64,000 nt of DNA from an uncultured Bacteroidales bacterium. Its GTDB lineage: Bacteria > Bacteroidota > Bacteroidia > Bacteroidales > Muribaculaceae. Below the pieces are notes generated by a model, which saw only the letters and a program-made list of their open reading frames with translations, ran no database searches and was not told the origin of the DNA. Within the stretch, counting starts at the first letter, position 1, and each line of letters opens with the position of its first letter. Position numbers and translations under genes: made by a program. Location: positions 1 through 64,000 of the forward strand of contig CACYVC010000014.1 of the NCBI GenBank assembly GCA_902777835.1. Reading direction: 5' to 3'. Below, one piece after another: positions 1-64,000 of this stretch.

Positions 1-588
1 GGTTGGAGACAGAGTAGCGCCCTCAAGTGGGAACAGAGCGATGTGGTCGTGATCGATCTCGCCACCCAGGAATGGAACTTTAAGTACGCCAGTAGAGTTG
101 GCGGTCACGAGCCAGAGGATACCGCCCTCGTTCTCGTCCATCACATTGCCCTCGATGAAGCTGAAGAAGTCGCAACGTCCGTTCTCGGCCTCAAAGTCGG
201 CAAAGATGTTGCCCACAACATCAATTGGTTCATTACTTCCAAATGGGAAAATCTTCATGATAACAGTGTCGGCCATGAAGTTGCCAGGCCAGCTGTTGTC
301 AACGCGGGCGATGATGTTGCCTGCATCGTCGCGAGTGATTGCAGGCCAAGAAGCGGTAGCGCCAGTCTCGAGAGTGCCAATCACAGAGCCATCTTCAGGT
401 TTGTAGGAGTTGATTTGACCAAGCACTTTGTCCATAACAACAAACGCGCCTTGCATGCCGAATCCCTGACGGTTGTTCATGCGGTCGGCAGGAACATTGG
501 TAGTGCTAGTCACCTCAGTGAGCGTGAACTCTTGTGCGCTCATTGTCAGTGCAGCGAAGAAAGCTGCAAGAAGTAAGAATTTCTTCAT
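1..588 (-). CDS. Secreted protein of unknown function, C-terminus beyond the window
   Basis: The gene runs off the left edge, so only the first 196 codons are present. It starts with a typical signal peptide (MKKFLLLAAFFAALTMSAQ, cleavage probably after Ala-Gln region near residue 18). The mature part is acidic, with short strands separated by Gly/Asp/Asn turns (for example DAGNIIARVDN and ENEGGILWLVTAN), which suggests a beta-rich, possibly propeller-like fold. I do not recognise a family. About 150 bp of AT-rich sequence without a convincing -7 element separates it from the hexosaminidase stop on the same strand. Related secreted proteins in this window end in dockerin-like or sorting domains; whether this one does cannot be seen. 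The frame is open throughout and the start is the only ATG that supplies a signal peptide. Confidence 0.75.
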   Translation of the reverse strand, partial: MKKFLLLAAFFAALTMSAQEFTLTEVTSTTNVPADRMNNRQGFGMQGAFVVMDKVLGQINSYKPEDGSVIGTLETGATASWPAITRDDAGNIIARVDNSWPGNFMADTVIMKIFPFGSNEPIDVVGNIFADFEAENGRCDFFSFIEGNVMDENEGGILWLVTANSTGVLKVPFLGGEIDHDHIALFPLEGATLSPT

Positions 589-736
589 AATAGCAGAAAA
601 AGTTTTAGTTAATAATATATTTAAAATCTCATGAAAAATCCATATTGTTGAATGATGACAATAGGTTGCAATTCAAAGTACAAAAATATGTTATAATAAT
701 ATAATAACAAAATTATTTGAAGAAAAATAACTTTTT

Positions 737-3202
737 TTATTTCAAGAACAAATATGTGGTTACACTTTGATTTCCTAAATAGAAGGCCTTTGCTTTCACC
801 AATTTGCAGTCGATAGGCACTACCACAGGCTCTTCCCGCCACATAGGGGAATCCTTAGTTGGTTCGCTACCGTCGAAAGTGTAGTGCACCTCTTCAAAGG
901 CATATTGAGAGTTAGCATACAATTTGCCGTCTTCAACTATTATTCCAGGCTGAGCAACATGGAATTTGTAACCGCGCTTGTGGAGCATGGGCAGTTCCCA
1001 AAAGCCTATGTTGGTATTATAGTCTTCACGAGCTTGAGCCATTTTAACGCTGTCGCCTGTCCACTCGGGAGTGGAATTCCATCCTCGCTCAGCAACGCCA
1101 AATATCTTGGGAATAAGCAACTTCTCCACTTCGCTGAAGTTGCGCAGGGTTTCTCCCCACAGCTGCGCCTGCACGCCAATGATATTGTCGCGACGGGTAA
1201 GCGGCGTTTTGCCCTCGGCATTGTCGCCATATAAATTCCAGGGTTCGGCGCTCCAAGAGTCAAACTCGTTTACTGAACCTCCCCAGTGCAGTCCTTGCTC
1301 ATATTGGTGCATGCTGTAGCCCATGTCCATGTAGAATTTATCCACATTGGAGAGGATGGAGGGGTAGCCAGCGTTAGCAATCTTGTAGGGAACCTCGATG
1401 CGGCTGCCAATGGTGCTCCACGCATTCACGCCTGCAAAGCGTGGTGCCACGCGCTTGTTGAACTCATCGCTGTGGTTGAGCGCTACTTCCTGCCAACCCT
1501 CAATCATGATGTCGCGCTTGATGAGCATTTCGCTCACTCGGTCGATGTAGTGTTCCATCATGGCGTGAGTGTCTTTCATCTTCATCTTTGCCATGAGGGC
1601 CTTCACGGCAGGGCTGTTGTCCCAGCAATGGTTTGCCACTTCGTCGCCACCTAGGTGCACGATGTCGAGTTTCAAGCCAGCGGCGTGGTACATCTTCTGT
1701 AACTCGCTAACCACCTTTCCAAGAAAGCGATAAGTGCCTTCTTGGGCGGGGTTGAGAACGTTGTTGGCATAGGCCTGAACCGACTGATAACCACCCTTGT
1801 CATCAGGGTCCCAAAGCATGAATTCCTGTGCTTTTTTGAGACTTGTAGGAGCGAGTTTGTTATAGCGGTATTTCATCGCCACGATTGCGGCGCGCGAGTG
1901 TCCTGGGGTGTCAATCTCGGGAATAATCTTGATGCCACGGGCATTAGCATAACGCAGAAATTCTATGAACTGCTCACGGGTGAGGAATCCGTTGGCACTT
2001 TGGTCCAGGTCGTTGGGGTCACCATTCCCGTCAAATATCTGCGCTAAGAATCCATCTTCCAACTCGTTGAGTGTGCATCCTCGCCGAGATGCCACTTGAG
2101 TGAGCTCGGGCAAGTCAGGAATCTCTAAGCGCCACGCCTCGTCATCAGCAAAGTGGAATTGAATGGTGTTGATTTTATAAAGAGCAAGTAGGTCGACCAG
2201 CTTCTTCAGATCGTCAAGGCCATAGAAATTGCGTGCGATGTCGGCCATGAAACCACGATAAGCGAAGTCGGGCTCGTCAATTATCTTGCCCAAAGGCAAA
2301 GTGTTGCGCTTAGAGTGGCTGAGGGCTGCGACAAGAGTCTTGGCGCCGTTGAGTAGCGCCACATCGCTAACACCAGTAATTACTATGCATGAATCGGTGA
2401 CTTCAAGCTCATAATGCTCAATATTGTCACTCAGCTTCTTGTCAAGCCTGGTCTCTATCACAAATGGGCACTGGTCCATGATGTGAATGCCAAAAAATGC
2501 AAGGTTTTTAGTAAGAAATTTTTCTACTCGCCCAATGTCCTGCTTGCGTCTCTTGAAGAACGAAGGCGCCTTGAATGACACAAGATTTGGAAGACGAACC
2601 TCTGTACAATTATCATTGAGAAACACTTGCTTTGGTTTTGGCAAGATATTAAATGGCATGCGGTCGATACGCCCAGTGTTTACTTCATCATTGATGGCAT
2701 ACACTCGTGTGCCGTCGGGATAGTCGGTGGTAGCGCTCCATTGGCCAGGCTCTTTGAGCTCGCTGCGTTCAATTTTCAATGCAATGGGATGATGGGTGTC
2801 GCCATCAAGCACCACGTGTCCACCATTAGGTGCATACCATAGGTTCACGAATTTGCCTTTCATCATCATGTCGATGACTAACGAGTCGCCGGCGGCGAGA
2901 GCGGCATAGCGCTCATTGGGCTTCACCTGATAATAGGTGGTGGAGATTTCATTGATATCAACAGGGCAAGTAGGGGAGAGCTCCAACTTGCGTGAGAACT
3001 GGTTAAAAAAGAACATCCAGTTACCCTCAAGCGGCTTGCCACTAACGTTTGTGATAACGAACTTGGAACTATAGTAGCCTGGTTTAGCGTCGTTCTTACC
3101 CATGTCCCATCGAACGGCAATGGGTGACTGGGCTGTAGCGGCAAATCCTGTTATAGTCATTACTGTTGCAATGAGCACAGATTTGATGATTGATGTTTTC
3201 AT
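737..3202 (-). CDS. Beta-N-acetylhexosaminidase, glycoside hydrolase family 20
   Basis: Exo-acting hydrolase expected to remove terminal beta-linked GlcNAc or GalNAc from host glycans or chitin/peptidoglycan fragments, in the periplasm or at the cell surface. The 821-residue protein has a signal peptide (MKTSIIKSVLIATVMTITGFAATAQ), an N-terminal carbohydrate-binding domain of the chitobiase type (about residues 25-170), a GH20b alpha/beta domain, and the catalytic barrel. The substrate-assisted catalysis pair is the Asp520-Glu521 in HLGGDE; the DEPDFAYRGFMADIARNF opening of the barrel is also typical. A chitobiase C-terminal domain with FDGSEPT closes the protein. The start at MKTSII was chosen over an upstream codon because it gives a clean signal peptide. 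It lies 4 bp after the phosphatase stop, so the two are probably co-transcribed. Confidence 0.93.
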   Translation of the reverse strand: MKTSIIKSVLIATVMTITGFAATAQSPIAVRWDMGKNDAKPGYYSSKFVITNVSGKPLEGNWMFFFNQFSRKLELSPTCPVDINEISTTYYQVKPNERYAALAAGDSLVIDMMMKGKFVNLWYAPNGGHVVLDGDTHHPIALKIERSELKEPGQWSATTDYPDGTRVYAINDEVNTGRIDRMPFNILPKPKQVFLNDNCTEVRLPNLVSFKAPSFFKRRKQDIGRVEKFLTKNLAFFGIHIMDQCPFVIETRLDKKLSDNIEHYELEVTDSCIVITGVSDVALLNGAKTLVAALSHSKRNTLPLGKIIDEPDFAYRGFMADIARNFYGLDDLKKLVDLLALYKINTIQFHFADDEAWRLEIPDLPELTQVASRRGCTLNELEDGFLAQIFDGNGDPNDLDQSANGFLTREQFIEFLRYANARGIKIIPEIDTPGHSRAAIVAMKYRYNKLAPTSLKKAQEFMLWDPDDKGGYQSVQAYANNVLNPAQEGTYRFLGKVVSELQKMYHAAGLKLDIVHLGGDEVANHCWDNSPAVKALMAKMKMKDTHAMMEHYIDRVSEMLIKRDIMIEGWQEVALNHSDEFNKRVAPRFAGVNAWSTIGSRIEVPYKIANAGYPSILSNVDKFYMDMGYSMHQYEQGLHWGGSVNEFDSWSAEPWNLYGDNAEGKTPLTRRDNIIGVQAQLWGETLRNFSEVEKLLIPKIFGVAERGWNSTPEWTGDSVKMAQAREDYNTNIGFWELPMLHKRGYKFHVAQPGIIVEDGKLYANSQYAFEEVHYTFDGSEPTKDSPMWREEPVVVPIDCKLVKAKAFYLGNQSVTTYLFLK

Positions 3203-3206
3203 CGCT

Positions 3207-3692
3207 TTATAGTTTGTTGTTGATAATGTCATTAAGCAGATTTTCGCAGGCGTCCTCGAGCAGGTCTAAGGCAAGTTCAAAGCCCTCGGCACCCTCGTAA
3301 TATGGATCGGGGACATAGTCGTAGTGGGCACGCAATTTCACGATGTGGTCTCCAATCATCACTATTTTTGCTTGCTGCTCGGGTGAGGCGGCAAGATACA
3401 TGAGGTTGCGGCGGTTGCTCTCATCCATCGCCACAATGATATCGAAATATTCAAAATCGTCGCTCGTGATGGGACGGGCGCGGTGCGTGAGGTTGTAGCC
3501 GCGACGGCTCGCATGGCGGCGCATACGAGGGTCGGGCAGTTGCCCATGGTGGCCGCTATAGGTTCCTGCCGAATCGATCTCAAAGCGCGATGCCAGCCCG
3601 CGTTCTTCCACAAGCCTCTGCATCACCCCTTCACCTGCTGGCGACCGACAGATATTCCCCAAGCACACAAAGAGAATCTTGATCTTCTTCAT
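3207..3692 (-). CDS. Low-molecular-weight protein tyrosine phosphatase
   Basis: Cytoplasmic phosphatase of the LMW-PTP family (161 residues), hydrolysing phosphotyrosine or, in some bacteria, acting with tyrosine kinases of capsule export. The active-site P-loop C-X5-R is Cys10 to Arg16 (CLGNICRS), close to the N-terminus as in the family, and the general acid loop DPYY is at Asp129. The start MKKIKILFVC is chosen because it puts the P-loop at the usual distance; the codon a little upstream would add five residues. It is the first gene of an apparent two-gene operon with the hexosaminidase. No kinase or capsule gene is visible nearby. Its -7 element lies only 5 nt before the ATG, so the transcript may be nearly leaderless. 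Confidence 0.93.
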   Translation of the reverse strand: MKKIKILFVCLGNICRSPAGEGVMQRLVEERGLASRFEIDSAGTYSGHHGQLPDPRMRRHASRRGYNLTHRARPITSDDFEYFDIIVAMDESNRRNLMYLAASPEQQAKIVMIGDHIVKLRAHYDYVPDPYYEGAEGFELALDLLEDACENLLNDIINNKL

Positions 3693-3696
3693 GTTG

Positions 3697-3727
3697 CAAA
3701 AATACAATATATTTTACAGATGACCAA
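3697..3727 (-). promoter_or_regulatory. Sigma-ABfr-type promoter of the phosphatase operon, nearly leaderless
   Basis: Read on the minus strand, a -33 TTG (3725-3727) is followed after 20 nt by a -7 box TATTTTTG (3697-3704). The ATG begins 4 nt beyond the box, so transcription would start at or next to the start codon. Confidence 0.55.
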
Positions 3728-3885
3728 AAAATGAAAACGGTTTGTCCTAGGCGATATGGAACTTGCTTTTCATAGCTGAGAGCATGACAGACTGCGGCGC
3801 TTTACGGCATAGATGACCCTCTCGTGCAGAAATCCCTCGAATTCTTTGAAATAAAAAGCTGTTGTACTAATTATTTTGCATTTTT

Positions 3886-3916
3886 TTGAGAAATAAATAT
3901 TTATGATTAATTTTGC
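3886..3916 (+). promoter_or_regulatory. Sigma-ABfr-type promoter of the alpha/beta hydrolase gene
   Basis: TTG at 3886-3888 at the end of a T run, a 19-nt spacer, then TAATTTTGC (3908-3916). This matches the Bacteroidetes TTTG-N19-TAnnTTTG consensus; the ATG follows 24 nt later. Confidence 0.65.
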
Positions 3917-3940
3917 ATTTGAACCAAATATTATAAGAAA

Positions 3941-5371
3941 ATGAAAAAGACCATATCACTAGTTTTTATGCTTTTGTGCGTCGCTTTTGCTGCCAATGCC
4001 TTTTGGCTCTCGGCAAGATGGGAAGGCACGGTGCGAGTGGGAAAGAAGCAGCAAACCTTGAAGTTTGACATCAGTGAGTCAAAAGATGGGGCGCTCAATG
4101 CCTATATCACGGCAATCAACGGGAAAGAGACACGCATACCCTGTGAGGCGTCGCGACTGCCGGGTTACTATCAGATAGAGATTAAGATTCCGTCGATGAA
4201 CGCGTGCTTCACAGGCAAGGTCATAGACGCCGACTGCATTGACGGCACATTCTCGCAGAAAGGCAAAGAACAACCATTAAAGCTCTTGTGCAAAGACTAT
4301 GACACAGGTGAAGTAGTAATGTACCTAAGGCCACAGAAACCAGCGCCTGAAATAGTATTGGATACCCATGGAAACAAGACTTTTATTGAAAAAGAATGGA
4401 AAGGCAATTTAAATTTTCAAGAGGTAAAGTTTGGTCATGACGATGTGACACTCGCAGGCACGCTATATATGCCAATGGGGTGTGGAGAAAACGGACTTCC
4501 AGCGGCAGTCCTCGTCTCAGGCAGCGGAACACAAGACCGCGACGGAACTATGTTTGGAATCAAACCCTATGAATCGATTGCAACTTACCTGCTCAGCCGT
4601 GGCGTAGCTGTATTGTGCTACGACGACCGCGGAGCGGGAGAGTCGAGCCCTTTAACCGGCAACGAGACGACATTTGACTTTGCTAAGGACGCACAGGCAG
4701 CGTTCGACTTCCTCATGACCACACCAGGCATCAACCACTCACGAGTTGGCTTCATTGGCCACAGCGAGGGCGGACAGATAGCGTTTATCAACGCCGCCAA
4801 CGATCCCCGCGTGGCGTTCGTGGTATCGCTTGCCGGGCCCGCTGCTAAAGGCCGCGACTTGATGGTGAAGCAAAACCTCTCGCTGCTCGACATGATGGGC
4901 ATGTCCTACACTCAGGCGCAAGTTGAAGAGATTGAAGGCATGTTTGACGATATCGTGAATATTGCCGACACCACCCAACTGCAAGAGGCGTTGCGCCAGC
5001 GTTTCGCATCCTCAACTCTGCAACACTACACCGCCGAACAGATAGAGCAGAGCGTGGCGCTGATGACCTCGCCATGGTATATGACCTCTATTAGACTTGA
5101 CCCCAAGCCCTACCTTGAGAAAATCAACTGCCAGGTACTCGCCCTTAACGGCGAATGGGACTTCCAAGTAGATGCCGAGCAGACCTTCAACACCCTCAAA
5201 GCTAGTGTCAAGAACGTGAGATGCGAACTCCTTCCCAAGCACAACCACATGTTCCAAGAGTGCCCCTCCAAGCTCGAGAGCCTAAATTACGCCACCCAAG
5301 GTGACATCTCATGGGCCACTCGTGGCCTCATCCTTGATTTTATAAAAGGAGTTTATACCAAGAAGCAATAA
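3941..5371 (+). CDS. Secreted alpha/beta hydrolase of the serine aminopeptidase/dienelactone type
   Basis: A 476-residue exported esterase/peptidase-like enzyme; the substrate is unknown. A signal peptide (about residues 1-20) is followed by a roughly 130-residue beta-rich N-terminal region seen in Bacteroidetes members of the family, then the alpha/beta hydrolase core. Visible core features are the VSGSGTQDRDG oxyanion-region strand, the YDDRGAGES turn, and the nucleophile elbow GHSEGG with Ser275. NGEWDFQV carries the likely acid Asp and KHNHMF the likely catalytic His. It stands alone between promoter and intergenic sequence; the next gene has its own promoter. Similar proteins are annotated as alpha/beta hydrolases or acyl-CoA thioester hydrolase-like; the exact reaction cannot be told from sequence. 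Confidence 0.85.
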   Translation: MKKTISLVFMLLCVAFAANAFWLSARWEGTVRVGKKQQTLKFDISESKDGALNAYITAINGKETRIPCEASRLPGYYQIEIKIPSMNACFTGKVIDADCIDGTFSQKGKEQPLKLLCKDYDTGEVVMYLRPQKPAPEIVLDTHGNKTFIEKEWKGNLNFQEVKFGHDDVTLAGTLYMPMGCGENGLPAAVLVSGSGTQDRDGTMFGIKPYESIATYLLSRGVAVLCYDDRGAGESSPLTGNETTFDFAKDAQAAFDFLMTTPGINHSRVGFIGHSEGGQIAFINAANDPRVAFVVSLAGPAAKGRDLMVKQNLSLLDMMGMSYTQAQVEEIEGMFDDIVNIADTTQLQEALRQRFASSTLQHYTAEQIEQSVALMTSPWYMTSIRLDPKPYLEKINCQVLALNGEWDFQVDAEQTFNTLKASVKNVRCELLPKHNHMFQECPSKLESLNYATQGDISWATRGLILDFIKGVYTKKQ

Positions 5372-5520
5372 AGTAACAAAGGGTCTATTAATTTAAGTTG
5401 CTTAATATAGTCTTTGATGATTTTTAAATATATAACGGCTCAAGATTATGAAAAGCAAAAAATAACATGCGAGTGATATGTAGGGCTACACTTTAATTAA
5501 GTTTCGCATGAATTTTATTA

Positions 5521-5555
5521 ATTATGCCTTATGATTTGTGCATTATGAATTATTT
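5521..5555. repeat. Heptamer array, word NTTATGN
   Basis: Five degenerate 7-bp units in a row: ATTATGC, CTTATGA, TTTGTGC, ATTATGA, ATTATTT. The third unit supplies the TTTG that serves as -33 element of the panC promoter. Confidence 0.6.
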
Positions 5556-5568
5556 TATCTATCTTTGC
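5535..5568 (+). promoter_or_regulatory. Sigma-ABfr-type promoter of panC
   Basis: TTTG at 5535-5538, a 21-nt spacer, and the -7 box TATCTTTGC at 5560-5568, 31 nt before the ATG. The spacer and -33 lie within the heptamer array. Confidence 0.65.
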
Positions 5569-5599
5569 ACCCGATTTTGAAATCATTATTGTAATTGCA

Positions 5600-6457
5600 A
5601 TGAAAATAATAAGTAATGTCGACGAGCTGAGAAAGCAGGTCGAGAAGTATCGTGGCGCAGGCAAGACGATAGGTCTGGTGCCCACAATGGGAGCGTTACA
5701 CGAGGGCCATCAGTCGTTGGTGGAACGTGCCCGTCGTGAGAACGATGTGGTAGTGGTGAGCGTGTTTCTAAACCCCACTCAATTTAATAATAAAGAGGAT
5801 TTGCGCACCTATCCGCGCACTGCCGAAGCCGATGCCGCTCTGCTTGAGCGTTGTGGTGTTGACATCGCATTCATGCCCACTGTTGAGGACATATATCCCG
5901 AGCCCGACACTCGCGTCTTCAAGCTTGGTCCTGTTGCTGAGGTGATGGAGGGTGCCATGCGTCCCGGTCATTTCAATGGCGTGTGCCAGATCGTGAGCAA
6001 ACTCTTTATGATGGTAGAGCCCACTCGCGCCTACTTTGGCGAGAAAGACTTCCAGCAGATTGCAGTCATTCGCGCGATGATTAAGCAGCTTGGCTTCAAT
6101 CTTGAAATCGTGACTTGCCCCTGCGTCCGTGAGGCCGATGGCCTTGCCAAGAGCAGCCGCAATGTGCGCTTGACTCCGCTGGTTCGCAAGATAGCTCCAA
6201 ACATCTACCGTGTGTTGTGCGATAGCTTGGCGTTTGCCGAGGATCACGATGTGGAGCAAACTCACGACTGGGTTGTAGCCACACTGAACGCTTACCCCGA
6301 GATGGAAGTGGAGTATTTCTCGATTTGCGATGGTATCACATTGCAGCCAGTAAGTAGCTGGGACGAAAGTGATTACATCGTGGGATGCATCACCGTTTAC
6401 TGTGGCGATGTGCGTGAGATCGACAATATCACTTATAAGAAACCCGAAAAATTGTAA
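5600..6457 (+). CDS. panC: Pantothenate synthetase (pantoate-beta-alanine ligase)
   Basis: Cytoplasmic ligase of the pantothenate/coenzyme A pathway: pantoate plus beta-alanine plus ATP gives pantothenate, AMP and pyrophosphate. The 285-residue length is normal for the family. The nucleotidyltransferase HIGH-type motif sits in [10 protein letters not shown] (about residues 28-37), followed by [20 protein letters not shown], and the KMSKS-type loop AKSSRNVRL. It is followed 62 bp downstream by panD, whose product supplies beta-alanine, so the two genes form a functional pair, probably one transcript. The start matches the promoter position and the conserved N-terminus. Confidence 0.97.
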
Positions 6458-6519
6458 TGTGGCACGCTTTTTGCTAACGCAGATGTAAATCACATTATTA
6501 ATTTTTAAATTTTTGTGCT

Positions 6520-6870
6520 ATGTTCATTCAAGTTGTGAAATCTAAGATTCATCGTGTCACCGTTACCGGTGCCAACCTCGACTACATTGGCAGCATCACC
6601 ATCGACCAGGATTTGCTCGATGCCGCTGGAATTGTTGAAGGGGAGCGTGTGTTCATAGTTGACAACAACAACGGCGAGCGTCTCGATACCTACGTGATTC
6701 CTGGCGAGCGTGGTAAAGGCGAAGTGTGTCTCAATGGTGCTGCTGCACGCAAGGTGCAGCCTGGTGATGTGGTGATAATCATGTCCTACGCTCTGATGAC
6801 GCCCGAGGAGGCAAAGGGTTTCAAACCCATGGTGGTTTTCCCCGACACTACTACCAATAAACTGATTTAG
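6520..6870 (+). CDS. panD: Aspartate 1-decarboxylase proenzyme
   Basis: Pyruvoyl-dependent enzyme making beta-alanine from aspartate for pantothenate synthesis. The 116-residue proenzyme has the self-cleavage site Gly24-Ser25 in YIGSITID; Ser25 becomes the pyruvoyl group. Other family features are [10 protein letters not shown] at the N-terminus (Lys9 and His11), the conserved [10 protein letters not shown] strand, and the [12 protein letters not shown] segment. Length and motif spacing are normal. It follows panC and probably shares its promoter. No separate -7 element is visible in the 62-bp gap. Confidence 0.97.
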
Positions 6871-6934
6871 TGGTTGATATAGGTGTGAGCATGATGGACT
6901 TCTCTTTCTATGTACACTTCACTTTTACTTTAAC

Positions 6935-6970
6935 CACTTAAAACTTAACACTTGATACTTAACACTTAAT
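6935..6970. repeat. Heptamer array, word CACTTAA
   Basis: CACTTAA, AACTTAA, CACTTGA, TACTTAA, CACTTAA in unbroken 7-bp phase, ending 8 nt before the ffh start. The word is the reverse complement of the GTTAAGT array at 59552. Confidence 0.6.
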
Positions 6971-6977
6971 ATACCCT

Positions 6978-8297
6978 ATGTTTGAAAATCTAAGCGAGAG
7001 ACTAGAACGCGCGTTTAAGGTGCTTAAGGGCGAAGGCCAAATCACCGAGATTAATATTGCCGAGACATTAAAAGAGGTGCGCCGCACCCTTATAGAGGCC
7101 GATGTCAACTACAAAGTTGCCAAGAGTTTCACCGATACGGTGAAGGAGAAGGCCATAGGTCAAAACGTCATCAATGCCCTTAAGCCTAAGGAGTTGATGA
7201 TTAAAATCGTTCACGACGAGCTCACCGAACTCATGGGTGGTGAACAAGCACCATTTAATGTTGAAGGTCATCCCGCTATCATTCTCATGTCGGGTCTGCA
7301 AGGTTCTGGTAAGACCACATTCTCGGGCAAACTTGCCAACCGCCTCATCAAGCGACATCCGTTGCTGGTAGCTTGTGACGTGTATCGTCCTGCTGCCATT
7401 GAGCAGCTCAAGGTGCTCGGAGAGCAGATTGGCGTGCCAGTATATAGTGAGCCAGACAACCAGAACCCTGTGGAGATTGCTCAGCATGCTATCGCCGATG
7501 CCAAGGTCAAAGGTTATGGCGTAGTAATCGTTGATACCGCTGGTCGTCTTGCCGTTGATGAGCAGATGATGCAGGAAATCAAGGCGATAAAAGATGCTAT
7601 CAATCCCAACGAGACCCTATTCGTCGTTGACTCAATGACTGGTCAGGATGCAGTGAACACTGCCAAAGCCTTCAACGATCGCCTCGACTTCGACGGCGTG
7701 GTTCTCACCAAGCTCGACGGTGACACACGTGGTGGTGCCGCTCTCTCCATTCGCACAGTTGTCAACAAGCCCATCAAGTGGGTTGGTACTGGTGAGAAGA
7801 TGGAGGCCATCGACCCGTTCCGTCCAGCAGGTATGGCCGACCGCATCCTCAACATGGGCGACATCGTTTCGCTCGTTGACCGTATGCAGCAGCAGTATGA
7901 CGAGGATCAAGCGCGTGAGTTGCAGAAGAAGATTGCCAAAAACAAGTTCGACTTCAACGACTTCCTCTCGCAGATTTCTAAAATCAAGAAGATGGGTCAC
8001 CTTAAAGACCTTGCATCTATGATTCCTGGAGTGGGTAAGGCAATCAAGGATGTGGATATCAGCGACGACGCTTTCAAGGGTATTGAAGCTATTATCCACT
8101 CCATGACCCCCTATGAGCGCGAGCATCCCGAGGTTATCAACGGTTCTCGCCGCCAGCGCATTGCTCGAGGCAGTGGCACCAACATCCAGGAAGTTAACCG
8201 CTTATTAACGCAGTTTGACCAGACCCGCAAGGCAATGCACAAGATGAGCAACATGAGCCCCAAGCAGCTCATGCGTGCTGGCAAGAAGCGCCGTTAA
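6978..8297 (+). CDS. ffh: Signal recognition particle protein Ffh (SRP54)
   Basis: GTPase that binds signal sequences of nascent membrane proteins together with the 4.5S RNA and hands ribosomes to FtsY. The 439-residue protein shows the N domain (about residues 1-85), the G domain with P-loop GLQGSGKTT near residue 107, DVYRPAA, the DTAGR box and TKLDGD, and a methionine-rich M domain ending in MHKMSNMSPKQLM. The RNA-binding segment RRQRIARGSGT is present. The length is normal for Bacteroidetes. No SRP RNA gene is seen next to it. A heptamer array lies directly upstream and no clear -7 element is seen, so it may be read from the panC promoter. Confidence 0.97.
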   Translation: MFENLSERLERAFKVLKGEGQITEINIAETLKEVRRTLIEADVNYKVAKSFTDTVKEKAIGQNVINALKPKELMIKIVHDELTELMGGEQAPFNVEGHPAIILMSGLQGSGKTTFSGKLANRLIKRHPLLVACDVYRPAAIEQLKVLGEQIGVPVYSEPDNQNPVEIAQHAIADAKVKGYGVVIVDTAGRLAVDEQMMQEIKAIKDAINPNETLFVVDSMTGQDAVNTAKAFNDRLDFDGVVLTKLDGDTRGGAALSIRTVVNKPIKWVGTGEKMEAIDPFRPAGMADRILNMGDIVSLVDRMQQQYDEDQARELQKKIAKNKFDFNDFLSQISKIKKMGHLKDLASMIPGVGKAIKDVDISDDAFKGIEAIIHSMTPYEREHPEVINGSRRQRIARGSGTNIQEVNRLLTQFDQTRKAMHKMSNMSPKQLMRAGKKRR

Positions 8298-8355
8298 GAT
8301 ATAATAAAATCTCTGTTTCTCACGTTATAAAGAAAAAACAAAAAATAACGATTTT

Positions 8356-8826
8356 ATGAAGAAATATCTTGCTTTAGTAATAGTAGTTTTGATTGGCGTT
8401 GCCACAGCATCGGCCCAAAAAGGCGAAATGGCAGTGGGTGGCAACTTGCTCTATGGCACCGAGATTAACTCGGTGGGTCTGGGCGCCAAGTTCCAGTATG
8501 GCATCCTCGACCACCTGCGTGGTGAGGCCTCGTTCAACTACTATTTTAAGAATAAAGGCTTCAGGATGTGGGATTTGAATGCCAATGCCCATTACCTGTT
8601 TGACATTACCGAGAAGTTCCGTGCCTATCCTCTTGCCGGCCTTACTGTGGTCAACAAGAGCTATGCCGATGGTGACGATTCAATCAGCCGCTTTGGCTTG
8701 AATTTGGGCGGTGGCTGCGAATATAACGTGAATGAGAACTGGAGGGTAAATGCCGAGTTCAAATACTCCATTGTGAGCACCATCGACCAGGCGGTATTCA
8801 GTTTGGGTGCCGTTTACAAATTCTAG
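8356..8826 (+). CDS. Small outer-membrane beta-barrel protein
   Basis: A 156-residue exported protein with signal peptide MKKYLALVIVVLIGVATASAQ. The rest alternates hydrophobic and polar residues in about eight short strands (GNLLYGT, GLGAKFQYG, RGEASFNYYF, LNANAHYLF and others) and ends with the aromatic residue of VFSLGAVYKF, the signature of barrels assembled by BamA. It resembles the OmpW/OmpX-size eight-stranded porin-like families. It follows ffh by 58 bp. Function (adhesion, small-solute passage or envelope stability) cannot be inferred. Confidence 0.8.
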   Translation: MKKYLALVIVVLIGVATASAQKGEMAVGGNLLYGTEINSVGLGAKFQYGILDHLRGEASFNYYFKNKGFRMWDLNANAHYLFDITEKFRAYPLAGLTVVNKSYADGDDSISRFGLNLGGGCEYNVNENWRVNAEFKYSIVSTIDQAVFSLGAVYKF

Positions 8827-8906
8827 AGTAGAGACAAGACGGCATGGCAACCCTCACAATGTTGTAATACACAATTATTAGTTTATACTGATTGTTTGTC
8901 TGTCAA

Positions 8907-8914
8907 TATATTTG
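8907..8914 (+). promoter_or_regulatory. Possible -7 box of the thioredoxin-fold gene
   Basis: TATATTTG matches the -7 consensus 29 nt before the ATG at 8944; a TTG at the proper -33 distance is not evident, so this is tentative. Confidence 0.35.
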
Positions 8915-8943
8915 ATTAATTAGGCTGAAGAAAAAGTTTAAGA

Positions 8944-9426
8944 ATGAAAAAAATATTATTTACAATGGCAACTTTGGCTGTTGTGATGTTATTCACCTCG
9001 GCCAGCAGCAACAATGGAAAAGGTGGTCTCGTGGGCAAAGTGGCTGGCGATTTCACCATTAGCAATGCCGATGGCGTGATGTCGCTGAGCCAGTTGCGCG
9101 GCAAGTATGTGCTGCTCACGCTCTGGTCCTCGGCCGATGTTGTCTCTAGGCTTGACAATATTAGGTGTGACCGCTATGCCTCAACTAGTGAGAATGTGGT
9201 GCCGATGTCGGTGAATTTCGACCGTAGCAAGTTACTCTTCGACGAGCTCGTGGCTGCCGACAGCCTCAACACCTCGACGCAATATTACTGCGAGCGTCAA
9301 GACCGCTCAATCTTTGAACAGAAGTGGGGGGCTAACCAGCAGTATAACAGCTATCTAATAAATCCATCTGGAACGGTAATAGCCGTCAACCCCACCAACC
9401 AAGAAATTAATCGCCTCGTCAAATGA
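8944..9426 (+). CDS. Exported thioredoxin-fold protein lacking the active-site cysteines
   Basis: A 160-residue protein with a signal peptide and a thioredoxin/peroxiredoxin-like domain: GDFTISNADGVMSLSQLRGKYVLLTLW matches the start of TlpA/AhpC-type domains, and SYLINPSGTVIAVNP matches the C-terminal strand pair. Where the family has W-C-X-X-C after the central strand, this protein reads WSSADVVSR, so both catalytic cysteines are missing. The two cysteines present (in IRCDRY and YYCERQ) are elsewhere. It is therefore unlikely to be a disulfide oxidoreductase of the usual kind and may be a binding or structural relative. A terminator overlaps its stop codon. The redox-fold assignment is by pattern and should be confirmed. 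Confidence 0.75.
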   Translation: MKKILFTMATLAVVMLFTSASSNNGKGGLVGKVAGDFTISNADGVMSLSQLRGKYVLLTLWSSADVVSRLDNIRCDRYASTSENVVPMSVNFDRSKLLFDELVAADSLNTSTQYYCERQDRSIFEQKWGANQQYNSYLINPSGTVIAVNPTNQEINRLVK

Positions 9427-9442
9427 TTGAGGCGATTTTTTT
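9409..9442 (+). terminator. Intrinsic terminator overlapping the stop codon of the thioredoxin-fold gene
   Basis: Arms AATCGCCTC (9409-9417) and GAGGCGATT (9429-9437) followed by a T run to 9442. The left arm lies inside the coding sequence. Confidence 0.8.
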
Positions 9443-9550
9443 GCCTCTGATTTTAAAATACTAAAAAACAAACATTCGTCGCTAAAATGTCTTATTCGGG
9501 CATAAAGTTCCAAAAGGAATGTAATATTCAGTAAACCCGTTATTTTCATT

Positions 9551-9582
9551 ATTGATGCATTGTCTTGCATCAATATTTTTTT
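9551..9582 (+). terminator. Second terminator-like hairpin without an obvious gene
   Basis: ATTGATGCA (9551-9559), a 6-nt loop, TGCATCAAT (9566-9574), then A and seven T. It lies 110 bp beyond the first terminator and ahead of the susC promoter, so it may be a back-up terminator that insulates the SusC operon. Confidence 0.6.
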
Positions 9583-9611
9583 ATGCAATCGTTTATTTTA
9601 ACAATAAAAAA

Positions 9612-9644
9612 TTGGGATAATTCAAAAAAAAATTGTTTCTTTGC
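9612..9644 (+). promoter_or_regulatory. Candidate promoter of the SusC operon
   Basis: TTG at 9612-9614, a 21-nt spacer, and TTTCTTTGC (9636-9644), which departs from TAnnTTTG only in the second base. Transcription would begin about 190 nt before the susC ATG. Confidence 0.5.
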
Positions 9645-9649
9645 ACCTT

Positions 9650-9841
9650 ATTAATTAGCATTAAAGCCCCTTAGTTGGTTGAAGATGCGCCGCACACCTT
9701 CTTTGCTCTATTGTCTTTCAGTCAATTAAAGGGTTATGGATGGTGAAAAATTGTGGTCTTTACTAAATAATTAACTTTCTAAGCGACTTAAAACTGCTAG
9801 ACACGAAATTTTAAACTAATATAATTATTAATTTTTTTTCA
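9650..9841 (+). other. Long 5' leader of the SusC operon
   Basis: About 190 nt lie between the candidate start point and the ATG, much more than at other promoters here. No open frame of note and no riboswitch fold that I recognise is present. The last 60 nt are AT-rich and probably unstructured. Long susC leaders are sites of small-RNA or RNA-binding-protein control in Bacteroides, so the length is worth recording. Confidence 0.4.
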
Positions 9842-12800
9842 ATGCTTATGAGTCTTAAAAAACTTTTATTGCTGACGGCTGCAATATTGGTGTCTCTCAC
9901 TTCGAGCGCTCAGTTCAAGGTGACAGGTATCGTTATTTCGGCCGAGGACAATGAACCCGTTATTGGTGCTCATGTGAAGGAAAAAGCAAAACCAAGCAAT
10001 GGTACTTCTACCGATTTTGACGGTAAGTTCACACTTACTGTTGCTTCGGCCAAGAGCCACATCATTGTAAGTTCTGTTGGTCTTGCTGATGCCGATGTAC
10101 AAGTCACCTCGGGTGAGATGAAGATTGTCTTGACTACCGACGAGAAGACTACTCTTCAAGAGGTGGTTGTGACAGGTTATCAAAACGTTGACAAGCGCCT
10201 CTTTACCGGTGCTACCACAAGCATTAAGGCCGACAAGGCTAAGCTTGATGGTGTGGCCGATGTGTCGCGTGCCCTTGAGGGACGTGCTGCCGGTGTGAGT
10301 GTGCAGAACGTGTCGGGTACCTTTGGTACCGCTCCTAAAATCCGCGTGCGCGGTGCTACCTCTATCTACGGTAGCAGCAAGCCACTGTGGGTTGTTGACG
10401 GTGTGATTCTTGAGGATAACGTTGAGCTCGATGCCGACGCCCTCTCTAGTGGTGACGCTACCACTCTTATTGCCAGCGCCATCGCTGGTATCAACGCCGA
10501 CGATATTGAGAGCTTCCAGATTCTGAAGGACGGTTCGGCAACATCAATCTATGGTGCTCGCGCCATGGCTGGTGTGATCGTCGTTACCACCAAGCAAGGT
10601 CGCTCGGGATCGGCAAGTATCAACTACACCGGTGAGTTCACCTATCGTTTGAAACCCATGTACCGTGAGTTCAACATCAGTAACTCTCAGGAGCAGATGA
10701 GTATCTACAAGGAACTCGAGGCTAAGGGCTGGTTGAGTTTTGCCGGTCTTGCCAACTCATCGAGTTCGGGTATCTATGGTACCATGTACAAGCTTATGGA
10801 CCAGTATGATCCAGCTACTGGTTTTGGACTTCCCAACACTCTCGCTGCCAAGAACGCTTATCTGCGTGAGGCAGAGTTCCGTAACACCGACTGGTTTGAC
10901 CTGTTGTTTAACAATAACGTTTCTCAAAACCACGCTATCTCAATTTCTGGTGGTACCGACCGCGCTCGCTTCTATACCTCGGCATCTATCATGTATGACC
11001 CAGGATGGACCAAGCAGAGTGAGGTACAGCGTTACACATTCAATGCTAACGCCAGCTATGACCTGTCTAAGACTTTGACCATTAAGTTGTTGACCAGCGA
11101 TAGCTACCGTAAGCAGCGCGCTCCTGGTACATTGAGCCAGGACGTTGACGTTGTGAACGGTGTATATAGCCGTAGCTTCGATATCAACCCCTATAGCTAT
11201 GCGTTGAACACCTCTCGTGTTGCCGACCCCAATGCAACTTACACTCGTAACTATACAGCTTTCAACATCTTCCACGAGCTTGATCAGAACTACATCGACC
11301 TCGGTGTGACCGACCTCAAGTTCCAGGGTGAGCTTACTTGGAAACCCATCCGTGGTCTTGAACTCAAGGGATTGGCTTCTTACCGTTACAACACAAGTAC
11401 TACTAACCACTATGTAAAGGACGACTCTAACCAGGCCAACGCTTATCGTGCCGGTATCGATCCTGAAAATGCCACAATCCGTGCATCTAACACCTATCTT
11501 TACACCGACCCCGACATTGAGAGTGCACTTCCTGTAACCGTGCTTCCTAAGGGTGGTATCCTGTTCCACGATGTGAACTCGATGTCGCAGTTAGACTTGC
11601 GTGCACAGGCACAGTACAACAAGTCGTTCAACGACACTCACCTGATTAACCTCCTTGCTGGTTATGAGCTCAGTAAGATTGAGCGTCACGCCGAGAGCTT
11701 CGAGGGCTGGGGTATCGTTTATGAGAACGGTAACATTCCTTTCATCGACAAGAACCTCTTCAAGCAGCAAGTTGAGGAGAACCACAACTACTACAGCGAG
11801 GCTTGGCGTTATGGCCGCAACATGGCTTACTATGCTATGGGTAGTTACTCTTACGCCGGTCGCTACATCCTCACCGGTACCTTCCGTTATGAAGGTTCTA
11901 ACCGTCTGGGTAAGGCCAAGAAGAGCCGCTGGCTCCCCACTTGGAACATTTCGGGAGCATGGAATGCCAGCGAGGAGAACTTCTTCCGCGATGCAGCATT
12001 CAACAAGAATGGCATCTGGACATACGCTAAGCTCCGTCTGTCTTACTCACTGACTGCCGATGCTGGTCCTTCGAGCGTTTCTAACGCACTTCCACAATTC
12101 TATCCCGGTAAGCCTTGGCGCTTACTTCCTGAGGATGCTGAGATGGATCTCTACCTCTACAACATCGCCAACGAGGAGCTTACCTACGAGAAGAAGCATG
12201 AGTTTGACGTTGGTGTTGACCTTGGTTTCTACAACAACCGCATCAACCTCGTCTTCGACTGGTACAAGCGTAACAACTACGACCTTATCGGTCACGTTTA
12301 TACCGAAGGTGTGGGTGGTGTAACCAACAAGATGGCTAACGTGGCTACCATGAAGTCGCATGGTATTGAGTTCACTCTTTCTACTCGCAACTTTGAGGCT
12401 GTTAAGCCTGGCGACTTCGAGTGGAGCACCGACTTCACCTTCGCTTATGCAAAGAACAAGATTACCGACCTTGTGTCACGTAGCCGCATCATCGACCTCG
12501 TGCCAGGTACCGGTTTCGCATTGCAGGGCTATCCCGTGCGTGCCATCTTCTCTATTCCATTTGCTGGCTTGAATGATGAGGGTCTTCCCACATTCTACGA
12601 TGAGAATGGTGACGTAACTGTTGATGGCATCTACTTCCAGCAATTCGACAACCTCGACTTCCTTAAGTATGAGGGTCCAGTAGATCCTCTCTACACTGGT
12701 GGTCTCGGTAACAACTTCAGCTGGAAGGGCTTCCACCTGAACCTGTTCTTGACCTACTCGTTCGGAAACAAGCTGCGCTTGCCAGCCGAGTTCTCATACG

Positions 12801-13207
12801 CTTATGGTGATATGACTGCTAGTTCTCGTGACATGAAGAACCGTTGGGTTGTTCCTGGAGATGAGGCTTACACCGACATTCCAGCTATCGCCTCTACACG
12901 TCAGTACATGATTTATGGCGGTCACGAGCTCAGCACCGCTTATAGTTCTTATAACTATAGTACAGTTCGTATCGCTAGGGGTGACTTCATTCGCTTGAAA
13001 GAGGTTTCTCTTACCTATGACCTCCCTGCTAAGGTTCTTAAGGCTCTGCGCCTGAACACCGCCTCGGTTAAGCTCAGCACTACTAACCTGTGCTTGCTCT
13101 ATGCCGACAAGAAGCTCAACGGTCAAGACCCAGAGTTCTTCAACTCGGGTGGTGTGGCTGCGCCAACACCCAAGCAGTTCACTCTTACTGTTCGTCTGGG
13201 CCTCTAA
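9842..13207 (+). CDS. SusC/RagA-family TonB-linked outer-membrane transporter
   Basis: Outer-membrane barrel that imports oligosaccharides or peptides captured by its SusD lid, powered by TonB. The 1121-residue protein has a signal peptide, a carboxypeptidase-D-like domain (about residues 25-105, VTGIVISAEDNEPVIGAHV), the TLQEVVVTGYQ TonB-box/plug boundary, the plug with RVRGATSIYGSSKPLWVVDG and KDGSATSIYGARAMAGVIVVTTKQG, and a 22-strand barrel ending in FTLTVRLGL. The start could also be the third codon (MSLKKLLLL). susD follows 52 bp later, then a zinc peptidase and a DUF4302 lipoprotein. No glycoside hydrolase or sigma/anti-sigma gene is adjacent, which leaves the cargo open; the peptidase hints at a peptide or glycoprotein substrate. 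Confidence 0.96.
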   Translation: MLMSLKKLLLLTAAILVSLTSSAQFKVTGIVISAEDNEPVIGAHVKEKAKPSNGTSTDFDGKFTLTVASAKSHIIVSSVGLADADVQVTSGEMKIVLTTDEKTTLQEVVVTGYQNVDKRLFTGATTSIKADKAKLDGVADVSRALEGRAAGVSVQNVSGTFGTAPKIRVRGATSIYGSSKPLWVVDGVILEDNVELDADALSSGDATTLIASAIAGINADDIESFQILKDGSATSIYGARAMAGVIVVTTKQGRSGSASINYTGEFTYRLKPMYREFNISNSQEQMSIYKELEAKGWLSFAGLANSSSSGIYGTMYKLMDQYDPATGFGLPNTLAAKNAYLREAEFRNTDWFDLLFNNNVSQNHAISISGGTDRARFYTSASIMYDPGWTKQSEVQRYTFNANASYDLSKTLTIKLLTSDSYRKQRAPGTLSQDVDVVNGVYSRSFDINPYSYALNTSRVADPNATYTRNYTAFNIFHELDQNYIDLGVTDLKFQGELTWKPIRGLELKGLASYRYNTSTTNHYVKDDSNQANAYRAGIDPENATIRASNTYLYTDPDIESALPVTVLPKGGILFHDVNSMSQLDLRAQAQYNKSFNDTHLINLLAGYELSKIERHAESFEGWGIVYENGNIPFIDKNLFKQQVEENHNYYSEAWRYGRNMAYYAMGSYSYAGRYILTGTFRYEGSNRLGKAKKSRWLPTWNISGAWNASEENFFRDAAFNKNGIWTYAKLRLSYSLTADAGPSSVSNALPQFYPGKPWRLLPEDAEMDLYLYNIANEELTYEKKHEFDVGVDLGFYNNRINLVFDWYKRNNYDLIGHVYTEGVGGVTNKMANVATMKSHGIEFTLSTRNFEAVKPGDFEWSTDFTFAYAKNKITDLVSRSRIIDLVPGTGFALQGYPVRAIFSIPFAGLNDEGLPTFYDENGDVTVDGIYFQQFDNLDFLKYEGPVDPLYTGGLGNNFSWKGFHLNLFLTYSFGNKLRLPAEFSYAYGDMTASSRDMKNRWVVPGDEAYTDIPAIASTRQYMIYGGHELSTAYSSYNYSTVRIARGDFIRLKEVSLTYDLPAKVLKALRLNTASVKLSTTNLCLLYADKKLNGQDPEFFNSGGVAAPTPKQFTLTVRLGL

Positions 13208-13259
13208 TGCTTATTTATATATAATAGGTGAAAGTTAAACTTAAACTAAAATATAGATT

Positions 13260-15050
13260 ATGAAATTAAGATATTTGATAATGGCTGGTGTGGCTCTTTT
13301 GGGGCTGTCTTCGTGTAGCGACTTCCTCGACAAACCTAGCGACACACGCGTTACTCTCACCAATACCGAGCAGCTGCGCATGTTGATGGTCAGTGCTTAT
13401 CCAACCTGTAACTACGAATGGATTTGTGAGTTATCGACCGATAACTTCATCGACAATAACTCGCCAAGCATCGACGGTGTGCGTTACAACTTGAACTCTT
13501 ACAGCCGCAACGATGACGAGACCTTTGCTTGGGAAGATATCCGCAGCGCATCCGATAGTGATTCACCATCCGATTTGTGGGAATCCTACTATAACTCTAT
13601 CGCTACTTGTAACGCTGTGCTCGAGAAGGTAGAAGAGTTTGAGAAAAATGACGAAAACAGCGCCAAGCTGCAAGCTGTCAAAGGCGAGGCTCTCGTAACT
13701 CGTGCTTATTGCCACTTTATGCTTGCCAACATCTTCTGTATGCCTTATCGTGGCCCAGAAATTAGTAAGTCTTATCCAGGTATTCCTTATATCACCAAGC
13801 CCGAGACCACAGTGAAACCTCACTATGAGCGTGGTACTCTTGCCGAGACCTACAACAAGATTCAGGCCGACCTTGAGGCTGGATTGCCACTGATTGATGA
13901 CGCACTCTATGAGATTCCTAAATACCATTTCAACAAGCAGGCTGCCTATGCCTTTGCTTCACGTTTCTATCTGTTCAAACGTGATTATGAGAAGGTGCTT
14001 GAATGTGCCAACACTGTATTTGGTGGTGCTGATGTCGACCCAATGCCTTACATGAGTGACATCTGGGCTCAGACCAACCTCAACTATGCCCATGAGTACA
14101 ATCGCTATTATGTGAATCCAATTCATCAGCGCAACCTCTTGGTGATTCCCACTTATTCGCGCCTGCAGCGCTACTATGGTAGTGGTAGCCGCTATGGCAT
14201 TGGCCGTGATGGTATGCGTGCTTCATTCCAGGGCCCTGGCCCAACTTGGGAGCGCTGCCGTTACCAAATCACTTCATTGGGATGGCAATTCTCTTGCCAC
14301 CCATGCCACAAGGGCTTCTTTGCTAATGGTCGTGTAGAGTATGGTGTATGGTTTGGAGCAGCTGCCGGTGAGCAGTTTGAATATACCGACAAGGTTGCCG
14401 GTATTGGCTATGCACACCAAGTGCTTGCCGAGTTTACAGGTGAAGAGGTTCTTTTCAACCGTGCCGAGGCTAAATTGTTCCTCGGTGACATTGACGGATG
14501 TATTGCCGACCTCGGTGTTTGGGATGAGGCTCATCGCAACACTCCCGAAGTAAATGCTAACACCCCAATGGATCCCTGGAGCAAGGAAATCGTGTGGAAA
14601 TTCTACACTAAGGCCGAGGAGAAATTCCTTCGCAATAGTAGGCCTGAGCGTCGTGACATTTTGGGCAACAAACTTCTTGACTCAATCTATTTTGGTATAG
14701 CTAAGCCTCTCCACATTGATGAGGTTTGCCCAAGTCCTAGATATCAACTCACTGCCGATATCGAGCCTTACTTGCAGTGCATTCAGCACTTACGCCGCTT
14801 CGAGTTTGTTTGCCGTGGCATGCGTTGGTTCGACATCAAGCGACTTGGTATTAGTTACAACCACGTGATTGGAAAAGATGCACGCGTTGAGACACTGAAG
14901 GTGCTTGACCCACGTCTGGCATTCCAGATTCCTAACGAGATTTTGGCGGCTGGTATTGATAGAACTGATCGTAAAGATCCTCCCAAGGATGTCCCGACAA
15001 CGAATCCGAAAATTGTTACTGGTTTAATGGTCCCAGTTAATGATGAGTAA
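13260..15050 (+). CDS. SusD/RagB-family substrate-binding lipoprotein
   Basis: Surface lipoprotein that forms the lid on the SusC barrel and binds the substrate. The 596-residue protein has a lipoprotein signal with lipobox LSSC (Cys20) followed by SDFLDKPSD, the usual SusD N-terminus. TPR-like helices make up most of the N-terminal half, and the C-terminal RRFEFVCRGMRWFDIKRLG is the hallmark segment of the family. It sits directly downstream of susC and almost abuts the peptidase gene, so the four genes are read as an operon. Its partner relationship is certain by position; the ligand is not predictable. Confidence 0.95.
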   Translation: MKLRYLIMAGVALLGLSSCSDFLDKPSDTRVTLTNTEQLRMLMVSAYPTCNYEWICELSTDNFIDNNSPSIDGVRYNLNSYSRNDDETFAWEDIRSASDSDSPSDLWESYYNSIATCNAVLEKVEEFEKNDENSAKLQAVKGEALVTRAYCHFMLANIFCMPYRGPEISKSYPGIPYITKPETTVKPHYERGTLAETYNKIQADLEAGLPLIDDALYEIPKYHFNKQAAYAFASRFYLFKRDYEKVLECANTVFGGADVDPMPYMSDIWAQTNLNYAHEYNRYYVNPIHQRNLLVIPTYSRLQRYYGSGSRYGIGRDGMRASFQGPGPTWERCRYQITSLGWQFSCHPCHKGFFANGRVEYGVWFGAAAGEQFEYTDKVAGIGYAHQVLAEFTGEEVLFNRAEAKLFLGDIDGCIADLGVWDEAHRNTPEVNANTPMDPWSKEIVWKFYTKAEEKFLRNSRPERRDILGNKLLDSIYFGIAKPLHIDEVCPSPRYQLTADIEPYLQCIQHLRRFEFVCRGMRWFDIKRLGISYNHVIGKDARVETLKVLDPRLAFQIPNEILAAGIDRTDRKDPPKDVPTTNPKIVTGLMVPVNDE

Positions 15051-15051
15051 A

Positions 15052-16326
15052 ATGAATAAATACTTTACCGCTATGAAGAAATATTTTAAATATATCAGTG
15101 CTTTTGCACTTGTAGCTATTGCAGCAATGTCACTCACCTCTTGTGGCGAGAAGAAACTTGGTGAAACCATATACCCCGACGTTAGCGATGAGCTAGATCC
15201 CAATAGTTACACTTATAAGTTCGACAAGTGGCTTAAGGCAAACTATCTCGATGTTTATAACTTGGACTTCCAGTACAGGCTTAAAGACAACGAGACCAAT
15301 ATGAACTACAACCTTGAGCCTGCTACGCTCGCTAATGCAGTTGATATTGCGGTGCTCACTAAGTACATGTGGTTTGATGTCTATGAAGAAGTCTCAGGCA
15401 GCAAGGAGTTCGTCAAGGCCAATGGTCCTCGCATCATTATGCTCGTGGGCTCTGCAGCTATCGACCCTCAAATGGGTACTGAGACTGTAGGTCTTGCCGA
15501 GGGCGGTATCAAGGTGACGCTGCTCAAAGTAAATAGCATGAATCCTTTGAACATTTATGCTATGAATAACGAGTATTTCCACACCATGCACCATGAGTTT
15601 ACCCACATCTTGCACCAGACCAAGAGTATTCCTCGTGACTTCCAGCTTCTGTCGCTGGGTCGTTACGATGCTGTGAACTGGCAGGCAAGAGATTTGGGCG
15701 TGGTTTACTCGCTTGGATTCGTTACTAAGTATGCATCTAGTGAGATTCGTGAGGACTTTGCCGAAGTGGCTGCCAATTATATCACCAAAAGCGATGCCGA
15801 ATGGGAGCGCATTTGGTTGATGGCTAGCCGTGGCTTTGCCACCGATGGCGATGAGGAAAGTGGTGACATGGAAAGTCTAAGTTACTACTGCTTTTTCTAC
15901 TATCCTAACAATAATCCTACCGACGAGAATGGAGAGAGCACTAAGACCTTTTTGGAAGAGAGATTCGTGCAACAGCTTGAGGATGGCACCTACATCTATA
16001 AGAATCAGTACCAGCGTGGTGTAACTCCTATCACCACTGGTGAGGATGGCAAGAGATATGATGCTAACGGCAATCTGTGCGACAATGCAGGTTTTGTTCT
16101 TGACAAGAATGGCAATCGTGTGCCCATCGTTGTTTATGCAGTTGAGGACGCTGATGGCGTTGATGGTGTAGCAATGCTTGAGCAAAAGATCAACATTGTT
16201 CGCAACTGGTTCCGCGAGGAGTGGGGTATTGATCTTGATGCCGTTCGCCAGGCAGTTCAGACTCGCATTTCTACCTTCGATGCTGCCAAACTTGAGGAAC
16301 TTCGTCAACAAGTTTATGGCCAGTAA
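15052..16326 (+). CDS. Putative zinc-binding metallopeptidase lipoprotein of a SusCD locus
   Basis: A lipoprotein with the family pattern known as putative zinc-binding metallo-peptidase (Peptidase_Mx1-like), regularly found beside SusD and DUF4302 genes. The lipobox is LTSC, followed by GEKKLGETIYPD. The zinc motif HEFTH lies at about residues 181-185 with the flanking MHHEFTHILHQ; a distal acidic ligand is probably in EIREDFAEVAANY. I start at 15052; an ATG at 15073 also gives a good signal peptide, and one at 15040 would overlap susD by 11 bp. The protein is probably displayed on the outer membrane and may trim the polypeptide bound by SusD, or process locus proteins. Proteolysis itself is inferred from the motif. 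Confidence 0.85.
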   Translation: MNKYFTAMKKYFKYISAFALVAIAAMSLTSCGEKKLGETIYPDVSDELDPNSYTYKFDKWLKANYLDVYNLDFQYRLKDNETNMNYNLEPATLANAVDIAVLTKYMWFDVYEEVSGSKEFVKANGPRIIMLVGSAAIDPQMGTETVGLAEGGIKVTLLKVNSMNPLNIYAMNNEYFHTMHHEFTHILHQTKSIPRDFQLLSLGRYDAVNWQARDLGVVYSLGFVTKYASSEIREDFAEVAANYITKSDAEWERIWLMASRGFATDGDEESGDMESLSYYCFFYYPNNNPTDENGESTKTFLEERFVQQLEDGTYIYKNQYQRGVTPITTGEDGKRYDANGNLCDNAGFVLDKNGNRVPIVVYAVEDADGVDGVAMLEQKINIVRNWFREEWGIDLDAVRQAVQTRISTFDAAKLEELRQQVYGQ

Positions 16327-16354
16327 TGTTTAATATTTTAACACATTAGATATT

Positions 16355-17668
16355 ATGAAGAAAATATTTAATTTATCGGCTTTAATCCTGATGCTGTCTC
16401 TTGCAGCTTGCGCTCCAAGTGAGGTTGATGACATCTTTGATGAGAATGCTGCGGCGCGTCTCGATAATGCCATCAGTAATTATACTGACTTGTTCCAGGC
16501 CAATGGTGGACGCTGGCTTATGCAATACTTTGCCAACGGTGACGAGGAAGGTTACAACTATATCATGAATTTCCATGGTGATGGTACGGTAGATATATCC
16601 ACTAAGAATGATTATGTCAATGATGGTGCATTCTTCACCGACAAGTCGTTGTGGGAAGTCGTTGGAGACTACGGCCCAGTGCTCACGTTCAACACCTATA
16701 ATAAGGCCTTCCATGTGTTCTCAAGTCCGCAAAGCGATGGTAAAGGACATGAGGGAGACTATGAGTTCCGTATCATTAGCGTTGAAGGCGATGTTGCCCA
16801 TTTGGTAGGCAAGAAGACAGGAATCACTGTTATGATGACTCGCTTGAGCAGTACCGAATATCCTACTGATGAGGACTATTTCAATGAGTACACCGTCGTG
16901 CGTAAGAATGCCATAAGCGATCGTATCAACAACTTGGTTCTTACTACTTCTGGCGGAAAGCGTTTCATCTGCAACGATGCTTCTTCTATGATCTGGAGTT
17001 TCTATCCCGAAGATGGCTCACTGCTCGATAACGGCGAGTATATGAATGCGATTATGACTAACATGGGTGTACGCTTTATGGAGCCGTTGGCATTCCTGGC
17101 CGAGTATGATGAGACCTACGTAGAGAGTGGAATTGAAGTCCAGAACTTTGAGTTCCAGGAAGACGGCTCACTGCTGTGTACCGATGATGGCGTGACCAGG
17201 ATTACTGGTCCAAACCTTGCCGACCTCTTCCATCAGTCACAACTCGGATGGATGCTAAGCTCTAAGGAAGGCGAGTTTGGTGGTGACTTCGTTACCCTCT
17301 ACAACGGCATTGTTACCGAGGCCAAGGCTAAGTACAAAACCACCTTCAACTGGCTCCAGTTAGGTTATGATGCAGCAAAGGCCAAGTATCGTCTCTACTT
17401 CAAGAACGGTAAGTACACCGGCAGCATCTATGTCAACCACCAGATTGTTGATGCCAACACCATCAAGTTCTCGTTTGATCCCAATGCTGAGGGTGCCTTC
17501 GACCCCAATGGTCAGAACCACTACAACAATCTGCCAAGCATGCAGGCAATGGTTAATCTGCTTTGCACAGGTGAGTACACTCTCACCGCTGAGAATGTGA
17601 TGGTTTCTAACCCAATGACAATGACCAGCAAGAGCAATTCTGCCAACTTCGTTGTATTGAGCTTCTAA
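16355..17668 (+). CDS. DUF4302 family lipoprotein of the SusCD locus
   Basis: A 437-residue lipoprotein (lipobox LAAC, about Cys19) with the DUF4302 pattern: an N-terminal NGGRWLMQYFANGDEEGYNYIMNF region (split here by meaning, not by gap), the ISTKNDY segment, and a C-terminal repeat of the same beta-rich fold. DUF4302 proteins typically sit just after the zinc-peptidase gene in SusCD loci, exactly as here. Function is unknown; a surface-exposed substrate-binding accessory role like SusE/SusF is the simplest reading. It is the last gene of the operon, 28 bp after the peptidase, and a strong GC-rich terminator follows within 30 bp. Confidence 0.8.
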   Translation: MKKIFNLSALILMLSLAACAPSEVDDIFDENAAARLDNAISNYTDLFQANGGRWLMQYFANGDEEGYNYIMNFHGDGTVDISTKNDYVNDGAFFTDKSLWEVVGDYGPVLTFNTYNKAFHVFSSPQSDGKGHEGDYEFRIISVEGDVAHLVGKKTGITVMMTRLSSTEYPTDEDYFNEYTVVRKNAISDRINNLVLTTSGGKRFICNDASSMIWSFYPEDGSLLDNGEYMNAIMTNMGVRFMEPLAFLAEYDETYVESGIEVQNFEFQEDGSLLCTDDGVTRITGPNLADLFHQSQLGWMLSSKEGEFGGDFVTLYNGIVTEAKAKYKTTFNWLQLGYDAAKAKYRLYFKNGKYTGSIYVNHQIVDANTIKFSFDPNAEGAFDPNGQNHYNNLPSMQAMVNLLCTGEYTLTAENVMVSNPMTMTSKSNSANFVVLSF

Positions 17669-17696
17669 TCCCTCTCAGGGAGAACACTTATAACCC

Positions 17697-17737
17697 AGTG
17701 GCGGCCGCACCAGCGACCGCCACTCGTTTTATTTGTT
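17697..17737 (+). terminator. Intrinsic terminator of the SusCD operon
   Basis: AGTGGCGG (17697-17704) pairs with CCGCCACT (17717-17724), followed by a T-rich tract. The remaining 140 bp up to the next promoter are AT-rich with TTG/CAA-rich words and hold no gene. Confidence 0.75.
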
Positions 17738-17876
17738 TCATCAAACAATCTGCACAACATCCTAACAACTTACACAACTAATTGTTTTTTGTTGTTACTG
17801 TTGTTGAATTGTTGTGAGGGTTGTTTGATATTTTTTTTGGCGTGGATGCATTTTTTTTAAAAAAAAGTGGAAAATC

Positions 17877-17908
17877 TTGTTTGTTTTGAGATTTATTATT
17901 AAATTTGC
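17877..17908 (+). promoter_or_regulatory. Sigma-ABfr-type promoter of the dockerin-bearing protein
   Basis: TTG at 17877-17879, a 20-nt spacer, and TAAATTTGC at 17900-17908. A leader of roughly 95 nt precedes the ATG at 18009. Confidence 0.6.
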
Positions 17909-18008
17909 ACATTCTATGTTGATATACAAAACTAATACATAGCCAATACTATTTTTTAGAGATTATAATTCTTTTATTTATTAACTTAAACAAAACTCAA
18001 TTAAGATT

Positions 18009-19721
18009 ATGAAGAAAATTTTGACTCTTCTTTTCGCAGTTGTGACTGTAGCAGCTTTCGCTGCTCCTGCAGTTCAAAAGGCTAAAAAGCTCCAGCCACA
18101 AAAATCAGAAGCTAAGATTGAGATGCAAGCCAAGATGGGTGACCTCTACACTGGCAAGGCCGGCATGATGAAAGACTTCGAGTCAGGCGTTGACACCATG
18201 TACTTGACCCCAACAGGAACTTTCTACTCAGCTTTCTTCCCCTACAATGGTAGCTTGCTCTACAGCTACAACATGGCCTTGATTCCAACTAACGTTGAAA
18301 CAACTTGGACCAACATCTCTACAGGTATCGCAAGCGACACCTACGACTGGGTTTACTTCAATCCAGCTATCGACGAGGAGTACCTCACTCAGGTAGAAGG
18401 TCAGAAAGACTTGGTTTGCACATTCCCCAACTATCCTGGAGGCTGGATTGCACCAAGACTCTATGCTAATGCCTATGATGAAAATGCTAGTTACTATTCT
18501 TTCGAAGGTGCTGTGCAGTATGGTGGTAAGTTTGAGCAAGACGTTCTTGGCGACGGTACTACTCTGACCAACATGTATCAGTTCTCACCACACACCGACT
18601 ATTTTGAGTATTTCCGCACTTCTTTCGGTGCTGGTTATGGCGAGGATGCTAACTCATTCTATGCTGACCTGCCCGATGCTTATGTAGTAGAAGGTTCAAC
18701 TAGTGGTAAGATTGTAAACTTTCTCCAGATTTTCAACTATCCTGGCAAGCCCTACACCTTCTCACGCATCCAGTTCTATGCTAACTGCACTGCTGATGCT
18801 GGCAAAACCATTACTGCTAAGGTTTGCAAGATTAATGATGGCTTAATCGACTTGGACAATCCAATCGCAACAGCTTCTTATGAGTTCCCCGCACAAGTTA
18901 TGGACGAGACTACTGCAATCGACTTCTACTTCGAGAAAGAGGATCCTGAGCTCGGCCTTACCGAGGAGGATTGGCTCCTTATCGATACCCCTATTGCTGT
19001 CGTAATTGAGGGTGTTAATGATGTAGAGAACATTAAGCCACTCATGCAGGCTATTACAAGAGTTGCCGACCTTGCTCACGATGAGTTCTATGACAACGGA
19101 CAAGGTGGTTATGGTATGTGGGAGTTCTACGATGCTTCTGGCAATATTGTTGACTCAAAAATCTACCCCTGCCACTTAGGTTACTACTGGGGTTCAGGCG
19201 ATGACGCTAGTCTTCCTAACAACCTCCTTCTCTCTATCAACGCTCAGATGGCTTACATCGAGACTAAAGCCGACAACGCTACTGAGTACACTATTCCAAC
19301 TGAGGGTGGCAATGTTACTCTCGAGCTCAAGGCTAGCGAGCCTTACGATGCATGGAACGTAGAGGATATCCCAAGCTGGATCTCCATTGAGGCTGAGGAC
19401 ATCATGGACGAGGAAGATGGCAGCTACACTGGCTATACTACTCTTACCATCAACGTTGAGCCTAACAACAATGGCACCGTTGTTTACACCCTCCCAGGCA
19501 CCGAGTTCAAGATCATCGTTGGTGATGGTGGCGCTGTTGTAGTTCCTGGCGATGTTAATGGCGACGGCGAGGTTACTGCTGCCGATGTTACTGCACTCTA
19601 CAACTGGCTGCTCAACAATGACGACAGCGCGCTCGTTAACGGCGACGTTAACGGTGATGGCGATATCACTGCTGCTGACATCACTTCAGTTTACAACGTA
19701 ATGCTTGGCTCAAGCAAATAA
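18009..19721 (+). CDS. Large secreted protein with BACON-like and C-terminal dockerin-like domains
   Basis: A 570-residue exported protein with signal peptide MKKILTLLFAVVTVAAFAAP. The first 415 residues are Tyr/Asp-rich and beta-predicted with no family I recognise. Residues about 420-505 (IPTEGGNVTLELKA, IPSWISIEAED, LTINVEPNNNGT) resemble a BACON domain. The last 50 residues hold two calcium-loop segments, DVNGDGEVTAADVTAL and DVNGDGDITAADITSV, about 30 residues apart, which is the layout of a type I dockerin. No cohesin is visible in the window. It has its own promoter and terminator, just downstream of the SusCD operon, so it may be a surface or released partner of that system; this link is positional only. 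Confidence 0.8.
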   Translation: MKKILTLLFAVVTVAAFAAPAVQKAKKLQPQKSEAKIEMQAKMGDLYTGKAGMMKDFESGVDTMYLTPTGTFYSAFFPYNGSLLYSYNMALIPTNVETTWTNISTGIASDTYDWVYFNPAIDEEYLTQVEGQKDLVCTFPNYPGGWIAPRLYANAYDENASYYSFEGAVQYGGKFEQDVLGDGTTLTNMYQFSPHTDYFEYFRTSFGAGYGEDANSFYADLPDAYVVEGSTSGKIVNFLQIFNYPGKPYTFSRIQFYANCTADAGKTITAKVCKINDGLIDLDNPIATASYEFPAQVMDETTAIDFYFEKEDPELGLTEEDWLLIDTPIAVVIEGVNDVENIKPLMQAITRVADLAHDEFYDNGQGGYGMWEFYDASGNIVDSKIYPCHLGYYWGSGDDASLPNNLLLSINAQMAYIETKADNATEYTIPTEGGNVTLELKASEPYDAWNVEDIPSWISIEAEDIMDEEDGSYTGYTTLTINVEPNNNGTVVYTLPGTEFKIIVGDGGAVVVPGDVNGDGEVTAADVTALYNWLLNNDDSALVNGDVNGDGDITAADITSVYNVMLGSSK

Positions 19722-19737
19722 TCTGAATTAAACGACA

Positions 19738-19817
19738 TTTATTTAGAGCGACTACTCATTTTTAATTCACGTTTATTATTTATTAGTCACACACACGAGT
19801 AGTCAATCTTAAATAAA
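19738..19817. repeat. Long inverted repeat downstream of the dockerin-bearing gene
   Basis: Two nested arm pairs share one axis: TTTATTTA (19738-19745) with TAAATAAA (19810-19817), and GACTACTC (19750-19757) with GAGTAGTC (19797-19804). The central 39 nt are AT-rich. It lies between the stop codon and the terminator, so it would fold as a large hairpin in the 3' untranslated region. Confidence 0.6.
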
Positions 19818-19823
19818 TACCCC

Positions 19824-19860
19824 AAAAAAGGCGACCCCCACCTCGGGAGTCGCCTTTTCT
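19824..19860 (+). terminator. Intrinsic terminator after the dockerin-bearing gene
   Basis: AAAAGGCGAC on the left pairs with GTCGCCTTTT (19849-19858) around a C/G-rich centre, followed by T-rich sequence. Confidence 0.8.
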
Positions 19861-19932
19861 TTACTCGGTATATCAAACAACTTCTCTCTTAATAAACAAC
19901 AATTCTGCCATGTGCAAGCACATGAAAATTAA

Positions 19933-20069
19933 AGCACTTCGTGCTAAAATTATTCTGAAATATTTAGTGCGTCAGCGCCCATGATTTTAGTGCGAAGCAC
20001 CATATAATTTTAGAGCCTTGAGGCTCTCTAATTTCCACTCTGCAAGAGTGGCAAAAAAGGGCGCAGCCC
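19933..20069. repeat. Cluster of five tight hairpins with 3-4 nt loops
   Basis: In 137 bp: AGCAC-TTC-GTGCT (19933-19945), GTGC-GAA-GCAC (19990-20000), AGAGCC-TTGA-GGCTCT (20012-20027), CCACTCT-GCA-AGAGTGG (20035-20051), GGGC-GCA-GCCC (20059-20069). All are perfect palindromes with tiny loops and are separated by AT-rich spacers. No open frame is present. Confidence 0.65.
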
Positions 20070-20073
20070 AATT

Positions 20074-20101
20074 GTGCATTGTGCATTATGAATTATGCAT
20101 T
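20074..20101. repeat. Heptamer array, word GTGCATT/ATGAATT
   Basis: GTGCATT twice, ATGAATT, ATGCATT in 7-bp phase, ending on the first base of the stop codon of the LuxR-type regulator. Confidence 0.55.
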
Positions 20102-20673
20102 CAAATCACGGTGTCTTCGTCGATGAGGTTGTTGAGAAGGGCATAGACGGTGAGTCCAGCGACGCTCTTGATGCCGGTCTTGCGCACGATGTTCTTGCGG
20201 TGGGTGGTGACGGTGAACACGCTCACATTGAGGCGCGCAGCAATCTCTTTGTTCGATAGGCCTTTGGCGACCTCAATTAGAACTGCCGTCTCACGGCGGG
20301 TGAGCTCGTGGTTGCTCATGGCAGCATCGCTGCTCTGCGCTTTGGCGCTTATCTCAAGCACCGTCTGTAGGATAGCCTGCTGACTGTCGCGAATGTCGAT
20401 AATGCCGTCAAAGCGTTTGAGCCGTGCCTGCTTAACATACTGGTAAACCAGTGCCACCACCGCAATGCTGCGACCGTTGCGCAGTTCCGTCACGTTGTCG
20501 TTGAGCGTTGGGTTGATGATGAGAATGTCGGGTTTAAGCACATCGAGTCGATTGCTCAGATCATCGCCACTATATTCAGGCTTCAGAAGTTTGAGCTCGG
20601 CATGGCTGAGGGTAGCTAGTAGCCCCTCAACAATTACCTCCGAAGGCTCTACTATCAATACTTTCCTTTTCAT
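20101..20673 (-). CDS. LuxR-type transcription regulator with a degenerate receiver domain
   Basis: A 190-residue DNA-binding protein. The C-terminal LuxR/GerE helix-turn-helix is clear: LTRRETAVLIEVAKGLSNKEIA followed by the recognition helix in VSVFTVTTHRKNI. The N-terminal 110 residues follow the receiver-domain layout (VLIVEPSEVI, then KPDILIIN), but the position at the end of strand 3 that normally holds the phosphorylated Asp is Asn (PDILIINP), and the acidic pair after strand 1 is reduced to a single Glu. It is therefore probably not controlled by a histidine kinase in the usual way. The gene overlaps the hemerythrin gene by 4 bp (ATGA), so the two proteins are translationally coupled and likely work together, perhaps with the hemerythrin as sensor or as target. 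Confidence 0.87.
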   Translation of the reverse strand: MKRKVLIVEPSEVIVEGLLATLSHAELKLLKPEYSGDDLSNRLDVLKPDILIINPTLNDNVTELRNGRSIAVVALVYQYVKQARLKRFDGIIDIRDSQQAILQTVLEISAKAQSSDAAMSNHELTRRETAVLIEVAKGLSNKEIAARLNVSVFTVTTHRKNIVRKTGIKSVAGLTVYALLNNLIDEDTVI

Positions 20674-21383
20674 AGCTTAGTGGTTTTCTCAAGTTGCTTA
20701 ACGTAAGGGCCCAGAATCTTGTCCTCGATGATGGCGTGCTTGCGCAAGTCACGAGAGAGCTGCAGGATGTCGAAAATCATGTCGATGGAGTCGTCATCGG
20801 CATGTGAAGAATCCTCATGGCATGATGAGCCAGGCAGATACTTGAAGATAATCTGCACCAGGTCGCTGAGTTTGTCCTCCAGATTGCCATGCGACACTAG
20901 GAAGTCCTTGATTTTGAAGTCATCGCTCTTGCCGCCAATCAGGTTGCTGATGTGAGGATACACAATTTTCTCTTCGTGGGCGAAATGCTCGCGCACCTCT
21001 TCGATATAGGCGTTGAAGAACTGCTTTATTGCCTTGCCAGCGCGAGGTGGCAGCATATCGGCAATCTTCTCGAGGTGATGCCCTATGTGTGGCAGGCGGC
21101 GGTTAAGGTAGTAGTCGTGTGAGCGAAGCAGATAAGGCACTAGCCCTTCCATGGGCGTGGCACGCAACGTAGCTGCTGAGGGCATGTAGTTGTCGTTGCT
21201 ATATACCTCGCATATTAGCAGGAAAAACTTGGAGTCAACACCATGCACGGCGCACACCTGGGCTATCGTCTTGTCGCCAAAGCCCATAGGGATGCCAAAA
21301 TGCGACAATGTGAGCAGTAATTGCGGCTGAGCGGTAATCAGTGCCGACAAGTTTCCAGTCTCTTTGTAAAGATATTCATTCAT
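20670..21383 (-). CDS. Hemerythrin-domain protein related to RIC/YtfE iron-centre repair proteins
   Basis: A 237-residue cytoplasmic protein, expected to bind a di-iron centre and to sense or handle oxygen, nitric oxide or damaged iron-sulfur clusters. The hemerythrin helices carry the ligands in RSHDYYLNRRLPHIGHHLEKI (read as separate helices), EEVREHFAHEEKIVYPHI, and a C-terminal RKHAIIEDKIL. The N-terminal 60 residues (LSHFGIPMGFGDKTIAQVCAVHG) resemble the ScdA/DUF542 domain of RIC proteins, but the usual Cys-Cys is missing (Gly-Phe-Gly stands there). It is the first gene of a two-gene operon with the LuxR-type regulator. A near-perfect dyad covers its promoter. Confidence 0.87.
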   Translation of the reverse strand: MNEYLYKETGNLSALITAQPQLLLTLSHFGIPMGFGDKTIAQVCAVHGVDSKFFLLICEVYSNDNYMPSAATLRATPMEGLVPYLLRSHDYYLNRRLPHIGHHLEKIADMLPPRAGKAIKQFFNAYIEEVREHFAHEEKIVYPHISNLIGGKSDDFKIKDFLVSHGNLEDKLSDLVQIIFKYLPGSSCHEDSSHADDDSIDMIFDILQLSRDLRKHAIIEDKILGPYVKQLEKTTKL

Positions 21384-21406
21384 GAGATTGTCATTTTTTT
21401 ATGCCA

Positions 21407-21448
21407 CAAAGTTAGGGAGAATTTTGCAGAAAGCAAAATCCTCCCTAA
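21407..21448 (-). promoter_or_regulatory. Promoter of the hemerythrin-LuxR operon embedded in a 37-bp dyad operator
   Basis: On the minus strand the -7 box TAACTTTG is at 21407-21414 and TTTTG (21434-21438) sits at -33 with a 19-nt spacer. The dyad has arms TTAGGGAG plus ATTTTGC (21412-21427) and GCAAAAT plus CTCCCTAA (21433-21448), with one mismatched pair and a 5-nt centre. It covers both promoter elements, which fits a repressor operator. Confidence 0.6.
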
Positions 21449-21465
21449 TTATCATTATTTAGATA

Positions 21466-21515
21466 ATCTAGAAAATCTAGAATTTCTAGAACTTCTAGAT
21501 TGAGATTCTAGATAT
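21466..21515. repeat. Nonamer array, word TCTAGAANN
   Basis: ATCTAGAAA, ATCTAGAAT, TTCTAGAAC, TTCTAGATT in 9-bp phase, then a further TCTAGA copy. Each core is a palindrome. A heptamer array follows directly. Confidence 0.6.
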
Positions 21516-21571
21516 CAATCTCCGATCCTCGATCTCCGATCCTCGATCTTCGATCTTCGCGCCGCAGGCGC
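21516..21571. repeat. Heptamer array CGATCNY plus triloop hairpin at the pepD stop
   Basis: CAATCTC, CGATCCT, CGATCTC, CGATCCT, CGATCTT, CGATCTT in unbroken 7-bp phase (21516-21557), then GCGCC-GCA-GGCGC (21559-21571), a perfect triloop hairpin touching the stop codon of pepD. Confidence 0.65.
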
Positions 21572-23029
21572 TTATTTCACTGGCACTTCTTCGAGGGCCT
21601 TAACCAGCAGCTTCCAGAATGGTTCGGCTGCAGGAATGTAGGCGCGCTCAATGGTGGTGTGCGGACTCTTCAGTGTTGGACCGAAGCTCACCACATCCAT
21701 GTGTGGGTATTTGCCTAGGATGATTGAGCACTCCAGGCCAGCGTGGTCAACTTGCACGATGCCCTCCTCGTTGAAGAGTTTCTTGTAGATGTCGAGCAAC
21801 ATGTGGAGCGCCTCGCTGTCGGGGTTTGGATCCCAGCCAATGTAGTCGCCGCCAGTCTCAACCTTGAAGTCGGCGAGGTGGAAGCAGGTCATGAGCATCT
21901 TCACGATGTAGTCCTTCATGTCCTCACGTGCCGAGCGGGCAAGAATCTTCACTGCTGCCTTGCCGTCCTCGATATCGATGATGGCGAGGTTGCTTGAGGT
22001 CTCTACCACGTTGGGATAAGCGGGGATGAAGCGCACCACGCCGTCGTGGCAAGCATAGAGCGCACGCAGGATGGTGGTCTGGTCGTCAAGAGCCATCTTC
22101 ATCTTTGGACGGTCAATCTTCTTGAGGGTGAGGTCCACATTGTCTTCTATAAGCTTGAATTGGCTCTCAAACTCTGCCTTCAAGGTTTTGATGAGTTTCT
22201 TCATGCCTTTGAGGTTGTCCTCGGGAAGAGTCATCACTGTCTCAGCCTTGAATGGGATAGCGTTGCGCATGTTGCCGCCATGCCAGCTCACCAGGCGAGC
22301 TTTGTGGTCAACGATGGCAAGTTGCACCAGGCGAGCCATCAGCTTGTTGGCGTTGGCGCGGCCCTCATGAATCTCGAGGCCACTGTGACCGCCCTTCAAG
22401 CCCTTGAGGGTGACGCGCACGGCAATCTCGCCCGAGGTGGTCTTCACCTCGTTGTATTTGCGGGTTGCGGTAACGTCGATGCCTCCGGCGCTGCCTATCA
22501 CAAATTTGCCCCAAGTCTCGCTATCGAGGTTGAAGAGGATGTCGCCCTTCATCTGACCCTTAGGCAGGTCGTTGGCGCCATACATGCCAGTCTCCTCATC
22601 TTTGGTGATAAGACCCTCGATAGGACCATGTTTGAGAGTGTTGTCCTCCATCACTGCCATGATAGCTGCGATACCCAGACCGTCGTCGGCGCCCAGAGTG
22701 GTGCCTTTTGCTTTGATCCAGTCGCCATCGATATATGGCTCAATGGGGTCGGTCTCGAAGTTGTGTTTACTCTCGGGAGTCTTTTGGGGCACCATGTCCA
22801 TATGGGCTTGCATAGTGATGCACTTGCGGTTTTCCATGCCTGGAGTGGCTGGTTTACGCATCACGATGTTGCCAGCTGGGTCTTGGAATGCCTCAACGCC
22901 AACCTTCTTGGCGAAGTCGAGCAGGTATTGTTGAATTTTCTCTACATGTCCTGATGGACGGGGAACTTGTGTCAGCGCATAGAAATTGCGCCAGATGCAC
23001 GTTGGTTGAAGTTTTTCAATCTCGTTCAT
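21572..23029 (-). CDS. pepD: Aminoacyl-histidine dipeptidase, M20 family
   Basis: Cytoplasmic zinc dipeptidase (PepD, family M20C) that splits Xaa-His and related dipeptides. The 485-residue protein has the expected N-terminus (LQPTCIWRNFYALTQVPRPSG), the metal-binding MQAHMDMVPQK, the GTTLGADDGLGIAA motif with the bridging Asp, and the TKDEETGMYGA glutamate base. GLKGGHSG marks the lid/dimer domain, and DHAGLECSIILGKYP the C-terminal metal site. Length is normal. It has its own promoter on the minus strand and a hairpin plus repeat array just after its stop. Confidence 0.95.
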   Translation of the reverse strand: MNEIEKLQPTCIWRNFYALTQVPRPSGHVEKIQQYLLDFAKKVGVEAFQDPAGNIVMRKPATPGMENRKCITMQAHMDMVPQKTPESKHNFETDPIEPYIDGDWIKAKGTTLGADDGLGIAAIMAVMEDNTLKHGPIEGLITKDEETGMYGANDLPKGQMKGDILFNLDSETWGKFVIGSAGGIDVTATRKYNEVKTTSGEIAVRVTLKGLKGGHSGLEIHEGRANANKLMARLVQLAIVDHKARLVSWHGGNMRNAIPFKAETVMTLPEDNLKGMKKLIKTLKAEFESQFKLIEDNVDLTLKKIDRPKMKMALDDQTTILRALYACHDGVVRFIPAYPNVVETSSNLAIIDIEDGKAAVKILARSAREDMKDYIVKMLMTCFHLADFKVETGGDYIGWDPNPDSEALHMLLDIYKKLFNEEGIVQVDHAGLECSIILGKYPHMDVVSFGPTLKSPHTTIERAYIPAAEPFWKLLVKALEEVPVK

Positions 23030-23082
23030 GATTGTGTTTTAGTAATGTTTTAGTTAATGTGTAATGGTTTCTTTCAATGCCA

Positions 23083-23116
23083 CAAAGATAACGATTTTAA
23101 ATTACATCACCCAAAT
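23083..23116 (-). promoter_or_regulatory. Candidate promoter of pepD
   Basis: Minus-strand -7 box TATCTTTG (23083-23090), and TTTG at 23113-23116, spacer 22 nt. The box is 53 nt from the start codon. Confidence 0.5.
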
Positions 23117-23235
23117 AAAACCAAGAAAAATGAAAATCGGAAGATAAGAACTAACTCTTTTTGACAATTTGTTGTGCCAAAAATGCAGTGCTGTTTATTC
23201 AAATAAATTTTTTTTGAAAAAAACTAGAGAAAATA

Positions 23236-23268
23236 TTTGCACAGAAGAAAAATAGGTGCTATTTTTGC
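23236..23268 (+). promoter_or_regulatory. Sigma-ABfr-type promoter of the NUDIX gene
   Basis: TTTG at 23236-23239, a 20-nt spacer, and TATTTTTGC at 23260-23268, 24 nt before the ATG. Confidence 0.6.
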
Positions 23269-23292
23269 GTAAAACTTACACGCTGATTTAAA

Positions 23293-23982
23293 ATGGAAGA
23301 AGAAAATAAGTATTGTTATAAATATCCGCATCCTAGCGTGACTACCGATTGCGTGATTTTTGGTTTTGATGGAACTAAACTTAAAGTGTTGCTTATTGAA
23401 CGTGGCATTGACCCGTTTAAGGGAAAGTGGGCGCTGCCTGGTGGCTTCCTGCGTATGGATGAATGTGCCGAAGATGGCGCTTTGCGCGAACTAAAGGAGG
23501 AGACTGGGCTTGAGACTGCCTACATCAAGCAATTTCACACATTTACCACCCCCAACCGTGATCCTCGTGAGCGAGTGATAACTATCGCTTACTATGCGCT
23601 GGTGCGTTTGCAGGATGTGCAAGGTGGCGACGACGCTGCACGAGCCGAGTGGTTTGCACTCGACAATGTGCCTGCTTTAGCGTTTGACCACGACCAGATA
23701 CTGCGTATCGCCACCCGCGAGCTTCGCCGACAGATTCACTTCGAGCCAGTGGGCTTTGAGTTGCTGCCTAAACAGTTTACTATGAAGGAATTGCAGTCTT
23801 TGTATGAGGCAATCCTTGACGTGAAGTTCGACCGCCGCAATTTCTACAAGAAGATGCAGCATTTAGAACTGCTCACCCAAGTCAATAATGAAACCACCGC
23901 AAGGCGGCAACCATTCCTCTTTGAGTTTAATAAAGAGAAGTATAACGAACTCAAGCACAGGGGATTTAGACTTGAATTCTAG
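23293..23982 (+). CDS. NUDIX hydrolase with C-terminal winged helix (NrtR/AraR-like or ADP-ribose hydrolase)
   Basis: A 229-residue protein. The Nudix box is complete (Gly51 to Leu73: G-X5-E, REL, EE-X-G-L), so hydrolysis of ADP-ribose or a similar NDP compound is plausible. The last 75 residues (PKQFTMKELQSLYEAIL, RRNFYKKMQHLELL) match the winged-helix DNA-binding domain of the NrtR group. In Bacteroides one such protein, AraR, controls arabinose use, and NrtR itself controls NAD synthesis. The neighbours here are a sirtuin and a macrodomain-like protein, which favours an NAD/ADP-ribose role over a sugar role. The sirtuin follows after 111 bp filled with two short repeat arrays. Confidence 0.88.
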   Translation: MEEENKYCYKYPHPSVTTDCVIFGFDGTKLKVLLIERGIDPFKGKWALPGGFLRMDECAEDGALRELKEETGLETAYIKQFHTFTTPNRDPRERVITIAYYALVRLQDVQGGDDAARAEWFALDNVPALAFDHDQILRIATRELRRQIHFEPVGFELLPKQFTMKELQSLYEAILDVKFDRRNFYKKMQHLELLTQVNNETTARRQPFLFEFNKEKYNELKHRGFRLEF

Positions 23983-23993
23983 TCGTGGTTTAT

Positions 23994-24038
23994 CTACTAG
24001 ATACTCTAGATTATCTTGAAGTTCTAGATACTTTAGAA
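23994..24038. repeat. Nonamer array, word NNTCTAGAT
   Basis: CTACTAGAT, ACTCTAGAT, TATCTTGAA, GTTCTAGAT, ACTTTAGAA in 9-bp phase, starting 11 bp after the NUDIX stop. Confidence 0.55.
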
Positions 24039-24043
24039 AAAAC

Positions 24044-24087
24044 AAAAACTAAGAACTAACAACTAACAACTAACAATTAATAACTAA
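24044..24087. repeat. Heptamer array, word AACAACT
   Basis: AAAAACT, AAGAACT, AACAACT, AACAACT, AACAATT, AATAACT in 7-bp phase, ending about 7 bp before the sirtuin ATG. Confidence 0.6.
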
Positions 24088-24093
24088 CTAATT

Positions 24094-24792
24094 ATGAAAA
24101 ACCTAGTAGTATCATCAGGTGCCGGCATCAGTGCCGAGAGTGGCATCAAGACTTTCCGCGATGCCGATGGATTGTGGGAGAATTATCCCGTGATGGACGT
24201 GGCAAGCCACGACGGTTTCTTACGCGACCCTGCGCTCATCCACAAGTTTTACAACATGCTTAGAGGCAAACTGGTTAATGCTGAGCCTAATGCGGCTCAT
24301 TACGGACTGGTGGAACTTGAGAAGTATTTCAACGTTAACGTCATCACACAGAATGTTGATGACCTTCACGAGCGTGCAGGCTCGAAGAACGTGTTGCACT
24401 TGCATGGCGAACTTATGAAAGTGCGTTCACTAAGGCATGAAGAGCGCGTTTATAAGCTTCCTTGCGACCAACTCACCGACAAGGGCCTCGAGACCAGCGT
24501 TGATACCCGTGACCCCTATGGTGACCCTGTGCGTCCCCACATCGTCTTCTTCCAAGAGGCAGTTCCCAACATGGATCAGGCATGCATTCTGGCGCAAGAT
24601 GCTGATGTGTTTGTGGTAATAGGCACTTCGCTGGTGGTTTATCCCGCTGCGTCGTTGCTGCACTATGCTCCCCGCAATGCCGAGGTGTATTACATCGACC
24701 CACGTCCAAGCGCTGTGCCAAGTTATGTGCATGTCATTGCCAAGCCAGCCACCGAGGGCGTGAAAGAACTGATTGAAATACTCACTAAGTAA
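24094..24792 (+). CDS. Sir2-family NAD-dependent protein deacylase
   Basis: Cytoplasmic sirtuin of 232 residues that would remove acyl groups from lysines, using NAD and releasing nicotinamide and O-acyl-ADP-ribose. NAD-binding motifs are GAGISAESGIKTFRD (from Gly9), TQNVDDLHERAGS, the catalytic His104 in HLHGEL, and VIGTSLVVYPAASLL. Two things are unusual. The four-cysteine zinc site of most sirtuins is absent. The Tyr-X-X-Arg of desuccinylases is off by one: Tyr53 is followed by Arg57. The macrodomain-like gene starts 10 bp downstream, so the two are an operon. Substrate preference cannot be assigned. Confidence 0.92.
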   Translation: MKNLVVSSGAGISAESGIKTFRDADGLWENYPVMDVASHDGFLRDPALIHKFYNMLRGKLVNAEPNAAHYGLVELEKYFNVNVITQNVDDLHERAGSKNVLHLHGELMKVRSLRHEERVYKLPCDQLTDKGLETSVDTRDPYGDPVRPHIVFFQEAVPNMDQACILAQDADVFVVIGTSLVVYPAASLLHYAPRNAEVYYIDPRPSAVPSYVHVIAKPATEGVKELIEILTK

Positions 24793-24802
24793 AAATACAA
24801 TT

Positions 24803-25192
24803 ATGACCGACCGATTCACTCCAGAATTTATCAACGAACTGCAGCCAGGCGAGATTTTCGTCTTTGGCAGCAATCTGCGGGGAATGCATGCTGGTGGGGC
24901 AGCGAGAGTGGCAAACTCGAAATTTGGCGCTGAGTGGGGCGTTGGAGTTGGTTTGACAGGCCAGTGCTACGCTATCCCAACGATGCAGGGTGGGGTAGAG
25001 ACTATTAAGCCTTATACCGACCAGTTCATTGCCTTTGCTGCTGAACATCCCGAACTCACCTTCCTTGTGACCCGCATAGGCTGCGGTATTGCTGGATTTA
25101 CCGACGCTCAGATTGCGCCGCTCTTTGCCGATGCCGTTGATGCGCCAAATGTGGTGCTTCCTGAGTCTTTTGTGAAGATTATTAATGGATGA
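24803..25192 (+). CDS. Macrodomain-like small protein (A1S_2505-type family)
   Basis: A 129-residue protein. Similar sequences in databases carry phage-derived names (A1S_2505 family, as I recall), but no phage gene is near. The pattern VFGSNLRGMHAGGAARVA, a Gly-rich stretch GVGVGLTGQCYAIPT, and TRIGCGIAGF is reminiscent of macrodomains, where a similar Asn-Gly loop binds ADP-ribose. I infer an ADP-ribose or nucleotide ligand from this and from its tight linkage to a sirtuin and a NUDIX protein. I start at the ATG 10 bp after the sirtuin stop; an upstream in-frame codon would add ten residues and overlap the sirtuin. The macrodomain link is weak by sequence and needs a structure prediction. 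Confidence 0.75.
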   Translation: MTDRFTPEFINELQPGEIFVFGSNLRGMHAGGAARVANSKFGAEWGVGVGLTGQCYAIPTMQGGVETIKPYTDQFIAFAAEHPELTFLVTRIGCGIAGFTDAQIAPLFADAVDAPNVVLPESFVKIING

Positions 25193-25217
25193 TAGGTGAG
25201 GATAACACAAAAATTCA

Positions 25218-25225
25218 TATCTTTG
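25218..25225 (+). promoter_or_regulatory. -7 box of the OPT transporter gene
   Basis: TATCTTTG, 36 nt before the ATG at 25262. No TTG at the usual -33 distance is seen. Confidence 0.45.
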
Positions 25226-25261
25226 TAGCTTGAAAAATATCCAATAACTAAATAATACTAT

Positions 25262-27316
25262 ATGCAAGACGAGAAAGACTTACAACAACCTCAGGAGACT
25301 GTTGAGATTCCCGAGAACGCATTGCAGGAGCAGGTGCAAGCCAAGCTCCCCGATGGCGTGATTGAAGGAGATCAAGTTGAGCTCCCTGAGAATGCCTTCC
25401 GCCCATTGAAGGAAGGTGAGAAGTATGTCCCCATTCTCCGTCCCGAGAAGAACTATCCTGAGGTGACACCCTATTCGGTGTCGCTTGGATTGATTATGGC
25501 GGTGATTTTCAGTGCCGCTGCAGCATATCTGGGACTGAAAGTGGGACAAGTGTTTGAGGCGGCAATCCCCATCGCGATTATCGCAGCGGGTATCGCCAGT
25601 GTCACTAAGCGCAAGAACTCGCTTGGTGAGAACGTTATCATTCAATCGATTGGTGCTGCCAGTGGTATTGTGGTAGCAGGTGCTATCTTCACCTTGCCAG
25701 CGCTTTACATTTTGCAGGCTAAGTATCCCGAGATGACCGTCAACTTCCTTGAGGTGTTCCTCAGTTCGATGCTTGGTGGCTTGCTGGGAATTTTGTTCTT
25801 CATCCCCTTCCGCAAATACTTTGTGAAAGAGAAACATGGCGACTTCCCATTCCCCGAGGCTACTGCAACTACTCAGGTGCTCGTTCAGGGCCAGAAGGGT
25901 GGCGACCAGGCCAAGCCATTGCTTATTGCAGGATTGGTGGGTGGTATTTATGACTTCTTAATGAGCTCCTTCGGATGGTGGAAAGAGGTGATCTCGACCA
26001 CTGCCATACCCGCATTGCAGAACTTTACAGCTCAAACCAAGTTCCTCTTCAAGGTTAATATCAGTGCTGCGACACTGGGTCTTGGTTTCATTATTGGCTT
26101 GAAGTACAGCTTCATCATCTTTGCCGGTAGCGCATTTATTTGGTGGGTTATTGTGCCTTTGTTTGCAGCTGTAAGCCCTGAAATGGCTGCCCTTGACACC
26201 GATGTTATTTTTAAAGACGTTGCCCGCTCGATAGGTATTGGCGGCATTGCCATGAGTGGTATCATTGGTATCATCAAGTCGTGGGGCGTTATTAAGAATG
26301 CTGTGGGGCTTGCTGGCAAGTCGTTCAAGAAAAATGCCGATGTAGAGAAACCTGAGCGCACTCAACGCGATATCTCGATGAAGGCTCTAGTGTTTGCACT
26401 TGGTGCAGCACTCTTGGTAACCTTCGTGTTCTTCTGGATAGGCGTGATTGGCAGTCTGCCACAGGCCATTGTTGCATTTATTGTGGTTGTGGTTATTGCC
26501 TTTTTGTTCACTACTGTGGCAGCCAATGCTATCGCTATTGTGGGTAGTAACCCCGTGAGCGGTATGACTCTGATGACATTGATTATTGCTTCGGGTATCT
26601 TCGTTGCAGTGGGTCTTAGTGGCTGGCAAGGCATCGTGGCATCGATGATCATTGGTGGTGTGGTTTGTACTGCATTATCAATGGCGGGCGGTATGGTGAC
26701 CGATATGAAGATTGGTTACTGGATTGGAACCACTCCAGCCAAGCAGCAGACTTGGAAGATGCTCGGTACAGTGCTCTCAGCAGCTACCGTGGGCGGTGTG
26801 ATGATAATCTTGAACAAGACCTATGGTTTCTATGATGGCGCCGTGCCAGGTGAGACTCCTCTGGTAGCTCCTCAAGCTAATGCAATGGCTGCCGTTATTG
26901 ATCCATTGATGACAGGTGGCGAGACTCCTTGGATGCTTTACATCTGTGGTGCAATTCTTGCATGTCTGCTCAATTGGCTCAAGGTGCCTGCTCTGCCTTT
27001 CTCGCTGGGTATGTTCATCCCCTTCCAGCTCAATACTCCGCTGCTCATTGGCGGTATCATCAGCTGGTTTGTTAGCACTCGCAGCAAGGATGAGAAACTC
27101 AACAAGGCTCGCATGGACAAGGGTACACTTATCGCCAGCGGTTTCATTGCCGGTGGTGCCCTTATGGGCGTGGTGAGTGCAGCAATGAAGTTTGGAGGAT
27201 TTAAGTACGAGAATCCACTAAGCGATGGTTTGTCGAGCATCCTCGGACTTGTAGTATATATTGCTCTTATTATCTACTTTGCTTATTCTTGCCTTCGTGC
27301 CAAGAAAGCTGAGTAA
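25262..27316 (+). CDS. OPT-family oligopeptide transporter
   Basis: Inner-membrane secondary transporter of 684 residues, probably importing peptides by proton symport. A charged cytoplasmic N-terminus (about 70 residues, rich in Glu/Gln) precedes some 14-16 hydrophobic segments. Family signatures visible are YPEVTPYSVSLGLIMAVIFSAAAAYLGL (two helices), AIPIAIIAAG, the signature-like GGLLGILFFIPFRKYFV, FPFPEATATTQVLVQG, and SNPVSGMTLMTL. The gene is monocistronic, with a -7 box in front and a GC-rich terminator after it. It sits next to genes for peptide breakdown only loosely (pepD is 2.2 kb away on the other strand). Confidence 0.93.
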   Translation: MQDEKDLQQPQETVEIPENALQEQVQAKLPDGVIEGDQVELPENAFRPLKEGEKYVPILRPEKNYPEVTPYSVSLGLIMAVIFSAAAAYLGLKVGQVFEAAIPIAIIAAGIASVTKRKNSLGENVIIQSIGAASGIVVAGAIFTLPALYILQAKYPEMTVNFLEVFLSSMLGGLLGILFFIPFRKYFVKEKHGDFPFPEATATTQVLVQGQKGGDQAKPLLIAGLVGGIYDFLMSSFGWWKEVISTTAIPALQNFTAQTKFLFKVNISAATLGLGFIIGLKYSFIIFAGSAFIWWVIVPLFAAVSPEMAALDTDVIFKDVARSIGIGGIAMSGIIGIIKSWGVIKNAVGLAGKSFKKNADVEKPERTQRDISMKALVFALGAALLVTFVFFWIGVIGSLPQAIVAFIVVVVIAFLFTTVAANAIAIVGSNPVSGMTLMTLIIASGIFVAVGLSGWQGIVASMIIGGVVCTALSMAGGMVTDMKIGYWIGTTPAKQQTWKMLGTVLSAATVGGVMIILNKTYGFYDGAVPGETPLVAPQANAMAAVIDPLMTGGETPWMLYICGAILACLLNWLKVPALPFSLGMFIPFQLNTPLLIGGIISWFVSTRSKDEKLNKARMDKGTLIASGFIAGGALMGVVSAAMKFGGFKYENPLSDGLSSILGLVVYIALIIYFAYSCLRAKKAE

Positions 27317-27342
27317 TAATTCGGTAAGATAACATTATTATT

Positions 27343-27383
27343 GCTGGCGATTGCCCAAGAAGGCGGTCGCCAGCAGTTTTTTT
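27343..27383 (+). terminator. Intrinsic terminator of the OPT transporter gene
   Basis: GCTGGCGA (27343-27350) pairs with TCGCCAGC (27367-27374), followed by a seven-T run. Confidence 0.85.
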
Positions 27384-27406
27384 GTGCCAATGCAATAAAC
27401 TAGAGC

Positions 27407-27441
27407 TTAAAACTGACAACTGAGAACTGAAAACTCAAAAC
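27407..27441. repeat. Heptamer array, word CTGANAA, upstream of the helicase promoter
   Basis: TTAAAAC, TGACAAC, TGAGAAC, TGAAAAC, TCAAAAC in 7-bp phase. Read as CTGACAA, CTGAGAA, CTGAAAA, CTCAAAA (27413-27440), it ends exactly 8 nt before the -7 element. Confidence 0.65.
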
Positions 27442-27448
27442 TTTTGCC

Positions 27449-27457
27449 TACCTTTGC
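27449..27457 (+). promoter_or_regulatory. -7 element of the RNA helicase gene
   Basis: TACCTTTGC, 20 nt before the ATG at 27477. There is no TTG at -33; the heptamer array occupies that place. The same layout precedes secA and the DUF4105 gene at 40952. Confidence 0.6.
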
Positions 27458-27476
27458 ACCCAAAATAATAAAACAC

Positions 27477-29336
27477 ATGGCAACATTCAAAGAACTTGGC
27501 GTGCGCGACGACCTGCTGCGCGCTATTGAACTGATGGGATATGAGAACCCTATGCCCATCCAGGAAATGGTGATTCCACACTTGCTTAACGAGGAGACCG
27601 ACGTGGTGGGACTGGCGCAGACTGGAACCGGTAAGACCGCCGCTTTCGGATTGCCTATGTTACAACGCATCGATACATCATCAACAGAGACTCAGGCACT
27701 TATTCTTGATCCCACTAGAGAACTATGCCTCCAAACTAAGACCGACCTAGAGGACTACTCCCGTTATGTTGATGGGCTGAGAATCGTGGCAGTGTATGGT
27801 GGAGCTAGCATAGAGTCGCAAATCCGTGAAGTAAAGCGCGGCGTGCAGGTGATAGTGGCAACGCCAGGCCGCTTGCAGGACCTCATCAGGCGTGGAGTGG
27901 TGAAGCTTGATGCAGTGCGCACCGTTATCCTCGATGAGGCTGACGAGATGCTCAACATGGGCTTTATTGACGATATCAACAATATCTTGATTAATGTGCC
28001 CGACGAGCGCAAAATGCTGATGTTCAGTGCTACTATGCCTCGCGAGATAGCCAATATCGCCAAGGACTTCATGCACAATCCTGTGGAATTCGTTGCTGGC
28101 ACACGCAACGAAGGCTCGGCAAACGTGCGTCACATCTATTATATGGTGAAGGCAAGCGACAAGTACCTTGCCCTCAAGCGCATCGTCGATTACTTGCCAC
28201 GCATCTACGGCATAGTTTTCTGCCGCACACGTGCAAGCGCGCAGGAGGTGGCGTCGCAGCTAATTCAGGATGGTTATGATGCCGACGCTCTGCATGGCGA
28301 CCTTTCGCAGGCACAGCGCGATGCCGTGATGAAGAAGTTCCGTGAGCGCAACTTGCAGCTGCTCGTGGCTACCGATGTGGCGGCGCGTGGTCTTGACGTT
28401 AACGACCTCACTCACATCATCAGCTACAGTCTCCCCGACGATAATGACATCTACAACCACCGCAGTGGTCGCACTGGGCGTGCTGGTAAGACGGGCATCT
28501 CAATCGCCATAATCCACAGCCGTGAGCGCAATAAGCTCAAGCAGATTGAGAAGCAGATTGGTAAGGAATTTGAGCGCCGCGAGGTGCCTAAGGCCGAGGA
28601 GATTATCGAAAAACAGCTCTTCAATCTTGCTGACCGCCTCGAGAACGTGGAGGTGCGCGAGGAGGAGATTGCTCCTTATCTGCCCAATGTGCTCAAGAAA
28701 CTGTCGTGGCTTAGCGGGGAGGACGTGGTGAAACGCCTGCTCTCGTTGGAGTTTAATCGAATGCTCGACTACTACAAGAAGGCACCAGTGCTCGACATAG
28801 TTCCCGAGAAGAAGGAGCGACAGAAGAAAGAGCGCACTCGCAAGCCTAATGGTGAGAAAGACCGACGCGTGGGCGAGGACGGTTACGAGAGAGTGTTTAT
28901 CAATGTGGGCAAGAGCCATGGGTTCTATGCCCCTGATCTCATTCGCATGATCAACGCCACCGAAGGCGGCAAGAATGTGGGCATAGGTCGCATTGACCTG
29001 TTGACCAACTATTCGCTCTTCGATGTGCGGCAAGGTGAAGCTCATAACATTATAAATGCTTTGCGTAACAGTGAGTTCTATGGCAAGCGTTTATATCTTG
29101 AGATTGCAGATGCCACCAAGGACTATGCCTCTATCACCTATGAGGGAGAGGTAAAAAAGAACCGTGCCGAGCGCCGTAAGGAGAAATTCAAGGCTATGGA
29201 GCGTGAGCAACGTCGTCGCAATGAGCGCCGCACTCGCCGCGACAGCGAGCGAGGTTTCAAAAAGCGTGGCAAAAACAGTGATGCTCCCGCTGGAAACTAC
29301 GACAAGTTTATGAAGAAAGGGCGTAGAAAGAAATAA
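27477..29336 (+). CDS. DEAD-box RNA helicase with DbpA-type RNA-binding domain
   Basis: ATP-dependent RNA helicase of 619 residues, probably acting in ribosome assembly or RNA decay in the cold. Core motifs: Q-motif region FKELGVRDDLLRAIELMGYENPMPIQ (several elements), Walker A AQTGTGKTAAF, DEAD in VILDEADEML, SAT in MFSATMP, and HRSGRTGRAG. After the core comes a linker of about 60 residues and a Lys/Arg/Glu-rich stretch, then a DbpA-like RRM (about residues 470-545: RVFINVGKSHGF, IGRIDLL, YLEIA). The tail is highly basic. The start at MATFKELG was chosen because it matches the family N-terminus and the promoter. Confidence 0.95.
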   Translation: MATFKELGVRDDLLRAIELMGYENPMPIQEMVIPHLLNEETDVVGLAQTGTGKTAAFGLPMLQRIDTSSTETQALILDPTRELCLQTKTDLEDYSRYVDGLRIVAVYGGASIESQIREVKRGVQVIVATPGRLQDLIRRGVVKLDAVRTVILDEADEMLNMGFIDDINNILINVPDERKMLMFSATMPREIANIAKDFMHNPVEFVAGTRNEGSANVRHIYYMVKASDKYLALKRIVDYLPRIYGIVFCRTRASAQEVASQLIQDGYDADALHGDLSQAQRDAVMKKFRERNLQLLVATDVAARGLDVNDLTHIISYSLPDDNDIYNHRSGRTGRAGKTGISIAIIHSRERNKLKQIEKQIGKEFERREVPKAEEIIEKQLFNLADRLENVEVREEEIAPYLPNVLKKLSWLSGEDVVKRLLSLEFNRMLDYYKKAPVLDIVPEKKERQKKERTRKPNGEKDRRVGEDGYERVFINVGKSHGFYAPDLIRMINATEGGKNVGIGRIDLLTNYSLFDVRQGEAHNIINALRNSEFYGKRLYLEIADATKDYASITYEGEVKKNRAERRKEKFKAMEREQRRRNERRTRRDSERGFKKRGKNSDAPAGNYDKFMKKGRRKK

Positions 29337-29355
29337 AGCAAAATTTGATAAAAGC

Positions 29356-29390
29356 AACATCGGCAGCGAAATTTCGTTGCCGATGTTTTT
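29356..29390 (+). terminator. Intrinsic terminator of the helicase gene
   Basis: AACATCGGCA (29356-29365) and TGCCGATGTT (29378-29387) enclose a second palindrome CGAAATTTCG; a T run follows. Confidence 0.85.
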
Positions 29391-29393
29391 ATG

Positions 29394-29500
29394 TCTAGAA
29401 TTTCTAGAGAATCTAGAACATCTAGTATGAATCTAGAACATCTAGTATGAATCTAGAACATCTAGTATGAATCTAGAACATCTAGTATGAATCTAGAAAA
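29394..29500. repeat. TCTAGA array with four exact 20-bp tandem copies
   Basis: It begins as nonamers TCTAGAATT and TCTAGAGAA, then repeats GAATCTAGAACATCTAGTAT four times exactly (starts at 29409, 29429, 29449, 29469) plus a partial fifth. The 20-mer is one 9-bp and one 11-bp TCTAG unit. It lies between the convergent helicase and valS stops. Confidence 0.9.
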
Positions 29501-29505
29501 ACGTT

Positions 29506-32202
29506 TTATCCCTTCAGGGCTGCCAGTGTCTCTTGCAGTGTAGCGATTTTGCTTTGAGCGTCGGCTTGTTTCTTGCGCTCGGCGGCTACTACTGCCTCGG
29601 GGGCATTAGCAACAAAACGCTCGTTGCTGAGCTTCTTCTCCACGCTTGCGAGGAAGCCTTGAGTGTATTGCAGTTCTTTTTCAAGCTTCTCTATTTCTTC
29701 GGCAACGTTGATGTTGTCGTGCAGAGGCACTGCAAACTCGGTTGTGCCAACCATGAATGAGGCTGCTGTTGGATCTTTGCTTTCCACCTTCTCGATAGCG
29801 TCAAGGCCAGCGAGCTTGAGAATGATAGATTGGAATGTGTTGTTCCACTCAGCATTGGCGACTTGCAGCTGGAGCATAGTCCTTTGTGCAATATTTTTGC
29901 TTGCGCGCACGTTACGCACGGCAGTGATAATCTCACGGGCCTCTGTCATCGCCTTGATGATGTTCTCATCAACGGGCTGTGGTTCAGGAACGATTGCATA
30001 CATTATGCTCTCGCCTGGCTTACGCTCGCTGATGTGCTGCCACAACTCTTCGCTGATGAATGGCATGAATGGATGAATGAGTCGCAGAAGCACGTCGAAG
30101 TAGTTGAGAGTGGCATCAAGGGTGGCGCGGTCGATGGGCTGCTGATAGGCTGGCTTCACAATCTCGAGATAGAGTGCCGAGAAGTCCTCCCAGAACAAGC
30201 GGTATATTGCCATCAACGCGTCGCTGATGCGGAACTTGGTGTAGAGGTCCTTCATCTCGGCGATTGTGCTGTTGAGTTGTGCCTGGAACCACTCGATGGC
30301 GAGACGGCTATGCTCGGGTTGCTCAATGTCGGCAACTTCCCATCCCTTAACGAGACGGAACGCGTTCCAAATCTTGTTGTTGAAGTTGCGGCCCTGTTCG
30401 CACAATGCCTCGTCGAAGAGGATGTCATTGCCAGCAGGAGCGCTAAGCATCATGCCCATGCGCACACCGTCGGCACCAAACTTGTCCATCAATTCGATTG
30501 GGTCGGGGCTGTTGCCGAGCGACTTCGACATCTTGCGGCCCAACTTGTCACGCACGATACCAGTGAAATATACGTTGCGGAATGGCATGTCTTTAACATA
30601 CTCATATCCAGCCATGATCATGCGAGTTACCCAGAAGAAGATGATGTCGGGGGCAGTAACTAGATCGCTTGTGGGGTAGTAGTACTTAATCTCCTCGTTG
30701 CCAGGGTTGCGAATGCCGTCGAAGAGTGAGATGGGCCACAACCACGAGCTGAACCATGTGTCGAGGGCATCCTCATCTTGGCGCAGGTCATCGATGGTGA
30801 TATTTTCATAGCCAGGCATCTGGTGAGCTTTTTCAAGAGCTTCCTCCTTTGTAAGTGCAACCACAAACTTCTCCTCCTCGTCATTCGTTGGCAGGAAGTA
30901 GGCAGGAATGCGGTGCCCCCACCACAGCTGACGGCTGATGCACCAGTCTTGGATGTTCTCGAGCCAACTGCGATAGGTGGCTTTATACTTGGGTGGGAAG
31001 AACTTGATATCGTCGTTCATTACTGGTGGCAGAGCGATGTCGGCAAAGTGCTGCATCTTGATAAACCACTGCATGCACAGACGTGGCTCTACTGCGGTGT
31101 CGCTGTTGCGCTCGCTGTAGCCCACCTTGTTCACATAGTCCTCTACTTTTTCCATCAGACCAGCGTTCTCAAGGTCAACGACAATAACCTTGCGCACCTC
31201 CTCGCGTGTCATTCCCACATAGAGTGGTGACTGCTCGCTGATGGTGGCGTCGGCATTGAAGATATCAATGGTCTCGAGATTATGGTTCTTGCCGAGCATG
31301 TAGTCGTTAACGTCGTGAGCTGGAGTCACCTTGAGGCAACCAGTGCCAAACTCTATGTCAACATAACGGTCCTCGATAACAGGGATGACGCGATTCACTA
31401 GAGGCACAATCACCTTCTTGCCCCTGAGCCATTGGTTCTTTGGGTCTTTGGGGTTGATGCACATAGCAGTGTCGCCCATTATGGTCTCGGGACGTGTGGT
31501 AGCAACCACAGCATAGCGGCGGCCCTGAGCGTCGCGGTGCAAAATTTCGCCTTCAGCGCCAGTCTCTCCGCTCATGTCATCGTCGGCAACATAATATTTA
31601 AGGTAGTAAAGCTTACTATTCTCCTCACGATAGATTACCTCCTCGTTGCTGAGGGCAGTCTGGGCTTTTGGGTCCCAGTTCACCATGCGTAGGCCACGGT
31701 AGATGAGACCTTTGTTGTAGAGGTCAACAAATACTCTGAGCACGCTTTCGCTGCGGATTTCGTCCATAGTGAAGGCGGTGCGACTCCAATCGCAAGAAGC
31801 ACCAAGTTTGCGCAACTGCTGCAAGATGATGCCGCCGTGCTCGTGGGTCCAATCCCAAGCATGTTTTAGGAACTCGTCGCGGCTTAAGTCGGTTTTCTTG
31901 ATTCCCTGCTCAGCGAGGCGTTTCACCACTTTGGCCTCGGTGGCAATGCTGGCGTGGTCGGTGCCAGGAACCCACAGAGCATTCTTGCCTTCTTGACGCG
32001 CGCGGCGCATGAGGATGTCCTGGATGGTGTTGTTGAGCATGTGTCCCATGTGAAGCACACCCGTGACATTGGGTGGTGGTATCACTATTGTGTAAGGTTC
32101 ACGCTCATCGGGCACCGACTTGAATAAGTCGTTATCAATCCAGTACTTATACCATTTTTCCTCGACCGCTTTAGGGTCATACTTAGTTGCCAAAGTGTTC
32201 AT
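29506..32202 (-). CDS. valS: Valyl-tRNA synthetase
   Basis: Class I aminoacyl-tRNA synthetase charging tRNA-Val, cytoplasmic. The 898-residue length fits ValS. The N-terminal [16 protein letters not shown] is typical, the HIGH motif appears as HMGH in [14 protein letters not shown] near residue 50, the editing (CP1) domain includes [12 protein letters not shown], and KMSKS is at residues 557-561. The C-terminal 65 residues form the ValS coiled coil ([14 protein letters not shown] and onwards). The nearby promoter on the minus strand is well matched. It is convergent with the helicase gene. Confidence 0.98.
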
Positions 32203-32243
32203 TTTACTTATTGAATGTAGATTAAATATTTTTTTTCAAACTG

Positions 32244-32274
32244 CAAAGATAGTGCAAACAGAGGGAAATACAAA
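32244..32274 (-). promoter_or_regulatory. Sigma-ABfr-type promoter of valS
   Basis: Minus strand: TTTG (32271-32274), a 19-nt spacer, TATCTTTG (32244-32251). The box ends 41 nt before the start codon. Confidence 0.65.
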
Positions 32275-32412
32275 ATCAAAAACAATATTTTGGATTTTTA
32301 TTTCCTAGGCGAAGCCTATCTTGAGTGATAGCTGGCGTTAGTAAAAAGTTTTTAGGAATAGTCTTTAATCTTTTTTAACAATAGCTATTTACAAAAAATA
32401 GACGAAAAACGC

Positions 32413-32421
32413 TATTTTTGC
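32413..32421 (+). promoter_or_regulatory. -7 box of the large secreted protein gene
   Basis: TATTTTTGC, 46 nt before the ATG at 32468. No TTG is seen at -33. A TAGGC-GAA-GCCTA triloop hairpin (32306-32318) lies about 100 bp upstream. Confidence 0.5.
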
Positions 32422-32467
32422 ATATTCATTCAAAATTTCAGTATAAATATATATTAACTTGTACCTT

Positions 32468-35050
32468 ATGAGAAGATTATTATTCATTTTGGCACTTGGG
32501 TGCTTGTTCTCTTTGACCTTCTTGGCGGCCCCAACAAACTATGGGACTCAACAGGTCTCTGGACATCGTCAAACCGAGAACATAAACTCGGGAAACTACA
32601 AATTCATTTTTAAGGGAACTCCTTTCGTAAAATATGCCGACAATGATGGCGTGATCGTAGTTCCCGCAAACTACTACCATCATAAATATGAGAAGCTGCG
32701 CTCTTTTGGCTATAGCCTCCAGACGTGGACAGGTAGCAACGGCAAGACCTATCGGCCCGACAACAACGTGACCGACACCATTGTCACTCGCGACATCCTC
32801 ACGAGCGACGTGATTTTAACGCCAAATTTCGTGCTTAACGAGGAAGATTTGGGCGATGCCACAGTAACGGCATTGTGGGAGTTTGGCCTGCCCGATAGTG
32901 TGGCTTTGTTCAGCAATTTCCAAAGTGTGTTCAGCTTCGTAAAGCCCACTCTCTACAACTCCTACTACATCGACATGAACATGAAAATCGATGCCACTCA
33001 GGGTTGGATTGACAATGAACTTTGCGCCGGCGAAGGTTATGCCGAAGTTGGAGCGGGAACCAAGTTCTCGTTGCCTGCGCGTTATGGCACCATTTACACA
33101 ATGGTGACAAAAGATGCTCTATCGGCTACCACCATTGCCGACAGCACCACTTACAAGACCACCACCGATGCCAACGGCAACCACGTCGCAACGCTCTACT
33201 ACTATGAGTCATCTAAAGACTCTGTCGACATTATCATGGGCGAGGACATTCGCCTGATATCGGTGTCGGCATCCTACCCCGGAGGCGACAACTACATGTC
33301 GTGGACTCCAAATATGAACAGCGACCAAGATGCAATCATCACGGAGAGCAAAAGTGATCCCTCAGGCTGTCTGCTCTACGACATCTCTGACATAGAGATC
33401 AACGGTGGCCTAAATGTGGTTGCAGGCACACCGGTTATGAACTTCTCACCTCAGATTGAGGTGCCCAACGAATTAGATGAGAGTAAATATCTGTCGGTCA
33501 GCTTCCAGATGGGTGAAGGCTTCTCCTATAAACACAAGAAAGCTTTTGTGCAACTACGTCTTGAAGGAGCCAACAAGTCGGCAAAGGTCAAAATGACACT
33601 TACCGATACTCAGGGTAATATGCTTGAATCTAAGCTTTACGAGTATGTAAATGCCGACAGTGTGCTGCTCGATACCTTAGCCAACTTCTCCAAACCCAAC
33701 GACATCTATCTCTACGACCACGTCACGATGAAACTCTTTGTGTATGGCGAGGCCGACAGTTACAGGCTCAATATGCCAATCACCAGTTCGGGCGAGATAT
33801 GCGAGGTGCTGCGATTCCCTGAAGGCTATAACTTCACGCCCTATGTCGCTAAGAGCGAGATTGACCTCGACGGCATAGGTCTGCTCACCGTCGACGCTTA
33901 TGAGGTGGTGGGAGTTGATGACGAGGCAAAGCACGTTACACTCAATGCCATCGAAGAAGTGCCAATGGGTGATATTATCATCATCCACTCCGACTCTGCC
34001 GGTGCAGTTCACAATATCCCGCTAACTAGAGCCGATGATGCCTATGTGCGCGACAACAACAAACTATGGGTATCGGACGGAACCGTTAAAGGTGGGCGCG
34101 ACATCTACCGTTTTTCCAAAGAGCAAGCCAAAGATGGTGATGTGTATGTCTTCCAACGCTCGTCAACAAGTGACATTCTGCCCGATGGAGAAGTCTATCT
34201 CAAATATCACAGCGCCACTAATACCGAGACCTACTACCTCACTGAAGCCGATGTGCCCGAGAAAATACCTCAGCTTATTTTCTACGACACACAGGATAAT
34301 CAACCGCTCATCGACCAATACAAAGGACGAACCATCGGCCAGGTAGAGCTCAATGGACACACTTTCTTCAAGAACCACCAGTGGAACACGATGTGTTTGC
34401 CATTCGATATCATTGGCGAGAACATCGACTTTTCGCCACTCGCCGATGCCGAAATCTGGGAACTCGACGTTGCCGAAAAAGATGACTATGTTCAGCCCAC
34501 CGGATTCGATGCTGAGACCGAAGTGCTGACTCTCAACTTCAAACCCGCACGCAACGTCGAACCAGGAAAACCCTACGTTTTTGAGTGGCGTACTACCGCA
34601 TTTAACGTTATCAATGACCCGGTATTTGAAAACGTGACTATTAAGAGCAGTACCGAAGGCGAGATGGCAATTACCAGCAATGATGGCACAGTGCAGTTCG
34701 TTGGAACCTACGCTCCAGCATCACTCATTGGTAACACTACTGCCAACTTATACATGGGAGACGACGACAAGTTTACCTATCCAACCTCCAATGACTATGT
34801 AAATTCATTTTATGCTTACATGCTTGTTGATCTGGGCAACGGCCTCGGATTGCCGGGCGAGAGCACCGTCAAGAAGATTGTCATGAACATTGCCGACGAC
34901 GAGAACATTATAACGAGAGTGATTGAGGTAATGATGCCAACTCCAGTTCAGGACGATGCTTGGTACGATATGCAAGGCCGCCGTTATAAATTCAAACCAA
35001 CAACTCCAGGTATCTACATCATGAACGGCCGCAAGATCCTCATCCAGTAA
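32468..35050 (+). CDS. Large secreted protein with a C-terminal sorting-like motif
   Basis: An 860-residue exported protein with signal peptide MRRLLFILALGCLFSLTFLAAP. The body is Asp/Thr/Tyr-rich and beta-predicted; I recognise no catalytic family. The C-terminus reads AWYDMQGRRYKF, then PGIYIMNGRKILIQ, the YDxQGR...GIYI pattern common at the ends of secreted Bacteroidales proteins and related to type IX secretion C-terminal signals. The preceding segment KNHQWNTMCLPFDI is also typical of large Prevotella/Muribaculaceae surface proteins. The start is the ATG at 32468; a TTG codon three residues earlier is less likely. It is a single gene with its own promoter and terminator. Confidence 0.8.
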   Translation: MRRLLFILALGCLFSLTFLAAPTNYGTQQVSGHRQTENINSGNYKFIFKGTPFVKYADNDGVIVVPANYYHHKYEKLRSFGYSLQTWTGSNGKTYRPDNNVTDTIVTRDILTSDVILTPNFVLNEEDLGDATVTALWEFGLPDSVALFSNFQSVFSFVKPTLYNSYYIDMNMKIDATQGWIDNELCAGEGYAEVGAGTKFSLPARYGTIYTMVTKDALSATTIADSTTYKTTTDANGNHVATLYYYESSKDSVDIIMGEDIRLISVSASYPGGDNYMSWTPNMNSDQDAIITESKSDPSGCLLYDISDIEINGGLNVVAGTPVMNFSPQIEVPNELDESKYLSVSFQMGEGFSYKHKKAFVQLRLEGANKSAKVKMTLTDTQGNMLESKLYEYVNADSVLLDTLANFSKPNDIYLYDHVTMKLFVYGEADSYRLNMPITSSGEICEVLRFPEGYNFTPYVAKSEIDLDGIGLLTVDAYEVVGVDDEAKHVTLNAIEEVPMGDIIIIHSDSAGAVHNIPLTRADDAYVRDNNKLWVSDGTVKGGRDIYRFSKEQAKDGDVYVFQRSSTSDILPDGEVYLKYHSATNTETYYLTEADVPEKIPQLIFYDTQDNQPLIDQYKGRTIGQVELNGHTFFKNHQWNTMCLPFDIIGENIDFSPLADAEIWELDVAEKDDYVQPTGFDAETEVLTLNFKPARNVEPGKPYVFEWRTTAFNVINDPVFENVTIKSSTEGEMAITSNDGTVQFVGTYAPASLIGNTTANLYMGDDDKFTYPTSNDYVNSFYAYMLVDLGNGLGLPGESTVKKIVMNIADDENIITRVIEVMMPTPVQDDAWYDMQGRRYKFKPTTPGIYIMNGRKILIQ

Positions 35051-35085
35051 AAAGCGTTCCGTAATAAGTAATTGAATTACTATAA

Positions 35086-35120
35086 AAAGAGGGTGTACCT
35101 GCCTTGGTGCGCCCTCTTTA
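35086..35120 (+). terminator. Intrinsic terminator after the large secreted protein
   Basis: A 14-bp stem with two G-U pairs: AAAGAGGG (35086-35093) continues to ACC, opposite GGTGCGCCCTCTTT ending at 35119. Confidence 0.75.
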
Positions 35121-35222
35121 TTATGTGTTATGGCCAAAATTTGTAAACCTTTCCCGATATTGGGATTACTGAAAATAAAAATCGGCTAACCTGCTATTTA
35201 TAAGCTGATTAGCCGTCTTTTG

Positions 35223-35298
35223 TGGTGACCCCGGAGGGGCTCGAACCCTCGACCCACTGATTAAGAGTCAGTTGCTCTACCAACTGAGCCACGGAGTC
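35223..35298 (-). tRNA. tRNA-Lys, anticodon CTT
   Basis: Minus-strand cloverleaf of 76 nt with encoded CCA. The acceptor stem GACTCCG pairs with CGGGGTC, the D arm is GGCTCAGTTGGTAGAGC, and the anticodon stem ACTGA/TCAGT encloses the loop CTCTTAA, giving anticodon CTT. The T arm is GAGGG-TTCGAGC-CCCTC. The sequence between the tRNA and the next promoter (35299-35450) is AT-rich with T runs and holds nothing else that I can see. Confidence 0.96.
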
Positions 35299-35450
35299 AA
35301 AAAAGGGAAACCCTTGTTGATTTCCGACTGCAAAGGTACAACTAATTTTTGAACTGGCAAGCGTTTTTGCGAGATTTTTTTGAAAAAAGCGAAAAAAAAT
35401 TTTTCAAGGCGATTTTTTTGCTGTTTTTGGCATGTTTTTTGTGATTGTTA

Positions 35451-35481
35451 TTGTTGTTTTTTAAAAAAATAACTACTTTTG
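35451..35481 (+). promoter_or_regulatory. Sigma-ABfr-type promoter of the zinc metallopeptidase gene
   Basis: TTG at 35451-35453 (another at 35454), then TACTTTTG at 35474-35481, spacer 20 nt. The ATG is 50 nt further. Confidence 0.55.
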
Positions 35482-35530
35482 TATTTTGTATAATAAAATA
35501 ATATTAATGTAACCAATAAAACAAAAAGAT

Positions 35531-36484
35531 ATGAATTTAGATGGACGCAGAGAAAGTTCAAATGTTGAAGATCGCCGTGGCATGAGTAGCGGCGCAAAGG
35601 CCGGCGTTGGCGGAGGTTTAATGGGTATTGTCATTGCTATTTTAATTGGTTTAATGTCCAATGGCGGAGGATGCAGTAGCATGGGTGGTCTCGGAGGAGG
35701 CGCTGGTGCTGGCGGCGGTATGGGTATTGACTTAGGCGATGTACTGGGCGGCATGTTAGGTGGCGGTGGATTCAATAATCAGATTCAAGCTCCAGGACAT
35801 ACTGAATTCACCGAGGAAGAGCAAGCTCTTTATAAGTTCTCAAGTCAGATTCTTGCTGGCACTGAGGACATCTGGTCACAGATTTTCCGTGAGCAGAGAT
35901 TGGGTGAGTATAAAAATCCCAAGATGGTTATCTACACTGGTGCTACAAGCACAGCATGTGGTCAGGGTCAGGCGGCTATGGGTCCATTCTATTGCAGTGG
36001 TGACCAGTGCCTTTATATCGACCTGTCATTCTTCACTACCATGAAGTCGCAGTTAGGTGCTGATGGCGATTTTGCCTATGCCTACGTGATAGCACACGAG
36101 GTTGGACACCATGTAGAGTATCTTACTGGCATCCTCGACAAGATTCACGCTAAGATGCGCCAGTATGGACAGGGTAGTGCACAGGCCAATAAAGAGAGTG
36201 TGCGCATCGAGTTGCTTGCCGACTATCTGGCTGGCTGCTGGGCTCACTACGACAACGAGCAGTTCGCTTCGCTTGATGATGGTGACTTGAAAGAGGCCAT
36301 CGACTGCGCCCTCAAGATTGGTGATGACTACCTACAGAAGCGTGGTCAGGGTTATGCAGTACCCGAGAGCTTCACTCATGGTACTAGCGATCAGCGCATG
36401 CGCTGGTTCAAGGCTGGCTTTGAGACTGGTGACGTGAGAAGAGGCATGGAAGCAGCTATGAACCTCAATTACAACCAGCTGTAA
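35531..36484 (+). CDS. Neutral zinc metallopeptidase, YpfJ/KPN_02809 family
   Basis: A 317-residue membrane-anchored protein of the family called putative neutral zinc metallopeptidase. It has the family N-terminus MNLDGRRESSNVEDRRG, a transmembrane helix at about residues 30-47 (GLMGIVIAILIGLM), a Gly-rich linker, and the peptidase domain. The zinc motif is HEVGH with His189, Glu190 and His193, in AYVIAHEVGHHVEYL. SACGQGQAAMGPFYC and DQCLYIDLSF are other family landmarks, and RIELLADYLAGCWAH carries the probable third ligand. Its physiological substrate is unknown. It has its own promoter and a terminator. Confidence 0.92.
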   Translation: MNLDGRRESSNVEDRRGMSSGAKAGVGGGLMGIVIAILIGLMSNGGGCSSMGGLGGGAGAGGGMGIDLGDVLGGMLGGGGFNNQIQAPGHTEFTEEEQALYKFSSQILAGTEDIWSQIFREQRLGEYKNPKMVIYTGATSTACGQGQAAMGPFYCSGDQCLYIDLSFFTTMKSQLGADGDFAYAYVIAHEVGHHVEYLTGILDKIHAKMRQYGQGSAQANKESVRIELLADYLAGCWAHYDNEQFASLDDGDLKEAIDCALKIGDDYLQKRGQGYAVPESFTHGTSDQRMRWFKAGFETGDVRRGMEAAMNLNYNQL

Positions 36485-36533
36485 TCACAATTTAATTACG
36501 CACAGTTTTGATTGTAGCGTTCAGATGATTTAG

Positions 36534-36569
36534 TCCCCAAGTTCATTATTGAGCTTGGGGATTTGTTTT
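36534..36569 (+). terminator. Intrinsic terminator of the zinc metallopeptidase gene
   Basis: CCCCAAGTTCA (36535-36545) pairs with TGAGCTTGGGG (36550-36560) with one G-U pair, followed by ATTTGTTTT. Confidence 0.8.
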
Positions 36570-36625
36570 GCCATATAATGTAAACGTTTTCCTATTAAAT
36601 ATAATAAAATGGTTATCCATTAAAC

Positions 36626-36656
36626 TTTGAGTCTTAAAGGATACTACTAATTTTGC
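36626..36656 (+). promoter_or_regulatory. Sigma-ABfr-type promoter of the small secreted protein gene
   Basis: TTTG at 36626-36629, an 18-nt spacer, TAATTTTGC at 36648-36656. The leader to the ATG at 36715 is about 55 nt. Confidence 0.65.
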
Positions 36657-36714
36657 AGCCGCTTTAAGAAACAACAAAAATAAAACAGAATATAATAATA
36701 AAATTTACTAGATT

Positions 36715-37326
36715 ATGAAAAAAGTTATTTTAGCCTTATTGATTGGTTTGTGCTCATTATCGAGCTATGCTAGTGAGTATGACACTGATTACATCACTAT
36801 TCCAGAGTCTTATATCAATAGCCCTGGACATACCTATCTTCTTGAGAAAGCTGCAACTATTTTTAGACATGAATATCGCTTGACCCTTACTAATATATAT
36901 TTAAGTGAATGTTGGTTCTATTGCGATATCGTCATTGAGCATTTTGAGGATGATTTTGATGTTACTCAATCTTGTGACAACGAGTATCCTCAGAGTGAAG
37001 CTGGTCCTGGTACAACGTCATCAATTACTGTTGGAAAAACCGCCTACGACATCGTAATTCATTCCGAAGTTAGATTATGGAGAGATGATGATGAGAAGAA
37101 TATAACAGTGACATATCATTTCACTGATGCTTGGAAACAGGATGACTATTATTTAGTTGTAACTTTCCCTTATAACAAAAAGACTTGGACAGGCATAAAT
37201 GATGTTACTATCACCCCAACATCGGTTGAGTACTATGACCTTCAAGGTCGCAAACTCAATGGCCCACAATCAGGCATCGTGATTGAGAAGCAGGGTGACA
37301 AGGTTACTAAGAAGATGTACCGTTAA
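36715..37326 (+). CDS. Small secreted protein with a C-terminal sorting-like motif
   Basis: A 203-residue protein with signal peptide MKKVILALLIGLCSLSSYA. The mature part is acidic and aromatic with no family I recognise. The C-terminus (TSVEYYDLQGRKLNG, then GIVIEKQGDKVTKKMYR) repeats the YDLQGR pattern of the 860-residue protein 1.7 kb upstream, so both probably follow the same export or anchoring route. Base composition is a little more AT-rich than its neighbours, which may mean a young or fast-evolving gene. It has its own promoter and a shared terminator with secA. Confidence 0.75.
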   Translation: MKKVILALLIGLCSLSSYASEYDTDYITIPESYINSPGHTYLLEKAATIFRHEYRLTLTNIYLSECWFYCDIVIEHFEDDFDVTQSCDNEYPQSEAGPGTTSSITVGKTAYDIVIHSEVRLWRDDDEKNITVTYHFTDAWKQDDYYLVVTFPYNKKTWTGINDVTITPTSVEYYDLQGRKLNGPQSGIVIEKQGDKVTKKMYR

Positions 37327-37347
37327 TCAATCCACAAATCATAATAA

Positions 37348-37381
37348 AATCCCCTTGAGCTCTTGAAAACTCAAGGGGATT
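37348..37381. terminator. Bidirectional terminator between the small secreted protein gene and secA
   Basis: Perfect 12-bp stem AATCCCCTTGAG (37348-37359) with CTCAAGGGGATT (37370-37381). On the minus strand it is followed by a T-rich tract, so it also fits the secA end. Confidence 0.75.
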
Positions 37382-37409
37382 GTTGTATCTGGCAGTCTGC
37401 TATTATTGT

Positions 37410-40400
37410 TTATTGCAGCTTTCCGTGGCAGTTTTTGTATTTCTTGCCGCTGCCGCATGGGCAAGGATCGTTGCGGCCAATCTTTGGACCTTCGTTGCGG
37501 ATTGGTGCCACTGGTCCGCGTCCTGCCTGGCTTGCGCTCATGCCGGCTTGGCGTTGAGCTGCTGCAGCTGCTGCCACAGCATCTTGTCCACGGCCTTCGT
37601 TGTAGCGTTGGCGTTGACGACGCTCCTCTTGAGCGCGGCTCACTTCGGGATTGCCTTCCTGAGTTGGAATCTGTCCACGCATAAGCGATGATATGGCCTT
37701 GTTGTTCAAATCGGCAAGCATAGCCTGGAAGAGGTTGAATGACTCGAGTTTGTAGATTACCAATGGGTCTTTCTGCTCGTAGCTTGCATTCTGCACACTT
37801 TGACGCAACTGGTCGAGGTCACGCAGGTGAGTCTTCCAGTTCTCGTCGATAGAAAGCAGCAGGATAGCTTTCTGCCAAGCCTTGGCAATGCACTTGCTCT
37901 GGGTTTCATATGCCTCTTTGAGGTCGATGACGATGCCATAGGTGCGACGTCCGTCGGTAATGGGCACTCTCATCTTGCCCTGAGGCTCGGGTAATCCTTC
38001 GCTCATCTGTCGCTCACACACACTTTGAATTACAGGGTTGGCGATTTCAGAGAGTCGTTCAGTTTTACGTTTGAAGGCCTCCATCACAGCTTCAAAGAGC
38101 TGGTCAATGCTCTTTTGTGAATCTTGCTTGCGGAATTGCTCCTCGGTGAATGGTGGTTCAATAGCGTAGGTGGAGAGCACTTGCATCTTCAGGTCTTCGT
38201 AAGCTGATGGGTCAAACTTGTTGACCGTCTCCTCGATGCTGTCGTAAATGGTGTTCATGATGTCGATGCCAATGCGCTCACCCAGCAGTGCATGGTGACG
38301 ACGGGTGTAGATGGCATTACGCTGATAGTTCATCACATCGTCATACTCTAGAGTGTGCTTTCGGATACCGAAGTTGTTCTCCTCCACGCGCTTCTGAGCG
38401 TTCTCGATACTCTTGGTTACCATTGGCGACTCAATCATCTCGCCGTCGTGCAGTCCCAGACGGTCGAGCAGTTTAACTACTCGCTCGCTGGCAAACAGAC
38501 GCATCACCTTATCCTCGAAAGATACAAAGAATACAGAACTACCTGGGTCACCTTGACGCCCGGCACGACCACGCAGCTGGTTATCTACGCGTCGAGACTC
38601 GTGGCGCTCGGTGCCGATGATGGCAAGACCTCCTGCCTCTTTAACCTCAGGCGTAAGCTTGATATCGGTACCACGACCTGCCATGTTGGTGGCGATGGTA
38701 ACCACACCCTTGCCGTTGACCTGACGTCCGGCTTGTGCCACGATGTCGGCTTCCTTCTGGTGCAACTTGGCGTTGAGCACGTTATGTTCAATGTGTCGCA
38801 AACTAAGCTGGCGGCTTAATCGCTCAGAGATTTCCACCGAAGTGGTACCCACTAGGGTGGGGCGTCCCATATCGCGCATCTTCACGATTTCCTCAATCAC
38901 AGCATTGAACTTCTCCTTCTCGGTCTTGAACACGCGGTCGGGAAGGTCCTTGCGGATTACTGGGCGGTTAGTGGGGATGTTAACTACATCGAGTTTATAA
39001 ATCTCCCAGAACTCACCAGCCTCGGTCATAGCGGTACCGGTCATACCTGCCAACTTGTGATACATGCGGAAGTAGTTCTGCAGTGTGATGGTGGCGAAGG
39101 TCTGTGTTGCAGCCTCCACTTTCACACCCTCTTTTGCCTCGATAGCCTGGTGGAGACCATCGCTATAGCGGCGGCCTTCCATGATACGGCCAGTCTGCTC
39201 ATCTACGATTTTTACCTTGCCTTCCTCGTCAACGATATACTCGTCGTCGCGGTTGAAAAGGGTATAGGCCTTGAGCAACTGGGTGACGGTGTGCACGCGC
39301 TCGGCTTTCACCGAGTAGTTTTGAAGCAACTCGTCTTTCTTTGCTATCTTCTCTTCCTCACTCAGGGGCTCGTTCGACACTTGCGAGAGCTCTGTGGCGA
39401 TGTCGGGCAGTACGAAGAACTTGGGGTCGTCGGTGCCGCGTGTGAGCACGTCAATACCGTTGTCGGTAAGCTCCACAGTGTTGTTCTGCTCCTCGATGAT
39501 GAAGTAGAGTGGGTCGGTCACAATGTGCATTTCGCGGTTGTTGTCTTGCATGTAGAATGCCTCGGTCTTGAGCATCATCTGCTTCACGCCCTCTTGTGAG
39601 AGGAACTTGATGAGTGGCTTGTACTTAGGCAGACCCTTGAATGCACGGAACAGCAGCAGTGTGCCTTCTTTCACTTGTTCTTTATCATCGCTAGCCATGA
39701 GGCGACGGGCGTCGCTCAAGAGCTGGGTAACAAGACGGCGCTGTGCTTCGTAAACACGCTCCACATTGGGTTTGTATTCGTCAAATAGTTGGTCCTCACC
39801 ACGAGGCACAGGACCAGAGATAATCAATGGCGTGCGGGCATCATCAATAAGCACCGAGTCCACCTCATCGACAATGGCGTAGTGGTGTGGACGTTGCACG
39901 AGATCTTCGGGGGTCATCGACATGTTGTCGCGCAGATAGTCGAAACCAAACTCACTGTTGGTACCGAAGGTGATGTCGCAATTGTAAGCATTGCGACGCT
40001 CCTCGCTGTTAGGCTCAGTCTTGTCGATACATGCTACGCTCAGGCCATGGAACATATAGAGTGGACCCATCCACTCCGAGTCACGTTTGGCAAGGTAGTC
40101 GTTCACAGTTACCACGTGAACACCGCAACCGGCCAAGGCGTTGAGGAACACTGGTAGGGTAGCAACAAGGGTCTTACCTTCACCAGTCGCCATCTCAGCA
40201 ATCTTACCTTGATGGAGAACCGATCCACCAATGAGCTGCACGTCGTAGTGAATCATGTTCCAGGTCATCTCGTTACCGCCGGCTTCCCAAGTGTTGAAAT
40301 AGGTGGCTTTGTCGCCGTTTACCTCTAGGAAGTCGTGGCCGTCGGCAGCTAGTTTGCGGTCGAAGTCGGTTGCCGTCACCTCGATTTGCTCATTCTCGGT

Positions 40401-40763
40401 GAATCGGCGCGCTGTTTCTTTCACTATGGCAAATACCACTGGCAGCACCTCATTGAGTTTCTCTTCAATGCGGTCGAGCACCTCTTTCTCCAGTTTGTCA
40501 ACTTTAGCCCACATGGGTTCTCTTTCCTCATATTCGAGGGTCTCGATTTCGGCTTTGATAGACGCAATCTCGTCGCGCTGAGGCTGCACATAATCTTGAA
40601 TCTCCTGTCGGATAGCAGCACTACGAGCGCGCAAATCATCGTTCGACAACTTTTCGATCTCGGGATAAACAGCCTGAATTTCATGCACTATTGGCATAAG
40701 CTTCTTCAGGTCTCGCTCACTCTTGTTGCCGAAGATGGATTTCAAAAAACTATTTAATGACAT
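37410..40763 (-). CDS. secA: Protein translocase motor subunit SecA
   Basis: ATPase that drives exported proteins through SecYEG. The 1117-residue protein is long, as in Bacteroidetes, mainly through an extra coiled-coil-like insert near residues 55-105 ([33 protein letters not shown]). Walker A MATGEGKT is at residues 191-198, then [13 protein letters not shown], the [19 protein letters not shown] box, and [12 protein letters not shown]. The C-terminus has the zinc-binding SEC-C motif [14 protein letters not shown], preceded by a Gln/Arg-rich linker. The promoter is of the array-linked TACCTTTGC type. Confidence 0.98.
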
Positions 40764-40840
40764 ATTTTTATATAATTGTGTTTTTTTACAGTGTAGATAA
40801 TATTTTGCAGCAAAAAATGTGCCAAATCCATAACAAGCTG

Positions 40841-40849
40841 CAAAGGTAC
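40841..40849 (-). promoter_or_regulatory. -7 element of secA
   Basis: Minus-strand TACCTTTG (40841-40848), about 77 nt from the start codon. The heptamer array begins 8 nt upstream, and no TTG is present at -33. Confidence 0.55.
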
Positions 40850-40856
40850 GAAAAAG

Positions 40857-40884
40857 TTTTCAGTTATCACTTATTAGTTGTCAG
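40857..40884. repeat. Heptamer array, word CTGANAA, upstream of the secA promoter
   Basis: On the minus strand CTGACAA, CTAATAA, GTGATAA, CTGAAAA in 7-bp phase, then 8 nt (CTTTTTCG) to TACCTTTG. Confidence 0.6.
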
Positions 40885-40951
40885 TTTTTTTGATGCTGAC
40901 AATTTTGTGTAACAACATTTTGGATAACTGGTAGATAGATATTATTGTGCA

Positions 40952-42154
40952 TTATTGCCTCCTCACATTCACCAGCGACCGCAGTAGGGTGGAAGCGACG
41001 ATGGGGTAGAATGCGGCATTTGCCACTTGCAGGCCACTTACCCACACTACTGCCATAGTGGCAATTAGGGCAATATTGATGAGGTGTGCCCATCGTAAAG
41101 GTTTCTTTGCTCTCTTTATCCAAGGAAGGATGGCGAGTAACAAAAGCAGTGGGTGCAGCCACAGGATGTTGTAGTTGGGCAGCACTGCCTCATGGGTGGA
41201 GATGAACTCTACAAAGAAAATAACGCATCCTGCCAAGCCTGCGACCGTGAAAAGCAAAGTGTCATACCAACGCGACACTTTGCGGTGTTTCCAGTTTTGG
41301 TAGGATATTATTACGGTGAAAATCAGTAGTACTATTGCTACGGTTAGTGGATGGAGATACCAGGGAGTGGGGGGCAGCACCAGGCCTTTGTCGTCGCCCT
41401 CCATCACCACATTAGTGGCCTTTACGAGTTTTTCGGGGCCATTGCCGTTATCTACTTCCACATTGCTTATGGCATTCATCAAGAACAGTGGCACAAAGGT
41501 CTGTGTTCGTGCGTCAACCACGGTGTCGCAGGCAGCACCTAGTGCGAGGTCTATGCCAAATTGCTCCCACGGATAATTGCGCGTGTAATATGTCATGATT
41601 TGCCGCAGCGTCTTGCCCACTACATAGTCACATTTGGAGTAGTCAATTTTCTGACCTATAGCTTTTTCAATGATATCTCGCGGACGGGTGGAACAGTTGT
41701 CGCTGAAGTGGCGATATCGGTACACACAGTTCTCGCGCCTGGCATTGGTCAAGAGCATGTCGAGCATTTGTTGTGCCTGTTCGGGTGTGATGTTGAGGTC
41801 TTGTTTTATTATCTTGCGACCTGGTTTTATGCCTCCGTCGAGGGTGGGAGGCATTATGGCACACATATAGTCGGTCTCACCCATGATGTAGCGCCCAAGG
41901 AAGTTAGGCGAGTTGAAGTCGAACACACCATAATTAAAGAAATAGGCGTTCTTCCCCTTGGTAACCAATATCTCGGAGTGTCCAAACACCTCAAAAATCT
42001 CGTCACCAGGATAGAAGGTGATAAGGCTCACCTCGATGTTGTCGGTGGTGGCGGTGCTGTCGGGGCGAGGACTCTCACTTTGTGCCCACATTTGTGTCCA
42101 CGTGGAAATCAGTATAGCTGTTATTAGGGTAATATTTTTGAGAAACTGTATCAT
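40952..42154 (-). CDS. DUF4105 (Lnb N-terminal periplasmic domain) membrane protein, copy 1
   Basis: A 400-residue protein with signal peptide, a DUF4105 domain (about residues 35-235), and four or five C-terminal transmembrane helices from about residue 265. In the domain, FEVFGHSEILV carries a conserved His and YRHFSDNCSTRPRDII a conserved Cys, the pair expected for a papain/NlpC-like hydrolase fold. The function of the family is not settled. A second copy with the same architecture is encoded at 54493. Its promoter is of the array-linked TACCTTTGC type. It is convergent with nothing; secA lies 190 bp downstream on the same strand. Confidence 0.85.
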   Translation of the reverse strand: MIQFLKNITLITAILISTWTQMWAQSESPRPDSTATTDNIEVSLITFYPGDEIFEVFGHSEILVTKGKNAYFFNYGVFDFNSPNFLGRYIMGETDYMCAIMPPTLDGGIKPGRKIIKQDLNITPEQAQQMLDMLLTNARRENCVYRYRHFSDNCSTRPRDIIEKAIGQKIDYSKCDYVVGKTLRQIMTYYTRNYPWEQFGIDLALGAACDTVVDARTQTFVPLFLMNAISNVEVDNGNGPEKLVKATNVVMEGDDKGLVLPPTPWYLHPLTVAIVLLIFTVIISYQNWKHRKVSRWYDTLLFTVAGLAGCVIFFVEFISTHEAVLPNYNILWLHPLLLLLAILPWIKRAKKPLRWAHLINIALIATMAVVWVSGLQVANAAFYPIVASTLLRSLVNVRRQ

Positions 42155-42180
42155 AACTATGTCATTTTCACTTACGGGTG

Positions 42181-42189
42181 CAAAGGTAG
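42181..42189 (-). promoter_or_regulatory. -7 element of the first DUF4105 gene
   Basis: Minus-strand TACCTTTG (42181-42188), 26 nt from the start codon, preceded by an 8-nt CTTTTTAC spacer and a heptamer array. Confidence 0.6.
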
Positions 42190-42196
42190 TAAAAAG

Positions 42197-42231
42197 TTGT
42201 CAGTTGTCAGTTATAAGCTGTCAGTTTTTAG
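42197..42231. repeat. Heptamer array, word CTGACAA, upstream of the DUF4105 promoter
   Basis: On the minus strand CTAAAAA, CTGACAG, CTTATAA, CTGACAA, CTGACAA in 7-bp phase, then 8 nt to TACCTTTG. Confidence 0.65.
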
Positions 42232-42240
42232 ATGGTGGTT

Positions 42241-42271
42241 TTATGCATTATGAATTATGATTTGTGCATTA
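42241..42271. repeat. Heptamer array, word TTATGNA
   Basis: TTATGCA, TTATGAA, TTATGAT, TTGTGCA in 7-bp phase. It is the same word family as the arrays at 5521 and 20074, and lies between the DUF4105 array and the candidate RNA terminator. Confidence 0.6.
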
Positions 42272-42273
42272 AC

Positions 42274-42307
42274 AAAAAAAAAGCCCGGCTCTCACGAGTG
42301 GGACTTT
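42274..42307 (-). terminator. Terminator of the candidate small RNA
   Basis: Minus strand: AAAGTCC pairs with GGGCTTT, an internal loop, CTC with GAG, a GTGA tetraloop (GNRA type), and nine T. Confidence 0.6.
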
Positions 42308-42368
42308 AAATTTATGAATAGAATCTGTATAGAAAAGTGCAATATAATATTGCTGTCCTAATTATTAT
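42274..42368 (-). ncRNA. Candidate small RNA of about 95 nt with its own promoter and terminator
   Basis: A minus-strand unit without any ATG. A well-spaced promoter (42375-42403) is followed by a 15-nt palindrome GCAATATAATATTGC (42339-42353), an AT-rich stretch, and a terminator hairpin ending in nine T (A run 42274-42282 on the plus strand). No protein gene lies upstream on this strand that would need this terminator. It is not a known family that I recognise. The 196 bp between it and the next gene are AT-rich. Confidence 0.4.
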
Positions 42369-42374
42369 GCGATG

Positions 42375-42403
42375 CAAAGTTACTCAGGTTTTAATAGTTG
42401 CAA
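42375..42403 (-). promoter_or_regulatory. Promoter of the candidate small RNA
   Basis: Minus strand: TTG at 42401-42403, an 18-nt spacer, and TAACTTTG at 42375-42382. Confidence 0.5.
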
Positions 42404-42510
42404 AAGGTAAAAAACTCTAAAAAAGTTGTCCAAAATTCAACTGTAGTGTTTTTGACTAGTTTTTGCGGAGAAAAAAACTATAATTTAATGGTTTTTTATG
42501 CGATTTTTTG

Positions 42511-42538
42511 TTGTTATCACACATTTTTATTATTTTTG
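42511..42538 (+). promoter_or_regulatory. Sigma-ABfr-type promoter of the DUF3298 gene
   Basis: TTG at 42511-42513 (or 42508-42510), 17 or 20 nt, then TATTTTTG at 42531-42538, 26 nt before the ATG. Confidence 0.6.
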
Positions 42539-42564
42539 TGCAAACTAAAAAATTCTAAGTAGTA

Positions 42565-43392
42565 ATGAAAAAATTAATTGTTCTCTCATTTGTGCTCTTT
42601 GCCCTTTGCGCGCAAGGTGCAGTAAAAGTAACAACTCAGCATTTTGAAGCAGCCGATTCTGTTCGTTTTTTTGATCCAAATGAGACTGAGTCTGAAGGTT
42701 TCAAGTTTGTAAAGACTGTGTCTGCCGACTGGCCAGTCACAATCAATGGTAAGAAGTCAAAAGCACTTAATGACTTTTTGATTGAAGAGGTGTTCTACGC
42801 TAGCCATAACCCCAATTTTCCCCAAAAAAGCATCAATAATGTGAATAGTCTAAGTGACTGCGTAAAGAATTGGGTAAAATACATTTTGCATGACAACGTG
42901 ATGCTTAGTGAATACGTGGTCAAAGATTTCGGAACGCCAGGAGTGAAAGATCTTGACAGCGAAGAATATCCCTTGAATAGGTGGTACGATGCAACCGAGT
43001 TTAAGCTTAGTCATGTGGTTGGTAATCTCGTGTTCTTTGTAGAATACAATGAAATTTACTATGGTGGGGCGCATCCAGATTATATGTATACCTACTATGC
43101 TTTTGATACAGCACTCAACCGTCCCATCCGTATGGATGATGTGATTACTAGCCGCACTAAGTTGTTGCGCTTGTTGCCAAAATATGACAAACGCGACAAG
43201 GACAGCAAATGGTGGCAGGAAATCCAAACTGTTGACCTCGGCAATTTTTATATCAAAGACGGCAACATGGTGTTCTCTTTCACACCTTATGCTATAGGTC
43301 CATTCTGTGATGGACAAATCGATGTGAAAGTGCCTCTCAAGACATTGAGGGCCAAAGGCCTGCTTACTGCCTACGGAAAGAAACTCAAATGA
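42565..43392 (+). CDS. Secreted DUF3298-domain protein
   Basis: A 275-residue exported protein with signal peptide MKKLIVLSFVLFALCAQG. The C-terminal half matches DUF3298: YYGGAHPDYMYTYYAFD, then RPIRMDDVI, and near the end VFSFTPYAIGPFCDGQIDVKVPL. DUF3298 is often joined with DUF4163, here the first 130 residues, as in RsiV-like proteins that bind lysozyme. This protein has no membrane anchor and no sigma-factor partner, so an anti-sigma role is unlikely. The next gene starts 3 bp after its stop, indicating co-transcription. Confidence 0.82.
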   Translation: MKKLIVLSFVLFALCAQGAVKVTTQHFEAADSVRFFDPNETESEGFKFVKTVSADWPVTINGKKSKALNDFLIEEVFYASHNPNFPQKSINNVNSLSDCVKNWVKYILHDNVMLSEYVVKDFGTPGVKDLDSEEYPLNRWYDATEFKLSHVVGNLVFFVEYNEIYYGGAHPDYMYTYYAFDTALNRPIRMDDVITSRTKLLRLLPKYDKRDKDSKWWQEIQTVDLGNFYIKDGNMVFSFTPYAIGPFCDGQIDVKVPLKTLRAKGLLTAYGKKLK

Positions 43393-43395
43393 TCT

Positions 43396-44574
43396 TTGGC
43401 GAGGAAGGTTTACATATTTAATCCTCAGAACGATTTGGCATTGGCAACTGGTGGCATCAATTATGTGGCGCCACCCTTTGCTATGCAGATGGCCCACGAC
43501 CTTGCGGTGCTACCTGCATTTATTGCTCAAGCAGGCTCGCTGCTGATTACCGACAGTGACCTTGATGCCGAGTGGCTGGAATATCTAAACTCCACTTTTG
43601 GTCTGGACGTTCATGCAATTAAACGTGCTGAGTTGCGGAGGTTGACCGACTACCAGATTATGCCGTGGGGATGGTCCCTCGACTTGCGGCGTCGGCTCGT
43701 CAAGTGGGGAGCGTCGAGCAACACCCTCCCTACAAAAGAAAATATCTATCATCTGCGCGGACTCTCGCATAGGCGTGTGACTGTGCTCATTCATCTGCGC
43801 CTCAAGGAATTGCTGGGCAAGCAGCTATGCCCCTTACCTGTGGAACTTGCTCTTACCGACGATGTGCTCGACTTCGTGAAGCAATATCGCGATTGCTTCA
43901 TCAAGACGCCGTGGTCAAGTAGTGGACGGGGCATTTATCACACACTTGATGGCGCTTCTCTCGAACTGGAGCAATGGTGCCGTGGAGCGCTCAAGCGGCA
44001 GGGGTCTTTGCTCTGTGAGCAGACGTTAGACAAGACGATGGACCTCGGGGTGGAGTTTTATTGTGAGAATGGCAAGGCAACAGTGCGAGGGTACTCTGTT
44101 TTTGAAACCGATAGCCATAGTCAATATAATCATGGGCTGGTGGCCGAAGAGAAAGAGTTGGAAAGGAGAATAACTGCTTTATATCCTGATTTTTACAAGG
44201 TTGTTGATGCCTTAACACAAGTGGTCGATGAAATGATAGCGCCACATTATGAGGGTTGGTTTGGCGTGGATATGCTTTTATTTAATGCACAATTCCCAAA
44301 TTCAGAATCTCAGCCCCCCATTGGCATTAACCCTTGTGTGGAGCTGAACCTGCGCCCAACGATGGGGGCGATTACCAGTGTGATAGGCAACAAAATGCTT
44401 AAGTCTGGCTGCTCGGCGGAGTTCCGCATTGAGCAGCGATGCACCAGCAATGCTCCGTGGGCAAAAGCGAAAGAGGCGGTGATTGAGAATGGGAAACTAA
44501 TTGATGGCACTCTACAACTCACACCCCCAAGCAGCGCCGCCCTATACCGAGCCATTATTGAAATAAAAACATAG
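43396..44574 (+). CDS. Bacteroidetes-specific ATP-grasp-like protein with a TTG start
   Basis: A 392-residue cytoplasmic protein. The N-terminus VYIFNPQNDLALATGGINYVAPP (two pieces) matches a conserved start seen in Bacteroidetes proteins of unknown function. The C-terminal half has ATP-grasp traits: FIKTPWSSSGRGIYH as the nucleotide-binding loop, and EGWFGVDMLLF and INPCVELNLRPTMG as the metal-binding end. A peptide-like ligase or phosphorylating role is possible. There is no ATG before this point; the in-frame TTG at 43396, 3 bp after the previous stop, is the only start that keeps the conserved N-terminus. A long hairpin overlaps its stop codon. Confidence 0.78.
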   Translation: MARKVYIFNPQNDLALATGGINYVAPPFAMQMAHDLAVLPAFIAQAGSLLITDSDLDAEWLEYLNSTFGLDVHAIKRAELRRLTDYQIMPWGWSLDLRRRLVKWGASSNTLPTKENIYHLRGLSHRRVTVLIHLRLKELLGKQLCPLPVELALTDDVLDFVKQYRDCFIKTPWSSSGRGIYHTLDGASLELEQWCRGALKRQGSLLCEQTLDKTMDLGVEFYCENGKATVRGYSVFETDSHSQYNHGLVAEEKELERRITALYPDFYKVVDALTQVVDEMIAPHYEGWFGVDMLLFNAQFPNSESQPPIGINPCVELNLRPTMGAITSVIGNKMLKSGCSAEFRIEQRCTSNAPWAKAKEAVIENGKLIDGTLQLTPPSSAALYRAIIEIKT

Positions 44575-44605
44575 AATCACCACAAAATGTGGTGATTCTA
44601 TGTTT
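44567..44605. terminator. Bidirectional terminator between convergent genes
   Basis: A perfect 17-bp stem: AAACATAGAATCACCAC with GTGGTGATTCTATGTTT around a 5-nt AAAAT loop. It includes the stop codon of the ATP-grasp-like gene and precedes the stop of the ATPase-CYTH gene on the other strand. Confidence 0.9.
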
Positions 44606-44620
44606 AATATTCTGCATTGA

Positions 44621-45715
44621 TTAATCGTATAACGTCTTGACGGCAAGGTTGATGTTGTAGTACTTGACTTTTCCTGTAACATCCTTGATGACCTTGATGA
44701 AGGGTGGGAACTTGGTCTCCTCGCCCTTAGTCTCGCTGTCCATTTCCAAAATGCTGAATCCTGGGTCTGGGTCGATAAACTGGTCAAGCTCGTAGTACTG
44801 ACCTTCCCAAATGAAGCTCTTGCGAATCTTGTGAATTGATTGGCGCGTAGGATCGGCAAGTGCCATCATGCTCATGTATTGGTTGTAGCTGATGTTTCGC
44901 TCGGTGACAATACGCTCGTTGTCGCCAACGGTCTTGGTGGTAGTTTGCAGATACACATACTTGCCCTGCATCATGCGTTTGCGCAGGCGCACTACAGTGC
45001 CTGGCTCGCTCATGAGATATGTCTGAACGATGTCGGTCTCGATGGCGTTGGGGATTTCGCCTGTCACTTCAACCATAAACTTGCGCTCGTTCTCAATAGG
45101 TGCTGGAATTCCAAGCACGTTAGAAATTTCGCGCAGCACACGGCGAATCTTGTTCTCAAAATTCTCGCTATTGCTTATCACGCGCAGGTGGGGATGCCCA
45201 GTCCAGGCGCTACGAAGTTTCTTGTCGAGAGAGCAAGCAAGGTCAACTCCCTCAGTGCGTGCCTCATTGTTGCTGGTGGTATAGAATTCGGCGGCACCAT
45301 CAGCTGCTGTAACAAGGTGAAGCACAGCGTCGTATCGCGAGTCACGAAGCTTGTCGATGGGTATATCCACTTCTTGGGTGATGGCTTGCCAGGTCTCAGG
45401 GCTTAGGTAAACCGAGATGTCCATGGTGCCACGGTCGCACACTAGCAGCACTGGTTTCTCGCTCTCGGCGGCGATGGCGGCAAATCGGTCCTCAAGGTCG
45501 AGCTGGAGCTGCAGGGTTGCTTTCTCGGCCTGATAGAATTGTGCTTGATTCTTGGTAAGATAGTTGACTCCGCCAACAGCAAACATAGTAGGCACTTCGG
45601 GAACTGTATATACTTGGTAACCCAGGTTAGAGAAATGTTCTACCACTTTTGCTAGGGCTGTAGTCTTTCCGGCGCAAGGTCCGCCTGTCAGTACGACTTT
45701 GGTAATTTTACTCAT
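44621..45715 (-). CDS. P-loop ATPase fused to a CYTH/triphosphate-tunnel domain
   Basis: A 364-residue cytoplasmic fusion. Residues 1-195 are an AAA_28/NadR-like kinase-fold domain with Walker A GGPCAGKTT (Gly11 to Thr19) and VLLVCDRGTMDIS as Walker B. From residue about 208 a CYTH domain begins with IENERKFMVEV, the E-X-E-R-K signature, and continues with VVRLRKRM, YLQTTTK and FSILEMDSET. CYTH enzymes hydrolyse tripolyphosphate or thiamine triphosphate, or make cAMP. The fusion is known in several bacteria and protists; its substrate is not established as far as I know. It is a single gene between a strong terminator and an AT-rich upstream region without a clear -7 box. Confidence 0.88.
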   Translation of the reverse strand: MSKITKVVLTGGPCAGKTTALAKVVEHFSNLGYQVYTVPEVPTMFAVGGVNYLTKNQAQFYQAEKATLQLQLDLEDRFAAIAAESEKPVLLVCDRGTMDISVYLSPETWQAITQEVDIPIDKLRDSRYDAVLHLVTAADGAAEFYTTSNNEARTEGVDLACSLDKKLRSAWTGHPHLRVISNSENFENKIRRVLREISNVLGIPAPIENERKFMVEVTGEIPNAIETDIVQTYLMSEPGTVVRLRKRMMQGKYVYLQTTTKTVGDNERIVTERNISYNQYMSMMALADPTRQSIHKIRKSFIWEGQYYELDQFIDPDPGFSILEMDSETKGEETKFPPFIKVIKDVTGKVKYYNINLAVKTLYD

Positions 45716-45873
45716 AAATCACTGTAATGTAATCGTTAAGGCACGATTGTGTATAACATCATTAGAATTAAAACGCAAATTTAATCATTTTTTTTTACTT
45801 TTCCCTATTTTGTTTAGTTAAAATATTATTGTGACATTATCGTTTTATAATTATATAAATAAAAAAGAACTTT

Positions 45874-47742
45874 ATGTCGGCATTACTTCAAGTAGAGAAT
45901 TTATCTAAATCTTATGGCTACGACCCGTTGTTCACAGATATCTCCTTCGGACTTGACGAGGGCGACAAGGTGGGGCTTATTGCTAAGAACGGCACTGGCA
46001 AGAGTACGCTGCTAAACTTGCTTGCGGGGGTAGAGAGTCCTGATGCTGGGACTATGATTTACCGCAATAATCTGCGCATAGGTTACCTGCCGCAGAGTCC
46101 AGAGTTTGAGTCAGCAAAGACGGTGCTTGAGGTGTGTCTTGAAGGAGATGATGCTGCATCGGTGGCGGTGCGCGCCTATGAGCGTTCATTAACCGATGGC
46201 GATGCAACGGCAATGACAAATGCCATCCAGGCGATGGACAGCTGCCACGCTTGGGACTATGAGGCGCGGTTCAAGCAGATTCTTTCTCAGCTCAAAATTG
46301 ACGATTTCCACCAGGCTGTGGGCGAGTTGAGTGGCGGTCAGGTGAAACGTGTGGCACTTGCTAAGATTCTCATCGACGAGCCGCAGTTCCTCATCCTTGA
46401 TGAGCCTACCAACCACCTTGACATCGACATGATAGAGTGGCTTGAGAACTACCTCAAGCGCAGTACCATGACGCTGCTCATGGTCACTCATGACCGCTAT
46501 TTCCTTGATAACATCTGCTCCAAGATCATGGAGCTTGACCATCAGCAGATTTACACCTATGATGGCAGCTACAACTACTACCTCGAGAAACGAGCCGAGC
46601 GCATCGAGGCACAGAACGTGCAAGTGGAACGTGCCCGCAACCTGCTGCGCACCGAGCTCGAGTGGATGCGTCGTCAGCCTCAAGCGCGCCAGCACAAAGC
46701 TCAATACCGCATTGACGCGTTCTACGACTTGCAGGAACGAGCTCGAGGAATCCGCGACCGTGGCGATGTGCGCCTCAATGTGAGCTCTGCTTATATAGGC
46801 AAGAAGATTTTTATTGCTCACCAGGTGAGCAAAGCATTTGGTGACAAGGTGATTCTTAAGGATTTTGAATACACTTTCGCACGTTATGAGAAACTTGGTA
46901 TCGTGGGCGATAACGGAGTGGGGAAATCCACCTTTATAAAACTTCTTCTCGGTGAGGTGCCATGCGACAGCGGCAGCTTCGAGATAGGTAAGACGGTGCG
47001 CTTTGGCTACTACAGTCAGGAGGGAATGAACCTCGACGAGAGCAAGACGGTGATTGAAGCAGTGCGCGATATTGCCGAGTATATCTACTTCGACGAGAAG
47101 ACGCAATATACTGCTGCGCAGTTCCTTAATCTATTTCTCTTTAACAACAACGAGCAGCAGAAATATATCTCTACCCTTAGTGGTGGCGAGAAACGCCGAC
47201 TCTATCTGGCGATGGTGCTCATGGGTAAGCCCAATTTCCTTATCCTCGACGAGCCGACCAACGACCTTGACATCTCCACACTTGAAATTCTCGAGGACTA
47301 CTTGTCGAAGTTTAACGGTTGTGTCATAATTGTTAGCCATGACCGCTTTTTTATGGACCGCACTGTTGACCACACTTTTGTGTTTATGGGAGATGGTGTA
47401 GTCAAGGACTTTCCTGGAAACTATAGCGAGTACAGGGCATGGAAGGACTATCATGACCGCCTTGATGCCGAAGCAGCGCGTGCAGCTGCCAAGCCCAAGG
47501 AGAAAGTGCAATATAAAGTGCGTGACAACTCCCATAAACTCTCTTTCAAGGAGCGCCGAGAGTTGGAACAACTCACCACCGAGATTGATGCCCTCACTGC
47601 AGAGAAGAAGCAACTCGACACCCTCTTCGCCAGTGGCGAGGTAATCACCGACATGGACACCAAAAGTGCCCGCTATAGCGAACTTCAGCAACTCCTCGAA
47701 GAAAAAGAGATGCGATGGCTTGAACTCAGCGAGAAGGAGTAA
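45874..47742 (+). CDS. ABC-F family ATPase (Uup/EttA-like)
   Basis: A 622-residue soluble protein with two ABC domains and no membrane segment, expected to act at the ribosome or on DNA branch structures. The first Walker A is AKNGTGKSTLL (near residue 38), with signature LSGGQVKRVALAK and Walker B FLILDEPTNHLD. The linker after it is Arg/Glu-rich as in ABC-F. The second set is DNGVGKSTFIK, LSGGEKRRLYLA and FLILDEPTNDLD. The C-terminal coiled coil (about residues 555-620, FKERRELEQLTTEIDALTAEKKQLD in pieces) is the Uup hallmark. Resistance-type ABC-F proteins usually have a longer interdomain linker, so a housekeeping role is likelier. Confidence 0.93.
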   Translation: MSALLQVENLSKSYGYDPLFTDISFGLDEGDKVGLIAKNGTGKSTLLNLLAGVESPDAGTMIYRNNLRIGYLPQSPEFESAKTVLEVCLEGDDAASVAVRAYERSLTDGDATAMTNAIQAMDSCHAWDYEARFKQILSQLKIDDFHQAVGELSGGQVKRVALAKILIDEPQFLILDEPTNHLDIDMIEWLENYLKRSTMTLLMVTHDRYFLDNICSKIMELDHQQIYTYDGSYNYYLEKRAERIEAQNVQVERARNLLRTELEWMRRQPQARQHKAQYRIDAFYDLQERARGIRDRGDVRLNVSSAYIGKKIFIAHQVSKAFGDKVILKDFEYTFARYEKLGIVGDNGVGKSTFIKLLLGEVPCDSGSFEIGKTVRFGYYSQEGMNLDESKTVIEAVRDIAEYIYFDEKTQYTAAQFLNLFLFNNNEQQKYISTLSGGEKRRLYLAMVLMGKPNFLILDEPTNDLDISTLEILEDYLSKFNGCVIIVSHDRFFMDRTVDHTFVFMGDGVVKDFPGNYSEYRAWKDYHDRLDAEAARAAAKPKEKVQYKVRDNSHKLSFKERRELEQLTTEIDALTAEKKQLDTLFASGEVITDMDTKSARYSELQQLLEEKEMRWLELSEKE

Positions 47743-47751
47743 AGAGAATAT

Positions 47752-47782
47752 TTTGCGACAAAAGAAAAAAATAGTATCTTTG
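47752..47782 (+). promoter_or_regulatory. Sigma-ABfr-type promoter of priA
   Basis: TTTG at 47752-47755, a 19-nt spacer, TATCTTTG at 47775-47782, 25 nt before the ATG. It begins 9 bp after the ABC-F stop. Confidence 0.65.
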
Positions 47783-47807
47783 TAGCACCAGAACTAAAAA
47801 AATATTT

Positions 47808-50273
47808 ATGTCACAATTTGCTGAAGTAGTCTTGCCGTTGGCGGTGCAAGGAACTTACACCTACCGCGTCCCCGAGTTAATGACTGTTGGGGCGGGATTT
47901 CGTGTGCTTGTGCCGTTTGGGCGTAAGAAGTACTACACGGCAATAGTGGTGATGACTCACGACATTGAGCCGCAGGGTTATAAAGTGAAGGAAATCCTTG
48001 CCTTGCTGGATGAAGGACCAGTGTTGCGGCATCCTCAGCTCAAGTTCTGGCAGTGGATTGCCGACTACTACTTGTGCACTGTGGGTGAGGTGTATAAAGC
48101 TGCAGTGCCGAGCGGGTTGAAGGTTGAGAGCGAGACGTTTATCAGTCCTAATCCTGACTTTGAAGAAGAAACGCCAGGTGAGCTCAACGACCGCGAGAAG
48201 GTGATTCTCGACTTTACCAATCAGCGCGGCAAGGTGCAGATTTCAGAGCTCACCAATGCTACAGGTTTCAAGAACGTGGAGAGCATTGTGAGCCGTCTGC
48301 TCGACAAGGGTGCAGTGCATGTTGCCGAGAAGGTGATGGATAACTATCGTCCCAAGACCGAGACCTGCGTGCGGCTGACCATCGAGCGCAACGATGAACA
48401 GGGGCTGCATGGTTTCTTCGACCGTGTGAGCCGTGCCAAGAAGCAGGAGCAACTGCTATTGGCCTATCTAGACCTCTCGCACTGGATGCAGCGCAGCAAG
48501 CCTGTGAAGGAGGTCACTCAAGAGGAACTTCTCCAACGCTCCGGATGCACTCAACCGGTGCTCGCCGCTGCACGCAAGAATGGACTCTTTGAGATCTACA
48601 AGCGCGAGATAAACCGCTTCGAGTCGATGGGCGGGGGAGTAGTGGAACTGCCAACTCTCACCGAGGTGCAGACTACGGCTTATAAGAGTATTCACAACTG
48701 CTTTAAAGAAAAAGACATAACGCTGTTGCATGGGGTTACCTCAAGCGGCAAGACGTCGATATATATGCACCTCATCAACGATGCCCTCTCGTTGGGCAAG
48801 CAGGTATTGTATCTCGTGCCTGAGATTGCTCTCACCACCCAGCTCACTCAGCGGCTCAGGCGGGTGTTTGGCGAACGACTGCTCATCTATCACAGCAAGT
48901 TCAGCGACAACGAGCGGGTGGACATATGGAAGAAGCTACTCACCTCGAGTGAGCCGTGTGTGATAATTGGCGTGCGCTCGAGCGTGTTCTTGCCTTACAG
49001 CAACTTAGGACTCGTAATCATCGATGAAGAACATGACACCAGTTATAAGCAGCAAGACCCGGCACCACGCTACAATGGTCGCGACACTGCCATTATGCTG
49101 GCGCATATGCATGGCGCAAAGACAGTGCTCGGTTCGGCTACACCTGCCATCGATACCTATTACAAGGCTCTCAACGGTCGCTATGGGCTTGTGGAACTCA
49201 CCACTCGCTATGAGGATATTGAGATGCCGCAGGTGCACACCATCGACCTCAAGAAGGCATGGAAAAAGCATGAGATGAATGGCATGTTCTCTCAGGAGCT
49301 TGTGAGCGAGTGCCGCAAAGCGTTGGAGAACAACGAGCAGGTGATTCTTTTCCAGAACCGTCGTGGCTATGCACCCATGGTGCGCTGCAAGCAGTGTGCG
49401 TGGGTGCCTACTTGTGTGAACTGCGATGTGTCGCTTACCTATCACCGTCGTGTTGATACCCTCACCTGCCACTACTGTGGTCACACCATCACTCTGCCCA
49501 CTGTGTGCCCTGCATGCGGCAACCCAAGCATTGAGATAGTGGGTTATGGCACCGAGCGCATTGAGGAGGAGATAGATAGCGTATTTCCTAATGAGAAAAT
49601 CTCGCGTATGGATCTTGATACCACTCGCAGCAAGAACAGTTACGATCGCATTATCGACGAGTTCTCGCAACACAAGACCAATATCCTCGTTGGCACACAG
49701 ATGGTGACCAAGGGCCTAGACTTCGACGCGGTGAGCATTGTTGGCATTCTTAATGCCGACACCATGATACACTTCCCCGACTTCCGTAGCCATGAGCGGG
49801 CCTTCAACATGCTTGAACAGGTGGCTGGACGTGCCGGGCGCAAGAACAAGCAGGGCAAGGTCATTATCCAGACCAGTAACCCCTCTCACCCAGTCATTGA
49901 GCGCGTTGTGGAGCACGACTACAAAGGTTTCTACAATCAGGAGATTGCCGAGCGACAGCAGTTTGGCTATCCGCCGTTCACCAAAATAATCAACATCTAC
50001 CTCAAGCACAAGCAGGATGATGTGGTTGTGGAGATGGCTGTGCGTTACAGCAACTTGCTCAGAAAGGTCTTTGGCAATCGCGTGCTGGGACCTGAAGCGC
50101 CCATGGTGGCGAGAGTGCAAACTTTCTACATTCGTCAAATAGTCCTTAAGATGGAACTTGCCGCCTCGATGACAAAGGTGAAGAAAATTTTGCGCGACCT
50201 CTATGAGCAACTCCTTGCCGCCGACTCCCGTATGCGCTCCACACGGCTCTACTTCGACGTGGACCCATCTTAG
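47808..50273 (+). CDS. priA: Primosomal protein N' (PriA), replication-restart helicase
   Basis: 3'-to-5' DNA helicase that reloads the replisome at stalled forks. The 821-residue protein has the 3'-DNA-binding N-terminal domain (FAEVVLPLAVQGTYTYRVP), a winged-helix region, helicase Walker A HGVTSSGKT (near residue 310), DEEHD in the Walker B motif, and the zinc-binding insert with paired cysteines (CKQC, CVNC, CHYC, CPAC). GTQMVTKGLDFDAV and EQVAGRAGR are further helicase motifs. The C-terminal domain ends in STRLYFDVDPS, the normal PriA end. It has its own promoter and is convergent with fabG. Confidence 0.97.
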   Translation: MSQFAEVVLPLAVQGTYTYRVPELMTVGAGFRVLVPFGRKKYYTAIVVMTHDIEPQGYKVKEILALLDEGPVLRHPQLKFWQWIADYYLCTVGEVYKAAVPSGLKVESETFISPNPDFEEETPGELNDREKVILDFTNQRGKVQISELTNATGFKNVESIVSRLLDKGAVHVAEKVMDNYRPKTETCVRLTIERNDEQGLHGFFDRVSRAKKQEQLLLAYLDLSHWMQRSKPVKEVTQEELLQRSGCTQPVLAAARKNGLFEIYKREINRFESMGGGVVELPTLTEVQTTAYKSIHNCFKEKDITLLHGVTSSGKTSIYMHLINDALSLGKQVLYLVPEIALTTQLTQRLRRVFGERLLIYHSKFSDNERVDIWKKLLTSSEPCVIIGVRSSVFLPYSNLGLVIIDEEHDTSYKQQDPAPRYNGRDTAIMLAHMHGAKTVLGSATPAIDTYYKALNGRYGLVELTTRYEDIEMPQVHTIDLKKAWKKHEMNGMFSQELVSECRKALENNEQVILFQNRRGYAPMVRCKQCAWVPTCVNCDVSLTYHRRVDTLTCHYCGHTITLPTVCPACGNPSIEIVGYGTERIEEEIDSVFPNEKISRMDLDTTRSKNSYDRIIDEFSQHKTNILVGTQMVTKGLDFDAVSIVGILNADTMIHFPDFRSHERAFNMLEQVAGRAGRKNKQGKVIIQTSNPSHPVIERVVEHDYKGFYNQEIAERQQFGYPPFTKIINIYLKHKQDDVVVEMAVRYSNLLRKVFGNRVLGPEAPMVARVQTFYIRQIVLKMELAASMTKVKKILRDLYEQLLAADSRMRSTRLYFDVDPS

Positions 50274-50296
50274 AGAAGTACAAAGAGAAAAGTAAA

Positions 50297-50333
50297 AAGG
50301 ACTAAGTGCAGCGATGAGGCCCACTTAGTCCTT
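50297..50333. terminator. Inverted repeat between convergent priA and fabG
   Basis: Arms AAGGACTAAGTG (50297-50308) and CACTTAGTCCTT (50322-50333), perfect over 12 bp with a 13-nt loop. The right arm is the beginning of the TTAGTCC array. It has no T run of the usual kind, so the terminator role is an inference from its position. Confidence 0.5.
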
Positions 50334-50373
50334 AGTCCTTAATCCTTAGTCCTTAGTCCTTAGTCCTTAGTCC
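50325..50373. repeat. Heptamer array, seven units of TTAGTCC
   Basis: TTAGTCC x2, TTAATCC, TTAGTCC x4 in perfect 7-bp phase, ending 8 bp before the fabG stop. Confidence 0.9.
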
Positions 50374-50380
50374 CTTAGGA

Positions 50381-51127
50381 TCACATATTCATTCCGCCAT
50401 CTACTTGGATAACCTGGCCGGTTACATAGCTTGCCATGTCGCTGGCGAGGAAGGTGGCAACGTTGGCGATATCGTCAACCGAGCCGCCGCGGCGCAGTGG
50501 AATCTTCTGCTCCCAGTCTTTGCGTACTTCTTCGGGGAGGGCTGCTGTCATGGCAGTCTCGATAAAGCCAGGGGCGATGGCGTTGGCGCGGATGCCACGG
50601 CTTCCCATCTCTTGGGCGATGCTTTTGGCGAGGGCGATAAGGCCTGCCTTGCTGGCGGCATAGTTGCTTTGTCCGGCATTGCCATGCACACCAACCACAC
50701 TTGCCATGTTGATGATAGAGCCGCCACGCTGGCGCATCATGATGGGCACGAGGGCATGGATGAAGTTGAACGCACTCTTGAGGTTCACGGCAATCACTGC
50801 ATCCCACTGCTGCTCGGTCATGCGCAGCATAAGGCCATCTTTGGTGATGCCTGCGTTATTTACAAGAATATCAATTTTGCCAAATTCTTCCTTGATTTGT
50901 TTAACAACTTCTTCGGTCTGAGCGAAGTCGGCAGCGTTGCTGGCATATCCCTTAGCCTTAACACCGAGGGCAGCAATTTCCTGCTCGGTCTCTTTACCAC
51001 TCTCGTCGATGACGAGGTCGGTGAATGCGATGTCAGCGCCTTCGCTGGCAAACTTCAAGGCGATAGCCTTTCCAATTCCACGTGCGGCACCAGTAATCAG
51101 CGCCACTTTTCCTTCAAGTAACTTCAT
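50381..51127 (-). CDS. fabG: 3-oxoacyl-[acyl-carrier-protein] reductase
   Basis: NADPH-dependent short-chain dehydrogenase that reduces beta-ketoacyl-ACP in fatty-acid elongation. The 248-residue protein has the Rossmann motif TGAARGIGKAIA (from Thr13), NNAGITKDGLMLRM, the catalytic Ser in INMASVVGVHGN, the Tyr-X3-Lys in YAASKAG, and the C-terminal YVTGQVIQVDGGMNM. The segment NNAGITKDGL is typical of true FabG rather than other SDR enzymes. It is a single gene, not in a fab cluster, with a -7 box 54 nt upstream. Confidence 0.95.
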   Translation of the reverse strand: MKLLEGKVALITGAARGIGKAIALKFASEGADIAFTDLVIDESGKETEQEIAALGVKAKGYASNAADFAQTEEVVKQIKEEFGKIDILVNNAGITKDGLMLRMTEQQWDAVIAVNLKSAFNFIHALVPIMMRQRGGSIINMASVVGVHGNAGQSNYAASKAGLIALAKSIAQEMGSRGIRANAIAPGFIETAMTAALPEEVRKDWEQKIPLRRGGSVDDIANVATFLASDMASYVTGQVIQVDGGMNM

Positions 51128-51180
51128 TTAATCTTCTGTTTTATTTGTTGTTATATGTTGTTTCTTTATTTTTGCGACTG

Positions 51181-51188
51181 CAAAAGTA
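51181..51188 (-). promoter_or_regulatory. -7 box of fabG
   Basis: Minus-strand TACTTTTG, 53 nt from the start codon. No TTG at -33 was found. Confidence 0.45.
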
Positions 51189-51242
51189 GTCATTATTCTT
51201 GAAACGTGGAAAGAAGTAATGGTAAAAAACGTCAATAGGGGG

Positions 51243-52787
51243 TTAATGGTATATGACTTTTGAGGCGCATGGTGCGCTCTCATTGTTGCAGCGGTCGAGG
51301 GCGGTAACTACGTAGATTGTGCCTGACGGCTTGTGTTTAGAGTTGTTCGATTGCTTGAGTGTGATAGGATTTGGTAAGGTGACAGAAGTTTGGTTGGTCA
51401 CCTTGACTATAGCCCAAGGATCATTTATGTCGATATTGAAATCGTAATTTCCGTGAAATTCATAGACCACATATTTCACCGCTTCTTGCATCGGGTCGCT
51501 GGTCACTGGAGCATCCCATGAGAGCACTGTCACGTCTTTCTTTTTGTTGACACTCAGGTTGGAGACGGCAGGTGGTGGCACATCGTCGAGCCATGTCACG
51601 GCAGGGCACAATGCCTTAGTATGCATTTGATGGACGCTCAGTGAGTCGAGCACGCCTTTATAGTTCTTGGTGACAGAGTAGCCTGGCCACCATGTGACTC
51701 CGTGCACATTGGGCAGAGTGCGCATTAGTTCTATCTTGTGGTTTAGCTGAGTGGGGTTGAGGGTGTCGGGGATATCGTGGTGATCCATCACGTTGCGCAC
51801 CGCCTGGCCGTAATACATGTGGCGGCCGTTGGCGTGGTCGTTCCACCAGTAGCTGAGCACTAGGTCGCTCGCCGCTTTGTGCTCGAGTTCCCAGTAGAGC
51901 TGGGGCACCATGTAATCTACCCAACCCATCGCTGTCCATTTTGGGCAGTCGGCATAGAGAGCGTCGTAGCACTCCAGACCATTAGTCTCGCTGCCGTTGC
52001 GGTCGCTCTTCTTGTTGCGCCAAATGCCGAAGGGGCTGATACCAAATCTCACCCAGGGTTTGGTGCTCTGGATGGTGTTGTGCAGCTGCTCGATAAGCAA
52101 GTCCACATTATGGCGGCGCCAGTCGCCTTTGTCGCCCCATCCTTTGCCATATTTCTCAAATGAGGCGGTGTCGGGGAACTCGGCACCCTTCACGGGATAG
52201 GGGTAGAAATAGTCATCCATGTGTATGGCGTCGAGGTCATAGCGTGTGATCATGTCGCGCACCACAAGGTTGATGAAGTCGCGGCTCTCGGGCAATGCAG
52301 GGTCGAAATATATCTTGCCGTCGGCATACTTGAGGAACCATTCTGGATGCTTGTAGTAGATGTGTCCTGGGGCGGGTTGGTCTTTCTCGCCGCTTGTCAC
52401 GCGGTAGGGATTAATCCATGCGTGCAGTTCCATGCCTCGGCTGTGGCACTCGTCAATCATGAACTGTAATGGGTCCCAAACTGGATCGGGCGCTTTGCCT
52501 GCCTCGCCGGTGAGCCACCGTGACCATGGTTCGAGGTCGCTCACGTAGGCAGCATCGGCCTGTGGGCGTACCTGCCAGATTACAGCATTAACTCCTGCCT
52601 GGTCGAGTTTGTTGAGCTGGTCACGCAGGTAGTCCTGAGTCTGCTGAGGCGTCATCTTAGCATATTGTCCCTGGCCGATGATGTGTAACCATGCTCCGCG
52701 GAACTCGCGCTTTGGAGCATTTTGCGCACTTGCCATCACTGCAAAAATGACAGCAATCGCAACTGCTATTCTTCTAATTGATTTCAT
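51243..52787 (-). CDS. GHL10-family glycosyl hydrolase (DigH/YngK-like)
   Basis: A 514-residue exported hydrolase of the GHL10 (DUF187) family; the E. coli member DigH cuts peptidoglycan glycan strands stripped of peptides. Visible features are a signal peptide (to about residue 21), FRGAWLHIIGQGQY at the barrel start, AVIWQVRPQADAAY, GMELHAWINPYR, YDLDAIHMDDYFYPYP with the probable acid residues, and RFGISPFGIWRN. The last 100 residues form a fibronectin type III-like domain. A role in cell-wall turnover or breakdown of wall fragments is inferred. It is preceded on the same strand by cls, 128 bp away, with a 13-unit heptamer array between. Confidence 0.88.
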   Translation of the reverse strand: MKSIRRIAVAIAVIFAVMASAQNAPKREFRGAWLHIIGQGQYAKMTPQQTQDYLRDQLNKLDQAGVNAVIWQVRPQADAAYVSDLEPWSRWLTGEAGKAPDPVWDPLQFMIDECHSRGMELHAWINPYRVTSGEKDQPAPGHIYYKHPEWFLKYADGKIYFDPALPESRDFINLVVRDMITRYDLDAIHMDDYFYPYPVKGAEFPDTASFEKYGKGWGDKGDWRRHNVDLLIEQLHNTIQSTKPWVRFGISPFGIWRNKKSDRNGSETNGLECYDALYADCPKWTAMGWVDYMVPQLYWELEHKAASDLVLSYWWNDHANGRHMYYGQAVRNVMDHHDIPDTLNPTQLNHKIELMRTLPNVHGVTWWPGYSVTKNYKGVLDSLSVHQMHTKALCPAVTWLDDVPPPAVSNLSVNKKKDVTVLSWDAPVTSDPMQEAVKYVVYEFHGNYDFNIDINDPWAIVKVTNQTSVTLPNPITLKQSNNSKHKPSGTIYVVTALDRCNNESAPCASKVIYH

Positions 52788-52825
52788 GTTTTTTATTATT
52801 TGATTTTAGAGAGCAGATTTGAAAG

Positions 52826-52916
52826 GAACTATGAACTGTGAACTGTGAACTATGAACTATGAACTGTGAACTATGAACCATGAACTGCGAACTATGAACT
52901 GTGAACTATGAACTAT
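52826..52916. repeat. Thirteen-unit heptamer array, word GAACTRT
   Basis: Thirteen consecutive 7-bp units (52826-52916), ten of which are exactly GAACTAT or GAACTGT. Variants are GAACCAT and GAACTGC. The array ends on the first base of the cls stop codon. This is the longest heptamer array in the window. Confidence 0.92.
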
Positions 52917-54367
52917 TAAAGTAGTGGTCCAAATAGCCTTACTATGCTCTCCACAGCTTTTTGCCAAATTGGGCGCTTGCGCCAGTGACGCAGGTTGATG
53001 CGTGTGCAATCTTTCATGTCGATGAGCATTACATCTTTCATGCGCTTGTTGAACTCTTGGCTATATATCAGCACATTGCTCTCGAAGTTGTGCTCAAAGC
53101 TGCGGAAGTCAAAATTGGTAGATCCAGTGGTGACAAAGTCGTCATCGATTACCACCACTTTAGAGTGCAGCATGCCTGGCTCATAGAAGTAAATTTTAAT
53201 GCCGCTGTCAAGACATTGTTTCACATAGGAATAAGACGCATATCGCAGCAATATGCTGTCGGGCTTGCGAGGGATCATCAGGCGCACATCAACTTTGCTG
53301 AGCGCAGCTACCTGCAATGCCTTGAGCAAGGGGTCGCTGGGCAGGAAATAAGGAGTCTGGATATATACACACTTGTGGGCGCTGTCGATGGCCTTTTGGA
53401 ACACAAATGCCATGTTCACCCACTGGCTGGTGGGCCCGCCAGTGACAAGCTGCATTCCGATTGGATTGGCTATGCTGCCAGGTTCCACCATTTCTACTGG
53501 CACCTCAATGAGCTCGCGCTTCATGAAGTTCCAGTCAATGGCAAACGATACCTGAAGCGCTGCCACAATGTCGCCAGTTACTCGCAGGTGAGTGTCGCGC
53601 CAGTGTTTCATCTTCCCTCCGTCGATATAGCGGTCGGCGATGTTCATTCCGCCAATGTAACCTATCTTGCCGTCGATGACCACAATTTTACGGTGGTTGC
53701 GCCAGTTGATGCGGTTGGCAAATTCAGGGAAGGTGATTTGCATGAAGGGATAGACTTCCACTCCTGCTTTGCGCAGCTTCTTGAAATAGGACATGTCGAA
53801 ATGGAAAGATCCCACATGGTCGTAAAGCACGCGCACCTTCACGCCATCTTGCACCTTCTGCTTGAGAATGTCGCCAATCTCATTGCCTATCTTGTCGTTC
53901 TCGATGATGTAATACTGAATGTGGATATATTTTTCGGCAGCCAGCAGGTCGCGCTTGAAGGCGTCGAACTTGTCCTTTCCGTTGGTGAAAATTTCAACCG
54001 CATTGTTGGCAAGGAAAGGCGAACCTTGAATGCTGCTCACGAGATTTATCATCTGCTGGCGCTCACTCTTGAGGGTGTCGTAATGAATCACTTGCTGTGA
54101 CCGCATCAAATGCTTGATGTCATCACGGTTGGTGAGCCGTTGTCGCTTCTTGCGCGATATCATGCGGATGTGGCGCAAGCTACGCCCAAAGAAAATGTAG
54201 AGGATAATGCCCACCACAGGCAGCAAAATGAGCACGGTGATCCACGCCAAAGTCTTCACAGGGTTGCGGTTTTCACTGACCACCACCCCGATAATCGCCA
54301 CTGCCGTAATACCATACAAAATGGTAAATATCAGGCGAGAATATGGAAACAACTCGGCAAGTATCAT
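52916..54367 (-). CDS. cls: Cardiolipin synthase, phospholipase D type
   Basis: Inner-membrane enzyme that joins two phosphatidylglycerol molecules to cardiolipin and glycerol. The 483-residue protein begins with two transmembrane helices (about residues 8-60) and then has two phospholipase D domains. The first H-K-D motif starts at His225 (NHRKIVVIDGKIGYIGG), the second at His401 (LHSKVVVIDDDFVTTGS). Near the C-terminus ends WRKRPIWQKAVESIVRLFGPLL, the usual short tail. Length is normal for ClsA-like enzymes. It is a single gene with no nearby lipid genes. Confidence 0.96.
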   Translation of the reverse strand: MILAELFPYSRLIFTILYGITAVAIIGVVVSENRNPVKTLAWITVLILLPVVGIILYIFFGRSLRHIRMISRKKRQRLTNRDDIKHLMRSQQVIHYDTLKSERQQMINLVSSIQGSPFLANNAVEIFTNGKDKFDAFKRDLLAAEKYIHIQYYIIENDKIGNEIGDILKQKVQDGVKVRVLYDHVGSFHFDMSYFKKLRKAGVEVYPFMQITFPEFANRINWRNHRKIVVIDGKIGYIGGMNIADRYIDGGKMKHWRDTHLRVTGDIVAALQVSFAIDWNFMKRELIEVPVEMVEPGSIANPIGMQLVTGGPTSQWVNMAFVFQKAIDSAHKCVYIQTPYFLPSDPLLKALQVAALSKVDVRLMIPRKPDSILLRYASYSYVKQCLDSGIKIYFYEPGMLHSKVVVIDDDFVTTGSTNFDFRSFEHNFESNVLIYSQEFNKRMKDVMLIDMKDCTRINLRHWRKRPIWQKAVESIVRLFGPLL

Positions 54368-54492
54368 GACAGTTCTCTCATTTTAAGCTTGCTAAGTTAA
54401 TGATTTTGTGGGAAACAAAGATTTCTTATAACATTTTTTAATAATTGAGCCGCGCTAACTTGTATGGCGTGACTAGTCACCTGCAAAAAATA

Positions 54493-55704
54493 TTATCTAT
54501 TAGCAAGGCACCTCACCGCCAGTGTTGCGGTTATGAGCTGGTGAGGTAGGTCTAGCTGGTGGCTTAATGGGGTAGCTATGATGAAGAGAACTAGGACTAA
54601 TGCGTAAAAGAGATACACCTTGTTGAACCACTGGCGTTTGCGCCACAGCAGCCAGATGATGAATGGCAAGGGGTTGAAGGGGATTAGGTAACAGTTCCAG
54701 TGCATTCCGAAGAGTCCAGATATGAAGCTGGTGTGTAGCAGAATTATGCCTCCGAGTGTGACTACAGACATAAGCAGTACGTCGAGAGCTTGTGGCACAG
54801 TGGTTATCTTCCACTTGACTTGTGCAATTGTAATAAGTATGGTGAAAATCAGTAAGAAACCGAACACTCGCGTTGGAGTCAGTGGCGATGGTTTGTATTC
54901 GTTGATAAGTGGTAGCAGCTCTATTTCATTGCTTATAACAGGGCGTTTCGTACCGTTGGCAGCCACAAAGGATGCTTTTTTGAGCACATCGGGCATCAGT
55001 TCGGGCGACATCTGTTGCTTATGCTCCCAATAGGTGTCGCTCTCCGAGCCAAGGAAAGTCATGTTCCAGAACTCTAACCAGGGCGAAAATCTAGAAAGAT
55101 ACCTCACACCGTCACCGTTTATCATCTGGAACTGCTCGGGCCAACCGTTGAAGTCAATTTCCTCATCTCCAAGCGCATTTTCCACAGCATGCAGCGACAC
55201 CGACGAGCAGTTGTTCTGCAAGAGGTTGAACTTACGCATCTCGTTTTTTACACAATCATCTTTTAGTTGTCGCCACAGTTCTTGCTTTTGCTGAGTGTTG
55301 AGTGATAAAGTGTATTGCATTACCTGCCGCCCTTCTTGCTTGTAGGTTTCTAGGAATTTGGCTGTTGGCACGGCATTAATGTGTGCGTCGGTCTGCCCGA
55401 AAAAGAACTCTAACATACCTGTCAGTCCTGGCACCTCTTCGAAACTGAAACAGTAGTCTTGCCCAGACGCCTCAACTCGCAGCGCCGTATGGCCAAACTG
55501 TGAATAAAGTGCCTCACCAGGCGACATCACCAGCATGCCTACGGTGGTTGAATCCTCATTCTCGGCTCTAACAAGAAGTGACGCTAGCAGTATCGTGCTG
55601 AGCAATATTAGTGCTCTAATGCTTTGGGTATAAAAAAGAAAAGAGGAATTTGTGGAATACCTCTTTTTGAATTTGGCGAGAACTCGCCTACACAGGTTTT
55701 TCAT
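54493..55704 (-). CDS. DUF4105 (Lnb N-terminal periplasmic domain) membrane protein, copy 2
   Basis: A 403-residue protein, paralogue of the one at 40952. An N-terminal hydrophobic segment lies at about residues 27-46 after a long basic stretch; the domain carries LYSQFGHTALRV with the conserved His and LLQNNCSSVSLHAV with the conserved Cys. Four or five transmembrane helices follow in the C-terminal 130 residues. The shared order of domain and helices, and the similar FISG/FIST segment in the membrane part, show common descent, but the sequences are well diverged. It starts 7 bp after the stop of the sorting-domain protein gene, so the two are probably co-transcribed. Confidence 0.83.
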   Translation of the reverse strand: MKNLCRRVLAKFKKRYSTNSSFLFYTQSIRALILLSTILLASLLVRAENEDSTTVGMLVMSPGEALYSQFGHTALRVEASGQDYCFSFEEVPGLTGMLEFFFGQTDAHINAVPTAKFLETYKQEGRQVMQYTLSLNTQQKQELWRQLKDDCVKNEMRKFNLLQNNCSSVSLHAVENALGDEEIDFNGWPEQFQMINGDGVRYLSRFSPWLEFWNMTFLGSESDTYWEHKQQMSPELMPDVLKKASFVAANGTKRPVISNEIELLPLINEYKPSPLTPTRVFGFLLIFTILITIAQVKWKITTVPQALDVLLMSVVTLGGIILLHTSFISGLFGMHWNCYLIPFNPLPFIIWLLWRKRQWFNKVYLFYALVLVLFIIATPLSHQLDLPHQLITATLAVRCLANR

Positions 55705-55711
55705 GACAGTG

Positions 55712-56020
55712 TCACTTTACAACCACTTTGCGCGACCATTTGCCAGCGCACTTCACGATGTAAAAGCCCTTTGGGACATCGATGGTGACCTTAGTGCCAG
55801 CAGTCACGCGCACGCTCTTGATGAGCTGACCTGTGATAGAGTAGATGTTGAATGTTGCGTCGCTCTCACCCGCCACCATAGCAATGGTGCCCTTGCCACC
55901 ATATACGGTGGTCTCGTCGCTCGATACTTGCTCGACACGAGGTGTGGCAAAGGCGTTAACACTCACTGGTCCAGCAGCAAGCGCTACGCAAAGGGTGAAT
56001 ATGTATAGCAAACGTTTCAT
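55712..56020 (-). CDS. Small secreted protein made almost only of a type IX-like sorting domain
   Basis: A 102-residue protein: a signal peptide (MKRLLYIFTLCVALAAGPVSVNA), a linker of about 20 residues, and then a domain reading MVAGESDATFNIYSITGQLI, VRVTAGTKVTIDVPKGFYIV and WSRKVVVK. That is the layout of a type IX secretion C-terminal domain (type A-like), but no passenger precedes it. It may be a decoy, a surface-coat unit, or the remnant of a truncated larger protein. The ATG at 56020 is chosen; a TTG four codons earlier is unlikely. A strong hairpin lies about 100 bp upstream. Confidence 0.7.
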   Translation of the reverse strand: MKRLLYIFTLCVALAAGPVSVNAFATPRVEQVSSDETTVYGGKGTIAMVAGESDATFNIYSITGQLIKSVRVTAGTKVTIDVPKGFYIVKCAGKWSRKVVVK

Positions 56021-56124
56021 TTCAACTTGCAAAATTACTATTTTTTTTCAAGAAAACAATATCCTCTACACAATTTTTTTGAAAATTTCACGTTAAGGAC
56101 CAACATTACATTTATTATGACAAC

Positions 56125-56160
56125 AAAAATCGCAGAGAGTTTAATGTCTCTGCGATTTTT
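56125..56160 (-). terminator. Terminator of the SGNH hydrolase gene
   Basis: A 14-bp perfect stem AAAAATCGCAGAGA (56125-56138) with TCTCTGCGATTTTT (56147-56160), with A and T runs on both sides, about 80 bp after the minus-strand stop at 56240. Confidence 0.85.
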
Positions 56161-56239
56161 CTTATATTGATTTTTTTCTCCTTTTGTTTACACCGTGCTG
56201 TGTCGCTATACATTGACGATAAAAATCGTTTTTATGGCT

Positions 56240-57493
56240 CTAGGGTTCTTTTTGTTCCTCCTCTTCGGTTGGGGATTCCTCCTCGGTTGCTGGTTCTTCG
56301 GGTATGGCAGTTGGTTTGATGGGTTCCACGATATCGCTGCCATCGTCTTCGCCCGTGAGGAGTTTTAGAAGTGCTTCAGCTAGTAGGCGGCCTTGCAGAT
56401 GGTAGCCGTCATTGCCAAGATGCAGATGGTCGGTTTTCATGTAGCGTGCCTTGAGCCATCGGTTTGAGGCACCTGCTCCTCCAGCCACTCGGTAGAAGTC
56501 CCACACTGGCACGTTATGGTTCTTGCCGTAGGCGAGAATAAGGTCGCGCACTGTGGCGACATCACTCTGTATGCGATAGCCTCGGCTGCTACGCTTTTGT
56601 GTCTCCATGGGTGTGGTGAGTAGGAATTTCACTCGCGGGCATTGCCGCCTTATGTCGTTGAGCATCTGATTGATGTTTGACGTGATATTTCCAAACGAAC
56701 CGTATGCCTCGTTGGTTCCAAGCGAGATTATTACCAGTTGTGGCTCTAGGTCGCTTATTTGCCTTGCAAAATTGTCAATGTTTAAGTAGCTTCGGTAGGT
56801 GGCGCCGTTGTTGCCAATGCAATCTACCACTACACCACGATGGCTGTTGAGGAGGCGCACGCCGTAGAGCGCTCCGCTACCGGTGAGGCGCAGGCTGGCA
56901 GTGTCGGCCGAGCTGTCGAGCACATAGTCGGTGGCGTAGTTGCTGCGTTGCTTGCCTTTAACCTCTAAACCGTTCTGTTCCACACTGAAAGGAAAGGATG
57001 GTGCGTGAAAAATTGTGATACGGTAGAAATCGTCGCCTTGATGTTTTGCCTTGATGCTCAGAGTGGTGCTGGCACCACTGAACTTCACTGCCACTCCTGT
57101 CATACCCATGCCAGCTGGTTTTGACGAGGAGAGCAGTCTGCTCGATGCAGAGATTGAGGACGATGACTTGAGAAGATAGTCGTTAGGTTCGTTGGTGCCT
57201 GCGAGAGCCAGTGGGCTTATTAGTCCTCGGCCTCCGTTGCCAAACTTCTCTTGCAGAGTCCTTCTCACTTCGTCGCTGATGATGCCAGGCTGCACATGCG
57301 AGTCGCCAATGTGCACAATGGTGAACTTGTAGTGGTGACGGTGCTGGTTGTTGAGGTAGTCAATGATGTCGTCCCAATTGTCGCCGTTGAGCACAATGTG
57401 GTTAGCCCACGAGTTGATGCCAGCAGGTTGTGCCAAAGCTATCACGCCAGTGAGGAGTGCAAAAAAAAGTAATATGTGCCTAGTTCTGCTCAT
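56240..57493 (-). CDS. Exported SGNH/GDSL-family hydrolase
   Basis: A 417-residue exported esterase-like enzyme, probably an O-acetyl esterase acting on cell-wall or glycan acetyl groups. Signal peptide MSRTRHILLFFALLTGVIALA; block I is VHIGDSHVQPG with Ser65, block III is ISLGTNEAYG, and the DHLH of TDHLHLGNDGY near residue 370 supplies the catalytic Asp and His. The insert between blocks I and III is long, as in two-domain SGNH proteins of Bacteroidetes. The C-terminus is an acidic Glu/Pro-rich tail (EEPATEEESPTEEEE). The start gives a signal peptide and lies 28 bp after the rmuC stop; an upstream ATG would overlap rmuC. Confidence 0.87.
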   Translation of the reverse strand: MSRTRHILLFFALLTGVIALAQPAGINSWANHIVLNGDNWDDIIDYLNNQHRHHYKFTIVHIGDSHVQPGIISDEVRRTLQEKFGNGGRGLISPLALAGTNEPNDYLLKSSSSISASSRLLSSSKPAGMGMTGVAVKFSGASTTLSIKAKHQGDDFYRITIFHAPSFPFSVEQNGLEVKGKQRSNYATDYVLDSSADTASLRLTGSGALYGVRLLNSHRGVVVDCIGNNGATYRSYLNIDNFARQISDLEPQLVIISLGTNEAYGSFGNITSNINQMLNDIRRQCPRVKFLLTTPMETQKRSSRGYRIQSDVATVRDLILAYGKNHNVPVWDFYRVAGGAGASNRWLKARYMKTDHLHLGNDGYHLQGRLLAEALLKLLTGEDDGSDIVEPIKPTAIPEEPATEEESPTEEEEQKEP

Positions 57494-57521
57494 TCCACTA
57501 TGCTCTCTAACCAATCTTGAA

Positions 57522-58910
57522 TCACTGCTCAATCTCGGCATTTTTCAGCCCTGCCAATTGTTTGATTTTCTCGCCTTTGGAGAACACTCCGCCTTTCCCT
57601 TCGAGCTTCTTTTTAGCATTGTCAAAGGTCGTCTGCATGGCGTTGATGCCGTTTTGTATCTTATCTAGGTCACTATAGAATGTGTCGAGTTTGTCGATTA
57701 GTTTCATCACCTCTTTTGCGATGGCTTCGGCGTTCTTGTTTTGCTTGTCGCGCGACCACAGTTGCATGAGCAGTTGAGCCACACTTAGCAGGTGAGTGGG
57801 ACTGACCACAACTACACGTTTGTTGTAGGCATACTCCCACAAGTCTTGATTGCCCTGCATAGCAGCAAGGTAGGCGGGTTCGTTGGGGATGAACATAAGG
57901 GCAAAATCCACCGAGTTTTTCACGTGCTTCACATAATCTTTCTTGGCAAGCAGGTCGATTTGCGCCCTCACCGATGCTTTGTGCTCGTTGAGGAGGTGCT
58001 GCTGTTCGTCGGGGTCGGTAGTGTTGACATATCCTACAAACGCGGTGAGTGACACCTTGCTGTCGATGATGAGCCGCTTGCCGTCGGGCATGAACAGGGT
58101 GAAGTCGGGGCGCAGCATTGTACCCTCGTCGTTGGTGATCACTCGGTCGTCATCGTCGCGTGTCACCTGTTTCTGGTAGTGCACGTTCTCCTGCAGTCCC
58201 GAAAGGTCGAGGATACGCTTGAGTACTCCCTCTCCCCAGTCGCCCTGTATCTTGTTATTGCTGATGAGGGCGTTCGACAGGCGTGTCGCCTCCTGTGAGA
58301 TTTGTCGATTGGCATCCTGCATCTTCTTTATTTCCTTGTCGAAGATTTGGGAGTTTAGGTCCTGCTTCTGCTGATAGTCTTTGAGTTCCTTGTTAAGCCC
58401 AGTAATTTGTTCGCGTAGTGGGGCAAGCAGTTGATCTAGACTCTCTTTGCCCTCCTCGTTCATGGCCTTGCGGCTCAGGTCAAGGAGTTCGCCAGCCACA
58501 AGCTTAAACGCCTGTCGCGAGTCTTGCTCAAGCTGTTCGCGGGTGCGTGTCACGCTCTCGAGCTTGGTGGCAAGAGCTGCTTTCTCTCGGTCGATTGCGT
58601 CTTTTTCCTCGTCGAGGGTCTTGATTTCGCCGCGCAGTTGCTCCACATCATGCGATAGCTCATCTATGCGCTGCTGCAGCAGGGTAGCCTGCTGCTCGAT
58701 TGCGGCATTGCGGGTTTTGATATTAACGTTCTCATCGGCAAGCATCTGAGCACGCCCCTCGCTAGTTGTCAACTGTTTGCGCAGTTCTTGATTGCCTGCT
58801 TCGATGTGGCGTCTCATCTCCGCGGAATTACGGTGCACAAGCCATGCTGCCACTGCCGCAAGTGCAATAACCACCAATAATGAAATAATGTATATGCCTA
58901 GGCTAATCAT
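57522..58910 (-). CDS. rmuC: DNA recombination protein RmuC
   Basis: A 462-residue protein of the RmuC family, thought to limit inversions between short inverted repeats and to have a nuclease-like core. An N-terminal transmembrane helix (about residues 4-24) is followed by a long coiled coil (about 28-215), and then the RmuC core with NNKIQGDWGEGVLKRILDLSGL, MLRPDFTLFMPDGKRLIIDSKVSL (split in two motifs) and FALMFIPNEPAYLAAM. The acid and Lys residues of the DSK box fit a PD-(D/E)XK-type fold. The neighbouring SGNH gene may be co-transcribed. Confidence 0.95.
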   Translation of the reverse strand: MISLGIYIISLLVVIALAAVAAWLVHRNSAEMRRHIEAGNQELRKQLTTSEGRAQMLADENVNIKTRNAAIEQQATLLQQRIDELSHDVEQLRGEIKTLDEEKDAIDREKAALATKLESVTRTREQLEQDSRQAFKLVAGELLDLSRKAMNEEGKESLDQLLAPLREQITGLNKELKDYQQKQDLNSQIFDKEIKKMQDANRQISQEATRLSNALISNNKIQGDWGEGVLKRILDLSGLQENVHYQKQVTRDDDDRVITNDEGTMLRPDFTLFMPDGKRLIIDSKVSLTAFVGYVNTTDPDEQQHLLNEHKASVRAQIDLLAKKDYVKHVKNSVDFALMFIPNEPAYLAAMQGNQDLWEYAYNKRVVVVSPTHLLSVAQLLMQLWSRDKQNKNAEAIAKEVMKLIDKLDTFYSDLDKIQNGINAMQTTFDNAKKKLEGKGGVFSKGEKIKQLAGLKNAEIEQ

Positions 58911-58959
58911 ATTGTCTTACAAAACTCACTAATCTCTAACCTCAAGTTCAATTGAGCTG

Positions 58960-58967
58960 CAAAGTTA
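58960..58967 (-). promoter_or_regulatory. -7 box of rmuC
   Basis: Minus-strand TAACTTTG, 49 nt from the start codon; the only TTG nearby is 16 nt upstream, a little close. Confidence 0.45.
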
Positions 58968-59100
58968 CGGAATAATTCCGTCTCAACGATGGATTATTAT
59001 AAATATTGTGTGATATTTTCATTTTTTTCATGTTTTTCTTGGAAAATATGAAAATTATTTGTACCTTGTGGCGATTTTTAAAGAAGCATGTTTTTTGTCT

Positions 59101-59550
59101 ATGGCAAAATTACGCATAATTGAAGACTGGTGGACGGCACCTAGCGAGGACATCGAAGGGCGTACGGTGTTGGTCACTGGAAGGCGTTCTCTCGACAATG
59201 TGATTGCCACCGGACGTTACCGCTTTCGCATAGAGATGACATGGCTCTATGAGCCTGATAGCACAGGGATGCCCGACTACCAAACATCGCGCACCATGGA
59301 GACGGTGACCGATGCGTTGCAAGAGTCGCTACGCCGCGATCCGGTAGCGGTGATGACAGGAATATACACTGGCGCCGGCGAGCGAAACTGGGTGTTTTAT
59401 GCCGTCTCGCTCAAGGCGTTTCAGGCGATGCTCAACCAGGCACTCAGCTGCATAAACGAGCAGCTGCCCCTCACCTTCCACGCCGAGGAAGACCCCGAGT
59501 GGGAAGAATACCGAGAGATGTGCGAGTGTGAAATCGCCAGAGAAGAGTAA
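59101..59550 (+). CDS. DUF695-domain protein
   Basis: A 149-residue cytoplasmic protein matching the DUF695 pattern: EDWWTAPSEDIEGRTVLVTGR at the N-terminus, a central beta sheet (RYRFRIEMTWLYEPDSTGMPDY), the ALQESLRRDPVAVMTGIYTGAGERNWVFYA segment in pieces, and a C-terminal acidic helix with EDPEWEEYREM. The function is unknown. The start is the ATG at 59101; an earlier TTG would add 14 residues with no family support. Two repeat arrays follow its stop codon. Confidence 0.78.
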   Translation: MAKLRIIEDWWTAPSEDIEGRTVLVTGRRSLDNVIATGRYRFRIEMTWLYEPDSTGMPDYQTSRTMETVTDALQESLRRDPVAVMTGIYTGAGERNWVFYAVSLKAFQAMLNQALSCINEQLPLTFHAEEDPEWEEYREMCECEIAREE

Positions 59551-59551
59551 C

Positions 59552-59593
59552 TATAAGTGTTAAGTAGTAAGTGTTAAGTGTTAAGTGGTAGAC
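59552..59593. repeat. Heptamer array, word GTTAAGT
   Basis: TATAAGT, GTTAAGT, AGTAAGT, GTTAAGT, GTTAAGT, GGTAGAC in 7-bp phase, one base after the DUF695 stop. Confidence 0.65.
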
Positions 59594-59599
59594 AAGGAT

Positions 59600-59644
59600 G
59601 CTAGATAATCTAGAATTTCTAGAAAATCTAGACCTTCTAGAAAA
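59600..59644. repeat. Nonamer array, word TCTAGAANN
   Basis: GCTAGATAA, TCTAGAATT, TCTAGAAAA, TCTAGACCT, TCTAGAAAA in 9-bp phase. Because 9 is three codons, the array is an open frame and would read as Leu-Glu-Asn-like triplets if translated. Confidence 0.7.
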
Positions 59645-59693
59645 ACTCAAAACTGAAAACTATATTTTATTAACTTTTTTAAATCCATCGATT

Positions 59694-59933
59694 ATGGGGT
59701 CAATTGGACTTTATGCACTGCTTGCCTTAGGCATTGGCTTGGTTTGTGGCCTTATAACCAATGTCATCGTCAAGCTCGTGCGCCGTCGCAGTGCCAGCGC
59801 AGCTAATGTGGCTGACGATTTTGACGAGGAGGACTACAGCAGTCACTTCCTCATGTTCAGCCTCGGGTTCACCCTCGTGGCATTCATCGTGATCTGCTTT
59901 GTGAGCGGAGTATTTGATCAAATCGGTTACTAA
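59694..59933 (+). CDS. Small two-helix membrane protein
   Basis: A 79-residue protein with two transmembrane helices (about residues 2-23 and 53-73) joined by a polar, acidic loop with Arg triplet VRRRSA and DDFDEEDY. No family is recognised. The ATG at 59694 was chosen because everything upstream in the same frame is repeat array; an ATG at 59598 is also in frame and open, and would add 32 repeat-derived residues. The next gene begins 41 bp downstream. Confidence 0.6.
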   Translation: MGSIGLYALLALGIGLVCGLITNVIVKLVRRRSASAANVADDFDEEDYSSHFLMFSLGFTLVAFIVICFVSGVFDQIGY

Positions 59934-59974
59934 CCTATTAAAACCACACTGCCTATAGGACATCATTACTCATT

Positions 59975-60469
59975 TTGAAGTACGATAATAGTAAAGTCAG
60001 GCGGCAAGACCGTCTGCTCGACGAAGCAAGGGCGCGCGAAATCCTTGCTACTGCCGAATACGGCATTTTGTCGATGATTGATCTGGATGGTAAGCCATAC
60101 GGCATGCCAGTTAATTTCGTGTGGGATGGTGAGGAAAGCATCTATATCCATTGCGCCGACGAAGGCAAGAAAATCGATATCCTGGAGTGCCACGACCAAG
60201 TGTCGTTCTGTGTGGTGGGCAAGGTGAATCTCTTGCCAAGCCAGTTCACAACCGAATATGAAAGCATAATACTCGATTGTGAGACAACAATATGCACCTA
60301 CGATGAGGAGCGCATGCATGCCCTCGAACTCCTGCTCAAGAAACTCTCGCCTAACGATTTCGAAATAGGTATGAAATATGCCCGCAAGTCGTTCTACCGC
60401 ACCTGTATCGTCCGTCTCGACATCCTCTCATGGAGCGGAAAAAGGAAGCAGGTGAGAGTTAAGAGTTGA
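59975..60469 (+). CDS. PNPOx-fold flavin protein, pyridoxamine 5'-phosphate oxidase/NimA-like, TTG start
   Basis: A 164-residue FMN-binding split-barrel protein of the group that includes the Nim nitroimidazole-resistance reductases. Family traits are KVRRQDRLLDEARAREILATAEYG at the N-terminus (two pieces), YGMPVNFVWDGEESIYIHCADEGKKIDIL, and the VSFCVVGK strand. No ATG opens this frame; TTG at 59975 gives the usual MKYxxxxxRRQDR start. The last codons lie inside a repeat array, so the C-terminal Val-Arg-Val-Lys-Ser is probably array-encoded. Resistance to nitroimidazoles is not implied. Confidence 0.85.
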   Translation: MKYDNSKVRRQDRLLDEARAREILATAEYGILSMIDLDGKPYGMPVNFVWDGEESIYIHCADEGKKIDILECHDQVSFCVVGKVNLLPSQFTTEYESIILDCETTICTYDEERMHALELLLKKLSPNDFEIGMKYARKSFYRTCIVRLDILSWSGKRKQVRVKS

Positions 60470-60507
60470 GAGTTGAGAGCAAGAGTTGAGAGCGAGAGAG
60501 GTGAGAG
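60454..60507. repeat. Heptamer array GAGAGTT that begins inside a coding sequence
   Basis: GAGAGTT, AAGAGTT, GAGAGTT, GAGAGC, AAGAGTT, GAGAGCG in nearly perfect 7-bp phase. The first units overlap the last codons and the TGA (60467-60469) of the PNPOx-fold gene. Confidence 0.65.
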
Positions 60508-60510
60508 CTC

Positions 60511-60545
60511 CGATAAACGAACAACGATAAACGAACAACGAACAA
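60511..60545. repeat. Heptamer array, word CGAACAA
   Basis: CGATAAA, CGAACAA, CGATAAA, CGAACAA, CGAACAA in 7-bp phase, ending 5 bp before the flavin reductase ATG. Confidence 0.7.
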
Positions 60546-60550
60546 CGAGA

Positions 60551-61120
60551 ATGAAACAAAACTGGAGACCTGGAACAATGATATATCCGCTGCCGGCGGT
60601 GCTGGTGTCGTGCGGAGCAACTCCTGAGGAGTACAACCTTTTCACTGCCGCGTGGACGGGCACCATTTGCAGCGATCCTGCTATGTGCTACGTGTCGATA
60701 AGGCAGGAGCGCCACAGCCACGACATCATTGAGCGCAACATGGCGTTCACTATAAACCTTACCAACGAGGCTTTGGCGCGCGCCACTGACTGGTGCGGCG
60801 TGAAAAGTGGGCGTGAGTTCAACAAGTGGCACGAGATGGGCCTTACGCCAGTAAAAGGCGTGAAAGTGGCAGCGCCCTACATCGACGAGGCGCCCGTGAG
60901 CATCGAGTGCATTGTTAAGGATATCATGCGCTTGGGTTCCCATGACATGTTCATCGCCGAAGTCCTCAACGTTATAGCCGACGACCGGTTCATAGACCCC
61001 ACTACTGGCGCTCTTGACCTCAAAGAGGCAGGCCTCATCACCTACTGCCACGGCCACTACTATAAGCTTGGCGAGGAATTAGGCCACTTTGGCTGGACAG
61101 TGCGCAAGAAGGCAAAATAA
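60551..61120 (+). CDS. Flavin reductase-like domain protein
   Basis: A 189-residue FMN-binding protein of the flavin reductase/flavoredoxin family. The N-terminal KQNWRPGTMIYPLPAVLVSCG is typical, followed by NLFTAAWTGTICSDPAMCYVSI, NMAFTINLTN, and the C-terminal GLITYCHGHYYKLGEELGHFGW. It probably reduces flavins or thiols with NAD(P)H or accepts electrons in anaerobic metabolism. It is placed next to the PNPOx-fold gene; both share the split-barrel fold class. The ATG at 60551 was chosen because upstream in-frame codons fall in the repeat arrays. Confidence 0.88.
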   Translation: MKQNWRPGTMIYPLPAVLVSCGATPEEYNLFTAAWTGTICSDPAMCYVSIRQERHSHDIIERNMAFTINLTNEALARATDWCGVKSGREFNKWHEMGLTPVKGVKVAAPYIDEAPVSIECIVKDIMRLGSHDMFIAEVLNVIADDRFIDPTTGALDLKEAGLITYCHGHYYKLGEELGHFGWTVRKKAK

Positions 61121-61154
61121 CTTACTGAGTTGTATTGTTTTAAATATTTGAGAA

Positions 61155-62138
61155 ATGATATCCGACGCAAACAATGCTAACTTTGAGCCGATAGTAGAAC
61201 ATGTTAAATCGGTGCCATTTGATGTGAGTCGTAAGAGTCTCTACAATGCTGCGGAGCTTTATGATGGCTATAGCCTTGAGCGGCCTGAGTCGTTCGACGA
61301 GTGTCTCGATGCACGAATCTATCGTCATTATATCTCTACAGGCAAGCAGACTAATAGCGTCGAGGAAACCGTAGCGCGCACGCTCCACGACCTCAGCATA
61401 TATGTGGCCTTGGGTGAGTTCTTTCGCACTCATCATTATCTGCATTGTGTAGGAATAATGGGCGGTCATGCTCTGCTCCGAACCGACGATATGTTTCGGC
61501 AGATTGTCTTTCTTAGCAAGCGGCTTACCGAACTTGGATTCTTTATGCTGAGCGGTGGCGGGCCAGGAGCGATGGAGGCAACTCACCTAGGGGCTTGGCT
61601 GGCAGGGCGTAACAATCATCAAGTGGAGGACGCGTTGCACATCATTTCGGCGGCACCATCTTTCAACAATCCTAGATGGCTCAGTTCGGCCTTTGAGGTT
61701 ATTGACAAATATCCACAAGGAAAATACGAAAGTCTAGGCATTCCAACATGGCTTTACGGTCATGAGCCTGCCACGCCCTTTGCTACTCACATCGCTAAGT
61801 TCTTTGACAACAGCATACGCGAAAATCACATTCTCACCTTTCCTTTTGGAGGTGTCATTTACACCCCAGGCAGCGCAGGTACAATTCAGGAGGTATTCCA
61901 GGATGCAGTCCAGAATCATTATCTGTCGTATGGATTTTCTAGCCCAATGATATTTCTTGGTTCTAAGTTCTGGACCGAAGAGGTGCCACTCTATCCGTTG
62001 CTCCAAAAAATGATGGAGAATGGGAAATATAAAAACCTTAGCATGACGCTTACCGACGATTTTGAAGAGGTTGTGGGAAAACTTTTAGATTTCCAGGAAC
62101 AGGTTAAGGCTCACCCCGAAGATTTCAAACTGAAGTAG
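61155..62138 (+). CDS. LOG-family (lysine decarboxylase-like Rossmann) protein
   Basis: A 327-residue cytoplasmic protein of the LOG-like nucleotide-phosphoribohydrolase fold, usually misnamed lysine decarboxylase. The motifs are SGGGPGAMEA (about residues 133-141) and the TPGSAGTIQE at about 236-244, where the family has P-G-G-X-G-T-X-X-E; the second Gly is replaced by Ser and Ala. The N-terminal 90 residues are an extra helical region. Phosphoribohydrolase activity on nucleotide monophosphates is the best guess; the altered motif makes it uncertain. It lies 34 bp after the flavin reductase gene and is likely co-transcribed. Confidence 0.82.
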   Translation: MISDANNANFEPIVEHVKSVPFDVSRKSLYNAAELYDGYSLERPESFDECLDARIYRHYISTGKQTNSVEETVARTLHDLSIYVALGEFFRTHHYLHCVGIMGGHALLRTDDMFRQIVFLSKRLTELGFFMLSGGGPGAMEATHLGAWLAGRNNHQVEDALHIISAAPSFNNPRWLSSAFEVIDKYPQGKYESLGIPTWLYGHEPATPFATHIAKFFDNSIRENHILTFPFGGVIYTPGSAGTIQEVFQDAVQNHYLSYGFSSPMIFLGSKFWTEEVPLYPLLQKMMENGKYKNLSMTLTDDFEEVVGKLLDFQEQVKAHPEDFKLK

Positions 62139-62144
62139 AGGTAG

Positions 62145-62186
62145 TTTTCAGTTGTCAGTTTTGAGTTTTCAGTTTTCAGTAATTAG
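62145..62186. repeat. Heptamer array, word TTTTCAG
   Basis: TTTTCAG, TTGTCAG, TTTTGAG, TTTTCAG, TTTTCAG, TAATTAG in 7-bp phase, beginning 6 bp after the LOG-like gene. It is the same word as the CTGANAA arrays upstream of secA and the RNA helicase, but no -7 element follows. Confidence 0.65.
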
Positions 62187-62221
62187 TTTAAGAGAATTAT
62201 TCAACACAAAATCAATAAATT

Positions 62222-62836
62222 ATGAAGAAAACATCATTAGCAATCATTTTGGCCTGCTTTGGGCTGGCGATGATGGCCCAGGAGACCATCAAAGTGAAGT
62301 ATCAGGGTGCAAAACCCACTATCAGTGATTTTGCATGGAGTTATCTATCTGTTGCAGCTCTCGACGATGACGGATGCATCAACGAGGCCGACAATGCCTT
62401 CAAGCAGGCATGGATAAAGCAACGTAAGGGCCAAAAGCTCGACAAGGGAGAGACTCTAACCATCGACAAGAAGAACGGTTACGTGTGCTATGAGTCACGC
62501 TATGAAAACGACATGCTCAGGATTGAGATGTGCTACTGGAACGAGGCCGATGGCAAGCACAAACTCGTTGCCTACAACGTGGCGAGCTACCGTAATGGCA
62601 AGTATGAGCCCGGACAATTCGACGGTCTCTACTTTTACCGCTACACTAATGCTACCAAGAAGATGACAATGTATCAAGTGCCAGGCTTCGACGCAGTATA
62701 TGGTAAGGATGGATATTATGTGTATTTTGACCTACCACGCACCGGCAAGAACATCACTGCTAACTACATGAATATCGAAACAAAGAAGCTCAACCCCAAA
62801 ACCCTCAAGTGGACCGGCAGCAAGTTTAAATTCTAA
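62222..62836 (+). CDS. Small secreted protein of unknown function
   Basis: A 204-residue exported protein with signal peptide MKKTSLAIILACFGLAMMAQ. The mature part is Lys/Tyr/Asp-rich with alternating strands (WSYLSVAALDDDGC, GYVCYESRYENDML, YVYFDLPRTGK) and no lipobox, so it is periplasmic or secreted. No family is recognised. It ends with KWTGSKFKF. A terminator follows directly. The gene is 84 bp after the LOG-like gene with a repeat array between. Confidence 0.7.
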   Translation: MKKTSLAIILACFGLAMMAQETIKVKYQGAKPTISDFAWSYLSVAALDDDGCINEADNAFKQAWIKQRKGQKLDKGETLTIDKKNGYVCYESRYENDMLRIEMCYWNEADGKHKLVAYNVASYRNGKYEPGQFDGLYFYRYTNATKKMTMYQVPGFDAVYGKDGYYVYFDLPRTGKNITANYMNIETKKLNPKTLKWTGSKFKF

Positions 62837-62885
62837 TAATTTGTTGATAGTACGACAAAATATAAATATTCCTAGTCAAATAACA

Positions 62886-62939
62886 AGAACAAAGTATGTA
62901 CAACGAAAACAACATACAACATACTTTGTTCTTTTTTTC
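62886..62939 (+). terminator. Intrinsic terminator after the small secreted protein
   Basis: Arms AGAACAAAGTATGT (62886-62899) and ACATACTTTGTTCT (62919-62932), perfect over 14 bp, followed by a seven-T run. Confidence 0.85.
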
Positions 62940-63020
62940 TTTACCAAATTAGTAAATATATAATAAAAACTCTAGAGGATTGAGAAAATAACATTTTGCC
63001 TTAGATTTTTCGGTTTTTGC

Positions 63021-63052
63021 TTGGTGTGTTCAAGAAACATCACTAATTTTGC
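63021..63052 (+). promoter_or_regulatory. Sigma-ABfr-type promoter of glyA
   Basis: TTG at 63021-63023, a 20-nt spacer, TAATTTTGC at 63044-63052, 52 nt before the ATG. Confidence 0.6.
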
Positions 63053-63103
63053 ACAAAAATTTAGATTGATCTATATAAACAACATTAACATTATTCTTTA
63101 AAG

Positions 63104-64000
63104 ATGAAAAGAGACGATTTACTGTTCAGCATCATCGAGCGTGAACACCTGCGTCAACAACGTGGCATTGAGCTCATTGCCAGTGAGAACTTCGTAAGTG
63201 ACCAAGTTATGCAAGCTATGGGTAGCTGCCTGCTATGGCGGTTGCCAAGTGGTAGATGAAGCCGAAACTCTGGCTCAGGAGCGCATCAAGCAGCTCTTTG
63301 GCGCCGAGTATGCCAACGTGCAGCCTCACAGTGGCGCACAGGCCAACATGGCAGTCTTCATGGCATGCCTCAAACCAGGCGACAAATTCATGGGTCTTAA
63401 CCTTGCTCATGGCGGTCACCTCTCACACGGAAGCCCAGTGAACTTCTCGGGCCTCGTGTTCCAGCAGTGCGAGTACAATGTTACCCCCGACACCAACATC
63501 GTTGACTACGACATGATGGAAGAGGTGGCTCTGCGCGAGCAACCTAAGCTCATCGTGGGTGGTGCCAGCGCCTACAGCCGCGAGTGGGACTATGAGCGCA
63601 TGCGCAAGATTGCCGACAAGGTGGGTGCTATCCTTATGATTGACATGGCTCACCCTGCAGGTCTTATCGCTGCCGGCTTGCTCAACAACCCATTGAAGTG
63701 GGCTCACATCGTTACCAGCACAACTCACAAGACCCTGCGTGGTCCACGTGGTGGTATCATCTTGATGGGCAAAGACTTCGACAACCCTTGGGGCAAGACC
63801 ACCAAGAAGGGCGTAGTTCGTAAGATGTCGTCATTGCTTGACTCAGCAGTGTTCCCCGGCGTTCAGGGCGGTCCTCTCGAGCACGTTATCGCTGCTAAGG
63901 CAGTAGCCTTCGGCGAGGCTCTCCAACCCGAGTTCAAGGCTTATCAAATGCAAGTTAAGGCCAATGCTCAGGCAATGGCTAAAGCTCTGCTCGACAAGGG
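63104..64000 (+). pseudogene. glyA: Serine hydroxymethyltransferase, frameshifted by a small deletion and cut by the window edge
   Basis: The family N-terminus is clear ([25 protein letters not shown]), and the catalytic region downstream is intact, with [24 protein letters not shown], and the PLP lysine in [12 protein letters not shown]. Between Cys-Leu near residue 43 and the [15 protein letters not shown] segment, the expected stretch (Thr-Asn-Lys-Tyr-Ala-Glu-Gly-Tyr-Pro-Gly-Lys-Arg-Tyr) is missing. The loss is about 38 bp at 63232/63233 and shifts the frame, so the first frame stops at 63259 after 51 residues and the rest continues in another frame from 63234. glyA is normally essential or nearly so, which makes an assembly or sequencing error the first suspicion; a true knockout is the alternative. 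Confidence 0.9.

Follow-up and report, generated by a model that had tools for sequence, protein, structure and literature searches.

The sequences ahead of three genes in the window (the whole stretch of 64,000 nucleotides that was analysed) are confirmed as members of one discrete element of about 51 bp, here called type A, which is real and general. The sequence-only reading had proposed that the three promoters share a single build, and this build was read at all three: AACTGA-type heptads are followed by CTTTTGCC, CTTTTTCG or CTTTTTAC and then by TACCTTTGCA. Its description of the units as CTGANAA holds in general, although not for every unit, as the helicase array ends with AACTCAA and the secA array has one AAGTGAT unit. 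The elements and their genes are as follows.

27407..27458, plus strand: type A element of the DEAD-box helicase gene, with the -7 box TACCTTTGCA at 27449-27458
27477..29336, plus strand: DEAD-box RNA helicase gene (translation, homologues and NCBIfam matches, CshA-like and others, all below cut-off)
37410..40763, minus strand: secA (NF009536, over cut-off; matched in 25 of the 25 genus genomes searched)
40839..40890, minus strand: type A element of secA, with the -7 box at 40848-40839
40952..42154, minus strand: DUF4105 gene, as named in the sequence-only reading (NF051878, E 6e-85, below the curated cut-off)
42179..42230, minus strand: type A element of the DUF4105 gene, with the -7 box at 42188-42179

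The best matches of the helicase include MAGs with Porphyromonadaceae and Paramuribaculum as titles, the first few at 61-75% identity. The predicted product of the DUF4105 gene resembles the lipoprotein N-acyltransferase Lnb, at a score below the curated cut-off.

From 5' to 3', type A consists of an A tract, about four heptads AACTGAN, AACTTTTNNN and the -7 box TAnCTTTGCA. The logo was built from 91 aligned sites, all picked by AACT[TA][TA]T plus the box, and those from the free-gap search also by AACTGANAACT, so that -17 to -11 is partly selected; it extends from -42 to +9, with a CT every 7 nt at -36, -29, -22, -15 and -8. Conservation stops sharply at -42, no clear signal being present above -43, and the length is nearly constant, with at least four of the five A's at -41 to -37 in 75 of the 91 sites. 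The CT steps occupy on average 2.66 of four positions at the heptad phase, compared to 0.03-0.11 in the six other phases; fading members without any of the four unselected CT steps account for 9 of the 91. When the gap between array and box was left free (0-30 nt) in four sister genomes, 93 of 95 rows fell into one of the seven registers, a count that takes overlapping rows of one site separately and becomes 73 of 75 distinct sites if grouped by coordinate. Above 829 boxes, repetition was met 71 times at lag 7 versus 1-4 times at lags 5, 6, 8 and 9, the loci being partly chosen by their arrays.

The search for recurrence that had been proposed as a check was run, and the module was found again across the genome and the genus, upstream of genes. 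At up to one mismatch it occupies 26 places in the 2.89-Mb genome and none in a backwards control, and with this and the fixed register a chance origin was rejected. The arrays of these 26 sites are clear in 18 cases and weak in 7 (TyrS, ThrS and PheS among these), and one site has none; among the sites examined in two relatives, little or no array is present in 5 of 24 (G001) and 2 of 3 (G009). In a strict form, type A is present in 17 of the genus's 25 genomes versus 1 of 294 elsewhere in the order, and it appears nearly confined to one gut Bacteroidales genus.

Type A stands upstream of the genes for the Tyr, Met, Thr, Glu, Leu, Gln and Phe tRNA synthetases, PNPase, SecA and others. Synthetases make up 7 of the 24 coding genes (P between about 1e-9 and 1e-6), or 4 of 17 when the count is limited to clear arrays (P between about 2e-5 and 8e-4); for these P values, 22 synthetase genes were assumed in a total of about 2230 genes or 800 units. 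Of 11 synthetase types viewed in four genomes, seven lack type A at the box closest to the start. The box lies 9-251 nt ahead of the assigned start codon where a start was found, with one further case at 397 nt. A cobalamin riboswitch match starts at a type A box, and tRNA-Leu lies 27-31 nt past the box in G002 and G009 (two tRNA-Leu genes); these positions would agree with a transcription start just past the box.

Comparison with orthologous genes indicates both conservation and loss. In 11 orthologous pairs the footprint from -42 to -11 is identical at 269 of 352 positions (76%) versus 126 of 363 (35%) in the 33 bp just above, and random type A pairs reach 58% identity; the 11 remain from 13 after dropping L014/L233, in which the G001 array is mostly gone, and L016/L234, with an array in neither. 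The 5' border is unchanged in most pairs, and the DUF4105 element has kept border, length and register in G001. At the helicase gene the three nearest relatives (G001, G010, G011) have kept the TACCTTTGCA box and lack the array. Of the 23 secA upstream regions that could be read in the genus, two carry type A (the window's own and that of G011), and the secA element of G001 is interrupted by an insertion, its relic being one unit shorter by eye.

A promoter swap was considered for secA, leuS and metG of G001 and for valS of G000 and was rejected, as the type A array still stands upstream in the longer sequence. At these four genes a type B insertion of 80-90 bp, at the TA of the -7 box, cuts the array off. 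The valS region of the window is arranged as follows.

29506..32202, minus strand: valS (PF00133; TIGR00422, over cut-off)
32252..32338, minus strand: type B, an 87-bp insertion-like sequence between the old TA and the present valS -7 box
32339..32382, minus strand: degenerate type A array 5' of the valS promoter, separated from the gene by the insertion

The type B sequence at valS carries its own TTG -33, and type A is intact at valS of G001 and G011. Neither a target duplication nor an empty site of type A was seen in the sequence examined.

Heptads of other words occur in a similar build, as the sequence-only reading had noted for panC, where TTATGAA-type heptads (type C) were found.

5518..5569, plus strand: type C (TTATGAA) promoter of panC, of similar build, with a G001 copy (L364)
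5600-6457: panC (TIGR00018)

Type C recurs at a few other promoters, and its gap to the TA is 7 or 8 nt in 7 of 10 rows (four genomes); ACTTCGT is another heptad word with a similar build.

Recurrence, fixed register, sharp border, conservation between some orthologues and gene-proximal position support the interpretation of type A as a promoter class. The -7 box TAnnTTTG stands close 5' of genes as in promoters of the Bacteroidota primary sigma factor, whereas the TTTG/TTG of the -33 element, some 20 nt ahead of the box, is missing, 89 of the 91 sites having no TTG. At the usual -33 place (-23/-22) TTG is found in 2 of 91 type A sites but in 57 of 160 sampled boxes, which take in the window's own array sites. 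The three window promoters likewise have no TTG about 22 nt before the TA, as had been claimed, and the array offers CTG, GTG and CTG there. The proposal that the array replaces the -33 contact is supported by the depletion of TTG, but weakened by the CTG that often stands in the same spot (34 of 91 sites have it at -22, versus 4 of 160 sampled boxes), so that the array may hold just a degenerate -33.

We tentatively favour the reading that type A is a variant of the -7/-33 promoter of Bacteroidota, specific to this lineage, with a heptad array instead of the -33 contact, most likely as a cooperative protein-binding site. Lying above the expected start site, the array would act as DNA. The primary Bacteroidota sigma factor would read the -7 box TAnCTTTGCA, and the heptads would serve as an upstream recognition element instead of the -33 TTG. 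Most likely a small DNA-binding protein that oligomerises would occupy them cooperatively as a row of direct sites, each 7 bp taking up one protomer or dimer as in omega/ParB on pSM19035, and this putative heptad-binding protein may recruit or restrain polymerase at growth-related genes. It is conceivable, albeit doubtful, that type A is a global class, in which a protein polymerising along four 7-bp sites replaces the -33 and links synthetases, some tRNAs, SecA and RNA turnover to a single signal; if so, type C would be its parallel, served by a second protein.

We consider it rather unlikely that RNA polymerase alone reads the array, in which case the -24 to -18 heptad would supply CTG or TG for a weak -33 and the A/T-rich repeats would form an UP-like or flexible stretch upstream. 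The frequent CTG at -22, a G at -20 in 60 of the 91 sites and the ordinary -7 box are in line with this, as are the different heptad words (TTATGAA, ACTTCGT) that apparently function in the same place and argue against one sequence-specific protein. However, the TG would leave the CT steps up to -36 and the A-tract border at -42 unexplained, and the sampled boxes retain TTG at -23/-22 far more often. Curvature by phased A-tracts was set aside, as a period of 7 bp would be out of phase with the helix.

It is improbable that TAACTGA-type arrays are a dispersed repeat, which spread or expanded beside -7 boxes, the promoters with an array being by-products that chance or tolerance preserved upstream of TTTTNNN. 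Heptad arrays of several words are indeed frequent between genes (in a 464-kb sample, 45 at lag 7 versus 0-6 at lags 3-6 and 8-13, and 1 at lag 7 in coding DNA; the 20 sampled stretches hold none of the 26 own sites and serve as background only). The helicase array is present in one of four sister species only, and two further recurrent promoter types exist beside type A. Against such an origin, the promoter arrays hold their length, border and register across species while the flanks diverge, and they prefer synthetase genes; non-promoter arrays (the window's single one and two of G001) are unshared, although this concerns one stretch (own 37.4-44.6 kb) and very few cases. A phase-variable promoter with slippage in heptad copy number, suggested by near-perfect units at some sites (e.g., L019) and by the shorter secA relic of G001, is very improbable and was rejected as the main reading, since length (75 of 91) and border are too constant between loci and in most orthologous pairs and many of the genes are housekeeping rather than surface genes.

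In mobile promoters, or promoter propagation, one promoter sequence is found above many unrelated genes. Type A resembles these in its many unrelated genes, and type B is insertion-like; unlike them, part of the type A sites is conserved at orthologous genes.

Direct repeats of TAACTGA have been described as mostly intergenic and sporadic by lineage, including five Bacteroidetes (MacGregor 2015, PMC4679880), and passages of that paper put most of them (in BOGUAY, the majority) no more than a few nt from start codons and interpret them as a possible signal for translation, with other heptamers accompanying some of them. Type A shares the word, as AACTGAT is TAACTGA in another phase, and at least two unspaced intergenic TAACTGA heptads are present at part of the type A sites. 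Nevertheless, type A units vary more than the published sets, and the arrays lie above the -7 box instead of just 5' of start codons; about four units end at a fixed place before this box, whereas the passages on the repeats in PMC4679880 give no promoter register. The sigma-ABfr (primary sigma) promoter of Bacteroides, described with a -7 TAnnTTTG and a -33 TTTG (PMC7366714), has an identical -7 box, but in type A an array from -42 to -7 stands instead of the -33 TTG. Omega/ParB (RHH) binds parS of pSM19035, in which 7-10 unspaced 7-bp repeats overlap promoters and, according to the same account, four contiguous repeats are the minimum for full stimulation of the ParA ATPase (PMC9499535). Type A shares the unspaced 7-bp repeats over promoters, as in an Omega-type operator; the parS repeats there are WATCACW in both orientations at plasmid genes (PMC9499535), whereas type A has AACTGAN, observed in direct repeats only. 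Among the matches listed, mainly in the open literature, none was found to describe a heptad array that keeps register with the -7 box of Bacteroidota.

Promoters of Bacteroidota are usually viewed as a -7 box plus a loose -33. The upstream element of type A is more ordered than this and is set over several core translation genes. The TAACTGA repeats, whose function was untested in 2015 (PMC4679880), would now become a promoter-level question, namely what reads them and whether they replace the -33. The element may thereby be relevant to promoter annotation and to the design of expression parts in uncultured gut Bacteroidales.

Re-reading bore out what the sequence-only reading had described upstream of the DEAD-box helicase gene, secA and a DUF4105 gene, and at panC. 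The first three carry the type A element, about 51 bp of A tract, about four AACTGAN heptads, TTTTNNN and a -7 box TAnCTTTGCA. Counted from the T of TA in the -7 box, ordinary -7 boxes of this genome have TTG at -23 or -22 in 57 of 160 cases (464-kb sample), which is their -33 place; the -7/-33 consensus is that of PMC7366714. The claim that the three type A sites lack a TTG there held as well, the array supplying CTG, GTG and CTG at -22 to -20. Of the window's proteins, SecA, PanC and ValS score over their NCBIfam cut-offs; for the helicase several DEAD-box models match, every one below cut-off.

The proposed promoter type recurs in the rest of the genome. With up to one mismatch AACTTTTNNNTACCTTTGCA is found at 26 places (11 exact) and its backwards control at none. 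By lag-7 score the array is clear (20 or more of 35) at 18 places and weak at seven (L001, L008, L011, L013, L021, L024, L025); at the remaining locus, L016, which lies at a contig end where no gene is read, none was seen by eye. Across 41 genomes AACTTTTNNNTACCTTTGCA has matches in 24 of the 25 genus genomes, counting the own genome, and in 4 of the 16 from outside, with no forward and a total of two reverse control matches. The stricter ACTGANAACTWTTNNNTANNTTTG, which includes the heptad, occurs in 17 of the 25 genus genomes (107 places summed, controls 0) and is absent from the other eight; its spread is uneven, with 20 places in the own genome and 25, 12 and 9 in the congeners G001, G010 and G011. 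Among 295 genomes of the order it was found in the own genome (20) and at one place in one other, with two control matches.

The register is nearly strict. In a search of four genomes with AACTGANAACT N{0,30} TANNTTTGC, the gap measured 6, 13, 20 or 27 nt, one register in seven, in 93 of 95 rows, both exceptions belonging to G001. The logo of 91 distinct sites starts sharply: it is near background up to -43, followed by A at -41 to -37 (at least four of the five in 75 sites), CT at -36, -29, -22, -15 and -8, mostly preceded by AA and followed by (G/A)A, then TTTTNNN and TAnCTTTGCA; past +9 the signal is weak, chiefly A/T richness at +15 to +17. The number of CT steps kept is five at 32 sites, four at 23, three at 18 and two at 9; the other 9 sites have the selected step alone. 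Judged by the sequence tests as a whole, we consider type A a real promoter class.

All 24 sites of G001 were retrieved. Nine share their gene with an own-genome AACTTTTNNNTACCTTTGCA site and have an array, sometimes degenerate, in both; five (L225, L226, L228, L233, L234) show little or none. Across 11 orthologous pairs (nine with G001, two with G011) identity is 269/352 in the array (-42 to -11), 126/363 in the 33 bp above it, 245/385 in the 35 bp below the element and 212/220 in the selected core, while type A sites paired at random share 58% in the array and 28% in the stretch above. On these figures the array is inherited at the locus and kept to consensus, with turnover of the DNA above. 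Against this, however, the window's helicase array is missing in G001, G010 and G011, which retain the TACCTTTGCA box, and type A precedes secA in only two of 23 readable upstream regions of the genus (own genome, G011).

Apparent loss at secA, LeuS and MetG of G001 and at ValS of the window is accounted for by insertion of a second recurrent promoter, type B (GAAATAAAAATC...TTTTGATTTTGTATTTCNCTCNNNTTGCAC before TAnnTTTGCA), which lies between type A array and gene at all four, as a variant at MetG. The window copy is:

32252-32338, minus strand, type B copy at valS (same type listed at L281, L285, L313, L294)

With up to three mismatches there are nine copies in the own genome and seven in G001 (control 0). 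They are 80-90 bp long, promoter-bearing, with an internal inverted repeat and TTG at the usual place; units stand in tandem at L289. Most copies are flanked on both sides by TAnnTTTG-like sequence, and several lie inside type A promoters, three of these at synthetase genes (window valS; leuS and metG of G001). The insertion point of type B seems to be the TA of a -7 box; at the four genes above, the old box is left broken (TACCGTTG and similar) and the box and leader below are retained.

Seven of 24 own-genome coding genes behind type A encode tRNA synthetases (Tyr, Met, Thr, Glu, Leu, Gln, Phe), a share far above chance (P 1e-9 for about 2230 genes, scaled from the sample ORF count, or 1e-6 for 800 units, assuming 22 synthetase genes). 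Arrays are weak at Tyr, Thr and Phe; clear arrays alone give 4 of 17 (P 2e-5 to 8e-4). Type A is not universal for synthetases: among 11 types in four genomes, labelled by family and match order and viewed at the box nearest the start, it occurs in at least one genome for ValS, LeuS, MetG and ThrS and in none for the other seven. An ArgS promoter also fits, with two mismatches. NCBIfam further names PNPase, MltG and phosphatidylserine decarboxylase; hypoxanthine phosphoribosyltransferase scores just under cut-off, a UmuD-like protease, an Lnb-like acyltransferase and a histidine-kinase-like protein below theirs, and several genes have no assigned role. Free-register sites precede RecF, TamL, phosphoglycerate-kinase-like, MscS-like and other proteins. 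In relatives, type A precedes ValS (G001), TrpS (G018), the ribosome GTPase Der (G008) and tRNA-Leu (G002, G009). Between some divergent gene pairs (L020, L260 in the own genome; L227, L232 in G001) two such promoters stand back to back, one per strand, each of them type A or near-type-A. At L006 (1515-1742, own-genome contig C15) a cobalamin riboswitch aptamer match begins inside the -7 box, which offers a natural check on where transcription starts.

Other heptad words occur in a similar build. Type C consists of TTATGAA/TTGTGCA heptads followed by ATTTT and, 2-3 nt further on, the box; it is found at panC (own genome, G001), at LeuS of G011 and, more loosely, at LeuS of G010, with a gap of 7 or 8 in 7 of 10 rows; ACTTCGT heptads precede secA of G016. 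The build may thus count for more than the heptad word itself, and the reading of a single protein is weaker for it. The mechanism of type A we infer from sequence, and the step from conserved array to putative bound protein is its weakest; among working models, the 7-bp parS array of pSM19035 (PMC9499535) comes closest.

Heptad arrays are widespread between genes. Intergenic repetition in the sample is dominated by lag 7, with 45 arrays, and by its multiples 14 and 21, with 31 and 20; lags 3-6 and 8-13 give 0-6 each, and coding DNA has one at lag 7. A looser threshold lists 57: within 12 nt there is only a start codon for 18 of them, only a stop for 21, both for four and neither for 14. The type A word is itself the TAACTGA direct repeat of MacGregor (PMC4679880), placed near start codons in that work. 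Window arrays, with the words TTAACAC, AACTAAC, CTTAGTC, GAACTAT, TAAGTGT, CGATAAA and AGTTTTC, often abut a start or stop codon:

6931-6972, intergenic heptad array
24034-24092, intergenic heptad array
50319-50380, intergenic heptad array
52820-52923, intergenic heptad array
59552-59595, intergenic heptad array
60511-60553, intergenic heptad array
62140-62189, intergenic heptad array

CTAGA-based repeats represent a repeat habit distinct from the heptads:

29394-29498, 20-bp unit TCTAGAACATCTAGTATGAA, 5.3 copies
21460-21499 and 59601-59644, 9-bp units TAGAAAATC and CTAGAAATT

With heptad arrays so widespread between genes, the type A promoter element represents a single, ordered use of a heptad habit that extends more widely in this genome.
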